From IMG/VR virus record IMGVR_UViG_3300044981_000223, positions 1 to 43,734 of that record: a stretch of 43,734 bases of DNA; one strand, written 5' to 3'. Positions 1-43,734 of the stretch are shown in pieces. This stretch comes from a virus. The position numbers and the translations under genes are program-made. The notes under the pieces were generated by a model, which worked only from the letters and a program-made list of their open reading frames with translations, was not told the DNA's origin and did not search any database. Numbering within the stretch: position 1 is the first letter of the stretch; each line of letters starts with the position of its first letter.

Positions 1-1573
1 CGAGCTGCGACTCCATCGCTGGATCATTCGCCGCGTTCGTTGCCTCGGGCACGAGAAGCGGCGACAGGAAGGCCCCAACGCCCGCACCGAGGCCAGCGAC
101 AGACAAGCCGGCCGCAGCGCCCGCGGCAGCACCGGAACCCACGTCCGTCGCTGCAACGTCTGATGCGATGCCCGCCGAGGCGTCCGTCGTCACGTCTTCT
201 ATCCCTCCTGCCAGTTCCGTCCCGGCGGCTTGCCCGCCAGCGCTAGAAAAACTACTGAGATCGCTTATGTCACTCGCATCGCTCGCCGCATCGCTCGCGT
301 CCGTCAGGTCGGTCGCGTCATCGGCGAAATTGATTCCGCCTGTCGGATCGGTGATCTCAGAACTCGCATCGGTGAGATCGCCTGAGGTCGCCCCAGGCAG
401 CTCGCTCCCTCCAGGTTGGGCGTACTGCGAACCGATGGTGTTGCTGCTGCCACCGTTCAAGAAGCTCTTGAGGGCGCTCGCGATGGTATTGACCCCTCCG
501 GCGACGGTATTACCGCTGCTGCCGGTGGTGCCGGAACCTGAGGCGCCGGAGAAGCCGCGCGCGATCTGACCGAACAGGGTTTGCAGGCCGTTCGCGAGAT
601 TCGTGTTCTGCTGCACGGTGAGGTTGATCGCATTCACAAGTGGCCCCATGCCGGCGCCAAGCGACCCGATCGACTGCGTGAGGAGCGTCGAGTAGGTGTT
701 CTGCACCGACGACAACGCCGTCTGCCCGATCTGAAGGTTGCCCTGGATCAGTTGCTGCTGCGTGATCGCCGTCTGCGAGTCGATCTGCTGATCGTAGCCG
801 GCGATGACCGAAGCATCCGTGATGCCCTGGCTCTCAAGCTGCGCGCGAATGTTCTGCTTTGCGGCCTGATTCTGCTGCGTCAACTGCGTCTGCTGGGCAC
901 TGGTCAACTGCCCGGTCGAGTACTGGTTCGCTACCGTACCGAGTTCGGATGCGGCCTGCTCTTGCTGAGCGATCGAACTGTTGCCAGAAACCGGCGCCCC
1001 GGTGAGGCCCTGCATCGTCTGACCGAGTTCGGTCGTACCGGCGCCTATGAAGGTATTGCCGGGGCCGGAAAGCTGGGCGGTGAGTGCCGCCGTCTGACTC
1101 TGCGCCTGCGAGGCTACGTACTCACCGAGGCCGATGAACGCGGCAGATGAGCCGAGCGGAGATGAGGCGATCTGCCCCAGGCCAGACAGGATAGACGACC
1201 AGTCAAGGCCACTTGATGCGGCAGACGCCGCGCTCGTGCCGGTTCCAGTGTCCGACGGCAAGTTGATGTTGGTGTCGAGGCCGCTGGAGGCATCAAGGCC
1301 GGACAGATCCTGCAACGGGTTCATACCCTGCGTTGCCGTCGCCATTGAATCGTACGAGGGCAACTGTTCTTCTGAATTTTGCGGCTGATACGCGATGGTC
1401 GCAGGGTTGACGGTCTGCGGGTTGGTCGCCGTCGGGTTTGCGACAGCTGAGCCCCCCGATCCTCCGATGGTCGTGGGTAGGCCATACGTTGAGTTGCTCG
1501 AGCCGTAGAGTTGTGACTGCGGCACGGAGGAGGTGTCGGAGGAGCCCGCGGCGTTGATGTCTGAGAGTGCCAT
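1..1573 (-). CDS. Low-complexity virion protein, N-terminal part (runs off window start)
   Basis: The frame opens at an ATG at 1573 and stays open to base 1, giving about 524 residues rich in Ser, Gly, Ala, Thr and Gln. It follows the upstream stop by one base (TGA-C-ATG), so it is translationally coupled to the fibre-like gene at 1575-2450. Residues 160-300 carry Gln-rich stretches, and the last part is Ala/Gly-rich and could be membrane-active. I recognise no domain. Position at the end of the tail genes and before two other Gln-rich proteins suggests an internal (ejection) virion protein. Joining base 1 to base 43734 continues the same frame without a stop, so this is probably the first three quarters of a 696-aa protein. 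The coding call is firm; the function is inferred. Confidence 0.8.
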   Translation of the reverse strand, partial: MALSDINAAGSSDTSSVPQSQLYGSSNSTYGLPTTIGGSGGSAVANPTATNPQTVNPATIAYQPQNSEEQLPSYDSMATATQGMNPLQDLSGLDASSGLDTNINLPSDTGTGTSAASAASSGLDWSSILSGLGQIASSPLGSSAAFIGLGEYVASQAQSQTAALTAQLSGPGNTFIGAGTTELGQTMQGLTGAPVSGNSSIAQQEQAASELGTVANQYSTGQLTSAQQTQLTQQNQAAKQNIRAQLESQGITDASVIAGYDQQIDSQTAITQQQLIQGNLQIGQTALSSVQNTYSTLLTQSIGSLGAGMGPLVNAINLTVQQNTNLANGLQTLFGQIARGFSGASGSGTTGSSGNTVAGGVNTIASALKSFLNGGSSNTIGSQYAQPGGSELPGATSGDLTDASSEITDPTGGINFADDATDLTDASDAASDASDISDLSSFSSAGGQAAGTELAGGIEDVTTDASAGIASDVAATDVGSGAAAGAAAGLSVAGLGAGVGAFLSPLLVPEATNAANDPAMESQL

Positions 1574-1574
1574 G

Positions 1575-2450
1575 TCAGTTCAGCATATAGGTGAAAGTGA
1601 TACCGACGGCAATGCCTTTGGCCCCGCTCGCAGTCCAGGTGCTTGTCGCCGTGGAGGACTGCTTCAGGAAATTGACGACCCCAGCCGATGAGATCTGAAT
1701 CGTGCCGTACGTCGTGGTGCCATTGTCCTCCAGAGGGTTCACGGCGCAGTACTGCGTTCGCGCCGGATATATCACCGACGGCCACCCGGTCATCGTGAAC
1801 GTATTCGCAGTGCTGGTCCCAGCGACGCCAGGGACGCTAACCGTCACCTGATTCCCCTGGCGCGACCACACGACCGTCGTCGTAGGTGACCCCGAGATGT
1901 CGGTGATCGTGCCCGTGAACTGCCCCTTGTCAGACGAGATGTCTACGTACGCGTTCGCCGTGACGCCGAAGGTTTCAACCGCCGAGCCCGTGGCGAGAAA
2001 GCTCTTGCCGCCAGAGGTCGACAGGACCGCCAACGAGTTAAAAAATGCGGTGCCTGAACCGGCGCCAGAAACAATCTGAAAGTATGTCCCGTCATAGACG
2101 AACTTGACGACGCTACCCGCGGAGAGTTGCCCGACCTGCGGCGATGACAGATCCTGATTCTTGACGGTCTGGGCGCCAGTGCCGCCGACATTGAGTGTGA
2201 CGGCCTGAGCTGTGTTCGTGTTAGCGATGAGTACTGTGACAGAAAGGCCAGCGGCCAGAGTGGCAGTGAGTCCAGTTGTGAGAACGACCGAGATCGCATT
2301 GACCGCCCCCGTGTCGGCAAAGAAGTTCTCGTAAGTCGCAAGGTCGTTGATCGCGCCGATTGAATCCGTGTTGTTCTCATCGAGTTGCGCGAGGTTCCAC
2401 GGCGGGTTGGTGCCGGCGAACGTGTTAGCGGGTGAGATCGGCTTGGCCAT
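1575..2450 (-). CDS. Tail-fibre-like virion protein, 291 aa
   Basis: The ATG start overlaps the upstream stop (TAATG), so translation is coupled. The N-terminus (LAQLDENNTDSIGAINDL, about residues 20-40) resembles the head-proximal part of many phage fibre proteins. Residues 50-110 form a Thr/Val/Ala-rich beta region ending in a YDGTYFQIVSG motif common in fibre and virion-surface proteins. The C-terminal third (TTVVWSRQGNQVTVSVPG onward) looks like a beta-sandwich tip with conserved Trp and Tyr. It lies between the nozzle-side genes and the Gln-rich virion protein. The likely role is a tail or head fibre. It could instead be a minor structural protein, since the assignment rests on composition and context. 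Confidence 0.6.
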   Translation of the reverse strand: MAKPISPANTFAGTNPPWNLAQLDENNTDSIGAINDLATYENFFADTGAVNAISVVLTTGLTATLAAGLSVTVLIANTNTAQAVTLNVGGTGAQTVKNQDLSSPQVGQLSAGSVVKFVYDGTYFQIVSGAGSGTAFFNSLAVLSTSGGKSFLATGSAVETFGVTANAYVDISSDKGQFTGTITDISGSPTTTVVWSRQGNQVTVSVPGVAGTSTANTFTMTGWPSVIYPARTQYCAVNPLEDNGTTTYGTIQISSAGVVNFLKQSSTATSTWTASGAKGIAVGITFTYMLN

Positions 2451-2815
2451 TATGCAAGTCCAAAGTAATGATCGAGGTCAGCGTGCAGTCGCTCGTGGTA
2501 TTGCATCCACGCCTGAAGCTGCTGGCGGTCATCAAAGTCAAGACTCGATAAGCCCACCGTCGGTGACTGCTCACCCGTGCCTACGATGAGGCGCAACGTC
2601 TTGTGGCGCGTCGCGTGACGAGCGAACCAGTCAGGTGTCAGCGCGCCAGTCAGGTCCATAGCCGGCAGCGATATACCCTGCTTGCTCGCCGCCTTGTCGT
2701 ACGCGAGGTGCTTTAGCCAGTGCTGCATCTTGAACTGACGCTCGGAGGAGGTGCGCGCGAGCGGCCAGAAGAGGGCCGAGGTCGATGCGAGCGCGGATGT
2801 AGTGTTGAGTGTCAT
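2450..2815 (-). CDS. Small virion-cluster protein of unknown function, 121 aa
   Basis: The ATG start overlaps the stop of the nozzle-like gene (ATGA), and its own stop overlaps the next start (TAATG), so it is a coupled operon member. The protein is mixed alpha/beta. Residues 20-45 are basic and aromatic (ERQFKMQHWLKHLAYDKAAS), and the C-terminus is helical and rich in His, Asp and Gln. There is no signal peptide, membrane segment or recognisable motif. Its place between a tail nozzle and a fibre would suit a tail-assembly or head-completion factor, but nothing in the sequence shows this directly. Confidence 0.7.
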   Translation of the reverse strand: MTLNTTSALASTSALFWPLARTSSERQFKMQHWLKHLAYDKAASKQGISLPAMDLTGALTPDWFARHATRHKTLRLIVGTGEQSPTVGLSSLDFDDRQQLQAWMQYHERLHADLDHYFGLA

Positions 2816-4434
2816 GTGTTGGGCAACGGGCTCCAGCGCGGACCGAGTTTGTAGTCGAGCCCGAGCGTGTGCAGCTCAAGGTTATACCCTGTCGCCTGAA
2901 GCCGCAGCCCAACGTGGCGAGAGTACATCGCTCCTGCCGGCGCGCCCATCGCGAGGGTGAGCCCGGGTGAGATCCAACTACCCATCACGTTTCCTGAGTT
3001 GATCCACTCACCTTGGACGCCGGCCGAGTTCTGCCACTCACCGATCGAAACAGGTGGCGTCGCGGTCGGTGCGAGTATGCTCTGCGTCTGCGACTCAACG
3101 TAGAGACCGAAAGATGTGCCGTAACTGTAGATGTCCGACTCGACGCCGACCTGAATCACTTCCTTCAGAGCAAACTCATCCTCCATCGGATAGAGCTTCG
3201 TCCAGGCTGTGATTGTGGGGTACGTCGCCGTCGAGCCAAAGAGCTGATAGAGCTGGTTGCCTATGAATCCAAAGAGCGACGGGACGTTGGAGACGAGCCC
3301 AGTGACGATAAAAGTCAGCGCGCCGTAGTTCGCGAACCACCACACATCTGTCGTCACATCAACGCCACTGTTCGCATTCGTCGCGTCCGTCGAGAACCAA
3401 AGTGCCACGATCTGATTGGAGCCGAACACCGGATCGTTCAGGCGCTTGATGAGGAACGCCCCGCACAGGATGTTTTCAACCACGACCTGGCCGGCCGAAA
3501 CGTTCTGCGCTGGATCGCGGTACTGCCACGTGCCGTCGATGTCGCCCGAGATCTTCGGTGAGTCCACGCCGACCAACGTATGTACGCCGTAGGGGGAGGC
3601 GAACATGATGTTGCGGTCGTACGGGATGATGGACGCCGGCTGGTTCGAGCCGATGAGCGCTTGCAGGTTCGTGTTTGTGAACACAGGCGTCGGAGGATTC
3701 GCGCCCGAGGGCACGTACACGTCCGAGATCGCGTTGATCCCCGTGACGGTGAAGATGTAGAGGTAGCCGTTCGCCGCGATCAACCTTTGGATGTTGGAGC
3801 GGATCGTCGGGTCCGTAAGGTTAATAAAGGCCGCCCCGTTCGCTGCTGTCCAGTAGTTGGTAGCGCCTGCGGTTTGGTACCCATCGACCCCGGAGCAGTA
3901 AAGGACACGCCCCGCCGCGATCCAGACCCGCCCGCCGTAGACAGCAATAGAGTTCCCCGAACTGGGAGCTCCGGTCCCGTTGATGATGGCAAACGTCGTT
4001 CCGTCATAGTAGTAGTACCCTGTTGAGTCGATGAATAGAATCGCGGTGTCGTTCCACTGCGTGCACTGCGAGCCTGCGCCAGACAGGAGCGTGCCAGAGT
4101 TGATCAACGCTGAGGTTTGCGCTGCGATGTTGTACAGGAACACCTTGCCGTTGGTGGCGAAGTTGACCAAGTACTCAACGTTGTTGAGGTTCAGCCCTTG
4201 CGACCAGTAGATGAAGTCTGAACCGTAGTTGACCAGGCTCGCAGAGATGTTCGGCACGACGTGTGCGTTCTGCGGGCCGATTGGGATGATGTTTTCGAGG
4301 TTGTAGAAATAGTCATCCGGGATCGCGGTGCGCGAGGACTGAGTGTTGACTCCGTTGAACGACGTGAAGTAGCGCTGCAGGAGCTTGCGCGTGTCCTTCT
4401 CGGCGGCAGGATTGCCTTGCGGAATCTGCGGCAT
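2812..4434 (-). CDS. Tail nozzle / stabilisation-like protein (beta-propeller-like), 540 aa
   Basis: The preferred start is the ATG at 4434, which overlaps the upstream stop (TAATG). An in-frame TTG at 4482 would add 16 residues but overlap the adaptor gene by 49 bases. The protein begins with a charged segment (AAEKDTRKLLQRYFTSF), then has many short beta repeats with aromatic-glycine turns, such as YYYYDGTTFAIINGTG and VYGGRVWIAAGRVLYCSG. This pattern is typical of podovirus nozzle and DNA-stabilisation proteins (P22 gp10, T7 gp12 type). The genes for adaptor, nozzle and fibre follow in the expected order. The product should close the tail channel below the adaptor ring. The fold call comes from repeat pattern and synteny. 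Confidence 0.65.
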   Translation of the reverse strand: MPQIPQGNPAAEKDTRKLLQRYFTSFNGVNTQSSRTAIPDDYFYNLENIIPIGPQNAHVVPNISASLVNYGSDFIYWSQGLNLNNVEYLVNFATNGKVFLYNIAAQTSALINSGTLLSGAGSQCTQWNDTAILFIDSTGYYYYDGTTFAIINGTGAPSSGNSIAVYGGRVWIAAGRVLYCSGVDGYQTAGATNYWTAANGAAFINLTDPTIRSNIQRLIAANGYLYIFTVTGINAISDVYVPSGANPPTPVFTNTNLQALIGSNQPASIIPYDRNIMFASPYGVHTLVGVDSPKISGDIDGTWQYRDPAQNVSAGQVVVENILCGAFLIKRLNDPVFGSNQIVALWFSTDATNANSGVDVTTDVWWFANYGALTFIVTGLVSNVPSLFGFIGNQLYQLFGSTATYPTITAWTKLYPMEDEFALKEVIQVGVESDIYSYGTSFGLYVESQTQSILAPTATPPVSIGEWQNSAGVQGEWINSGNVMGSWISPGLTLAMGAPAGAMYSRHVGLRLQATGYNLELHTLGLDYKLGPRWSPLPNT

Positions 4435-5096
4435 TACCGCGGCACCGAGGCGTATGGGTTCTGCACCATACGAGTATTCCAAGCTTTGCTGCAGCGGCGC
4501 AGGATCTCTTGATACAGGTCAAAGAAGTACTTCGCCTCACCTTGCGCCTGCAATTTGAGCTTCGCCTTGTACGCGGCGTAGTACTGCACCGGCTCCTGGA
4601 ACGGAGCTGGGATCGGTTCGAGGTCCGTGTCGAGCACGAGCGGTTGCGGGACGATCGACATATCCCACTCGACGCCGTAGTTCTGATTGGGGACCGGTGC
4701 GATGTAGATCTGATTCGCACCCATGCGCGCCCAGGCGACCGGCCAGTCGAGGTAATTGACCCAGCCGCGAAGGAAGGCGGTCAACTGCGTGTACGCCCAG
4801 TTCTTCATGACGTAGCGCTCGTTGTTCACGATGCACGAGAGTGACATCGTGTCGATGATCGACGTGTTGAACGGGGTCGGGAGCGTCGTCGCGTAAGGGT
4901 AGAGTTCCTGCCCCGCGACCCAAAGCAGCGTCGGATAAGCTGCGGTCGTTACGACCTGGCGGAGAGCTTTCGTCTCCTGGGCTACGCGATTACGCGCCTC
5001 GTTGATGTAGTTCGCGAGGGAAGCCTGCGACCACATCTGCGCCAGTGGGTCATTCAGGAGGTCCTGGACTTGTGGGATGTAGGTGCTGTAGAGCAC
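4434..5096 (-). CDS. Head-tail adaptor protein, 220 aa
   Basis: The start is a GTG directly after the upstream stop (TGAGTG), with a GGAAGAAG ribosome site just ahead. The N-terminal helices include an INEARNRVAQETKALRQ stretch, the kind of helix seen in podovirus adaptor proteins (T7 gp11, phage SU10 adaptor type). A central beta region holds Trp/Tyr-rich strands (YIAPVPNQNYGVEWDM). The C-terminal helix (QYYAAYKAKLKLQAQG) is also typical, as these proteins often end with a YAAYKAKL-like helix. About 200-220 residues is normal for the family. It would form the ring joining portal to nozzle. Position upstream of the nozzle-like gene supports the call. Confidence 0.75.
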   Translation of the reverse strand: MLYSTYIPQVQDLLNDPLAQMWSQASLANYINEARNRVAQETKALRQVVTTAAYPTLLWVAGQELYPYATTLPTPFNTSIIDTMSLSCIVNNERYVMKNWAYTQLTAFLRGWVNYLDWPVAWARMGANQIYIAPVPNQNYGVEWDMSIVPQPLVLDTDLEPIPAPFQEPVQYYAAYKAKLKLQAQGEAKYFFDLYQEILRRCSKAWNTRMVQNPYASVPR

Positions 5097-5642
5097 TCAC
5101 CGCTTCTTCCCTATGTTCTGCTCGACGCGGCGCGGCATGACCGGCTGATTGGCCAGGGGGTCCTCGGGACCCAGGGGCGGAGTTCCCTGGGTCCCGGATT
5201 CCCCTTGCGGACCGGGGCTGCCGGGCGACGCAAGTTCGGTTGACTCCGGCAGCACCTCGATGGCCGGCGCACGGTTGTCATCGAGCACGCCATCAGGAGT
5301 TCTGCCTCGAATGACGCGCACGTTGGTGCCGAATGGCGGGACGGGCTCGATTGAGATCTCTTTCAACTTTCCGAGCGCGTACTTCATGTCGCGCTGAAAG
5401 TTGACCCAGTTCAGGCGCAGGAACGCGCGCTCGCGAACCTCGGTCGCCTCGCGCTGCGTGTACTGCTTGTCTGGATCGAGCCAGCCGAAGACGTGAGTCG
5501 CCACTACCTTGTGCACGTCGAGGTACCGACCCGGAGCCCACGTGTAGGGCTTGTCGTCGTACCTGGAGTCGATCTCTTCGGAGGAATGGTTCGTGATGCG
5601 CACGAAGTCCTCGTAGTTCAAAAGCAGCGAGCGCTCTGCCAT
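5097..5642 (-). CDS. Head-region structural protein with short collagen-like segment, 181 aa
   Basis: The ATG at 5642 lies one base after the preceding gene, and the stop is followed at once by the adaptor GTG. Residues 1-115 are charged and helical with aromatic residues (YTWAPGRYLDVHKVVATHVFG). Residues 133-150 contain a short Gly-Xaa-Yaa run (SPGSPGPQGESGTQG), a collagen-like element often found in phage structural proteins. The tail is basic (RRVEQNIGKKR). No enzyme motif is visible. Lying between capsid-associated and adaptor genes, it is probably a head-completion or connector component. The exact role is unknown. Confidence 0.7.
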   Translation of the reverse strand: MAERSLLLNYEDFVRITNHSSEEIDSRYDDKPYTWAPGRYLDVHKVVATHVFGWLDPDKQYTQREATEVRERAFLRLNWVNFQRDMKYALGKLKEISIEPVPPFGTNVRVIRGRTPDGVLDDNRAPAIEVLPESTELASPGSPGPQGESGTQGTPPLGPEDPLANQPVMPRRVEQNIGKKR

Positions 5643-5643
5643 G

Positions 5644-6351
5644 TCAATTCACCACGCTCAGAGTTGAGGTTGCGGTCGTGCCGTTCGCGAACACCGCTCC
5701 CCACGCGGGCGCCAGGAATGTGCCGTTGGTGGCAGACGCCGCGATGATCGTAGTCCACGTTGGCGCGGTCGCCGGAGTGTACCCGCCGGGCAGGGAGGCC
5801 GTGGACAGAGGGTCAAGGATCAAGGCAACCTGAGCAAGATCAGCCACGACATTGCAGTTTGCGCCGAGGATAGCGTACACGTACGCCATCTCAAGCTGCG
5901 GAGGCGGCTCGCCCGTGACCACTGAGGAGATCGTCTGCGTGGGTCCGCCCGCAAATCCCGAGGCTGAGCTCGCCGTGTAGGGCGGATAGAACACCGGGAT
6001 CACGGTCATCGAAGTGACGGTCGCGGTCGAGATCGTCGTGTAGATCGTGAACGTGGTCGTCGATGGGATCGACAGGATCCGGAACACGTTGTTGATGAGG
6101 ACACCGGTCCCGGTGATCGCCGAGGTCGAGCCGCCAAAGGTCACGAAATAATTCGGCGGCACACCGGCGGCCGGAGTCAGCGTCAAGCCGTGCGCAGCGT
6201 TCGTCGTGATCGTGCAGATGCCGCCGGCCGAGAGGGTGGCCGAGTTGGGGTTCGAGAACGTGGCGCCGGCACCCGCGGGGATCACGAACTGGGCGATCGA
6301 GAGCTTCGGTTGCAGGTCAAGGCCGAAGGTCGGGAAACGTAAGACTGACAT
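5644..6351 (-). CDS. Capsid-adjacent beta-rich structural protein, 235 aa
   Basis: The ATG at 6351 has a strong ribosome site (GGAGG, six bases upstream). It starts 12 bases after the capsid gene and is probably produced in high amounts. The sequence is Thr/Ser/Ala-rich with alternating hydrophobics, indicating a beta fold. Residues 50-110 contain a sandwich-like core (VTFGGSTSAITGTG, TTTFTIYTTIST), and the C-terminus (WTTIIAASATNGTFLAPAWG) is hydrophobic. There are no catalytic motifs. Position right after the major capsid gene and the strong ribosome site fit a head decoration or minor head protein. I do not recognise a named family. Confidence 0.7.
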   Translation of the reverse strand: MSVLRFPTFGLDLQPKLSIAQFVIPAGAGATFSNPNSATLSAGGICTITTNAAHGLTLTPAAGVPPNYFVTFGGSTSAITGTGVLINNVFRILSIPSTTTFTIYTTISTATVTSMTVIPVFYPPYTASSASGFAGGPTQTISSVVTGEPPPQLEMAYVYAILGANCNVVADLAQVALILDPLSTASLPGGYTPATAPTWTTIIAASATNGTFLAPAWGAVFANGTTATSTLSVVN

Positions 6352-6363
6352 GTTTCGGCCTCC

Positions 6364-7398
6364 TTAAATGGTGTTGTAGAGGAAGCCAGTACTGCCCACG
6401 GTACTCACCGTACCGACCCGCACCGTGGTCCGTGGCTTCGAGCACACCAGTTCGAGCAGGCTCACGATGCCGCCGATGAAGCCGATCTGGTACACGGGCA
6501 GAAGCGATTCGAACCCTGTGAACGAGAAATTCGCCATCGAGTGGAAGTAGAGTTGCATGTAGTTCGAGTTCCAGATGTAGACCACTCCTTCCGGGCAGTA
6601 CGGGTCGCAGTAGAGCGGCACCCCTGCGATGTCGATGGCGCGGAACAAGGCGCGCGGGCGGTCGGCATCGGAATCAAACCCGGTTCCGGGGCTGATCTGG
6701 TAGCTCTCAAGCCCGGCGTAGTCGTTCGCGACCAGCTTCTCCCAGGTCCCCATCCCGGTCATGGCGCAGGTCGGCATCTCGGCGCCGTACTTCTGCGCGC
6801 CCATCATGTACTGCAGTAGCAGCGCGCGCGTCGGGGCGACGGCGCCGGCGGAGTACACCTTGCCGGACCAGAACGTGCTCGCTGAGCGGTTGATGTTGCC
6901 GTAGATGCTCGTGTTCGTGCCGTCGTCGATCGCTGCGTTGAAGCCGATCAACTGCTGGGCGTTCGAGATGTTGACGTAGAGCGCGTTTGAGAGCACGTCC
7001 ACAGTCGAATTCGTCGCGTCGTTGAACACCGCCTCGATGCGCGGGACGATCGCGTGATCGGCCTGAATCGCCGCCTCGAATCCGTAGAACGGAATCGGCG
7101 TGACCAGCGACTTTAAGTTGAACTCCGCAGGCTGGATGCCCTGGATGTTCGCCGGCTGGCTGAACGAGCCATCGAATCCAGTCCACTGCGGGATCGTCAT
7201 CGCCTGACCCTGCACGGGGACAGTGACCGATGAGATGCCGCCCGACGCGGTCTTCGCGTGCTGCATCAAAGCGGCGATTGTCGGAGACGCAGAGTAGAGT
7301 TGGACTACTACGGTCGGCAAAAAAGCCCTGCGCGTTATGGCCAAATATTCCTGATATTGGGGCCCGGCCGGAGGCATGACGCCAGATGAGAATGGCAT
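6364..7398 (-). CDS. Major capsid protein (HK97-fold candidate), 344 aa
   Basis: An ATG at 7398 follows a modest GGA ribosome site. Length, the lack of any motif except extended beta and helical segments, and position after the scaffold candidate and portal fit a major capsid protein. Typical signs are the N-terminal arm (ITRRAFLPTVVVQLYSASP), a central E-loop/P-domain-like region (FYGFEAAIQADHAIVPRIE), and a C-terminal hydrophobic domain (LLPVYQIGFIGGIVSLLELV). The 201-base leader at 7399-7599 has no gene. It includes a small hairpin (GCTCT-TAGT-AGAGC, 7419-7432) and might hold a capsid promoter or RNA control element. The call is strong by synteny and moderate by sequence alone. Confidence 0.8.
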   Translation of the reverse strand: MPFSSGVMPPAGPQYQEYLAITRRAFLPTVVVQLYSASPTIAALMQHAKTASGGISSVTVPVQGQAMTIPQWTGFDGSFSQPANIQGIQPAEFNLKSLVTPIPFYGFEAAIQADHAIVPRIEAVFNDATNSTVDVLSNALYVNISNAQQLIGFNAAIDDGTNTSIYGNINRSASTFWSGKVYSAGAVAPTRALLLQYMMGAQKYGAEMPTCAMTGMGTWEKLVANDYAGLESYQISPGTGFDSDADRPRALFRAIDIAGVPLYCDPYCPEGVVYIWNSNYMQLYFHSMANFSFTGFESLLPVYQIGFIGGIVSLLELVCSKPRTTVRVGTVSTVGSTGFLYNTI

Positions 7399-7599
7399 TG
7401 ATTTTCCTAGATAAATGCGCTCTTAGTAGAGCTGGATGTTGATACGTAATCGATCACGAACGTACCTCGAACTGATACTCTTCCCGCATCTACTGATGAT
7501 CAGCACTCTCACTGCCGCTGGTTACGTCGTGTCCAAACAAGAAACGTGCTCAACTCTCGGGACTAAGCGCCCGATTGCTGGCAGCCCTTTGTGATCGAC

Positions 7600-8118
7600 T
7601 CAGATGCCGCGCGGATGAAACTCGCGCTGGATCTTCTCAGCTTCCCTGGTGCGCCAGCCGATCGGATCCGCGAGCATCTCCTTGAAGTTCGGGATATCGG
7701 CTGGGCGCAGCGAATCGGATGTCGGCTCGGCGAGCGCGGCATCTTGGCGCAGTACCCTGATTGCGAGGTCGTAGTTCGGAGCGGTCGGCGCTAGACCATG
7801 CGTCTCCATGAGCTTGATGACGGCTTCGAGTTCGAGCCCGGCATCTCGCACCTTCGCATGCAGCACCTCGAGCGCGCGCTCGGCTTCGATCTTCTGGACC
7901 TTCGCGGCGAGTACCTTGACCTTCTCGTCGGCCTCCTCGCGGACCTTGGCGACCGAATCCTTGATCTCGAGTTCGGGGAAGGTGAGCTTGGCGTCTCCCT
8001 TCTTCAGCAGGCGCTGAGCTGACTCGCGCGTCTCGGGATTCGCAAGCAATTGCTTGGCGAGGTTGCCGAGGTTGATCGCCTGCTTTTGCTCTGGCGTGAG
8101 CTCCTCCAAGGAGGCCAC
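7600..8118 (-). CDS. Scaffolding protein candidate, 172 aa
   Basis: The GTG at 8118 lies one base beyond the previous stop (TGA-C-GTG). The protein is highly charged and helical. Residues 50-100 form a clear coiled coil rich in Lys, Glu, Val and Leu (KVREEADEKVKVLAAKVQKIE), with no cysteine. The C-terminal third is short and ends in basic and hydrophobic residues (REAEKIQREFHPRGI). Small, coiled-coil, charged proteins encoded directly before the major capsid gene are usually scaffolds that guide procapsid assembly and then leave. The order portal, scaffold, capsid supports this. No protease is seen nearby, so the scaffold may exit intact. Confidence 0.65.
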   Translation of the reverse strand: MASLEELTPEQKQAINLGNLAKQLLANPETRESAQRLLKKGDAKLTFPELEIKDSVAKVREEADEKVKVLAAKVQKIEAERALEVLHAKVRDAGLELEAVIKLMETHGLAPTAPNYDLAIRVLRQDAALAEPTSDSLRPADIPNFKEMLADPIGWRTREAEKIQREFHPRGI

Positions 8119-8119
8119 G

Positions 8120-8332
8120 TCATTTCACCGGCACGCGTCGCTGCGTCGACTCGGGGGTCTTCACGTCCATGAATTTCGAGGATTCAAAGCCGCGCGCTGA
8201 GGCGGAGTGTGCGCCGCCGATCTCCATGTAGCGCGGAAAATTCGAGATATTGCCGTGCTTCAGGTCGTTCGAGAGCGGATCGCGGATCGTCAGCGAGTCG
8301 CCGGGCATGAACAATCGTCGTTGAGCGGGCAT
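8120..8332 (-). CDS. Small head-operon protein, 70 aa
   Basis: An ATG-initiated frame eight bases after the preceding stop, ending one base before the scaffold start. The protein is basic and polar with a central GGAHSASARGFESSKFMDV region and a basic C-terminus (STQRRVPVK). No motif is recognisable. Tight packing in the head operon between two structural-type genes argues that it is real. It may be a small virion or assembly factor. Confidence 0.6.
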   Translation of the reverse strand: MPAQRRLFMPGDSLTIRDPLSNDLKHGNISNFPRYMEIGGAHSASARGFESSKFMDVKTPESTQRRVPVK

Positions 8333-8340
8333 GTGTCGTC

Positions 8341-8697
8341 CTACGCAGCCTGCGGCTGCTGCTGTTGACCTTGGGGCTGCGGCTTCGGCGGCTCGCCAGG
8401 ACCTTGCAGGGTTGCGAGCATGCGCTTCAACTCGGCGAGCGAGAATTCCTGGACCTCTTCCTCGTGCTCGCCGAACTCCTCGGTGAGCTTCGCGCGCGCA
8501 GACAGCATGACCTTGCCTTGCTTTGACTGCACGCCGAATTTCTCGATGCCGCGATCGAGGAGCTTCATGGCGTGGAAGGCGTCGAGCTTGGCCGATGCGA
8601 GATCGCCCTCGGGCGTCTGCGGGGTCAACATGCCCGTCGATGACGGCGCGTTACCGACCGGATCGGGTTCGTTGGGCATCGTTGCCGTTTTGGCCAT
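8341..8697 (-). CDS. Charged, Gln-rich head-operon protein, 118 aa
   Basis: I place the start at the ATG at 8697 (MAKTATMPNEPDPVG). A second ATG follows six codons later, and an in-frame TTG at 8856 would add 53 Cys/Ser/Arg-rich residues that do not look coding. None has a convincing ribosome site, so the start is uncertain. The middle is a charged helix (RAKLTEEFGEHEEEVQEF), followed by another helix (LAELKRMLATLQ) and a Pro/Gln-rich tail (PKPQPQGQQQQPQAA). It lies just downstream of a transcription terminator and first in the scaffold/capsid segment. A head-assembly role is possible but not shown. Confidence 0.6.
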   Translation of the reverse strand: MAKTATMPNEPDPVGNAPSSTGMLTPQTPEGDLASAKLDAFHAMKLLDRGIEKFGVQSKQGKVMLSARAKLTEEFGEHEEEVQEFSLAELKRMLATLQGPGEPPKPQPQGQQQQPQAA

Positions 8698-8731
8698 GAG
8701 GGCGGAGGCTACGGTGCAGCGCGTCGAATTG

Positions 8732-8896
8732 TCAAGTTTCCCCGCGCGGTTCATCCTCCTGACAACCGCAGCAGGACCAGCACTCGACGTTACACCATGG
8801 GCACACGCGCTCGATCTTTCCGCAGTCACCGCAGAAGGTGTAGAGCAGACCGACAAAAAAAAGGCCAGCGGGGGAGCTGGCCCGAGTGGGTTTCAC
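8732..8896 (-). CDS. Candidate cysteine-rich micro-protein, up to 54 aa
   Basis: A frame running from a GTG at 8896 to a TGA at 8732 has ten cysteines in its last 35 residues, in CxxC-type pairs (FCGDCGK, VCPWCN, ECWSCCGC) typical of a zinc ribbon. The first 18 residues are the translation of the terminator hairpin (SSPAGLFF), so either the start is really later, at a CTG near 8845, or the terminator has been absorbed into the gene. There is no clear ribosome site. Cysteine pairs this dense are unlikely by chance, yet a leader this odd keeps confidence modest. If real, it would be a zinc-binding phage micro-protein. Confidence 0.4.
   Translation of the reverse strand: MKPTRASSPAGLFFVGLLYTFCGDCGKIERVCPWCNVECWSCCGCQEDEPRGET
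8855..8882 (-). terminator. Intrinsic terminator after the portal segment
   Basis: On the minus strand a perfect 7-bp GC-rich stem (GGCCAGC paired with GCTGGCC, loop of six bases) is followed directly by eight T residues. This is a classic rho-independent terminator for transcripts coming from the portal gene. It separates portal and the 14-aa peptide from the scaffold and capsid genes, so the latter need read-through or their own promoter. Confidence 0.85.
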
Positions 8897-8923
8897 GGAT
8901 GAAAGTCAGTCAGGGCCGAAAAT

Positions 8924-8968
8924 CTAGCGGTGCTTGCGACCGCGCCGACCGCGCTTTGGCATCGACAT
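8924..8968 (-). CDS. 14-aa highly basic micro-peptide
   Basis: Read on the minus strand, an AGGAGG ribosome site sits eight bases ahead of an ATG. This opens the 14-residue peptide MSMPKRGRRGRKHR, followed by TAG. Eight of 14 residues are Lys, Arg or His. The stop is 42 bases before the terminator at 8855-8882, so the peptide ends the portal transcript. No other frame explains so strong a ribosome site here. It could be a nucleic-acid-binding micro-protein or a leader-type element whose translation affects termination. Either role is inference, but the translation signal is visible. Confidence 0.5.
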   Translation of the reverse strand: MSMPKRGRRGRKHR

Positions 8969-9059
8969 TGGCGAGTCCTCCTCGTCTGGAGTGGCAGCCC
9001 TTTGCCTCCGCACCCATCGCTGGGGCGATCAGGCAACCGCTCGGTCGCCTGATTGGATA

Positions 9060-10853
9060 CTACTGCTGAGTCTCGGGCGGCGCAAGCGCACCGGGTGGCA
9101 CCGGGCCAGGCGGCGCTGCGCCATTGCCGACCGGCGGGCCGTGTCCGCCGTGCGCGCGCTTGGCGGCGATCTGCGCCATTTTCTCAGCGTGCTCCTGCTG
9201 TTGCTCCTTCGCTTCGGCGGGCTCTATCTTCTCGCGCAAGTCCTTCTTCAGCGCCGAGCGCATCGGGATGTCAATGAGGTCGAGCAACTTCGAGCGGTCG
9301 ATCACTTTCATCTGCGCGAGCGTGAAAGCTTTCTGCTCGTGGTTCTCAACAAACACCGGCGAGTTTGAATGCCCGTCGACCTTGGCCTGAAAGTCATCGG
9401 GGAACTGGTGCGCCTGGAACGGCTGGCCCTGGTCTGAGTCCTCGCGCATCGGACGCTTGTCGTACTTCTTTAAGATCTTGACGATGAGCTGCGCGACGCC
9501 ATCCAAACAGTCCTCGACAGTCAACGCGCGGTCGCGAATGCGCGTCGAGCCCAGCTGCGACATGAGCTGCGCGTGACCTTCCGAGCGCACACCGTGAGCC
9601 GACTTGCCTTGATTGATCGCCGGCAACCCAGATAACTCGTCCATCATCTGGTCAATCACTTCGATGTCGTGCCACAGGTCCGCGGGCAACTCGGGGGCGA
9701 CGGATTCAACCTTTGCCGCGGGCGAGTCGACCGATAGCATGCCCGAAGGCGTATCGAGCGCGAGCACCATCTCATCGGCGATGCCGCCGTTGGTGCCGGT
9801 GACGTAGGAGGGCGGGTGTGCTTGCTTTCTCAACAGGTGCAGGATGTCGCCCATACGCTCGTTGCGCAGATCCTGCAGCGGCACGAGCTTTTCAACTTCG
9901 GAGTGGCCCCAGAAATAATCGTAAGCCGGACTCATCGAGACTTCGACATACGGGATCGTTTGGGAAATGAAGATCTTCTCGATCGGCCGATCCCACACGT
10001 TGATCTCGGGGTTGATGTAGGTCACGACGCGGTAGTCTGCGAGCTCATCGTCGTACACGTAGAGCTCGTGCCCCTCGATCATGTCTTCCTTGACTGCGGG
10101 TCGGTACAGCGTCGCAGTGGGCTGCGTGAAGATCGAAGCATTACCGGTGATCGCATCGCCCTGGACAGCGGTCACGATGAGGCGGTCGATCGGAGCGGCG
10201 TCAGCCATCACGTCAGACCCTGAACCGCCCTGCGTCATCGACATGATCTCTTCGATCTCGGCGTCTTTCTTTCCTCCCGCCTTCAAATTGTTGCGCAGCT
10301 CTGACTTTGACATGTGGAAGCGTTCGGCGAAGGCTTCCTGGCGTTCGAGCCCATCCTTGTCTTCTCTTAAAACCCCGAAGTTGTGCGGTTCGACGATAAA
10401 AGCCTGTATTTTAAGGCCTTCCTCGAGTTCTTTGAGTTCATTGATACGCTTGAAAACCTTCGGCCTGAATTTCAGCAGCGTCTTGCCGTACGGTGCCGAC
10501 CAGCGCAGCGCCTGTTTGAATTGCTGGTCGATGTCGCAGTCGTGCCACTCGGCCTGCAGCAGTTCGGTTAAGGGTGCGACCATCACCTGGTCCTCGCCCG
10601 GCACCGTGACACCAAGGTCGATCGTAAAGCGCGTCGTCTCGGGCGAGAACATGAAAGAGCACAAGGTGTCGATGTGCGAGTAGACCTTGTTGAATCTCGT
10701 CTGCTGCGTGAGGATCCGATCCTCGCAGCCGAAGAGATAGTACGAGCGCATCTGCTGATTGAACTGACGACGGTTATCGCACGTCGCCATGCACTTCTGA
10801 ATCAGGTCGATATAGAAGAGATGCCGCTCCGCAGCATCGCCCGGAATTCTCAT
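9060..10853 (-). CDS. Portal protein, 597 aa
   Basis: The ATG at 10853 overlaps the previous stop (ATGA). Length is in the portal range. The N-terminus holds helical wing-like segments (RSYYLFGCEDRILTQQTRFNKVYSHIDTL). A central region (YDYFWGHSEVEKLVPLQDLRNERM) and a stem-type helix (HDIEVIDQMMDELSGLPAIN) resemble podovirus portals. The last 60 residues are a charged coiled coil and a Pro/Gly-rich tail. Neighbours are head assembly genes downstream. The dodecameric portal sits at one capsid vertex and passes DNA. The call rests on length, helix pattern, the GHSEVEKL and DLRNER motifs and order relative to scaffold and capsid. Confidence 0.8.
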   Translation of the reverse strand: MRIPGDAAERHLFYIDLIQKCMATCDNRRQFNQQMRSYYLFGCEDRILTQQTRFNKVYSHIDTLCSFMFSPETTRFTIDLGVTVPGEDQVMVAPLTELLQAEWHDCDIDQQFKQALRWSAPYGKTLLKFRPKVFKRINELKELEEGLKIQAFIVEPHNFGVLREDKDGLERQEAFAERFHMSKSELRNNLKAGGKKDAEIEEIMSMTQGGSGSDVMADAAPIDRLIVTAVQGDAITGNASIFTQPTATLYRPAVKEDMIEGHELYVYDDELADYRVVTYINPEINVWDRPIEKIFISQTIPYVEVSMSPAYDYFWGHSEVEKLVPLQDLRNERMGDILHLLRKQAHPPSYVTGTNGGIADEMVLALDTPSGMLSVDSPAAKVESVAPELPADLWHDIEVIDQMMDELSGLPAINQGKSAHGVRSEGHAQLMSQLGSTRIRDRALTVEDCLDGVAQLIVKILKKYDKRPMREDSDQGQPFQAHQFPDDFQAKVDGHSNSPVFVENHEQKAFTLAQMKVIDRSKLLDLIDIPMRSALKKDLREKIEPAEAKEQQQEHAEKMAQIAAKRAHGGHGPPVGNGAAPPGPVPPGALAPPETQQ

Positions 10854-11353
10854 TTCTGGCCCGGCTGCTTCATGATGACGGTCGCCCTACGCAGATGCGA
10901 GCGCGCGCCTTTTTGGATCTCACTCACAGGGATGTACGCCGGCACGTCGCGATTGCCCTGGCGGGTCGTCGGCGGCAACAGTCCCATCGCCTTCGGGTTC
11001 AATGCCGGAGCAGGCTCGCCGCGGTCGCGCCAGCCCTGCGGCACGAGGTCTGGCTTCCAGTACGGTGCGCCCTTATCACCGATCACTCGAGCGCCACCGG
11101 ATTCGATGCGCGTGTTCGACATGACCGAGGATCCTTCCTTATCCCCGCGCACGTCAGTCATGTTGTAGTCCTGCGCGATTTGCCGCCGGATCGCATCGGT
11201 TCGTGTGGTGACGCCGTGACGTATGGACGGCGGAGTGCGGAACTCCAACGAGACGTACTGCGGGGCACATCCGAATGGACACGAGGGGTGGTCCTCGGTC
11301 GACTCGAACTCGTGTTCGTGAAAATTGCAAACCCACTCTCGATTGACCGCCAT
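10850..11353 (-). CDS. Protein of unknown function with N-terminal zinc-knuckle cysteines, 167 aa
   Basis: First gene of the leftward late block, starting at an ATG at 11353, with its stop overlapping the portal start (ATGA). The N-terminus has Cys9, then a His/Glu-rich segment, then Cys25 and Cys29 (CNFHEHEF then CPFGC), which could bind one metal. The rest is polar, basic and Pro/Gly-rich (MGLLPPTTRQGNRDVPAYIPVSE). I recognise no family. Being coupled to portal, it may act in head morphogenesis or packaging. A candidate promoter lies just upstream (11362-11390). Confidence 0.7.
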   Translation of the reverse strand: MAVNREWVCNFHEHEFESTEDHPSCPFGCAPQYVSLEFRTPPSIRHGVTTRTDAIRRQIAQDYNMTDVRGDKEGSSVMSNTRIESGGARVIGDKGAPYWKPDLVPQGWRDRGEPAPALNPKAMGLLPPTTRQGNRDVPAYIPVSEIQKGARSHLRRATVIMKQPGQK

Positions 11354-11361
11354 AGCCCGCC

Positions 11362-11390
11362 TCTGTACAGCCTCGCCCTCACCGTGTCAA
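11362..11390 (-). promoter_or_regulatory. Candidate leftward late promoter
   Basis: On the minus strand a perfect TTGACA (11390-11385) is followed after 17 bases by TACAGA (11367-11362), a weak -10. The ATG of the next gene lies eight bases past the -10, so the transcript would be nearly leaderless. The whole divergent gap to the rightward gene at 11401 is only 47 bases, so control of both blocks must fit here or inside the coding ends. The -35 match is strong and the -10 weak. Confidence 0.35.
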
Positions 11391-11400
11391 GCTACCCGTC

Positions 11401-13002
11401 GTGCGACGCATCGCCAACCGCTCGACGATCATCACGCCCGTTGCGGCGCCATCGGTCGTCGCGGTCGCCACATCATCGACGCAAATTCAGATCTCGGCAA
11501 CTTACGCCGGAATAGCGGCCTTCCAACTCTTTATATACCAGTTCGCCCTGTCATCCTCCGGACCCTGGACGACTCTCTACACGACGAGCGCGGCGAGCGT
11601 GCCACACATCGGGTTGACTGCATCCACCACGTACTACTACCGCGTCATCGTGCAGGCGTTTGCGGTGGGTAACTCGCCCGCGAGCGCGGTCACTTCGGCG
11701 ACGACGCAAGCCTCTACCTCAAGCTCCAAGAAGTTTCCCCCTCCGCAGTTTGGCGGAAACTTCCTGGGCGGCGTGACCGGCCCTTCGCAGACCAATATCA
11801 ACACTCGCATCGCGCAATACGCGGCAGACATCGCGGCCGGCGCGACGAACATCATGTTCTACACGCTGCCCACCTTCTGGTGGTGGATCGAGCCGTACAA
11901 CGGCACCGCCACGACGCAGGGCACGAACTACGGGCAGTACTCGAGCGCCGCGTTCATTCAGGATCTTGTCTACCTCGCCGAGCAAGGCAAATATTTGATC
12001 CTGAAGATCTACACTTACGGACACGCGGGCGGTGCACAGACTCCGGCAAACGTAGTCCCGAGCTACATTTTCAATTCCATCTCTAACGGCTCAACGATGA
12101 CCGATACGAACTATTCAAGCTCGTACGGTAACGGTTACTACGGAGCGAACGCTGGATATAACCAAGACATTTATCGCGTTGCATACTGGAACACGGGCGT
12201 CGTCACGGCGTTCATCGCGATGCTCAAGTGGGTGATGCAGGTCTGTCCGATCTCTATACCCTCAGGTCCCTGGGCAGGCAATTACGTCGGCGCCGAGAGT
12301 TGTCCGGCATTCTTGGGCGTCGTGGTCGATGAGGAGACGACAAGCTCAAACATGGGGTTTTGCTTGAAGACTCCGGCGCAGGGCAATCCCAACGGTCCTG
12401 GATACGGCACTAACACCTACAGCGCGGACAACTGGAATATCGGCTACAAGACTTTGATCCAGCAGTGCGGAGCGTTGTGCCCGACGACGAACTGTGGCAT
12501 TCCGATGAATTTTTGCTTCACGACGAATGCCTCTGCGCTTGCCGCGGAGATCGTGCTTTTCGGCCAGACGATCGCCGCGGCCAAGTGCTGCTGGATGCCG
12601 CCCGATTGCTTACCGTACGTCGGCACGATCCCGAGCGGCACCGGGTTAACTTCCGTCGTCAACGGCATCACCTACAAGGGCACGCACGGCGCGATCGCCT
12701 ACCTGGGCGGTGACGGCACCAACGTGCTGCCTGGAGGGCAGAACTATCAAGGTGTCATCCCCTGGTGCGGACAGATCGAAGGCGATGACTATGCGGGAGG
12801 CTCGATCGGGCAGAACTTCACGCTGCAGCAGCTGTGGAATTACTACATGGGAGCGTACCCGAACCTTCAGGGCACAATGACCTCGTGGGGAATCAGTACC
12901 TCCGGTGCCGCGGCGCAGATCTGGTCTAGCGCGGTGCGGCCGTTCCTTCAGGCGAATCCCGTGCCGGCAACCCCCAACAACGTCGCACCTCCGGGGTACT
13001 GA
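11401..13002 (+). CDS. FN3 plus barrel-like virion protein (possible receptor-binding glycan enzyme), 533 aa
   Basis: A GTG at 11401 opens the rightward virion block. No ribosome site is evident. Residues about 12-105 form a fibronectin type III-like domain (repeated Thr/Ser strands, then TASTTYYYRVIVQAF and SAVTSATTQA). After a Ser/Lys linker, residues 120-510 resemble a glycoside-hydrolase-type barrel: INTRIAQYAADIAAGATNIMFY, FWWWIEPYNG, FIQDLVYLAEQGKYLILKIYTYG and a FLGVVVDEETTS strand whose acidic pair is a plausible active site. Some 13 cysteines (CCWMPPDC, CPTTNC) are unusual. It may be a receptor-binding or wall-directed enzyme on the virion. FN3 is fairly clear; the barrel is inferred from strand/helix rhythm. 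Confidence 0.6.
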   Translation: MRRIANRSTIITPVAAPSVVAVATSSTQIQISATYAGIAAFQLFIYQFALSSSGPWTTLYTTSAASVPHIGLTASTTYYYRVIVQAFAVGNSPASAVTSATTQASTSSSKKFPPPQFGGNFLGGVTGPSQTNINTRIAQYAADIAAGATNIMFYTLPTFWWWIEPYNGTATTQGTNYGQYSSAAFIQDLVYLAEQGKYLILKIYTYGHAGGAQTPANVVPSYIFNSISNGSTMTDTNYSSSYGNGYYGANAGYNQDIYRVAYWNTGVVTAFIAMLKWVMQVCPISIPSGPWAGNYVGAESCPAFLGVVVDEETTSSNMGFCLKTPAQGNPNGPGYGTNTYSADNWNIGYKTLIQQCGALCPTTNCGIPMNFCFTTNASALAAEIVLFGQTIAAAKCCWMPPDCLPYVGTIPSGTGLTSVVNGITYKGTHGAIAYLGGDGTNVLPGGQNYQGVIPWCGQIEGDDYAGGSIGQNFTLQQLWNYYMGAYPNLQGTMTSWGISTSGAAAQIWSSAVRPFLQANPVPATPNNVAPPGY

Positions 13003-13003
13003 G

Positions 13004-13732
13004 GTGGGCGCCGCCATCGTACAGATCTCGGCCAAGGGGCTTTTCTCAAACGCCACCACGGCGACCTGCACGCTCACGGGGGTAACATCCGGAAACACGA
13101 TCGCAGCCTTCGTCAATCACTACAACTCAGCGGGCAGCGGCTCTGGGACGACGGTGAGCGATGGCACCTCCTACACGAACGACATCCGCATCCCAGGACA
13201 CGGCGGCGCATCGGGATTCAGCTCGCTCGAGGTGTTCCAGCTCTTGAGCGCCGCCGCCGGCACGCACACGATCGTCTCAACCGCGGCCGTTGCCGTGAAT
13301 GGATTCGGACAGATGGTGTGCATGGAGCTCTCGGGGCTCTCGTCCTCTCCGTTCGACCAGTCAGCCTCATCATCCAACAACTCGACAACCCCGAGTGTCG
13401 GCCCCACCGGAACGCTTGCCGTCTCGAGCGAGCTGTGTTTTGCGGTCTATTGCAATCCCGGTGTAGCAACGACGGGGATCACCAATCCGCCCACGCCAGC
13501 TTCGACCTGGGTGAGTCAGTACGCGGATTCGAGCACCGCGGACCTTCCTTTATATATTGCATCGCTGATCTCGCCCTCGACCGCTGCGCTCTCGGCAAGT
13601 TGGGGGACGCTGTCAACTTCTGGTCAGTGGATCGCAGCGATCGTCACGTTTCAACCCGCCGCAGCGCCGACGACGGGTAATCCCAGGCTCCCGCGCCGGC
13701 GCTCGTACTTTGATACCTTCATTCCACGTTAA
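13004..13732 (+). CDS. Beta-sandwich virion-surface protein, 242 aa
   Basis: The start is a GTG at 13004, one base after the previous stop. Longer in-frame extensions upstream run inside the preceding gene and are Arg-rich shadows. The protein is Ser/Thr/Gly-rich, with beta strands and loops (CTLTGVTSGNTIAAFVNHY, TVSDGTSYTND, ELSGLSSSPFDQS), and the C-terminal strands include WIAAIVTFQP. It resembles the jelly-roll type found in adhesive phage proteins, and the minus-strand protein at 34592-35302 has a similar rhythm. The last residues are basic (NPRLPRRRSYFDTF). It is probably a decoration or fibre component. Confidence 0.6.
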   Translation: MGAAIVQISAKGLFSNATTATCTLTGVTSGNTIAAFVNHYNSAGSGSGTTVSDGTSYTNDIRIPGHGGASGFSSLEVFQLLSAAAGTHTIVSTAAVAVNGFGQMVCMELSGLSSSPFDQSASSSNNSTTPSVGPTGTLAVSSELCFAVYCNPGVATTGITNPPTPASTWVSQYADSSTADLPLYIASLISPSTAALSASWGTLSTSGQWIAAIVTFQPAAAPTTGNPRLPRRRSYFDTFIPR

Positions 13733-13741
13733 GGAACTCAC

Positions 13742-14197
13742 ATGTATTACGGGTTTGATTACGACGGCCAGGTTGAGAATTTCACGCTCTCAAGTGCTGC
13801 TCAGGACATCTTTCAGATTCAGGCCGCGGCGACCGTGCCGTTCTGCCTCGAGCACGTTGTGGTAACGGCCGGCACCACGGCGCAGAACATTCTGCGCGTA
13901 CAGATGGTGTTTCGCTCAACCGCAAGCACAGTGCAAACCGCCACCGGCACGTTCAAGGGAAAGTCCGAGAACGCACCGGCCGCGCAGGCCACGTTGCTCG
14001 CTGGCTGCACCACGGTAGGCACGCCGGGCAACCTCGGGGGGGCGCAAGAATGGAACGTCACGGCACCGCTTGAGTACAACTGGATCCCGCGCGCGCTCAT
14101 CATCCCGGCGGCGGGGTTTCTGTCACTGTATTCGCCCGCAGCGTTCGGCACGACGTTGCCGATTTCGATCTGGATCGAGGGATTCGAAGTGCGCTAG
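13742..14197 (+). CDS. Small beta-rich virion protein, 151 aa
   Basis: The ATG has an AAGGA ribosome site at good spacing. The protein is a compact beta fold: N-terminal YYGFDYDGQVENFTLSSAAQDIFQIQ, a middle strand series (VVTAGTTAQNILRVQMVF), and a hydrophobic C-terminus (ISIWIEGFEVR). There is no signal peptide or enzyme motif. It sits between two surface-type proteins on the rightward strand. It resembles head decoration or trimeric surface proteins in size and composition, but no family is recognised. Confidence 0.65.
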   Translation: MYYGFDYDGQVENFTLSSAAQDIFQIQAAATVPFCLEHVVVTAGTTAQNILRVQMVFRSTASTVQTATGTFKGKSENAPAAQATLLAGCTTVGTPGNLGGAQEWNVTAPLEYNWIPRALIIPAAGFLSLYSPAAFGTTLPISIWIEGFEVR

Positions 14198-14207
14198 CGG
14201 ATAGACC

Positions 14208-15266
14208 GTGGCGATAGAGAACCACAACCCGCAGCCGGGCACGATCTTCGTCCGGCACGTGCCGGTGCGTCGGATCTTACTGACGCGCTCGCACCCGTTC
14301 ACGCCAGGATCGTTCGCGAACCTCGCGCGAAACCTCACACAGCAGAACTATTGGCTCCAGCCGCAGCTGTGGAACCGGCGCTCCATCAAGCCAGCGGTGC
14401 GCTGGGAGCTGCTGATCGCAGAGGCACCCGGAACTCCAACGACGGTGCCGAACGTGATCGGGGATACCACCGCGAACGGGGTGGTCGCGATCACCGCGCT
14501 CGGCTTTCTCGTCACCGTCATCTATCAGATATCACCAGCCAATCCGCCGAACACGATCATCAATCAGACCCCGGCCGGCGGGGCACACGTTCCGATCACA
14601 ACGCCGGTCACACTCACCTCGGTCGCGTACCTGACCGCACCGAACGTGATCGGCCTCACGCAGTCCCAGGCGTCAACCGCGCTCGTGCTCGCTGGTTTTG
14701 CGCCGACGTTCACGAGCTCATACACCTCGACCCCTCTGGGACTCGTCGATGCGCAGTCGATCAGCGCCGGCAACATCGTCAATCAGCTGACGAGTCCCTA
14801 CCCGATCACGGTTGATATCTCACTGGGGCCGAGCCCGTTCGTTCTTCTTCAGATCGCGGTACAGGCGGTGATTGAGGCGCAGCTCAATGTTCAGATCCAG
14901 TACCAGCCCTCTGCCACCGTGCCGGCGGGGTATATCATCAGCCAGTCGCCTGCGGGTGGCACTGTCGTGCCGATCCAGGGTACCGTCGTCACACTGGTGT
15001 GCGCGAACGGCCCGCCTTCGCCGTACGCAACCGTCATGATGCCCTCGGTCGTCGGCCTCTTCGCAAACACCGCGGTCGAAGCTCTCGCAGCACTCGGCAT
15101 CTCGGTTGACAAGTACCAATGGGTCATCTCGAACGCCGCCGAGGGTACCGTGACGACACAGTCGGTCGGAGCCGGAACCCAGGTGCTGCCTGGGACCATC
15201 GTCGTGTTGACTTTGAGTCAGGGTACGGCCAGCATCACCGCAACTACGGTCGTACCCACGGTGTAA
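14208..15266 (+). CDS. PASTA-repeat virion protein, 352 aa
   Basis: GTG start; a basic N-terminal part (residues 1-75) is followed by four tandem PASTA-like units at about 78-140, 143-207, 212-268 and 277-339. Units 1, 2 and 4 begin with a VPNVIG-like motif (VPNVIGDTT, APNVIGLTQ, MPSVVGLFA), continue with an A-L-xx-x-G-x helix and close with a SQSPAGGxxVP-type turn and a VTL strand. PASTA domains in bacterial kinases and penicillin-binding proteins bind peptidoglycan or beta-lactam-like ligands. In a phage virion block they would suit attachment to cell wall or glycan. There is no signal peptide. Family assignment is good; role is inference. Confidence 0.75.
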   Translation: MAIENHNPQPGTIFVRHVPVRRILLTRSHPFTPGSFANLARNLTQQNYWLQPQLWNRRSIKPAVRWELLIAEAPGTPTTVPNVIGDTTANGVVAITALGFLVTVIYQISPANPPNTIINQTPAGGAHVPITTPVTLTSVAYLTAPNVIGLTQSQASTALVLAGFAPTFTSSYTSTPLGLVDAQSISAGNIVNQLTSPYPITVDISLGPSPFVLLQIAVQAVIEAQLNVQIQYQPSATVPAGYIISQSPAGGTVVPIQGTVVTLVCANGPPSPYATVMMPSVVGLFANTAVEALAALGISVDKYQWVISNAAEGTVTTQSVGAGTQVLPGTIVVLTLSQGTASITATTVVPTV

Positions 15267-15268
15267 CC

Positions 15269-15565
15269 ATGGACCAAGTCAAGGGCGTGCATCACCACAT
15301 CGAACTCGGGGCTCAAGACGGCAATGTCGTGCTCGCACTGAAAGGCAAGTCGATTGCGCTCGAGCCCGACGAAGCCGTTGCACTCGGCCGCGCACTCTCA
15401 TCCGCCGTCATCAACCTCAGCGCACCGAAAGGTAAGGCCCATGCCGATGCCGCCACAAGGTTTACCCCAGCAGCAGCCGCCCTCTCAAGGCGCACCGTCC
15501 CCGATGTCACCAAGCCCGCAGGCCCCCCAGATGACTCAGCCGGGCGGGGGCAAGCGCCCGCCTAA
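15269..15565 (+). CDS. Small protein upstream of terminase, 98 aa
   Basis: The ATG lies two bases after the PASTA gene stop. Residues 1-58 look like a small beta-alpha unit (HHIELGAQDGNVVLALKGKSIALEPDEAVALGRAL), while residues 60-98 are Ala/Pro/Arg-rich and share their DNA with the start of the next gene in another frame. The upper part looks well conserved in codon pattern; the lower part may be carried passively by the overlap. It is a candidate small terminase partner by location only, since no DNA-binding motif is visible. Confidence 0.55.
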   Translation: MDQVKGVHHHIELGAQDGNVVLALKGKSIALEPDEAVALGRALSSAVINLSAPKGKAHADAATRFTPAAAALSRRTVPDVTKPAGPPDDSAGRGQAPA

Positions 15566-15701
15566 CCGTGAGCAGATGATGCAGCAACTCGATCAACACG
15601 AGGCGAAGCTGCAACAGGAATTAAAGAAGATCAAGGCGGTGCGCACGCTCATGGGGGCGGACCAGACACCGCAAGGCCAGCGCAAACCTCAGAGCAGATA
15701 G
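15441..15701 (+). CDS. Pro/Gln-rich coiled-coil protein overlapping the previous gene, 86 aa
   Basis: The ATG at 15441 has an AAGG ribosome site. The frame overlaps the preceding gene by 125 bases. Residues 1-45 are Pro, Gln and Met-rich (PPQGLPQQQPPSQG), and residues 46-75 form a charged helix (EQMMQQLDQHEAKLQQELKKI) likely to oligomerise. The stop precedes the terminase start by ten bases. A small terminase subunit often lies here, but the usual N-terminal helix-turn-helix is absent. Alternatives are a packaging accessory or virion-linker protein. Confidence 0.55.
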   Translation: MPMPPQGLPQQQPPSQGAPSPMSPSPQAPQMTQPGGGKRPPNREQMMQQLDQHEAKLQQELKKIKAVRTLMGADQTPQGQRKPQSR

Positions 15702-15711
15702 GATTTCTCCT

Positions 15712-17565
15712 GTGAGCCTTGATTTCGAGAACTTTCTATCATTCACCAAAGCTTTGAGGATCAGCACTAAAGAGCGTGGGATGCTCACGCTGGGAGACAA
15801 CCTACTCGGCACACAGGGTATGCTTTTTGATCAAATACAGCAGGGACTGCAGGACGGCATCCACGAGTTTGTCGTGTTGAAGGCGCGGCAGTTGGGGATA
15901 TCTTCGGCTTTGCTAGCGTGGGACATGTACTACGCGTTCAGGTACCCGGGAATTTCTGGGGCAATCGTGACTCACGACGAACCAGCACGCGAGCAATTCA
16001 GGGCCACTCTTGAATTGTATTACGCTGGCCTGCCGGACGAATGGAAGCAAGACATACCGCAGCACAACCGTAACCAAATAGTCTTCGCCAATAGGTCGAT
16101 GCTGCAATACAAGGTGGCGGGCTTAATAGAAACTTCGAAGAAGGTTCTAGGTCGATCTTCAGCTATCTCTTACGGGCACATGACCGAGTGTGCCTATTGG
16201 GGAGATCCATCTCAGATAAAGAGTCTTAAGTCGAGCATGGCCCAACAGAACCCCATGAGGTTCTTCGTGTGGGAGTCTACCGCTAACGGATTCAACCACT
16301 GGTACGAAATGTGGGAAGACGCCAAGGCCTCAAGCTCCGTGCGCCCGATCTTCATCGGCTGGTGGGCACACGATTACTACCGCGTCAAACGCGACGGCCG
16401 CGTCTGGCGCCAGTACTGGGGCAAGAAGGGCAAGCTCACCGCCGCCGAACGCGAACGCATCGAGCGGGTGAAGGCCGACTACGATGTCGAGCTCACCGAT
16501 GAGCAGATCGCCTGGTACCGCTTCGAGCTCGCCGAGCACATGGGAGGCGATGAGATGGCGATGTGCGCCGAGTACCCCTCGCTCCCCGATGAGGCCTTCG
16601 TCGCCACCGGCTCAAAATACTTCACCGGCGCCTCGATGACGAAGGCGTACCAGATCGTGCTCGGGGAACCGAAGTGCCAGTCCTTCCGCGTCGAGTTCGG
16701 CCAGGAGTTCGCCGAAACCAATCTCGCCGAAGTGAATGATGCTCGAGCCACACTGCGCGTCTACGAAGAACCCGACCCCAAGGGCTTCTACGTCCTGGGC
16801 GCCGATCCCGCCTACGGCTCATCCGATGATGCCGACCGCTTCGCTGCAACCGTGCTGCGCGCCTACGCCAATCGCCTCGAGCAGGTCGCTGAATTCTGCA
16901 CCACCGATCTTTCCCCCTACACCTTCGCCTGGGTCATCGTGCTCCTGGCCGGCGCCTATCGACCGTGCCTGTACAACATCGAACTGAACGGCTCTGGCAC
17001 CGCCGTCTTCCAAGAGATCGATAACCTGCGCCGCGCCGCCAACCGCAGCGTGCTCCCCGGCGCCGAGCGCTCGGCGCCGAACCCACTTCTTAAAGACGTG
17101 ACGCGCAAGATCTCTGACTTCCTCTACGCGCGCGAGGACTCCATCACCGGACGCCCCCAGGGCAAACACACCATCACCACCGAGCGCGTGAAGGAAACCT
17201 ACATGGCCCTCATGAAGGATAACTTCGAACGCGGCATCCTCACCGTGCACTCACGCTTCCTCCTCGATGAGATGAAGTCCGTCGTGCGCGATGGCGGTAG
17301 CATCAGCGCCGAGGGCGATGCACACGATGACCGCGTGATCGCGACCGCACTCGCAGTGAAAGCCTGGCAGGATCAACTGCGCAGCATGCTGATCCAGCGC
17401 AACGTCATCTATATCCCACCGCAACTGCGCACCAAGGATGAACCGCCCGCCGAGACGGTCCTCGGCCGCAGCGTGCGCAATTACCTCCAGGCCTACGGAG
17501 TCCTGCCCAAACCCGTCAATCCAAACAGCGGCGTGCGTACGTATATTCCGCAACCGCGACGCTAG
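15712..17565 (+). CDS. terL: Terminase large subunit, 617 aa
   Basis: GTG start with an AGGA ribosome site. The N-terminal ATPase has a Walker-A-like KARQLGISS at residues 57-65, a GHMTECAYWGD Walker-B-type region near 155-165 and an ESTANGF coupling motif near 188-194. The C-terminal RNase H-like nuclease has Asp365 (VLGADPAYGSSDD), Glu424 (YNIELNGSG) and a late AHDDRVIA Asp near residue 543. It cuts and packages phage DNA at the portal. The first 200 codons use AGG and ATA and are lower in GC, while the rest is GC-rich with CGC/ATC. The break lies at the ATPase-nuclease junction. The gene is transcribed away from portal and overlaps the HNH gene end by four bases. Confidence 0.9.
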   Translation: MSLDFENFLSFTKALRISTKERGMLTLGDNLLGTQGMLFDQIQQGLQDGIHEFVVLKARQLGISSALLAWDMYYAFRYPGISGAIVTHDEPAREQFRATLELYYAGLPDEWKQDIPQHNRNQIVFANRSMLQYKVAGLIETSKKVLGRSSAISYGHMTECAYWGDPSQIKSLKSSMAQQNPMRFFVWESTANGFNHWYEMWEDAKASSSVRPIFIGWWAHDYYRVKRDGRVWRQYWGKKGKLTAAERERIERVKADYDVELTDEQIAWYRFELAEHMGGDEMAMCAEYPSLPDEAFVATGSKYFTGASMTKAYQIVLGEPKCQSFRVEFGQEFAETNLAEVNDARATLRVYEEPDPKGFYVLGADPAYGSSDDADRFAATVLRAYANRLEQVAEFCTTDLSPYTFAWVIVLLAGAYRPCLYNIELNGSGTAVFQEIDNLRRAANRSVLPGAERSAPNPLLKDVTRKISDFLYAREDSITGRPQGKHTITTERVKETYMALMKDNFERGILTVHSRFLLDEMKSVVRDGGSISAEGDAHDDRVIATALAVKAWQDQLRSMLIQRNVIYIPPQLRTKDEPPAETVLGRSVRNYLQAYGVLPKPVNPNSGVRTYIPQPRR

Positions 17566-17954
17566 TAGTCCTTCGGACGCGCGCCGTATCGAGCATTGCA
17601 TCGAGGCGCAAGCAGTCTCAAGTTTGAAACCGCATGCAGCCCGCCTCGCGCGATCGGCACGTGATGGTCAATCTCGTACTCAAACCTGATCGGCGCGTTG
17701 CACCCGCACGCACATCTCCATCCCTGCGCCTCACCGATACGCTCGATGTCGCGCTGCGTCACACGCTGCGCTCGAGCGAGCTTCATCCGCGCGCGACGCC
17801 GATAACGCTGCTCGGCCTTCGATGCCTTCGCACACACACGACAGTTCGATCGCAACTTCCCACTGCCGTTCTTCACGAACCAGCCGAGCGGGCGCATCAC
17901 TGCGCATTGACTGCAGCGCTTCTGAAATTTGGATTCAGAGCGGGCAGGGTCCAT
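17562..17954 (-). CDS. HNH endonuclease, 130 aa
   Basis: ATG start; the stop overlaps the terminase end convergently. Two cysteine pairs (C14/C17 and C38/C41) form one zinc site. A second cluster (CACGC, residues 81-85) and the motif EIDHHVPIARGGLHAVSN with LRLLAPRCN (about 94-120) form the HNH core: Asp96, His97, His98, Asn111 and Asn120. The middle (46-70) is strongly basic. HNH proteins beside terminases assist packaging cuts in several cos phages, while others are free homing-type nucleases. Here it is on the opposite strand to terL, so co-regulation is doubtful. It follows the ribbon-helix-helix-like gene by eight bases and probably shares its transcript. Confidence 0.8.
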   Translation of the reverse strand: MDPARSESKFQKRCSQCAVMRPLGWFVKNGSGKLRSNCRVCAKASKAEQRYRRRARMKLARAQRVTQRDIERIGEAQGWRCACGCNAPIRFEYEIDHHVPIARGGLHAVSNLRLLAPRCNARYGARPKDY

Positions 17955-17962
17955 GAAAAATC

Positions 17963-18325
17963 TCAGTCACTCAGACCTCCGATGCGCATTACGCGCTCTA
18001 ATACCTCATCGTACTTCGAATCATCGAGCGCGGGCATCTCGAACGGAAGACCCAACGAGCGCGCCGTGAACTCACACGAACTCGGAAGACGCCCAGTTTC
18101 TATTAACACCCGGGCCATCGCTCCCTTGTCCAGCGGATTAACCGCGGGGGCGGAAGAGGCCTCAGGCTTCTTCTGCGCAGGCTCCTTGTACTCGCGCTTC
18201 TTGTGATAGGCGAGCGCAAGGCCAATTCCGTGTGAAAAGCTCCCTCGTCCTATCAGACGCGCGTACTCCCACTCCTCAGTCGTGAGCCTAACGGTCGCCG
18301 GGACCTTTTTAAGTGCGTTCGGCAT
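17963..18325 (-). CDS. Ribbon-helix-helix-like DNA-binding protein candidate, 120 aa
   Basis: The ATG at 18325 is chosen over a TTG upstream, because the added residues would cross the repeats at 18341-18376. The N-terminus (KVPATVRLTTEEWEYARLIGRGSFSHGIGLALAYHKK) has the strand-helix-helix rhythm of small RHH regulators. The middle is Lys/Pro/Ala-rich, and the C-terminal half is acidic and helical (LDDSKYDEVLERVMRIGG). Two 14-bp direct repeats lie just upstream, where an autoregulator would bind. It may repress its own operon with HNH. The similarity to RHH proteins is by pattern only. Confidence 0.55.
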   Translation of the reverse strand: MPNALKKVPATVRLTTEEWEYARLIGRGSFSHGIGLALAYHKKREYKEPAQKKPEASSAPAVNPLDKGAMARVLIETGRLPSSCEFTARSLGLPFEMPALDDSKYDEVLERVMRIGGLSD

Positions 18326-18340
18326 GCGTTCACAATAGCA

Positions 18341-18376
18341 CCGAAAGCGAACGCATTGCGAACCGAAAGCGAACGC
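18341..18376. promoter_or_regulatory. Two 14-bp direct repeats, candidate operator
   Basis: The 14-mer CCGAAAGCGAACGC occurs at 18341-18354 and again at 18363-18376, with a 22-bp centre-to-centre step, about two helical turns. The core GAACGC also occurs in the opposite orientation at 18315-18320 and 18326-18331, over the start codon of the RHH-like gene. Phased repeats over a small DNA-binding gene suggest an autoregulatory operator. Confidence 0.55.
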
Positions 18377-18663
18377 GAAAAAATTCTGCGGCGGGGCCCG
18401 ACTGGTGCCACCCAACCTTTCACTCGCTGCCCAATCTGCCCAATCTGGGTCCGGCGCGCTGGGCTCGCAGAGGGTTGTAACGAACTGTAACTCGCATAAT
18501 AACCATTATGTTAAGTCTCAAGTTGTTGAATACATTGATATTCGTGTGTTTTCTGGCGTGCGACTTACCCATTTGCGACCGCCGCCACAGCAAATGGCCT
18601 CGTACCGAGCTCCTGGCGCGGTGCAGCAAAAGTGTTGCCAGTATGGTGACACCATGTACACAC

Positions 18664-18856
18664 CTGTCAACACTCCAAGTCTTTGATTTCATTGGATTGT
18701 TCTCTGTGTTGACAGCTCACCACCTAGTTGGCGAAGAACTTGCGTAGTGATTCTCTCTGAATGCTCCATGCAGCCCATGTGAATCTTGGTTTCATACATA
18801 GGTACCTGTCTACACATAGAACATCTTAAGGATATCAGGGGCTTGCGTGTTGACAG
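18664..18856. repeat. Three copies of GTGTTGACAG (two direct, one inverted)
   Basis: The 10-mer is at 18664-18673 (minus orientation), 18706-18715 and 18847-18856 (plus). Exact copies this close together are unlikely by chance. They may be repressor or origin-binding sites, or -35 elements with non-standard -10 boxes. Confidence 0.5.
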
Positions 18857-18965
18857 TTGTTGCCAGGTAACCACCTTGACTTTGGTCTCGGAGTATGTTT
18901 AGGATTGATGGGCTCGGATTATGGTTTCATCATTTCAAACACTCACTGAGACTATGGAGAAGCAC

Positions 18966-19214
18966 ATGAGCACCGTCGCTGTTAGATTTCGTTTGCGTCC
19001 CATGCTGGACCTTCGTCGCAAGGAGGATGCCGAGGCGTATTTGGAAGCGAAGTGGCGTGCGTTTGTTAGAATGCGCGAGTGGAAGAGATTGAGAGCGCGG
19101 CTGTTGGAGCAGCCGATTAACAAGCCAGTCAGGACGGCTAATTACGTTGTGGCGTATTACTCGCCTGACCCTGAGCGTTATCGGGTGACATCGTCGGTGG
19201 CCTCTTGGCCATAA
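18966..19214 (+). CDS. Small basic protein, 82 aa
   Basis: The ATG at 18966 has a GGAGAAG ribosome site; earlier in-frame ATGs at 18921 and 18954 lack one. Residues 15-50 are a highly basic, amphipathic helix (RRKEDAEAYLEAKWRAFVRMREWKRLRARLLEQ). The C-terminus is more hydrophobic and Tyr-rich (NYVVAYYSPDPERYRV). There are no cysteines or known motifs. The stop codon is the first TAA of the decamer array. It may bind nucleic acid, but this is unproven. Confidence 0.6.
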   Translation: MSTVAVRFRLRPMLDLRRKEDAEAYLEAKWRAFVRMREWKRLRARLLEQPINKPVRTANYVVAYYSPDPERYRVTSSVASWP

Positions 19215-19270
19215 GCAGCCTTAATCGATCTTAAACGGCCTTAAGCAGCCATAAACGAGCTTAAAGCGGT
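19211..19270 (+). repeat. Six-unit 10-bp array, (A/T)TAA-based decamers
   Basis: Six consecutive decamers, each starting (A/T)TAA: ATAAGCAGCC, TTAATCGATC, TTAAACGGCC, TTAAGCAGCC, ATAAACGAGC, TTAAAGCGGT. Units 1 and 4 differ by one base. The 10-bp step is close to one helical turn, so the T/A steps all face one side. It lies between a stop codon and the secreted-protein ribosome site. It may be bent DNA, a phased protein-binding array or an RNA leader. Confidence 0.65.
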
Positions 19271-19295
19271 TTACTGACCCAGAGGAGAATCAAAC

Positions 19296-20000
19296 ATGAA
19301 ACGGATATGGTTATTGCTTACCCTCGTGGCGGTGCCGTGCTGGGCCGCGTACCCCGCCGGCATCTGGCAAGCCTCGAGCAAGACTGAGATCGTGACGTTG
19401 ATGGTGTTGCCCGATGGGTTGTTCTACGGTCAGGTCGCACTTGCGCCCGCGGGCTATGGCTGTGTGTATCTGATCGCGGGCAACTTTGTGCACGGCGGCA
19501 CGGCTTCGATAGAGGCCAACTACACCTCCCTGCAGTCCCCGTACCTCGAGCCGAGTGCGTGCAAGGCTGAAGGCGGCGGGGGAGCTGTAGCGAGCCTGAG
19601 CGGTGCGAGCCTCAAGCTCCTCGTCTCCACAACCTCGATGAAAGCGACCTGGCTCTTGGCGCCGCTGAAGGCGTACGACACACCCTCGAGCCTCACCTTG
19701 ATCGCGGGCCAATGGGTCGACCCTTGGACACAGCGGGTGGAGTATGTGTACACAGACGGCGCGTTTTCGGCATACGATCCGGCCTCGGGATGCTCTGAGG
19801 AGGGCTCGTATACAGTGGTCGATCCCGCGCACGCACTGTATGCGTTCGTGGAGACTCTGTCCGGCTGTGAGTCGATGGTGGCTGGCCTAAACGGCGTGCA
19901 GCTTCGCGGTGCAGCAACGATCGAGTCAGGCCGTCTAGCGCGCCAGGGGGCGTATGGGATGATCGGCGTCGCTGATGGTACCGGGGTTGCCCTGTACTAA
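19296..20000 (+). CDS. Secreted protein with signal peptide, 234 aa
   Basis: The ATG has a strong AGAGGAG ribosome site. Residues 1-18 form a Sec signal peptide (MKRIWLLLTLVAVPCWAA) with probable cleavage after Ala17 or Ala18. The residue before Cys15 is Pro, which argues against a lipoprotein. The mature part is beta-rich with repeated Gly/Ser/Thr, and its four cysteines (GYGCVYLI, PSACKAEG, SGCSEEG, SGCESMV) could form two disulfides in the periplasm. Its final base pairs overlap the convergent primase gene. Secreted proteins in phage control regions are often exclusion or host-surface morons, but no domain is recognised. Confidence 0.7.
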   Translation: MKRIWLLLTLVAVPCWAAYPAGIWQASSKTEIVTLMVLPDGLFYGQVALAPAGYGCVYLIAGNFVHGGTASIEANYTSLQSPYLEPSACKAEGGGGAVASLSGASLKLLVSTTSMKATWLLAPLKAYDTPSSLTLIAGQWVDPWTQRVEYVYTDGAFSAYDPASGCSEEGSYTVVDPAHALYAFVETLSGCESMVAGLNGVQLRGAATIESGRLARQGAYGMIGVADGTGVALY

Positions 20001-22222
20001 TCGTCCTTGGTGCTCGCCAGGGCGCGCTGTACGGGCCCGTCGCGCCGCCACACCGTGAGGACGCGGTGCTTGATGCGCAGCTTGGTGCGGATCCAGCCGA
20101 GGTCTCTCAAGATCCCACCGGCGCGCAGCTTCGCGCTCATCGATTGATCCCTGGCGGATTCGAGTTCGAGCGCGTACACGAGCACCTCTCTGAGCGAGAC
20201 CTCATCGCGCTTTTCGATGTACAGGGCGATCGCGTCCGTCCAGATGTCATCCGGACGGCGGGCGAGCTGCTCGGCGCGCGCGTCGCTAAGCGGGACATCC
20301 CACCAGGATTCCCCGGCCAGATAGCGCTGCAGGGCTTCTGCGAAGATTTGCTCGCGATTCTCGGTGATGTACTCGACATCGATCGTGCCGCAGGCGATGG
20401 GCAGGAACCGCCGCGCGCCGGTGTCATCGGCGTTCCACTCCTCGGAGTTCGTCGTGGCGGCGAACACACACATGCGCGGGTGGGTCGAGGGCATGCGCTC
20501 GTAGGGTGCGCGGTAGGAATCCTCGCGGCGCGTGATGACGGACTTCGCGATCTCAAGGGCGATACCCTTCAACTGCGAGAGCTCCGATAGCTCGAGGAAC
20601 CACTTGCCCGCCATGCACAGGTAGAAATCCCGGTCGCCCAAGTGATACGAGGGCTCATCGTGCCAGGGCAGTGTCGCGAGCGCCCTTAAGGCCGAGGTCT
20701 TGCCGATCCCCTGGCCACCCTCGAAGACGGGCAGCATGTCGAGCTGGCAGCCGGGCTGCATGATGCGCGCGACGGCGCCCACGATGAAGCAGCGGCCGAC
20801 GGCTTGCGTGTACGGGTTAAATTGCGCCCCCCAACCGCGGTGCAGCAACTGCGGCAGGCGCGGGACTTGGTCCCAGGTGAGGCCGGTGAGCCATTCGCGC
20901 ACGGGGTTGCGTGTCGTGCGGCGCGCGTGGCGGATGACCGCATCATGCACGATGTGCTTGCGCAGGCCCTTCATCTCGATCGAGGCCTGACAGAAGCATT
21001 GCAGTGCGATCGTGTCGCTATCTTCCCACGAACGGGGTCGATCGGCGGACATCGTCATGATTCTGACGGCGAACTCGTCATACCAGATGTTACCGAAAGC
21101 ATTGGCTTCGCGGGAGAGCGCGGCCAGGATGCGACAGACGTTCTCGGTGTTCTCGTAGGGGTTACCCTGCTTGTTCTGATCGAGGCCCCAGTCGAGCCAG
21201 ACCTGACGCTGCGACTGTGGCGGTGGGGGCTGTGTTCCACGTGGAACGTCCCCGGGCGGCGCGCTCTCGGGCCTGATCGGAACGACCACCGGTGCGGCGG
21301 CGAACTCGGCGCGGTACTGCTCGATGAATTCGCCCACATCCGCCCACTGCCACCCACTTTTGATGGCATCGACGATGTCCCATTTCGCGGGCTTGGAGTC
21401 GGGCGGGTAGGACAACACGGTGACAGTGGCGCCGAGCCCTTTGAGTCTGCGCCCGGCCTCGATCATCGCGGCGCGTCCGGCCGCATCGTTATCCGGCCAC
21501 AGCAGGCAACGGCGCGCGCGCAGGGCGGACCAATCCGCGTGCTTGGCGTTGGATGCCCCGCCGGACCAGCTCGTCGCCACGGCCTCAAGGGACTGTTGGG
21601 CGATGAGTTCTGCTGCCGCATCGGCTTTCTTCTCGCCCTCGAAGATCCACACCTCGTGAGCGCTCGCGGCGAGGAGTTCGTTCAAGCGATACAGCGCGTG
21701 GGGCTTCGGCAGTGACTTGGGCACCCACTGGCGGTCGATTTTGCGCCACTGCTGGAACGTCTTGCCGGCCTCTTGGCCGATGCTGGGATCCGCGGCGAGC
21801 TCGTACCGACAGATCACGTGGGTCGTCTCACCGGCGGCGTTACGGTAGCGAAAGCGGCTTGAGGCGGCGCCGAGTTTCTTGGAGGCCGGCGGCCAGTCGT
21901 TCTCGGGGATGAGTTCGATGCGATCCTGAGGTTCGCCGGTGGGCGGTGACAGGCGGCGCGCGGCCTCGAGTTGGGATATGCCGTGGATCGCAGCGTACAA
22001 AGAGACGTAGTCGCCGCCCTTAAGATGCTCGGCTGCCCGGTCGAGCCATCGGCCTGTGGGAATGTCAACGCTGAGGCTGTGGCCGCTCTCGCCCTGCAGG
22101 TTCCCCACCTCGAAGCGCACACCGGTCGCCTTGCCCTTGGGGAACCACTCGCGCAGCAGTTCGCGCCCGCGCGCGGCGAGTGACGCATTCAGCGCAGCGA
22201 AGTCAACCGCCGGGGAGAGCAC
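19997..22222 (-). CDS. Primase-helicase: TOPRIM plus VirE-type SF3-like ATPase, 741 aa
   Basis: GTG start three bases after the VRR-NUC gene. The N-terminus has a degenerate CHC2-style domain (WLDRAAEHLKGGDYVSLYAAIHG) without zinc cysteines. A TOPRIM domain follows at about 188-290, with catalytic Glu195 (IFEGEKKAD) and an LLWPDNDAAG Asp pair near 240-248. The C-terminal ATPase has Walker A GGQGIGKTS at 502-510, Walker B WFLELSE near 541-547, and the GARRFLPI arginine motif near 602-609, as in virulence-associated E helicases. Such proteins prime and unwind DNA. It is the only replication enzyme here, with no DNA polymerase in the window. Confidence 0.85.
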   Translation of the reverse strand: MLSPAVDFAALNASLAARGRELLREWFPKGKATGVRFEVGNLQGESGHSLSVDIPTGRWLDRAAEHLKGGDYVSLYAAIHGISQLEAARRLSPPTGEPQDRIELIPENDWPPASKKLGAASSRFRYRNAAGETTHVICRYELAADPSIGQEAGKTFQQWRKIDRQWVPKSLPKPHALYRLNELLAASAHEVWIFEGEKKADAAAELIAQQSLEAVATSWSGGASNAKHADWSALRARRCLLWPDNDAAGRAAMIEAGRRLKGLGATVTVLSYPPDSKPAKWDIVDAIKSGWQWADVGEFIEQYRAEFAAAPVVVPIRPESAPPGDVPRGTQPPPPQSQRQVWLDWGLDQNKQGNPYENTENVCRILAALSREANAFGNIWYDEFAVRIMTMSADRPRSWEDSDTIALQCFCQASIEMKGLRKHIVHDAVIRHARRTTRNPVREWLTGLTWDQVPRLPQLLHRGWGAQFNPYTQAVGRCFIVGAVARIMQPGCQLDMLPVFEGGQGIGKTSALRALATLPWHDEPSYHLGDRDFYLCMAGKWFLELSELSQLKGIALEIAKSVITRREDSYRAPYERMPSTHPRMCVFAATTNSEEWNADDTGARRFLPIACGTIDVEYITENREQIFAEALQRYLAGESWWDVPLSDARAEQLARRPDDIWTDAIALYIEKRDEVSLREVLVYALELESARDQSMSAKLRAGGILRDLGWIRTKLRIKHRVLTVWRRDGPVQRALASTKDD

Positions 22223-22225
22223 GTG

Positions 22226-22570
22226 CTACGCCGACAGTATGGCGTGAGCGTCCTCGATACTGCGGGCGATGCCCGCCTTGCCGCCGTGTTTCTTCACGGC
22301 CTCGATGAACCGTTGCTGGGCTTGGGTCGGCCACGCTTTTTGCGTCTTGACCTCGATCGCAGCGAACACCGCGACTTGGGTGCCCACCATTTCCGGCGGC
22401 ACGGTGATGGACTGCCAGCCGATGAGGTCGGATGAGCCGATGCACAGTCCGTAGCGCACGTGGTTGCCTTTTTTGTCCTCCAGCAGCCCGATATTATTGC
22501 GAAACAAACGCACGTTATCTTGCAGGCCGAGCTGGATCTGAATTTGCCGCATCAGCGTAGTCTCGCTCAT
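22226..22570 (-). CDS. VRR-NUC nuclease, 114 aa
   Basis: ATG start overlapping the helicase stop (ATGA). The sequence has the VRR-NUC signature: RNNIGLL, then RYGLCIGSSDLIGW (Asp of the metal site), then AIEVKT (Glu and Lys), Gln104-region and a GGKAGIARSIEDA helix. Small phage VRR-NUC proteins cleave branched or junction DNA. It lies between helicase and primase-helicase and probably works with them in replication or recombination. The active-site order G-S-S-D, E-V-K and Q is complete. Confidence 0.85.
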   Translation of the reverse strand: MSETTLMRQIQIQLGLQDNVRLFRNNIGLLEDKKGNHVRYGLCIGSSDLIGWQSITVPPEMVGTQVAVFAAIEVKTQKAWPTQAQQRFIEAVKKHGGKAGIARSIEDAHAILSA

Positions 22571-23958
22571 ACCCGCCCCTTACTCTTCCGTGTCGACATC
22601 ACATGCGCCGCCCACAGGTCCGGCCGGCGCATCCCGCGCATCCGTCCCAACTCTATCAACTGTGCAAGCGTTTTGGCTTGCCCCTGCTCGGATTTTTTCC
22701 GCCGCGCCGCAAGCTCGTCCGCGCTCGCCGTGACTTCCTCGAGATCGCCATCCTTTTCCACAACGCTGCGAGGTCTGATCTCAAATCGGGTGCCGCATTG
22801 GGGACAGACCAAAGCCCGTGCGGGTGCTGCCGCGAAGCACGCCGCGCAGATGCGCACGCCCGGGACAGCGACTCTACTGCCGCGAGCCTCGCAAGCGCCA
22901 GCCAGACTCCACGTTCGAGTCTGTGTGGGTAGTCCGAATCGGTGCACGTTGCCGGCGTGGTCGAAAAGGTAAGCCACGGACTTACCCGCAAATGGCCGCA
23001 GAATTCGACCCGTTTGCTGAAGATAGAGCCCGAGGGATTGCGTGGGACGAAGCGAGATACCCACCTCGATCGCCGGGAGATCGAAGCCTTCACTGACCAG
23101 GTCGCATGATGTAAGAACCTGGAGCCGTCCGGCGCGAAAGTCGGCAACGAGACGCGCTCGCACCTGTGAGTCGAGGGTGCCGTCGATACAGTCGGCCGTG
23201 AAGCCTTGTTGACGAAATGCTGCCGCGCGGCTTCGAGCTGCCTCAACGCTAACATCGAAGACGATCGCGCGTTTGCCGGGAGTGAGGCGTTTGTAATGCT
23301 CGATCGCATCGCCCGTAACGCTCGGTCGATTGACACGAGATTCCACCTCACCGTGGATGTAGTCCCCGAGTCGGGTGTGGAGGCCCTCGGTTGAGATCGT
23401 CGGCGGGGCGTAGACTTTGCACGGGCAGAGGTATCCGAGCGCTTGGAGCTCATCGTAATCAGGTCCCTCGATAAGTTCTTCGAAATGATCGCTCAGGCCT
23501 TCGCCGCTAAGTCGCAAAGGCGAGCCCGATACTCCGAGCCGTCGGGCATTCGGATATGTGCTGAGCACTCGCCCCCAAGTTGTTGTTTGAGCGGTATGGT
23601 GAGCCTCATCAATGATGATAAGGTCCGGCGAAAATACGTCCGTCCGCCGCACGAGAGTGAATACTGAGGCGATGTAGACCGCGTGGCCTCGTCGATGGTC
23701 GTGGGCGGCAGCGATGAAGCCATGTGGCACACCTTGCTCAGTGAGCGCGGTTGAGATCTGTGCGATGAGTTCGGCTCGATGGCAAAGGATCAAGACTTTA
23801 TTGCCGCGCTCGGCCGCACCGCGACACACAGCGGCGAAGATCGTTGTCTTGCCCATCCCTGGCGGTCCTACGTACAGCACCGAGCGCACGCCACGCCTGT
23901 ACGCATCGCGCACGCGTTCGAGCGCATCAAGTTGGTAGTGTCGTAGAGCTATTGACAT
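22567..23958 (-). CDS. SF2 DEAH-type helicase with zinc ribbon, 463 aa
   Basis: ATG start; the stop overlaps the next gene. It shows the SF2 motifs: Walker A GPPGMGKTT at 31-39, DEAH at 117-120, SGSPLRLSG near 144-152 and QQTGRILRP near 314-322. Residues 371-388 hold two cysteine pairs (CAAC, CPQC), a zinc ribbon. The C-terminus is charged and basic (RRKKSEQGQAKTLAQLIELG). It should unwind or remodel DNA in phage replication or recombination. It heads the three-gene minus operon. A candidate promoter (TTGCCA, 15 bases, TATAGT) lies 15-41 bases upstream. Confidence 0.9.
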   Translation of the reverse strand: MSIALRHYQLDALERVRDAYRRGVRSVLYVGPPGMGKTTIFAAVCRGAAERGNKVLILCHRAELIAQISTALTEQGVPHGFIAAAHDHRRGHAVYIASVFTLVRRTDVFSPDLIIIDEAHHTAQTTTWGRVLSTYPNARRLGVSGSPLRLSGEGLSDHFEELIEGPDYDELQALGYLCPCKVYAPPTISTEGLHTRLGDYIHGEVESRVNRPSVTGDAIEHYKRLTPGKRAIVFDVSVEAARSRAAAFRQQGFTADCIDGTLDSQVRARLVADFRAGRLQVLTSCDLVSEGFDLPAIEVGISLRPTQSLGLYLQQTGRILRPFAGKSVAYLFDHAGNVHRFGLPTQTRTWSLAGACEARGSRVAVPGVRICAACFAAAPARALVCPQCGTRFEIRPRSVVEKDGDLEEVTASADELAARRKKSEQGQAKTLAQLIELGRMRGMRRPDLWAAHVMSTRKSKGRV

Positions 23959-23972
23959 CGTGTGATGATGAG

Positions 23973-23999
23973 ACTATAACAGCGGCACACGGCTGGCAA
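23973..23999 (-). promoter_or_regulatory. Candidate promoter of the helicase operon
   Basis: On the minus strand, TTGCCA (23999-23994) is 15 bases from TATAGT (23978-23973). The helicase ATG lies 14 bases past the -10, so the mRNA would have a very short leader, which fits its lack of a ribosome site. The spacer is short, so this stays tentative. Confidence 0.35.
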
Positions 24000-24048
24000 G
24001 CGCCGAATACGTGTGACCGTACAAGTTTTTTAATCTGAAGGAGAACGC

Positions 24049-25011
24049 ATGGATCATCCAATCGCACGAACAAGGGTCTCTACGCTGCGTCTTGAGCAGG
24101 TCATGGTGTGGTCATTGAAGTCGGGCGCGCATACTCAGAACGACTCTGGCAACGCCTGCGTCATGGAGGCCGTTGCATACGTCGCCGGCCGAGATTGGGG
24201 TGATGCGCCGCCGTGCGTTGACCCTGTGCTCGGTTCCTTCATGCGTGCATGGAATGACGGATTACCGACAGACGCGGACCGAGACCGGCTGCTCAAGCCC
24301 TTCATCCCGAAACTCATCGGCACGAAGTTTGATGAGGCCTTGGAGCAGCGCCGAGCCTTTATGGCGATGGACTGGGTGATCCGTGTCTGTACACCGAAGT
24401 TTTTAGATCTCGTCCCAGCGCTCGCGTCGCACGCCTTGGCGCTGAGAAATTTGGAGGAGATAGCGGATGCGGCCGGTCTCTTAGCCGCTGGCGAGAAGCT
24501 GAGCGCAGCGCGCAAGGCTTCGGCCGCCGCGTGGGACGCCGCGTGGGACGCCACGTGGGCCGCCGCGTGGGCCGCCACGTGGGACGCCGCGTGGGCCGCC
24601 GCGTGGGCCGCCACGTGGGCCGCCGCGTGGGACGCCGCGAGGGCCGCCGCGAGGGCCGCCGCGAGGGACGCCGCGTGGGCCGCCGCGTGGGCCGCCGCGT
24701 GGGACGCCGCGTGGGACGCCGCGTGGGCCGCCGCGAGGGACGCCGCGTGGGCCGCCGCGCGGGACGCCGCGAGGGACGCCGCGTGGGCCGCCGCGAGGGC
24801 CGCCGCGTGGGACGCCGCGTGGGACGCCGCGTGGGCCGCCGCGAGGGACGCCGCGTGGGACGCCGCGCGGGACGCCGCGAGGGCCGCCGCGGGAAATTTT
24901 CTCAAGCCCACAGTTGAGTGGCTACAAGTCAGCGCCGTCGATCTCGTCAACCGAATGATCGAAGCAGGTCCTGAGACTGAAGTCACGGAGCAGGCGGCGT
25001 GCCTACCGTAA
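24049..25011 (+). CDS. Tetrad-repeat protein with (A/D)AA(W/R) array, 320 aa
   Basis: ATG start with a strong GAAGGAG ribosome site. The N-terminal domain (1-150) carries GNACVMEAVAYVAG, DWGDAPPCVDPVLGSF and EQRRAFMAMDWVIR, a pattern I know from actinophage proteins of unknown function with similar Ala-rich tails. Residues 159-282 are 30 near-perfect four-residue units, alternating Asp/Ala at position 1 and Trp/Arg at position 4, then a degenerate unit and a 40-residue end. It would make a long helix with a drifting Trp/Arg stripe. The gene lies upstream of YqaJ and overlaps it by 13 bases. Function is not known. Confidence 0.8.
   Translation: MDHPIARTRVSTLRLEQVMVWSLKSGAHTQNDSGNACVMEAVAYVAGRDWGDAPPCVDPVLGSFMRAWNDGLPTDADRDRLLKPFIPKLIGTKFDEALEQRRAFMAMDWVIRVCTPKFLDLVPALASHALALRNLEEIADAAGLLAAGEKLSAARKASAAAWDAAWDATWAAAWAATWDAAWAAAWAATWAAAWDAARAAARAAARDAAWAAAWAAAWDAAWDAAWAAARDAAWAAARDAARDAAWAAARAAAWDAAWDAAWAAARDAAWDAARDAARAAAGNFLKPTVEWLQVSAVDLVNRMIEAGPETEVTEQAACLP
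24523..24894 (+). repeat. 12-bp tandem repeat array, 31 units, in-frame
   Basis: Units follow G(C/A)C GCC (G/A)CG (T/A/C)GG, 30 complete tetrads plus one degenerate unit. Differences between units fall at just three base positions. The unit length is a multiple of three, so slippage would change copy number without breaking the frame. All three forward frames and at least one reverse frame are open through it. Confidence 0.9.
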
Positions 25012-25943
25012 CATTTCCGACCGAACGCGAATGGCTTGCCGCGCGACATTTCAACGTAAATTCTACAGAGGTCGCCGCGCTCTTTGGCATGTCGCCGTTC
25101 AGCACTGCGTACGAGCTCGCGATCCAGAAAACTCGCGGTGAGCCGCCCGTGTTTGAAGACACCGAGCGCATGAAGTGGGGCAGGCGCTTGCAGGATACGA
25201 TCGCGCAAGGCATTGCGGATGACTACGGCCTCGTGATCGAAGGCATGCACCTGGAATACGGCACGCACGACAGTGGGGTGCGCCTCGGCAGCTCATTCGA
25301 CTATCGCATGCTACCCAGGCAAGTGCCGGGCAAGGGCGTACTGCACGAGATGCTCGACAATCTCGGCGCCGGCATTCTCGAGATCAAAAACGTCGATGGT
25401 CTTCAGTTCAAGCGCGGCTGGGAAGACGGTGAGGCACCGGCCCACTACGAGATTCAGTTGCAGACGCAGCTCGAAGTGCTCGGGGATAACTGGGGTGTGA
25501 TCGCCGCGCTCGTCGGGGGCAATCGCACGGAGTTGATCATCCGCGAGCGTGATCGCAAGGTGGGTGCTGCGATCGTGGCCAAGGTCGCGAAGTTCTGGAA
25601 GGACATCGGTGAGGGTATTTTGCCCCCGCCCGTGATGCCGACCGACGCGCAGTTCATGATCTCGCTCTACCAATACGCCGAGCCGAACGCGGTGTACGAC
25701 GGCCAGGACGACGCGGAGTTTTCCTCGCTGCTGCAGGAATACATGCTCGCATCCAAGCAGGTCAGTGAGTCCGAGAAGCACCAGAAGGTGCTCAAGGCTC
25801 GGATATTCGAGCGCATCGGGTCAGCGGAGAAGGCGCTTGCGTCGGGATTTAAGCTCTCGGCCGCGATGGTCGCGCCTGCCGAGGTGAAGGCGTACGTGCG
25901 CGCGGGGTATCGGGGCCTGCGCGTATCGGAGGCCAAGCCATGA
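24999..25943 (+). CDS. YqaJ-type viral exonuclease, 314 aa
   Basis: GTG start, overlapping the tetrad gene end by 13 bases. The N-terminus (ITEREWLAARHF-like, SPFSTAYELAIQKTRGE) and the RLGSSFDYR Asp followed by GILEIKNVD (Glu and Lys of the metal site) match YqaJ/lambda-exonuclease nucleases. The region also has an IQLQTQLEVLG Gln motif. The C-terminal helices (LLQEYMLASKQVSESEKHQKVLKA) are typical of the family. It would degrade one strand to make 3-prime tails for the RecT protein encoded three short genes later. Confidence 0.85.
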   Translation: MPTVTFPTEREWLAARHFNVNSTEVAALFGMSPFSTAYELAIQKTRGEPPVFEDTERMKWGRRLQDTIAQGIADDYGLVIEGMHLEYGTHDSGVRLGSSFDYRMLPRQVPGKGVLHEMLDNLGAGILEIKNVDGLQFKRGWEDGEAPAHYEIQLQTQLEVLGDNWGVIAALVGGNRTELIIRERDRKVGAAIVAKVAKFWKDIGEGILPPPVMPTDAQFMISLYQYAEPNAVYDGQDDAEFSSLLQEYMLASKQVSESEKHQKVLKARIFERIGSAEKALASGFKLSAAMVAPAEVKAYVRAGYRGLRVSEAKP

Positions 25944-26074
25944 TTGTGCTCGCCTGCATCGGTGCGATCACGGTGCTCTACGGTGTCTTTTGCTTCGTGT
26001 GCGTGTGCGAGCAGGCGAAGTGGCAACGCGGCTACGGCACATACCAAGATGAGGAGCGACCGACCGATGGGTGA
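25940..26074 (+). CDS. Single-pass membrane micro-protein, 44 aa
   Basis: ATG overlapping the exonuclease stop (ATGA). Residues 1-22 form one hydrophobic segment (MIVLACIGAITVLYGVFCF), followed by a short polar tail with three cysteines in all of the first 25 residues. The size and coupling suggest a real micro-protein. It may sit in the inner membrane. It is one of three short genes between exonuclease and RecT. Function is unknown. Confidence 0.6.
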   Translation: MIVLACIGAITVLYGVFCFVCVCEQAKWQRGYGTYQDEERPTDG

Positions 26075-26297
26075 GAAAACACACTTCGCCGTTCCCGAGC
26101 GCGCCTGCAAGGATTGCAAGTGGTATGACATCACAACGAGCGGTGTCGGCATCTGCCGCATCAAGCCGCCCGGTACGCATGCGCAGCTCGTCAGCATCGA
26201 CAAGGATCGTGGCCCGCAGTGGGTGCAGTACACGAGCTGGCCAATTGTCTCCTCCACCGATTTTTGTGCAGAATACTCAAGGAAAATGCAGTCATGA
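26067..26297 (+). CDS. Cysteine-knuckle protein, 76 aa
   Basis: The ATG has a GAGGAG ribosome site. The sequence has CKDC (residues 14-17), then a later CRIK and a final C in DFCAEYS, a zinc-type arrangement seen in small phage proteins. Residues between are beta-like (KWYDITTSGVG, SIDKDRGPQWVQYTSW). It overlaps the membrane micro-gene by 8 bases and the P-loop gene by 4. A metal-binding role is probable; the biological role is not known. Confidence 0.65.
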   Translation: MGEKTHFAVPERACKDCKWYDITTSGVGICRIKPPGTHAQLVSIDKDRGPQWVQYTSWPIVSSTDFCAEYSRKMQS

Positions 26298-26443
26298 CCA
26301 AAGCCAAGTTGCTGCGGGTTACCCTTTCCGGCCCGCAAGGGTGCGGGAAGTCTATTGTTGGCCGAGAACTGGATTCTATGCGGCGGCGGCTGTTCAAACG
26401 CTACGGCATACGATTCAGGATAAAGGAGCTGCAGACGTCATGA
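26294..26443 (+). CDS. Orphan P-loop micro-protein, 49 aa
   Basis: ATG start overlapping the previous stop (ATGA). The protein has a clear Walker A, SGPQGCGKSIVGREL, at residues 12-26, preceded by a beta strand (LLRVTLSG). It then ends after a basic segment (MRRRLFKRYGIRFRIKEL) without a Walker B or sensor. A full NTPase needs more than twice this length, so it is either a fragment, a subunit that completes another ATPase, or a nucleotide-binding micro-protein. The stop overlaps the RecT start (ATGA). Confidence 0.6.
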   Translation: MTKAKLLRVTLSGPQGCGKSIVGRELDSMRRRLFKRYGIRFRIKELQTS

Positions 26444-27267
26444 CCGACCCCGCACCGAAAGCAAACGCCGTGACCGTGATCGCGAATACCCTGCGCGAGA
26501 GGGACATGCAGGCCGCGATCAGGGTCAACCTGCCGAAGGATGTCGATCAGGACAAATTCACTTCGGCGACGATCGAAGCCCTGCGCCGAGCCCCGCAAGT
26601 GTTCGAGGACTGCGACCGCACGTCAGTTTACAACGCGATCGTAGAGGCTGCGCGCGATGGCCTCATCCCCGATGGCAAACAGGGCGCACTCGTACCCTTC
26701 AACACGAAGGTGGGCGAGAAGTACATCAAGAAGTGCCAGTGGATGATCATGCCGAGCGGGATCGTGGACAAGCTCGCCAAGCAGAGCGTGACGGTCTACG
26801 CGGCATCGGTCTACGACGGAGACCAGATCGAAGTCTGGAACGACGATGCCGGGCAGCACGTCAAACACGAAGTCAATGCATTCGGCGAGCGCGGCCCGAG
26901 AATTGGCGCATACGCGTGCGCTCGCACCGCTAAGGGCGTGACGTACGTAGAGACGATGAATCTGACGCAGCTCGCGGCGGTTGCGAAAGTGTCCAAGTCT
27001 AAGACTAAGGACGGCACACCGTATGGCCCGTGGGTCGATTGGCCGGACCGCATGTCAGAGAAGTCCTGCCTACATCGCATCGTCAAGAGGATTCCGAATG
27101 TCACGATCGCCGAAGACGATGAGTTTAAGGAAACATCCGACAGGCCCGCGATTACTATCGCAGCCGTACCGCAGGACACGCCGCCTGAGAGGCCAAAGGC
27201 GCTGCAAGCCGTTGTCGACCAAACAACTGGCGAGATTACTCAAGGTGAAGGCAGTGAGCCGTTCTGA
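26440..27267 (+). CDS. recT: RecT-family single-strand annealing protein, 275 aa
   Basis: ATG at 26440 with an AAGGAG ribosome site. The core matches RecT: EALRRAPQVFEDCDRTSVYNAI, AARDGLIPDGKQGALVPFNTKVG, CQWMIMPSGIVDKLAK and GPWVDWPDRMSEKSCLHRI. The C-terminal 45 residues are acidic and unstructured, as is usual. With YqaJ it forms an exonuclease plus annealing pair for homologous recombination and concatemer formation. Confidence 0.9.
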   Translation: MTDPAPKANAVTVIANTLRERDMQAAIRVNLPKDVDQDKFTSATIEALRRAPQVFEDCDRTSVYNAIVEAARDGLIPDGKQGALVPFNTKVGEKYIKKCQWMIMPSGIVDKLAKQSVTVYAASVYDGDQIEVWNDDAGQHVKHEVNAFGERGPRIGAYACARTAKGVTYVETMNLTQLAAVAKVSKSKTKDGTPYGPWVDWPDRMSEKSCLHRIVKRIPNVTIAEDDEFKETSDRPAITIAAVPQDTPPERPKALQAVVDQTTGEITQGEGSEPF

Positions 27268-27448
27268 GCCCGAACGCCTACTCAACACCGTAGAGGCGGC
27301 CAAGCGCCTGGGCGTTCATGCCGGCACCCTGATGAACTGGCGCTGGCTCGGCGTGGGTCCGAAATTCCAGAAAGACCCAAAGAAAGGTTGGGTGTACTAC
27401 CGCGAGAGTGATCTCAATGAGTACGAGCAGTCCAGTGAGCGCGGCTGA
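27254..27448 (+). CDS. Excisionase-like HTH protein, 64 aa
   Basis: GTG at 27254 (another at 27245), overlapping the RecT end by 14 bases. The sequence NTVEAAKRLGVHAGTLMNWR is a MerR/excisionase-type helix-turn-helix, followed by a wing (VGPKFQKDPKKGWVYYRESDLNEYE). Such short HTH proteins bind DNA at repeats or act as transcription factors. No integrase is found, so an excisionase function is unlikely. It may regulate early genes. Confidence 0.75.
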   Translation: MSRSEPERLLNTVEAAKRLGVHAGTLMNWRWLGVGPKFQKDPKKGWVYYRESDLNEYEQSSERG

Positions 27449-27481
27449 GTTGGTGAAGGCGTGGCTACGGAGCGCGCGGGA

Positions 27482-28078
27482 ATGAACGACAACAAGTCCT
27501 CAAAACAGCGCCTCGAAGACATTATCGAGGACTTCCGCGAGGATCTTGGCAAGCCCGTCATCCATTGCGACCCATCGGCTATAAAGGCGTTGCTGGCCGA
27601 GATCGAGCGGCTGCGAAAGGACATGGCGCGGCTCCTAGCCACCTCAAAGACAGGCGGATCGGATACCTGTATCACCTGTGCTGCTCACGTTTTGGTCATC
27701 ACAGAGGATCTTGAGCCGGAGATCGAGCGGCTGCGCGCGGCGCTCGAAAGGATCGCCCATGCCAAGAGCTCGGTCCTCAATGCTGAGCAGTTCGCGCGCG
27801 CGGAGAGCATGTTACAGAGATGGGCGGCGGATGCTTTAAACAAAGCGCCACCGGACGAGACGACGGCGCTTCTTCCGGCCGACCAGAAGCTCAAGGAGTT
27901 CTTCAGCAAGCATGCGCTCGGCCCGCTCGCGCGGCCGTCCTGTATCGTCTGCGGCCATGTGCCGAAGGACTGGCCGCCAGCCATTCAGCATATGGAGCTG
28001 CCGGGAATTGTGGTCTGCTTCCCGTGTCGCGACGCCGCTCAGGCCGCACGCATCGCTGTCACATCGGACGGACTATGA
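27482..28078 (+). CDS. Coiled-coil protein with C-terminal cysteine knuckles, 198 aa
   Basis: The ATG at 27482 has a GGAG site nine bases ahead; an upstream GTG at 27461 is less well placed. Residues 1-110 are helical and charged, with repeated EIERLR segments at about 40 and 85. Cys-rich elements are DTCITC in the middle and a late pair SCIVCGHVPKD and VVCFPCRD, a possible zinc ribbon. The stop overlaps the next ATG. Function is unknown. Confidence 0.65.
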   Translation: MNDNKSSKQRLEDIIEDFREDLGKPVIHCDPSAIKALLAEIERLRKDMARLLATSKTGGSDTCITCAAHVLVITEDLEPEIERLRAALERIAHAKSSVLNAEQFARAESMLQRWAADALNKAPPDETTALLPADQKLKEFFSKHALGPLARPSCIVCGHVPKDWPPAIQHMELPGIVVCFPCRDAAQAARIAVTSDGL

Positions 28079-28326
28079 ATCGCGCCATCGCAGCGGTCTA
28101 CGCCATCAGCATTCGCCACTCGAGCGAAGCCGGAAAGCCATACACGGATGAGCAAAAGGACAAGCTGCTCGAGTGTATCCCGGAACTGGTCAGGCAGGTC
28201 CAGGCCTACGACGAGCTGCGGAGCGATCCGTGGATCAAGACGTACCTGCAAGCCAAGATGGATGCAGGCCTGGTCCCCGTAGACGCAAAGTGGCTACAAG
28301 ACAAACCCACAGCAGGGCAAACGTGA
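28075..28326 (+). CDS. Small helical protein, 83 aa
   Basis: ATG overlapping the previous stop (ATGA). It is a helical, acidic-basic protein (SSEAGKPYTDEQKDKLLECIPELVRQVQAYDEL) with a Trp in a short C-terminal helix (DPWIKTYLQAKMDAG). No motif is recognised. It continues the tight small-gene string. Confidence 0.65.
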   Translation: MNRAIAAVYAISIRHSSEAGKPYTDEQKDKLLECIPELVRQVQAYDELRSDPWIKTYLQAKMDAGLVPVDAKWLQDKPTAGQT

Positions 28327-28658
28327 TCAACATTCTGACCGGCCGCTGCGACGACGACGCTCTCATCGGCCAGTGCCCGTACTGCGGCGGTAATCTCACG
28401 CTCGGGCATCGTTGTATTCAAATGGAGGCCGAAATGGCTAGAGCAGCAGATCAGACATCCCCCAAGGTGGAAATGAAGAAGTTCCTCGTGGTCCCTGCGG
28501 ACGCTTACGACTGTCTGCCGGGGCGCTTCGCAACCAGCGAGGAAGCCACGGAGGCGGCCTCAGAGCGGTGCGCGGAGGAAGGCCAGCGCATGTACGTGGT
28601 CGAGCTAAAAGCCGTCGCGGTGCGCGCTGATCGGCCTGTGAAGGTCAACAAGCTATGA
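28323..28658 (+). CDS. Small protein with two possible starts, 111 or 74 aa
   Basis: A GTG at 28323 overlaps the previous stop (GTGA) and gives 111 residues, with an N-terminal zinc knuckle (CPYCGGNLTLGHRC). A second in-frame ATG at 28434 has a strong GGAGG ribosome site five bases ahead and gives a 74-aa form (MARAADQTSPKVEMKKF). The shared part is alpha/beta with YVVELKAVAVRADRPVKV at the end. Both products may be made. The stop overlaps the next ATG. Function is unknown. Confidence 0.65.
   Translation: MINILTGRCDDDALIGQCPYCGGNLTLGHRCIQMEAEMARAADQTSPKVEMKKFLVVPADAYDCLPGRFATSEEATEAASERCAEEGQRMYVVELKAVAVRADRPVKVNKL
28424..28436 (+). promoter_or_regulatory. Strong internal ribosome site and ATG inside 28323-28658
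   Basis: GGAGG at 28424-28428 followed after five bases by ATG at 28434. It is a better start signal than the gene's first GTG. Confidence 0.6.
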
Positions 28659-29023
28659 TCCCAAGCCAGGAGGCCTTGGCGATTCTCGCGGCTCGGGAGC
28701 GTCCCGCGCCGAATGAGACCAAGCCGGGGGACATATGGCACATCTGCGATATGGAGCCGCCGCGCTCAAGGCCCCTAGAGTACGTCATGCTTGTGCTCGG
28801 GCATCGAAAGCAGAGCCGCCGCAAGCGGGACGGGCATACCTACGTGTACCTCTATCACTGGGGTGCGCCCTCACTCACGGCCACGCCAGCTACTCTGCGG
28901 GACAACGACTGCAACGCAATCCAAGCCGAAACATCGCTCCAGTGGTCGCGCGACCGCGGGCACAAGGTGCGATACCTCGGCAACCTATTCAAGATGCTGC
29001 CGCTCGAGCGGATAGCGCGCTGA
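28655..29023 (+). CDS. Unknown protein, 122 aa
   Basis: ATG overlapping the previous stop (ATGA). The protein is mixed alpha/beta, with a WHICDMEPPRSRP segment, a basic patch (GHRKQSRRKRDGH) and a hydrophobic strand (YVYLYHWGAPSL). The C-terminus is helical and basic (LGNLFKMLPLERIAR). No motif is recognised. Its chemistry suggests nucleic-acid contact, but that is weak evidence. Confidence 0.65.
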   Translation: MIPSQEALAILAARERPAPNETKPGDIWHICDMEPPRSRPLEYVMLVLGHRKQSRRKRDGHTYVYLYHWGAPSLTATPATLRDNDCNAIQAETSLQWSRDRGHKVRYLGNLFKMLPLERIAR

Positions 29024-29041
29024 TAAACCAGGAGCAGGCTG

Positions 29042-29227
29042 ATGACGAGGGGACCGACACCCGTGGTGGCGGGGAAAACCACAGTACGGAGAGACGCACT
29101 GGCGCACATCGCGCAAGCGGTGAAACCGGCTCAGCCGGCAGTCAGACGAAGACTGGATTTGCGAAGAACCGGAGGCAGCGCACGGAGACGGGTGCCGGCC
29201 ACCACATCAGCCTGCGCCGCTCATTAA
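29042..29227 (+). CDS. Possible small basic protein, 61 aa
   Basis: The ATG has a GGAG site eight bases ahead. The protein is Arg/Ala-rich (VRRDALAHIAQAV, then VRRRLDLRRTGGSARRR) and ends in Ala/Cys. Arg-rich composition is common in false frames here, so confidence is low. It lies in a gap between two clearer genes, 18 bases after the first. Confidence 0.4.
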   Translation: MTRGPTPVVAGKTTVRRDALAHIAQAVKPAQPAVRRRLDLRRTGGSARRRVPATTSACAAH

Positions 29228-29242
29228 ACCATCGGGTGATGG

Positions 29243-29317
29243 ATGCTGAAACTGTTCATCGAGCTCTTGATAGTCTGCCTGATGGGCGCGGCAATCCTCT
29301 ATTTCAGCGACAAGTGA
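29243..29317 (+). CDS. Candidate transmembrane micro-peptide, 24 aa
   Basis: ATG to TGA encodes MLKLFIELLIVCLMGAAILY plus four polar residues. This is one hydrophobic segment of about 18 residues between a Lys near the start and an Asp-Lys end. A GGGTGATGG stretch just upstream is a moderate ribosome site. It would be a single-pass inner-membrane peptide, similar in size to small phage toxins or regulators. Confidence 0.45.
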   Translation: MLKLFIELLIVCLMGAAILYFSDK

Positions 29318-29338
29318 ACGGGACAGCGGGTCAATCGG

Positions 29339-29650
29339 GTGCGTAAAGGTCGCTTCGTCTTTCGGCTTCCATGGCGTCGGTATCTGTCGATTCAGCTTAC
29401 CGATAAGCACACAATGCCGGTCGATTGGCATTCGGTGGCGTGGGAGATGCTGACCGGAAAGAGAGCGGTCGATGCCGAGTTCATGGCTCGAGCGTGGTGG
29501 TACGAGCAGTGCGCCCGACATACCTGCCACGTCGATGTGTGGAATAAGGTGCGGCTCTTGGAGCGGAAGTGCGCGGCGCAGCGGCAAGAGATCAAGCGAC
29601 TGACGAAACGTTTATCGGAGAGCGAGCCAGATGTTCGTCGCAATCCTTAA
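29339..29650 (+). CDS. Unknown basic protein, 103 aa
   Basis: GTG start. The N-terminus is basic and aromatic (RKGRFVFRLPWRRYLSIQL). The middle has WHSVAWEMLTGKRAVDAEFMARAWWYEQ with many Trp, and the C-terminus is a charged helix with two or more cysteines (LLERKCAAQRQEIKRLTKRL). The helix could form a coiled coil. It overlaps the next gene by 20 bases. No family is known. Confidence 0.6.
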   Translation: MRKGRFVFRLPWRRYLSIQLTDKHTMPVDWHSVAWEMLTGKRAVDAEFMARAWWYEQCARHTCHVDVWNKVRLLERKCAAQRQEIKRLTKRLSESEPDVRRNP

Positions 29651-29837
29651 GCGTTGGATCTGGCAGTTGGGTTACGGGATGTGGCTCGGGTACTGCGACG
29701 TGACGCTCTGGCAGTACGGTAGAGTCATTGTGATTGGGGCTGGCGTGCCGACCAAGACGAGAGGCGTATTCCAGCCCTACCGCGTCTTTTGGCAGCGACC
29801 GGCACAGTTGGGCAAGGGAGATGTGCATGAGCGTTGA
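29631..29837 (+). CDS. Small Trp/Tyr-rich protein, 68 aa
   Basis: ATG inside the previous gene's end. The first 40 residues are strongly aromatic and hydrophobic (WIWQLGYGMWLGYCDVTLW, GRVIVIGAG), possibly membrane-associated. The rest is basic (TKTRGVFQPYRVFWQRP). It overlaps the next gene by 11 bases. Function is unknown. Confidence 0.55.
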   Translation: MFVAILKRWIWQLGYGMWLGYCDVTLWQYGRVIVIGAGVPTKTRGVFQPYRVFWQRPAQLGKGDVHER

Positions 29838-30069
29838 GCTCGATCTGGTCTGCCACGACTGCAAGAAGGCCATCTGGGGCGGCTGTGACGGCATGAGCGG
29901 GCACCAGTTCCTCTATGCCAACCCTGCCGAGATGAAGGCGCTGGGCCTGTTCCTGTACGCCCACATGGGCCACAGACTGGAATACTGCGAGGATCAACGA
30001 CACGAGGATTACGAGCAGGTCCGTCCGCTGGAACAGCTCAGTGATTCCATAGGAGCGAAGCATGAGTAA
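29827..30069 (+). CDS. Cysteine-knuckle small protein, 80 aa
   Basis: ATG with a GGGAG ribosome site. CHDCKKAIWGGCDG at residues 9-22 is a zinc-type knuckle, and a fourth Cys appears later (LEYCEDQ). The remainder is helical and His/Tyr-rich (LFLYAHMGHRLEY). The stop lies past the next ATG. A metal-binding, perhaps protein-binding, micro-protein is likely. Confidence 0.65.
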   Translation: MSVELDLVCHDCKKAIWGGCDGMSGHQFLYANPAEMKALGLFLYAHMGHRLEYCEDQRHEDYEQVRPLEQLSDSIGAKHE

Positions 30070-30232
30070 CGACCACGTTCACCCAACCATGAAACCCTTC
30101 GTCGATGCGATAGCGCCGCAGGAGAAGCCCGTGGCGCTGCTCTATACGACCCGCCAGTATCCATGTGGCTGCCGAGCGGAAGGGACTGGTGACGTTCCGG
30201 CATACTGCCCCGAGCACGGAACGCCTCCGTGA
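30062..30232 (+). CDS. Zinc-ribbon-like micro-protein, 56 aa
   Basis: The ATG overlaps the previous gene's end, and the next gene's GTG overlaps its stop (GTGA). The C-terminal half has CGC, then AYCPEHG, a small metal site. The rest is polar (PTMKPFVDAIAPQEKPVALLYTTRQ). It is tightly packed in the small-gene string. Function is unknown. Confidence 0.6.
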   Translation: MSNDHVHPTMKPFVDAIAPQEKPVALLYTTRQYPCGCRAEGTGDVPAYCPEHGTPP

Positions 30233-30462
30233 CTACCGCGGCAGATTGGTTCGCTGACGAGCTGGAGTTCCGCCAGCTTTGCGGCGATGCGCAATCACAG
30301 GCCCGCGGCGAAAGTGGTCAGAACTTCGCCGCGGAGATGGTCATCAAGGCCAAGGAGCACGGGCTGAATACCTACCTCAGCCCGAAGCAGCTAGACTTCC
30401 TGTGCAAGCTGGCCGACTGGGACGTACCCAAACGACGAGCGGACAATGGATCTTGTAGCTAG
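30229..30462 (+). CDS. Small helical protein, 77 aa
   Basis: GTG start overlapping the previous stop (GTGA). The protein is helical and charged (FADELEFRQLCGDAQSQARG, MVIKAKEHGLNTYLSPKQLDFLCKLADWDVP). The last residues are basic and Ser-rich. It could be a small regulator, but no motif is recognised. Confidence 0.65.
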   Translation: MTTAADWFADELEFRQLCGDAQSQARGESGQNFAAEMVIKAKEHGLNTYLSPKQLDFLCKLADWDVPKRRADNGSCS

Positions 30463-30802
30463 ACTGCGAGCACGTCTGATCACAGTCCCGAAGCCAGGGA
30501 CGGTGCCTCGCATCCTCGTCCCTGGCGAGTGCATCACAGTGTCCTTCGGCGGAGCTCGCGTGGCCGGCGAGGATGCCGGCGAGCAATTCCTATCCAGCGT
30601 CTCAGGCTTGGTATCGACGGGGAGCAAGGTGCAGCGTCATGTCTATGCCGTCGAGCCGTTGTGTGAGGAAGCTGCCCAGGAGATCGAGCGCCTGCGCAAA
30701 GCTTTGCAGGACATTACTGACGAGTGGGAACTAGGCGACGCCATCAGAATTGCCAAAGACGCGCTCAAACGCAGCGCTGTCAGTGCATCGGAGCATCCAT
30801 GA
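30446..30802 (+). CDS. Unknown small-gene-cluster protein, 118 aa
   Basis: ATG inside the end of the previous gene. Residues 1-65 are beta-like (VPKPGTVPRILVPGECITVSFGG), and residues 75-110 form a helix (CEEAAQEIERLRKALQDITDEW), followed by another helix (GDAIRIAKDALKRSA). The stop overlaps the next ATG. There is no catalytic motif. Confidence 0.65.
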   Translation: MDLVARLRARLITVPKPGTVPRILVPGECITVSFGGARVAGEDAGEQFLSSVSGLVSTGSKVQRHVYAVEPLCEEAAQEIERLRKALQDITDEWELGDAIRIAKDALKRSAVSASEHP

Positions 30803-31041
30803 GTGCTGAACGTATCGAGGGAGCTAAGCTACTTGCGTCCCTGCCGCCGGGGGCCGGTAAGTGCGTGGGCCTCGTCCTTTTCAAGGAGCGAGTGATCATC
30901 GCCTGCGAGTTCGGCGTATTCGAGTACTTTCCCGACACCCGCGAGGCAGGCACCGGGAAGCTGGAGCAGATTATGTTCGTGAGCCCCGGAGAGGGCATGA
31001 TCACGGACATACCGACACATCCAACCGTGACCGAACCATGA
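30799..31041 (+). CDS. Small beta-rich protein, 80 aa
   Basis: ATG overlapping the previous stop (ATGA). The protein has a predicted beta core (KCVGLVLFKERVIIACEFGVFEYF) and a Gly/Met-rich end (FVSPGEGMITDIPTHP). It overlaps the next gene by four bases. Function is unknown. Confidence 0.65.
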   Translation: MSAERIEGAKLLASLPPGAGKCVGLVLFKERVIIACEFGVFEYFPDTREAGTGKLEQIMFVSPGEGMITDIPTHPTVTEP

Positions 31042-31202
31042 AATCAGCACGCTGGTCAGCCTCCTTCGACTTCAACAAGGAGCAGGACGTATGGTTCAGG
31101 TTGCCCAGATGGGCTACTCGCGCCTTCCTCTGGTGGATAATGCGCAAGCACAGAAGTACTCCACCACAGGGCGGTGTTAAAGAATCTGGCGGGAAATCTT
31201 AA
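31038..31202 (+). CDS. Small Trp-rich protein, 54 aa
   Basis: ATG overlapping the previous stop. It contains six Trp in the first 34 residues (ARWSASF, DVWFRLPRWATRAFLWWIM), giving an amphipathic or membrane-touching region, then a basic and polar tail (RKHRSTPPQGGVKES). It ends the overlapping string. Function is unknown. Confidence 0.6.
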   Translation: MKSARWSASFDFNKEQDVWFRLPRWATRAFLWWIMRKHRSTPPQGGVKESGGKS

Positions 31203-31238
31203 TTGACCGCTTCGGTATTAAAGCGCTGAACCATAGCC

Positions 31239-31478
31239 GTGAAAGCCGTGGTCGAGTTCCTGAAGCTCGCTATCTTCGCCGTCGCGGGCCTGATCGTTAT
31301 CGAACTGGCTTTGCCGCTCTACGACGACGCGAGGTGGGCGGTGAGTCTTCCTGTCAGGTACGGTCCCCAGGCTGCCACTTTGGCCGGCGTGAAAAAGTCA
31401 CTGTGCCCGCAGACGACTGGCTCGCCGGCCGTTGCGCCGCAGTTGATGGAGCCGATAGCAGCATCCGTGCCCTGGTAG
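31239..31478 (+). CDS. Possible small membrane protein, 79 aa
   Basis: GTG start. Residues 7-27 are one transmembrane segment (FLKLAIFAVAGLIVIELALPL), followed by a polar tail. The last 53 codons overlap the end of the convergent alpha/beta hydrolase gene by 160 bases, which is a lot for a phage. The hydrophobic N-terminus argues for reality; the overlap argues against a long tail. No ribosome site is obvious. Confidence 0.45.
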   Translation: MKAVVEFLKLAIFAVAGLIVIELALPLYDDARWAVSLPVRYGPQAATLAGVKKSLCPQTTGSPAVAPQLMEPIAASVPW

Positions 31479-31897
31479 CCCGAGTGCCCGAGCTCGCCCC
31501 AATTCGGATCCACGATGTGCAGTTGCTCGGCGAGCTGCGCGGCGACCGTGATCGTGTCGCCGGGGTTGTAGTACACGTCAACCCACTTCGTACCGACGGC
31601 GCGAGTGATCCGCGGCGTCAGAGCCCCGTTGATCAGGATGAGTCCGGCGACGGGCGCGCCGCGGTTCATGAGTTCGTAGGCGATCGCAGCCCCGTTCGAG
31701 TGTCCCACGATCACATCGCCCGCGTGGACGTACGGTAGCAGCGCGCCCACGATCATGGGGTTTACGATCGAGGTTTCGAGTTCCAACAGGTACCCGTAGT
31801 CGGGGTAACTGACCGTCCCGACCTTCGCGAGATACGGGATCAGGTTCTCGACCACGGAGATAGGGTCGGTCCTGATCCCGTGGATCAGATGGATCAA
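31319..31897 (-). CDS. Alpha/beta hydrolase, 192 aa
   Basis: The start is a TTG at 31897 that overlaps the upstream stop (TTGA); longer readings upstream run through the membrane gene and look non-coding. The sequence has the family's order: LIHGIRTDP oxyanion strand near residue 3-12, nucleophile Ser67 in VIVGHSNGAA, an acid candidate Asp114 (NPGD) and His165 (CGHSDFF). No signal peptide is seen. It may act as an esterase or lipase on the cell envelope during lysis, or on host lipids; the substrate is unknown. It is last in the leftward late block. Confidence 0.75.
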   Translation of the reverse strand: MIHLIHGIRTDPISVVENLIPYLAKVGTVSYPDYGYLLELETSIVNPMIVGALLPYVHAGDVIVGHSNGAAIAYELMNRGAPVAGLILINGALTPRITRAVGTKWVDVYYNPGDTITVAAQLAEQLHIVDPNWGELGHSGYQGTDAAIGSINCGATAGEPVVCGHSDFFTPAKVAAWGPYLTGRLTAHLASS

Positions 31898-32091
31898 TTC
31901 AAGCGTCCGAATCCAACTCCTAGATGTCCGCCCTGCACCATGTTCAAGAGCCACACGAGCAGGATGATCCCGACCACGACGTAGATGACCGTCTTGACGA
32001 TCGGCGGGATACCGGGGATCTGGTTGATACCCCACAGAATCAAGCCCACGATGCAAAGAACGATGAAAGCTGTGAGCAGCATGCTGATCAT
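31894..32091 (-). CDS. Two-pass membrane protein, holin-like, 65 aa
   Basis: ATG with a GGAG ribosome site. Two hydrophobic segments at about 5-22 (LLTAFIVLCIVGLILWG) and 32-52 (VKTVIYVVVGIILLVWLLNM) flank a short Pro/Ile turn. Size and topology match small phage membrane proteins and class II holins. It sits in the lysis block. It may be a holin or a lysis accessory. Confidence 0.65.
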   Translation of the reverse strand: MISMLLTAFIVLCIVGLILWGINQIPGIPPIVKTVIYVVVGIILLVWLLNMVQGGHLGVGFGRLN

Positions 32092-32099
32092 GATTGCTC

Positions 32100-32420
32100 C
32101 TACGCCGTCTTCGGCGTAACCGCAGCAGCAGGCGGCGCGGCAGGGGCAGGGGCAGCCGCCGCAGTCTGTGCGGCCTGCTGGTATGCAGCGAGCTGAGTCG
32201 AGAGGTCGGTGATCACGGTCTGCAGCAGCGTCGTCTCACCCGCGAGCAGCGCAGCCGGCGCGTTGCCAAGCACGTAAAGCTCTGCGGCGGCGACGCCAGC
32301 GGCGTTCGGGGATTTCTCGAACACCTGAAGGGCGCCGATTGCTACGGGCACGCCTTCAATGACGAGTTGGCCCTTGATCAGGTTCAATAGGTTCTGCAGG
32401 AAACTCGGTTGACTAGCCAT
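32100..32420 (-). CDS. Lysis-block helical protein, 106 aa
   Basis: ATG at 32420 with a GAGAGAG site; an earlier in-frame start would add a His/Pro segment. The N-terminus is amphipathic (FLQNLLNLIKGQLVIEG). The middle is hydrophobic and helical (AAAELYVLGNAPAALLAGETTL), and the C-terminus is Ala/Pro-rich. There is no signal peptide. It could be a lysis-regulating or virion-associated protein. No family is recognised. Confidence 0.6.
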   Translation of the reverse strand: MASQPSFLQNLLNLIKGQLVIEGVPVAIGALQVFEKSPNAAGVAAAELYVLGNAPAALLAGETTLLQTVITDLSTQLAAYQQAAQTAAAAPAPAAPPAAAVTPKTA

Positions 32421-32700
32421 CTGTGGTCTCTCTCTGTTTGGGTGAAAGTGTGGGAACAATGGTCGGAGCGTTCTTCACCTGGTTGACGATGCTTTTCGCT
32501 TCAGACACCACGGCTGATGTGGACTGGCCGCGCCAATAGGTCAGAACTGCAATTGCTGCCATATAGTACTTCATCTGGTTTTCAGGCACGACGTTGCTCG
32601 TAGCCAAGATCGCGAGCGTACCACCTGCAATGCCGAGCATTCTCGTGGTGCGAGCCTCGAACCAGCTGAACACGTTGGTCGCAAACTGCCAGAAGGTCAT
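32413..32700 (-). CDS. Membrane protein, holin candidate, 95 aa
   Basis: ATG at 32700 overlapping the lysozyme stop (ATGA). Two hydrophobic segments at about 21-36 (LGIAGGTLAILATSNVV) and 45-56 (YYMAAIAVLTYW) are followed by a polar and basic tail. Coupling to the lysozyme and topology suggest it is the holin or an antiholin. The gene runs eight bases into the next. Confidence 0.65.
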   Translation of the reverse strand: MTFWQFATNVFSWFEARTTRMLGIAGGTLAILATSNVVPENQMKYYMAAIAVLTYWRGQSTSAVVSEAKSIVNQVKNAPTIVPTLSPKQRETTDG

Positions 32701-33110
32701 TGCGAAGCCCCTCCGTTGAGCAGTAACGCTGCAAGCTCCGCATACCTTGCTGCGAGCTTTGGGTCTGCGACGTGGCATTCCAGTGAAGCAGACATCCAGT
32801 CCTGACGTGCGAGTGCGGCGACCATGTGGGGATACCGAAGCAGTCCCATGATCCCTTGATTGAACGCGATATCTAAACATACCGACTGCCTCACTGGATC
32901 AAGTGCGGCGTACCACGCAAGTGCGAGTAGGTATCCTTGCAGTTCATTGAGCGATGCCAGCAGCAATGCCGCAGCTGCTATCTTGCTGATCCCCGCGTCC
33001 ACGTTGAAACCGTATCCGAGAGTGGTGTTCCCGTTGGTATCCTTATATGGTACCGCACGAAACCCTTCCTCGGTTTGCAGGCGCGGGAGCGCGATGTCCA
33101 CAGCCGTCAC
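32697..33110 (-). CDS. Phage lysozyme (GH24), 137 aa
   Basis: GTG start overlapping the previous stop (GTGA). The T4-lysozyme triad is complete: Glu15 (TEEGFR), Asp24 (YKDTNG) and Thr30 in TTLGYGFN, with the usual 8- and 5-residue spacings. The rest is helical (VRQSVCLDIAFNQGIMGLL). It cleaves peptidoglycan glycan strands for lysis. There is no signal peptide, so it needs the holin. Confidence 0.9.
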   Translation of the reverse strand: MTAVDIALPRLQTEEGFRAVPYKDTNGNTTLGYGFNVDAGISKIAAAALLLASLNELQGYLLALAWYAALDPVRQSVCLDIAFNQGIMGLLRYPHMVAALARQDWMSASLECHVADPKLAARYAELAALLLNGGASQ

Positions 33111-33304
33111 TGCTCGCCCTTCGCCGCCGCAGTCCCCTCTGCGACTCCAAGCTCCCGAGCGATGGCTTCATTACGCGCCGCCAAACTGTTCGTCGTCTTG
33201 TGGACGCGGTTCAGCATCAGTAACGCGTAGATCTGCATCAGCCCGCCGATGACGGACATGACGCCGAGCAGAAACTCACCGATACCGCCTAAGCTTGCGG
33301 ACAT
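33107..33304 (-). CDS. Small membrane protein of lysis block, 65 aa
   Basis: ATG; the stop overlaps the lysozyme GTG (GTGA). One hydrophobic segment (FLLGVMSVIGGLMQIYALLML, residues 11-31) is followed by a polar charged tail (HKTTNSLAARNEAIARELG). This one-segment form with a cytoplasmic or periplasmic tail is common in holins and spanin-like proteins. The exact role is not shown. Confidence 0.6.
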   Translation of the reverse strand: MSASLGGIGEFLLGVMSVIGGLMQIYALLMLNRVHKTTNSLAARNEAIARELGVAEGTAAAKGEQ

Positions 33305-33305
33305 T

Positions 33306-33872
33306 TCACTTCCGTGCCGTCACCGTCGCGATGAGATCTTGGCACGCCTCCTTGTAGTTCGATATCGCGAACATCTGATACTCCTGATTCCTGACGAGAA
33401 GATCCTGCCGCAGGCCATATCCCCACGTCGCATCGAAGTCGCACGTGTAGCCTTGCGGATTCCACTCGAAATCGTTGTCGGGTGCGTTGGTCGCGCGCCA
33501 GGACTTCGAGATGTAATAGTAGAGCATCTCTGAGACCGGCGGCCAGGCGTGCGTGAAGTCACCGTACGCGCGGTTTGATGCCCAGTGCGGGGTGATAATC
33601 GAGCACTTACCGCCTGGAATCAGCACGCGATACAGCTCGTTGAAGATGTGCACGCGCTCTAATCCGGTGAAGTGCTCGAGCACGTGGCTCATGTGTGCTT
33701 CTTCGACCGATGAGTCGCCCCACGGCCAGGGCTTTGTGAGCTCCGCGACCACATCGACGCCGGGGAATTCGCGGCGGTCAACGCCAGTGAAGCCCGCTTT
33801 CTTGTTTTTGCCGGACCCGAGATCGAGTTTCAGGAGAGGCGCTGGTTCAACGGCTTTGGCGGGTTCGTTCAT
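33306..33872 (-). CDS. Class I SAM-dependent methyltransferase, 188 aa
   Basis: ATG three bases after the glycosyltransferase stop. Motif I LDLGSGKNKK at residues 16-25, a GVDRREFPGVDVV acidic strand near 30-42, an HVLEHFTGLERV motif (63-74) and PGGKCSIITPHWAS show a methyltransferase of the family with HxLEH. Its place beside a glycosyltransferase suggests action on a sugar or glycoprotein, or on a host molecule; the substrate is unknown. It could also modify virion proteins. Confidence 0.8.
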   Translation of the reverse strand: MNEPAKAVEPAPLLKLDLGSGKNKKAGFTGVDRREFPGVDVVAELTKPWPWGDSSVEEAHMSHVLEHFTGLERVHIFNELYRVLIPGGKCSIITPHWASNRAYGDFTHAWPPVSEMLYYYISKSWRATNAPDNDFEWNPQGYTCDFDATWGYGLRQDLLVRNQEYQMFAISNYKEACQDLIATVTARK

Positions 33873-33875
33873 GCT

Positions 33876-34595
33876 TCACCACATCATGTCGTCGGCGTAA
33901 CTGAAATGGCCCACTCTGATGGAACAGTCAATCGCACAACGGTAGCCGTGCTTGCGGAAATCGCCCCACGCGTAGAGATCCTGCGTGCTGAGCCCGCCCT
34001 TGGTCTGCGTGACAAACCACGGACGGCGCAGCTTCGGATCTTTGAACATGGAGATCCTAAACAGATTAAACCCCATACCCGTCCCGCAACACTCAACGAG
34101 CCCGCCGTTAGGGTCAGGCGGCTGCGGGCGGAAATTCAGTACCGGATCCTTCGGGTCGCCCCATATCTGGGCGCAGCCGCCCTCGCCCTTGGTGAAGTAG
34201 AGCCCGCCGATGCAGGCAAACTCCGGATGCGCTTCCATCTGCTCGCACAGCTTCAGCACTCCATCACTTGGCGGGGCGTTATCGTGCTCTATCGTGAGGA
34301 TGTACTCCCACTTCGCGAGCTCTTCGTTCGCGAGGATCTGCTCGATCGCCGTCGAATACGCGTCCCCAACCTCCATGCCTTGCGCCAAGATGCGCACCAC
34401 GCCGTTGTTCGGCGGGAAGGCGAGGTTCCAGTGCGAGAGTGCCACCTTCGCGGGAATGAGATCGGCGGCGGGCAAGATGACGACGATACGTTGGCGCTTC
34501 CACGACGCGCCCTTCATGAGCCGCGCGCGCGTCTTGGTGAGATCCTTGTTGTGCGCACCGCCGAGGTCAGTGCAAACGAGTTGTGGTCGTGTCAT
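33876..34595 (-). CDS. Glycosyltransferase-like protein (GT2-type), 239 aa
   Basis: The ATG at 34595 overlaps the previous stop (ATGA); a GTG three codons earlier is possible. It has a nucleotide-sugar-like Rossmann start (RIVVILPAADLIPAKVALSHWN), an acidic EHDNAPPSDG motif in the DxD position near residues 100-110, and a GLVECCGTGMGFNLFRISMF region typical of GT-A enzymes. No membrane segment is seen. It is encoded right after tail-surface proteins, so glycosylation of the virion or of the host surface during infection is plausible. Confidence 0.7.
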   Translation of the reverse strand: MTRPQLVCTDLGGAHNKDLTKTRARLMKGASWKRQRIVVILPAADLIPAKVALSHWNLAFPPNNGVVRILAQGMEVGDAYSTAIEQILANEELAKWEYILTIEHDNAPPSDGVLKLCEQMEAHPEFACIGGLYFTKGEGGCAQIWGDPKDPVLNFRPQPPDPNGGLVECCGTGMGFNLFRISMFKDPKLRRPWFVTQTKGGLSTQDLYAWGDFRKHGYRCAIDCSIRVGHFSYADDMMW

Positions 34596-35302
34596 TTGAG
34601 CCACGCTACGGTTGCTGTACTGGAACTGCCAGCTTGGGCAATAGAGAGCAGGAAGCCACCCGCATTGTCATTCGCACCACTCGCAGAGGTAATGCTGCCG
34701 GTAATCGTGCCCGTGGCGCCCGCCGACACGTTCGTCTGGTTGCAGCTATGGACGGTCGTGTAAGCCGTGGCCAGAGTAGCGTTCGTATCAAGCGTCCCGC
34801 TGAAACCGCTCGGTGCAGTCAAGGCAGAAGTGTTGCTGCCCTTGTTGGCACCATCCGCCGCCAGATAGAGAAGATCATCACCCGCCGCGGCCGTTACGCC
34901 AGGGATGGCAACACTGATCGGGAAAGGGCCAGCAGCGGGCGCTACCTGATTGACCGCGGTGAACGGCGATGTGGTATTGCGTCCAGAGAAGCAATTGCAG
35001 TCCGCCGCGATGACCCCGGAGGTGGCACTCGCGGTGATCGTATAAGTGGATGGTTCGCTTGCCCCTCCAACCTTGTACAGCGCGACCGGATACTGTTGGC
35101 CAGAATCTGTGAGCGGGATCGTCGTAAGTCCCGGGATGACAGAAAATCCAGGACAGGAGATCGTAGCCCCAGCAGTCACGTTCGCTTGCAAAATGATGAT
35201 GTCGTTTAACTGCGGGCCGACCCCCCCGATGCCACTGACAGTGATCACCACCGTGGTTCCGGTCGTGATGACCGTTCCGCCCGCTGAGCCTCGCCATGCC
35301 AT
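34592..35302 (-). CDS. Beta-sandwich virion-surface protein, 236 aa
   Basis: ATG one base after the tailspike stop. The sequence is Ser/Thr/Gly-rich, with repeated strands (TVVITVSGIGGVGPQLND, TITASATSGVIAADC, GFLLSIAQAGSSS), and resembles the protein at 13004-13732. It probably forms a trimeric fibre tip or decoration. The end overlaps the glycosyltransferase start. Its role is inferred from composition and neighbours. Confidence 0.6.
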   Translation of the reverse strand: MAWRGSAGGTVITTGTTVVITVSGIGGVGPQLNDIIILQANVTAGATISCPGFSVIPGLTTIPLTDSGQQYPVALYKVGGASEPSTYTITASATSGVIAADCNCFSGRNTTSPFTAVNQVAPAAGPFPISVAIPGVTAAAGDDLLYLAADGANKGSNTSALTAPSGFSGTLDTNATLATAYTTVHSCNQTNVSAGATGTITGSITSASGANDNAGGFLLSIAQAGSSSTATVAWLK

Positions 35303-35303
35303 C

Positions 35304-36836
35304 TTATGGTCCTATGCTCGAGCCGATCTGCGTCGGCGGATTCCCGGTTGCGGGGTCATATCCCCAAGCCCCCATGTCGCACGCAGAGCCTGAAGACAGG
35401 CCCGTCGTGCTGCCGGCATTGTGCGCCGCACCTCCGCTTGTGATCTGGTAGGCGTCCGAAAGGGTTGCCCCAGAGCCTACAAAACCAGGCGTGTTGTTCT
35501 GGATGCTATGACCGTCGTAGGTAGCCTGTGTGCCGCCGTTTGAGGTGACCGCGGAGAGAAACGCCGAAAGCGTCGTGTAGGCGTTGATCAGGGTCGCGCC
35601 GTTCGCGTCCGTGACCAGCGCCCACGTCATGCTCGCGGGATAGAGGTTGTAATCGAGGAGCCCGTTTGAGTTTGGGCTCGTGCGCAGCATCTTGTAGTCT
35701 GGCGATACTGAGCCCGTGAGGATGTTGTTGTACGTGCTGATCAGGCCCCCACCGTTCTCCGCGTAGAGCCACATCGCCGTCTCGACGATGCCGCTCGGAT
35801 TGGACATCACGAAGGTGTTGCTGTAGATGAGCGCCGGAGTCGTCCAACCGTAGCTCTGAGAGAGAGTCGAGCCGCCCAAGCCGAAGAAGGACGACAGCAC
35901 GATGTTGTGGTGAATCTTCGAGGTCAGGGTCAGGCTTCCGGTAGTCGCCCCGGTAAAATCTTGCATACCGTTCGCAGAGGATTGAGCCGTGAACATCGAG
36001 CAATCGATATAGTTGTAGGCGATCTCATTCCCCTGATTCACGTACTCCTTGCCGTAAAGCGCTCCGGCATTGACGATCGTGTTCCAGCGGAAGTAACTGC
36101 TCGTCGTCTCCCAGGCGAGGATGCCATCCAGGTGATCAGCGCTATTCGTGCCGTCCCAGCCGATGTTGTCGTGGATGTAATTGTTCTCGATGTGACAACC
36201 CGTCACATTCATCGTCTCAATCGCTGGGCAGTTGTCCGACGAGAAGCCCGCAGCGCTTCCCCCTGTCACCTCGGTGAAGGACTGCGTGAAGCCGGGAAGC
36301 GGCGAGCCGACTGCGTACGTCCCCCACTGCGTCGCGCGGCGTCCGAAGCCGATCAGCTTGATATAGGAGAGCGTGACGTAGCCCTGGTTGGTCGTCGCGC
36401 CCGCGTTCTGTCCAATCATCCCGCCTTGATAGTTGAGCCCACCGCCATAGTCTCCGCCGCCGGTCTCGGCATTCAGCACCGCAAAGTTCGCCCGATTGGT
36501 GATAGCGACACCGGCAGAGGTACATGAGGCTACGTACGTCGGACTCGCCGATGAGGTGCCACCATTGATTTGCAGCGCGTTGCTGTAGTTCGCAGAGACC
36601 ATCAGGGCCGAGATGTTGTACTGCCCCTGATCGGCGATGATCCCCACGTTCTGGCCGGCATAGGTCGCGCCATTGGCGTTCAGAGCCGTGATCGCCCAAG
36701 GCTGAGCGAGCGTGCCGGGGTTGGAGTTCGAGCCGGTGGGAGAGATGAAGTAATTGAACGTCGTGGTACTCGACTCGTACAGATTCCCAGCAGAAGCAAC
36801 CAGCTTGCCGCCTGAGTAATAGAGTACCGCCGCCAT
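35304..36836 (-). CDS. Beta-helix tailspike, likely depolymerase, 510 aa
   Basis: ATG one base after the fibre stop. The N-terminus has FNYFISPTGSNSNPGTLAQPWAI, the common start of pectate-lyase-like parallel beta-helix proteins. Later turns show repeated N/D-rich strands (NNYIHDNIGWDGTNSADHLDG, WNTIVNAGALY, YNYIDCSMF, IHHNIVLSS, YSNTFVMSN), fitting about ten coils. Such tailspikes bind and often cleave surface polysaccharide. A possible acidic active site lies near DHLDG. Substrate is unknown. Confidence 0.75.
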   Translation of the reverse strand: MAAVLYYSGGKLVASAGNLYESSTTTFNYFISPTGSNSNPGTLAQPWAITALNANGATYAGQNVGIIADQGQYNISALMVSANYSNALQINGGTSSASPTYVASCTSAGVAITNRANFAVLNAETGGGDYGGGLNYQGGMIGQNAGATTNQGYVTLSYIKLIGFGRRATQWGTYAVGSPLPGFTQSFTEVTGGSAAGFSSDNCPAIETMNVTGCHIENNYIHDNIGWDGTNSADHLDGILAWETTSSYFRWNTIVNAGALYGKEYVNQGNEIAYNYIDCSMFTAQSSANGMQDFTGATTGSLTLTSKIHHNIVLSSFFGLGGSTLSQSYGWTTPALIYSNTFVMSNPSGIVETAMWLYAENGGGLISTYNNILTGSVSPDYKMLRTSPNSNGLLDYNLYPASMTWALVTDANGATLINAYTTLSAFLSAVTSNGGTQATYDGHSIQNNTPGFVGSGATLSDAYQITSGGAAHNAGSTTGLSSGSACDMGAWGYDPATGNPPTQIGSSIGP

Positions 36837-36837
36837 A

Positions 36838-39114
36838 TCACGCCGTCACATTCACGAACTGCACGGGTGCGTAGTAGTCCACGGCGTTGCCTCCCGAGCC
36901 TGCGCCTGAGATCGCGGACAAGCCCATGGATGACGGTAGTGCCGCCGAGCTTGCCGAGAAGAATCCCTGCCCCGGAACGAACTGCATGCTGCTGGCTGGC
37001 ACCTGCCCGATGAGCCCCTGAAGCTGCGGGCCAGGCCCCACTGGCACCACTACATTGCTCAATGAGATGCCGTTGGTGTTGACGAACGTGGTGTTCGTCA
37101 TGACACCGACGAAGAGATCGAACCCGCCCGTGTAGTTGACATTGATCGGCGCAGAGAAGCGGCGAATACCCGTGATCGAAGCGTTAGAGTTGTTGCTGGA
37201 ATTCGTGAACGCATAGGATTGCGAACCGCTTGAGGCGAGCGAGAGGGTCGAGCCGTTGAGAGAATACAGGCCCACATACATGCTGACGGTTTGCGCTTGA
37301 GTCGATATGGCAAGCGCAGCGGCCGAGATCGAGGCCATGATGTCGGCGCGCGTCGCAGTAAAGGCGATCGGATGCAACGCCGGGTAGACCTGGATGCTGC
37401 CCGCGCCATTCTGCGTGACTGTCGTGTTGAGCGATGGCAGAGGCTGGAAGAACGACAGCTGGACGGGCGATGCGCCGATGCTGATCGTGGAACCATTGAC
37501 GGCGACTGAGACGAGTCCGGTGCCGCTGATACTTGAGGTTGCTGGCGCAGACAGCTCGATCGTGCCGCCGGTCATGCCGCCTGAGAGCGCGCCGCCGAAG
37601 GTGTAGCTCACCGAGCGTGCATCGACCGTGCTGCTGGAGGATGCGCCGGTCGTGTTGTTGACGAAGTAGAAGCCGAGCGACTGATTCGACTGAGCGGACG
37701 CACTCGCTGTGATCGTGCTGCCGTTCATGCCGAAGGAGACATTGTTGCTGTTGCTGAATACGATCGTGCCGGCGTTTTGAGAAGAACCCGCGGCGGATAT
37801 TGCAGCTCCCGCGCCGCCCGCCCCTCCAGCTATGGAGACCGTGGCAAAGCCGTTCGCGCCTGTCGCCTCGCTCAGTGTGATGTTCGCGCCGCCGACGAGG
37901 ACGAGCTGTCCCGTCACCATGGAGGTGTTGCCGGCCGTGTTGCCGCCCGTTGATACACCGATCGGCATTTCCGCGTTGGCGGAGATCGTGATCGTCATGC
38001 TGCCGGCGTTGGTCGAGCCTGAGAGCGTGACGTTGTTCCCGCCCGCCCACACCATCTGTCCGGTGACGAGTCCCGTATTTCCCGACGTGTTGCCGATGTT
38101 TGACAGGCCATCAGAGAACGCACCGTAGCTCGTCGTGCCTGGAGCTGAGATCAGGATGGATCCACCCGATGCGCCGACCGAAACGACGCCATAGCCGACG
38201 TAGGTAATCGAACGCGCATCGACCGTCGTAGAGGAGGATTGCCCGGTCGTCTGCGAGGAGAAATACACCCCCATCGACTGATTGGACTGCGCTGAGGCAG
38301 AGGCCGTGACGGTGCTGCCATTCATGCCGAAGCTGATGTTATTGCTGTTCGAGAAAACGATGGTCCCGGCATTCTGGCTTGAGCCAGCCGCCGAGATTGC
38401 GGCACCCGCGCCCGCTGCGGCCGAGATCGTGACCGTCTGTGCACCGCCCGCTGCTGTGCTGACTGAGAGCGTGACGTTATTGCCGCCTGCGAAGACAACT
38501 TGCCCGGAATAGGTGCCCGTGTTCCCAGCGGTGTTGCCGATGTTGGATACACCGATAGAACTCGGCGGAGCGGACAGCTGAATGCTGCCGTTCGAGTACC
38601 CGACGGTGAGCTCGCCCAAGCCGTTGAAAGACAGTGAGCGCGCGTCCAGCGTCGTTGATGAGTTCTGAGTGGTGTTCCCAAGGCCGTAGAGCCCGACAGT
38701 CTGATTCGACTGGGCAGAGGCACTCGCCGTCACGGTCGAGCCGTTCATGCCGAACGACACGTTGTTTGAGTTGGAAAAAACAACGGTGCCGGCGTTCTGC
38801 GAGGATCCAGCGGCACTGATTGCAGCGCCACCGCCACCAGCGACCGAGGCTGTGATGACCGATGAGTTCGCCGCGAGCCCGAACGACACACCGTTTGAGT
38901 TCGAGAAGATCATCGTGCCGGAAGTGCCGGTATTGGCACCCGCACCGACGGCCGCGATGCCAGCAGCAGCTCCAGGAGTGACGGTCGCGGTCAGTACGCC
39001 ATTTGCGATACCGAAACTGACACCGTTGGAGTTGGAAAAGGTGAGTACGCCACCGCCTGCAGATGAGGCGCCGGCCGATATGCCTACACCGCCACCGGCT
39101 GCGCGCAGGCTCAC
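36838..39114 (-). CDS. Repetitive long fibre protein, 758 aa
   Basis: GTG overlapping the previous stop (GTGA), with GGAGAGG close upstream. The N-terminal 500 residues consist of repeated modules built on AAGSSQNAGTIVFSNSN, SFGMNGSTVTASASAQSNQ and a GNTAGNTG region. Three long copies are almost identical in protein but use different codons. The C-terminal 250 residues change to an unrelated beta domain (SFFQPLPSLNTTVTQNGAGS, FTATRADIMASISAAALA) with a likely trimeric tip. It is probably a tail or head fibre for adsorption. A similar repetitive pattern occurs in hypothetical phage and bacterial proteins. Confidence 0.75.
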   Translation of the reverse strand: MSLRAAGGGVGISAGASSAGGGVLTFSNSNGVSFGIANGVLTATVTPGAAAGIAAVGAGANTGTSGTMIFSNSNGVSFGLAANSSVITASVAGGGGAAISAAGSSQNAGTVVFSNSNNVSFGMNGSTVTASASAQSNQTVGLYGLGNTTQNSSTTLDARSLSFNGLGELTVGYSNGSIQLSAPPSSIGVSNIGNTAGNTGTYSGQVVFAGGNNVTLSVSTAAGGAQTVTISAAAGAGAAISAAGSSQNAGTIVFSNSNNISFGMNGSTVTASASAQSNQSMGVYFSSQTTGQSSSTTVDARSITYVGYGVVSVGASGGSILISAPGTTSYGAFSDGLSNIGNTSGNTGLVTGQMVWAGGNNVTLSGSTNAGSMTITISANAEMPIGVSTGGNTAGNTSMVTGQLVLVGGANITLSEATGANGFATVSIAGGAGGAGAAISAAGSSQNAGTIVFSNSNNVSFGMNGSTITASASAQSNQSLGFYFVNNTTGASSSSTVDARSVSYTFGGALSGGMTGGTIELSAPATSSISGTGLVSVAVNGSTISIGASPVQLSFFQPLPSLNTTVTQNGAGSIQVYPALHPIAFTATRADIMASISAAALAISTQAQTVSMYVGLYSLNGSTLSLASSGSQSYAFTNSSNNSNASITGIRRFSAPINVNYTGGFDLFVGVMTNTTFVNTNGISLSNVVVPVGPGPQLQGLIGQVPASSMQFVPGQGFFSASSAALPSSMGLSAISGAGSGGNAVDYYAPVQFVNVTA

Positions 39115-39428
39115 ATGCCCTCTCCTGGGGTGACTTCAAAGCCCGTCGCGGAGCTTGCGATCATCCACACCCCGACGGGCAATCCCGAGATCGTCTCGAC
39201 GCTGTTGCCGATCATGCCGATGGTGTTAGCAGATGGCACACCGGCGCTCGGTGCTCCGACACTCGTCACCGAACTGGCCGCTCCCCAGGTGAAGTACTGC
39301 TGACTCGATGAGAGATTCCTGATCCGGTACGACTGTACGGCGTTTTGGCCGTTTGACAGGATCTGAATGGCGGTCCCGACCAGAAGGTAGGTCGGGCCTT
39401 GCGGTGAGAACGTTGAGTTCAGTGCCAT
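39111..39428 (-). CDS. Small virion protein, 105 aa
   Basis: ATG at 39428; its stop overlaps the fibre start (GTGA). It is a beta-rich Ser/Thr/Gly protein (YLLVGTAIQILSNGQNAVQSYRIRN, GMIGNSVETISGLPVGVWMIASS). This size and pattern fit small virion-surface or fibre-associated proteins. No family is recognised. Confidence 0.65.
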   Translation of the reverse strand: MALNSTFSPQGPTYLLVGTAIQILSNGQNAVQSYRIRNLSSSQQYFTWGAASSVTSVGAPSAGVPSANTIGMIGNSVETISGLPVGVWMIASSATGFEVTPGEGM

Positions 39429-39430
39429 CG

Positions 39431-39694
39431 CTACACCTTCGTCGCGCCAGGATCATTCGCCGGCGACATGTGCCCACCAGTTTCGAGGTCTGTACCCGTG
39501 CCGAAGGTTGACGCCTTACCGTCGGCGTTGGGTGTAGTCCACGCGCCGTGTCCTGCCCAATTGCGGGGCCGCACGTTTCTCTGATTGGTCACATTGCCGC
39601 GAAAGTTCATGAAGTTGTCATTCAATTCCGGGCTCGTCGGTGTGGACTCACGGAAGGCCGTGATCGATGAAAAACGTTTGATGAACTTGCGCAT
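39431..39694 (-). CDS. Small structural-cluster protein, 87 aa
   Basis: ATG with a GGAG site at seven bases. The N-terminus is basic and helical (RKFIKRFSSITAF). The rest is Asn/Thr/Gly-rich (NDNFMNFRGNVTNQRNVRPRN, AGHGAWTTPNADGK). It lies between membrane and fibre genes. Function is unknown. Confidence 0.6.
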   Translation of the reverse strand: MRKFIKRFSSITAFRESTPTSPELNDNFMNFRGNVTNQRNVRPRNWAGHGAWTTPNADGKASTFGTGTDLETGGHMSPANDPGATKV

Positions 39695-39697
39695 ACA

Positions 39698-39940
39698 TTA
39701 CTCCGGCGAGGCTGTTGCCTTGCTCTTGAGAAACACGGGTAGGAACACCAGCACGGCGAATGATGCTGCGGCGCCGAGCGCGAGCCAGTCACGCACGCAC
39801 ACGACGACGACGAAGAGACTGAACGCCATGACCATCGCGACCATAACGACGAGTTTCGCCGAGAGCGCTTGAAGCGCGAGGGAAAGAACGGTGACCATCG
39901 TCGAGTGGCTCGGTGCTTGTGTCGGTGCGTCAGTCTGCAT
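39698..39940 (-). CDS. Two-pass membrane protein, 80 aa
   Basis: The ATG at 39940 has a GGAG site; a longer upstream start would add basic residues. Two hydrophobic segments at about 27-47 (LVVMVAMVMAFSLFVVVVCV) and 50-71 (LALGAAASFAVLVFLPVFL) are visible. It is upstream of the fibre genes, away from the lysozyme. It could be a holin of T7 gp17.5 type, or another membrane protein. The start overlaps the preceding gene by 11 bases. Confidence 0.65.
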   Translation of the reverse strand: MQTDAPTQAPSHSTMVTVLSLALQALSAKLVVMVAMVMAFSLFVVVVCVRDWLALGAAASFAVLVFLPVFLKSKATASPE

Positions 39941-40139
39941 GGGCTTCTCCGTTGGTGGCTGGTGGCTCAAGCGGCATGGTGAATTTAGCGCCCTTGCCTT
40001 CCGTATCATGTTTGTACTTCAATGACAAGGCCCGAATCAGCCGATCCGCGATCTGAAGTTTGTCCTTCGTGGACTTCGCGCACGCCAGCCACTCGTTGAG
40101 CTGGTCGATCGTCTTGTCGAGGTCGTCTGTTTTGCTCAT
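39930..40139 (-). CDS. Small helical protein, 69 aa
   Basis: ATG overlapping the stop of the 511-aa gene (ATGA). The protein is helical and charged (LDKTIDQLNEWLACAKSTKDKLQIADRLIRALSL), then a polar tail. Its place between ejection-type genes and a membrane gene resembles the spot of the small terminase (gp18) in T7-like phages. That is a weak but testable candidate for TerS. No HTH motif is visible. Confidence 0.55.
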   Translation of the reverse strand: MSKTDDLDKTIDQLNEWLACAKSTKDKLQIADRLIRALSLKYKHDTEGKGAKFTMPLEPPATNGEAHAD

Positions 40140-41671
40140 TGGATCGTGCTCGGGCCTTGCTGCATGGCCGGTGCGACCATGCCGGGCGCTGCTTGGCTCA
40201 CGGCCTGCCCAGCGATGGTGGGCCGCGCCATCTTCTGCGCCATGCTCGTCTCGAGAAATTTCCTGATCGCTGGGCGGGCCACGACGGCAGCAGCGAGTGA
40301 TGGGTTGTGCAGGTAGGCGCCAGCGGCGATGAGAAAGTCCACAACGCTGAATTCGCCCTCGCGGCCGATCTTGTCGACCGATTTGAACGCCTTCGGTGCC
40401 GCAAGCGCTGCGCGTGCTATGGTCGCGAGTTCGCCCGTCAACGGCGCGCCGTTCTGATAGAGCCTACCTAGAGCCTGCCCAGATACGCGCCCGGTTGACT
40501 TGTTCATCGCGTCCTCCACCGCGTAGGTCTGCGCAATCTTGACGCGCGCCGCACGCAGTTGGTTAACGAGCTGAGGTTGCCCTGAGTCTCCCGCATGGCG
40601 CTCGAGACGAGCCTCGAATGCATCGGCTATCTGGCGCTGCACGAGCCCTAGTGCGTTCTTCGCCGGGTCGTAGTCCTTCAGGTTCGTGCTCGAATCCTTG
40701 CGCAACTGCCGCATCGCGTCGATTGCCTCGCGAGCGGAAAATTGGGGCTGGAAATACCGGCCCTTGAGCGCCTCAATTTGCGAGGCATCTGGCCCACCAG
40801 GAGGCGGACCTTCTCCAGGCTCACGCGGGAATGCCCTGTCAACCTTGGAGAATCTCGCTCCAGAAGTCGCAACGTCCTCCATAAACTGCTCGTCCGCCTT
40901 GACCTGTCCTGTCTGTGCCAGCACTTCGTATGGTTTTGAGAGTACGTCGCGCATCTGCTCGAGCGCCTGTGGCGACAAATCGTGACCTTCTGGATAGCCG
41001 AGTGAGAGGCCGGTGAGTTCCTGCACACGCTCGTCATTCCTCGCCGACAACTGGCGTTCTAATTTCGCTTTACCGGTCGCGGATGCCAAATTCGCACCCA
41101 CGGTGTCCTCAGGCGGCATTCTGAATCCGGCCTGCTGGGCTTCTCGCACAGCGGCTGCTCTCCCGCCGCCGCCGACGGCCGCACTGCCGGACACGCCCTC
41201 AGCCACGTCAGAGGCAGCCTTAAGGCCTATCCCTGCAGGGTTGACGAGCCCGCCGAAAAGCATGGCGGAAACGGTATCCGCCGCCTTGCCGATAAAGTTG
41301 TCCGGCTTCTCGGTGTACTTGTCGAGCGCCTGCATGAAGGTCTGAGATGGTTGCGCCATCTCAAGTTCTGGGTACCTCTTTAGGCCCATGGCGGACAGGC
41401 CCTTATTCGCAAGATTCCCGGCCGCGACCCCGGCATCGGCCGCCATCATGGGAAGCGCCCCAGCTCCTTCGGCGATCGGGCGCACCACGGCGCTTGCCCA
41501 CGGCCCGAGCGCCTTGTCGTCTTGCTGCGGCGGTTGCTGCGGTGGGGGCTGACCGTTCAGTTGCGCGAGAATCGCCGGATCCTGCACGGGCTGTGGCCCC
41601 GCGGCAGGTTGCTGCGAGCCCTGCTCAAGCTGCGCAACCACGTTCGGGTCATTGACCGGTTGGAGCGGCAT
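40136..41671 (-). CDS. Internal (ejection) virion protein candidate, 511 aa
   Basis: ATG at 41671, 23 bases inside the previous gene. The N-terminus (residues 1-50) has two related units, VNDPNVVAQLEQG and VQDPAILAQLNG, then a Pro/Gln-rich linker. The middle is Ala/Gly-rich with possible membrane-active stretches (GAGALPMMAADAGVAAGNLA, DTVSAMLFGGLVNPAGIGL), and the later part is charged helical (KLERQLSARNDERVQELTG). Large, low-complexity proteins in the tail operon of podoviruses are often ejected to form a channel through the envelope. Function is inferred. Confidence 0.65.
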   Translation of the reverse strand: MPLQPVNDPNVVAQLEQGSQQPAAGPQPVQDPAILAQLNGQPPPQQPPQQDDKALGPWASAVVRPIAEGAGALPMMAADAGVAAGNLANKGLSAMGLKRYPELEMAQPSQTFMQALDKYTEKPDNFIGKAADTVSAMLFGGLVNPAGIGLKAASDVAEGVSGSAAVGGGGRAAAVREAQQAGFRMPPEDTVGANLASATGKAKLERQLSARNDERVQELTGLSLGYPEGHDLSPQALEQMRDVLSKPYEVLAQTGQVKADEQFMEDVATSGARFSKVDRAFPREPGEGPPPGGPDASQIEALKGRYFQPQFSAREAIDAMRQLRKDSSTNLKDYDPAKNALGLVQRQIADAFEARLERHAGDSGQPQLVNQLRAARVKIAQTYAVEDAMNKSTGRVSGQALGRLYQNGAPLTGELATIARAALAAPKAFKSVDKIGREGEFSVVDFLIAAGAYLHNPSLAAAVVARPAIRKFLETSMAQKMARPTIAGQAVSQAAPGMVAPAMQQGPSTIQ

Positions 41672-43220
41672 TGCCCGTATCCTCGTACCATTGTCCGTTT
41701 TGCTTCACGTACGTCTTGCCGTTGAGCGTTTGGCGCTGGACCGGCTGTTGCTGCTGCCCGCCTTGCATTCCCGTGCCGAGGCCCTGTAGCCGCTGCTGGA
41801 GCTGCTGTCGAGTCTCGGCGAACCCCTGGATGCGATTGCGCATCGACTGCTTTTCCTGCTGGATCACGGCGGCGAGCTGCTGGGGATTCATGGACGCCTC
41901 CATCAGACGCTGAGCTTCCTTACGCGAGGCGTCCGAGGACGCGGCGGCGCTGCCCGTGCCACCCGACATGACTTTCGCGTACTCGGTGGAGGCGGTGAGT
42001 ACGGCGTTCATGAGCTTCGTCGCCTGCGGGTCGCCCTCGATCTCGGTCTGACCTGCGAGAATAGCCTTGTTGATCGCGGGAACCTGCGAACGCGGCACCT
42101 GATTGTTGAGCGCGAGCACCATGTCCATCTGCTTCGTGGCGTTCGCCTCGTACGCCATCACGTTGCCTTCCTGACCCTGCACCTTCTGCAGTTCGGCGGC
42201 GGTTGACTTGTAGATCGCCTGATTGACGGCGACGGCTTGCGGTCCGCCCATCTCCTGAGCCTTCTGCGCAGCGCGGTCGAGCACTTGCATGCGCACTTCG
42301 GTACCGCCGAATCCCATCGATGGCATGTGCCCGGTGTTCAGGTATTCGGTCGCGGCGAGGTCAATCGCCTGCGCAGAGGCAGCCTGCTTCTCCTGCTTTT
42401 CCTTCTCAAGCTGCAATCGCTGCTCGGCGACTTGAAACGACATCGTCGCGCGCTCGAGCTGCGTGATCTGCTGTTCCTTCAGCTTGAAGATCTCGAGCGA
42501 CTGAGTCTGCAAAGCCTTCTTCTCGTCCATCGCATCGTGCGTCATCGAAAGCGCAAAGTCGCGCGCCTTCTGCGCAGCGTCCGCTCGACCGGAATAGGCA
42601 TCGAGCATGACTTTGTAGATCTCAAGCTGCTCGGCGTGCTGGTCCTTCAGCTTCTGCATCTCCTCCTTCCACTTCTCGAGCGACTCCTTGTATTTATCCT
42701 GCGCACCCTCGTTGAGCCCAGTCACCATGCCCGTAAGCGCACCGAGCATCGCCTGGCCCGAGATACCGGAAGCCTTCCCTCCTAGCGCGGTGAGAATGCC
42801 AATGACCGGCGCGACTGACATCGCTGTGCCGTAGGCCACTTGGGATGTCGGATACTTCTGGAAAAGCTGATCGAGCTGCTGCTGCTCCTGACCGAGCTTG
42901 CCAGCCATACCAGCGGAGAGATCCGCCGCGCCACGCTCCTGGCCTTCAAGCTGGCCCTCTGCAGCGGTGGCCTGGGCGCGATAGTTGGCGATCGCCGTGT
43001 CCTGAGCAGACGTGTCGGGCGGTGTGTACTGGGGTTGCTGCTGCGTGGGCGGGATCATCGTGGATGCGGCACCTGTCACCGCGGGCAGCGCCCCCGTATT
43101 CACGTCTGTTGGCAACTCCTGCGGCGGGGAGACGGGCTGCATCCCGGAGCCGGTCGCATTGGTCAGCGGCGCAGCGTACCCCGGCATCATCGAGGCAATG
43201 TCTTGCTCGGTCGTGCTCAC
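41649..43220 (-). CDS. Coiled-coil internal virion protein, 523 aa
   Basis: GTG overlapping the previous stop (GTGA), with GGAGGA upstream. The protein has a Pro/Gln-rich start, a hydrophobic region around residues 125-165 (AMSVAPVIGILTALGGKASGIS, MLGALTGMVTGL), and then a long coiled coil of about 150 residues with Lys/Glu/Gln (SLEKWKEEMQKLKDQHAEQL, QLERATMSFQVAEQRLQ). The C-terminus is Gln-rich. This form is typical of podovirus internal core proteins. It lies between two other Gln-rich virion proteins. Confidence 0.7.
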   Translation of the reverse strand: MSTTEQDIASMMPGYAAPLTNATGSGMQPVSPPQELPTDVNTGALPAVTGAASTMIPPTQQQPQYTPPDTSAQDTAIANYRAQATAAEGQLEGQERGAADLSAGMAGKLGQEQQQLDQLFQKYPTSQVAYGTAMSVAPVIGILTALGGKASGISGQAMLGALTGMVTGLNEGAQDKYKESLEKWKEEMQKLKDQHAEQLEIYKVMLDAYSGRADAAQKARDFALSMTHDAMDEKKALQTQSLEIFKLKEQQITQLERATMSFQVAEQRLQLEKEKQEKQAASAQAIDLAATEYLNTGHMPSMGFGGTEVRMQVLDRAAQKAQEMGGPQAVAVNQAIYKSTAAELQKVQGQEGNVMAYEANATKQMDMVLALNNQVPRSQVPAINKAILAGQTEIEGDPQATKLMNAVLTASTEYAKVMSGGTGSAAASSDASRKEAQRLMEASMNPQQLAAVIQQEKQSMRNRIQGFAETRQQLQQRLQGLGTGMQGGQQQQPVQRQTLNGKTYVKQNGQWYEDTGNAAPTGQ

Positions 43221-43734
43221 ATCATTCCTCCGCCCGAAGCATACGCGCCTGTGATCTGGCCGTAACTCTGAGCCGCGGTGCCTTGCTGAACGGCGGTGAG
43301 TTGCGCGGGCGTCAGGCTCGGCGTGCTACCCGCCCCAGGGCCGAACGGCGAACCCGATCCCGTGTACTTCGGCAGCGAGTCCAAGAGATCAAAGAAACCG
43401 ACCTGCTCGAGCGCGGCTTGCGAGGGCGCAGTGAAGGATCCGCCCGCATCGACTGCGCCCGAGGAGCCTGCCGTGATCTGTTGCGCTTGGCCGATCATCG
43501 TTGAAATCTGATCGTACTGGCTCTGATCTGCGACCACGGTGCCACCGGAGCCGGGCAGGTACCACGCGCCCGTCGCGTTGGGATTCTGCGGCGTTGCCCC
43601 GCCGACGTAGCCGTAATACCCGCTGTAGCCGCTCGGCAAGAACTGATAGGTCTGCGAGGCGTTCGGTGCGTTCGGATCGACGTAACCCTGGCCTGAAACG
43701 TTCGTGATATCGCTCTGCATGCCGGTTTGCGTGC
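43217..43734 (-). CDS. Low-complexity virion protein, C-terminal part (continues across window ends)
   Basis: The frame is open from the window's last base and ends at 43217, where the stop overlaps the next GTG. It has an internal ATG at 43720, but the same frame runs on beyond it. Joined to base 1, it continues the gene of 1-1573 in frame. The 172 codons encode a Gly/Ser/Tyr-rich segment (SGYSGYYGYVGGATPQN) and a Gln/Thr-rich end (TPAQLTAVQQGTAAQSYG). Composition matches the other half. Most likely one 696-aa virion protein. Confidence 0.75.
   Translation of the reverse strand, partial: TQTGMQSDITNVSGQGYVDPNAPNASQTYQFLPSGYSGYYGYVGGATPQNPNATGAWYLPGSGGTVVADQSQYDQISTMIGQAQQITAGSSGAVDAGGSFTAPSQAALEQVGFFDLLDSLPKYTGSGSPFGPGAGSTPSLTPAQLTAVQQGTAAQSYGQITGAYASGGGMM

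Follow-up and report, generated by a model that had tools for sequence, protein, structure and literature searches.

Iterons are usually 17–22 bp long, and type III toxin-antitoxin loci (ToxI-like) carry tandem RNA repeats upstream of a protein gene. The parC centromeres of ParMRC systems are built from 10- or 11-bp direct repeats that are bound by the ribbon-helix-helix protein ParR (PMC9426499). Proteins of the MvaT/H-NS type favour DNA with multiple TpA steps, and interruptions by GC are tolerated by MvaT (PMC4466236). Lastly, TATAAACGCC is named as a nucleosome-positioning decamer where PMC3795714 cites Widlund 1999.

Here, we analyzed a decamer array in the DNA of an uncultured phage; the whole 43,734-nt stretch under study is referred to as the window. 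Most simply, the array would be one of the short tandem repeats of phage intergenic DNA. It shares with these minisatellites its head-to-tail units, the duplication of a 30-bp block, and a non-coding position, and dozens of CWTAA arrays with steps of 9, 10, and 11 bp exist in IMG/VR; it differs in that its spacers are more diverged than those of the other step-10 arrays retrieved. Like parC, the array consists of direct repeats of 10 bp that precede a gene, but no window protein tested matched ParM or ParR, and no adjacent parM or parR gene was matched among the nearby proteins scanned. With TATAAACGCC the array has in common a 10-bp step, an (A/T)TAAACG-like core, and a GC-rich spacer; however, that decamer belongs to a eukaryotic nucleosome context, whereas the window units are degenerate and imply no histone. 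As in type III toxin-antitoxin loci, tandem repeats precede a protein gene. However, the array is only 2 × 30 bp and had no Rfam match, and the downstream protein looks exported and is unrelated to the toxins in the libraries searched; it had no family match, ToxN-like or other, in PHROGs, Pfam, or NCBIfam.

Six units, CATAAGCAGC, CTTAATCGAT, CTTAAACGGC, CTTAAGCAGC, CATAAACGAG, and CTTAAAGCGG, follow one another in this order, each of them opening with C(A/T)TAA. The preliminary description had reported a six-unit array with an exact 10-bp step, and we recovered the same array in a frame that starts one base further upstream (19210 instead of 19211). The units are not uniform: unit 1 resembles unit 4, unit 2 resembles unit 5, and unit 3 resembles unit 6, with only seven differences when the two halves are aligned. 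TRF reported a period of 30 with a score of 90 (2 copies at 86% matches) and additionally a period of 10 with a score of 41 (5.9 copies at 65% matches). The array is therefore best described as a three-decamer block that is present twice. It fills most of the 81-bp leader before the ATG at 19296. Its placement between a stop codon and a ribosome site, as noted before, holds, except that the array overlaps the stop: the TAA at 19212–19214, within decamer 1, terminates the small upstream ORF. TAA and TTA in the array close all three frames on each strand, six in total, therefore readthrough from the upstream ORF ends in the array, before the ribosome site. Such six-frame closure is unremarkable for 60 bp (~5% by a simple hand estimate).

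Table 1. Coordinates of the array and of the features around it.
Feature	Position	Strand	Remarks
Source record			43,734-base virus record of IMG/VR, phage, uncultured; the single record is the window
Putatively non-coding control/origin region	18420..18920	.	GC 0.49 vs 0.61; TGTTGACAG-like sites
Small upstream ORF	18966..19214	+	82 aa from ATG after GGAG; open from ATG 18921, 97 aa
Decamer array	19210..19269	+	Six imperfect C(A/T)TAA-N5 units, exact 10-bp step, two 30-bp blocks
Ribosome-binding site AGAGGAG	19281..19288 (approximate)	+	Upstream of ATG 19296; good site by sequence
Orphan exported-protein gene	19296..20000	+	234 aa, apparent signal peptide, converges on primase gene
Primase-helicase gene (VirE-like)	19997..22222	-	Start of conserved replication module

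The array is real and not a chance pattern, because its TRF score of 90 was never matched in 40 genomes simulated with an order-3 Markov model (maximum 63); adjacent head-to-tail copies are thus alike beyond chance, as in a minisatellite. CWTAA-N5-CWTAA occurs five times in the window, all within the array, against an expectation of 0.05. The six-fold run of TAA at step 10 is also the sole run of at least four TAA at steps 9–12 in the window and the related loci scanned. In eight simulated 43-kb sequences, runs of a 3-mer reached only 4–5 at any step between 5 and 40.

The genes on either side of the array are orphans in the collections searched. Searches of viral contigs, phage records, 20 related records, and genome contigs gave no homologue of the exported protein, and viral contigs gave none of the small upstream ORF (18921/18966–19214); nor did the locus have a DNA match in phage records, or the array, when searched by itself, one among phage or plasmid records. 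The GC content by codon position of the downstream gene (0.60/0.52/0.75) fits a real gene, and the signal peptide of its product was judged by eye from the sequence, not with a predictor. For the small ORF, the start at 18966 is more likely than that at 18921, judging from the upstream letters. The block with this ORF and the exported-protein gene looks like an accessory insertion. We noted CTGACCC(T/A)GAG direct repeats flanking the array (19165 and 19274) as candidate insertion scars, and set them aside because, within about 1 kb, chance alone should yield 11-mers that agree with one mismatch. On the minus strand, a 120-aa ORF (17963–18325) without a family match has an N-terminal part that may read as a ribbon-helix-helix-like DNA-binding domain (VPATVRLTTEEWEYARL...); its structure model is unreliable (pLDDT only 39.8), and the structure predictions, of pLDDT 39.8 and 33.8, were made without alignments. 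The window also encodes a terminase (15712–17565), a portal, a helicase, an exonuclease, and RecT.

To place the locus among relatives, we aligned the terminase, which yielded 80 loci; among 20 records searched, three (G001, G005, and G008) also have the primase, and a primase alignment added a fourth such relative, L281. G001, G005, and G008 share the module of primase, resolvase, and helicase with exonuclease and RecT. G001 and G005 further share an HNH gene with the window and cover the whole stretch from this HNH endonuclease to the primase, where they have other, unrelated small genes. This stretch contained no run of three TAA at step 10 and no comparable TRF array in either relative, and its 10-bp periodicity is weaker (19.0 in G005 and 18.5 in G001 vs 26.9 at the window array). 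G008 covers only 640 bp beyond the primase. The preliminary description had proposed that its reading would be refuted by a lack of decamer periodicity in relatives with the same flanking genes. The decamers are indeed missing from G001 and G005, but the genes directly beside the array are not conserved there, so the comparison is a partial test, negative in its outcome; it does not apply to those neighbours, because no homologue of them was detected. A near-identical phage in which decamer copy number could be compared was not found. L281 carries a different tandem array (L281:5592-5768), in which AGAGGAAAC-like units extend into the ribosome site of the gene that adjoins the primase and have GTTTCCTCT units, located at the 3' end of the primase gene, as their pairing partners. 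These repeats are predicted to form a very long hairpin (fold z -7.9), and the last unit is itself the adjoining gene's ribosome site.

Next, we asked whether a step of one helical turn is special among phages. Five-unit CWTAA arrays were found in IMG/VR in 64 stretches at step 9, 61 at step 10, and 60 at step 11 (54, 49, and 51, respectively, after removal of duplicates). Since the three steps are equally common, there is no sign that phage CWTAA arrays favour a spacing of one helical turn, and this control, which covers an entire viral collection, usefully warns against inferring function from a 10-bp step. Most of these arrays are nearly perfect minisatellites with near-identical tandem units, and no consistent gene context was seen on inspection of those from other phages. 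In the window array, by contrast, the mean spacer identity is 0.46, while the lowest value among the 49 distinct step-10 arrays is 0.56; some arrays at steps 9 and 11 are as divergent in their spacers, or more. The leading C and the TAA core nevertheless stay intact in all six units (4 of 10 columns invariant). When decay was simulated, the probability of at least four invariant columns ranged from 0.03 (star) to 0.16 (block duplication). The intact core between diverged spacers hints at selection to keep it, and no more.

The earlier claim that a T/A step recurs once per turn stands: there is one TpA per 10 bp, the spacers are G/C-rich, and nowhere else in the window is 10-bp WW/SS periodicity as strong as at the array (rank 2 of 43,674 overlapping 60-bp stretches; the top 30 stretches all overlap the array). 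For the companion suggestion of curved DNA, the outcome depends on the model. With Bolshoy wedges the predicted net curvature is 75 degrees (99.8th percentile), whereas Olson values give 5.4 degrees (8.9th percentile). Moreover, TTAA is not an A-tract, therefore curvature cannot be claimed for the array. Its DNA is possibly anisotropically flexible.

How, then, might the array have arisen? The best-supported explanation, to which we give about even weight, is a minisatellite that arose by slippage and has partly decayed, lying in the leader of an accessory (moron-like) gene. One decamer would have been multiplied by replication slippage, the resulting 30-bp block of three would then have been duplicated, and the copies would later have diverged in part, leaving the array as at most a passive spacer between two small genes that incidentally closes six frames. 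From the sequence we infer both a slippage origin and the lack of a selected, sequence-specific function. Consistent with this are the 30-bp duplication of 10-bp units reported by TRF, the few differences between the blocks, the equal abundance of arrays at steps 9 and 11, the lack of a phased array in the corresponding stretch of the replication-module relatives, and the unrelated tandem array before a ribosome site in L281. Two points run against it, namely the six intact TAA cores with their leading C despite the diverged spacers, and the location in a 5' leader ~385 bp from the GC-skew minimum, where cis-elements are expected. The main rival is a phased operator array, which we regard as possible though somewhat doubtful. 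A phage or host protein, for example a candidate ribbon-helix-helix protein or TpA-preferring nucleoid protein, would bind each CWTAA on one helix face, oligomerise, and repress or time expression of the exported protein. The exact step, the invariant core amid divergent spacers, the leader position, and the WW/SS phasing all suit an operator, as would the MvaT/H-NS-type preference for multiple TpA steps (PMC4466236) and the adjacent minus-strand ORF (17963–18325), which by our own reading is strand-helix-helix-like (pLDDT 39.8). Against it, promoter and terminator scans returned nothing at the array, no neighbour matched a DNA-binding regulator family, the window holds no further copy, the array is absent from the relatives that span the region, and step 10 is not enriched in phages. 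The preliminary reading of phased protein-binding sites thus keeps its phasing and leader position, but lacks a candidate binder and a special role for the 10-bp step. The fuller version, in which the phage carries an operator or nucleoprotein nucleation array that is in phase with the helix, has CWTAA as its core, and silences the exported-protein gene or times its expression, seems to us unlikely. Should the cores be bound in phase, the locus would offer a compact natural test case of how helix spacing governs the cooperative repression of a phage accessory gene; as only a decayed minisatellite, the array would matter little beyond annotation.

The other readings are less likely than an operator. 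One would make the array part of a replication origin, as iteron-like sites or as an unwinding element of the adjacent 18420–18920 region, and we consider this very improbable. Cumulative GC skew does reach its global minimum close by, at 18825, the lowest-GC stretches of the window include 18400–19300, IHF-like matches occur at 18676 and 18833, and a primase-helicase gene is near. However, the array and the skew minimum are 385 bp apart with a small ORF between them, and the minimum itself has other repeats: six TGTTGACAG-like sites lie within 235 bp (18633–18866) in both orientations, three of them exact, compared with three in the rest of the window. The array has neither TGTTGACAG-like nor IHF-like sites, and its 10-bp units are shorter than iterons generally are. 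No DnaA-box match was found near the minimum, no initiator was identified, and the TGTTGACAG-like cluster was not found in the fetched segments of relatives. The 18420–18920 region is itself a probable control/origin region and a better candidate than the array. At the RNA level, the repeated CCUUAA could pair with or shield the ribosome site, bind an RNA-binding protein, or act as an antitoxin RNA. The predicted fold allows CCUU from the array to base-pair with GAGG in the ribosome site; against this, the fold is not significantly better than shuffles (z -1.1), the Rfam scan gave no match at the array, and the exported-looking downstream product matched no toxin family, so that we hold an RNA element to be a slim prospect. 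An equally slim one is intrinsically curved or anisotropically flexible DNA that, like TATAAACGCC, would serve looping or packaging. The CATAAACGAG and CTTAAACGGC units are similar to that decamer, and the WW/SS amplitude tops the window; however, the two curvature models conflict, the array spans only ~5 turns, its phase would drift by ~85 degrees at 10.0 vs 10.5 bp per turn, and no such array was found in relatives. In every reading, any functional role of the array is one that we infer.

Elsewhere in the window, we noted ~30 copies of a 12-bp repeat at 24525–24891, within an ORF (24049–25011, plus strand) that had no Pfam match; they encode tetrapeptides of the AAAW/AARD/DAAW kind. Lastly, the portal and neighbouring structural genes (1575–11353) are on the minus strand, opposite the terminase (15712–17565), whereas the relatives carry them behind the terminase and on its strand; this is a module inversion in this phage.
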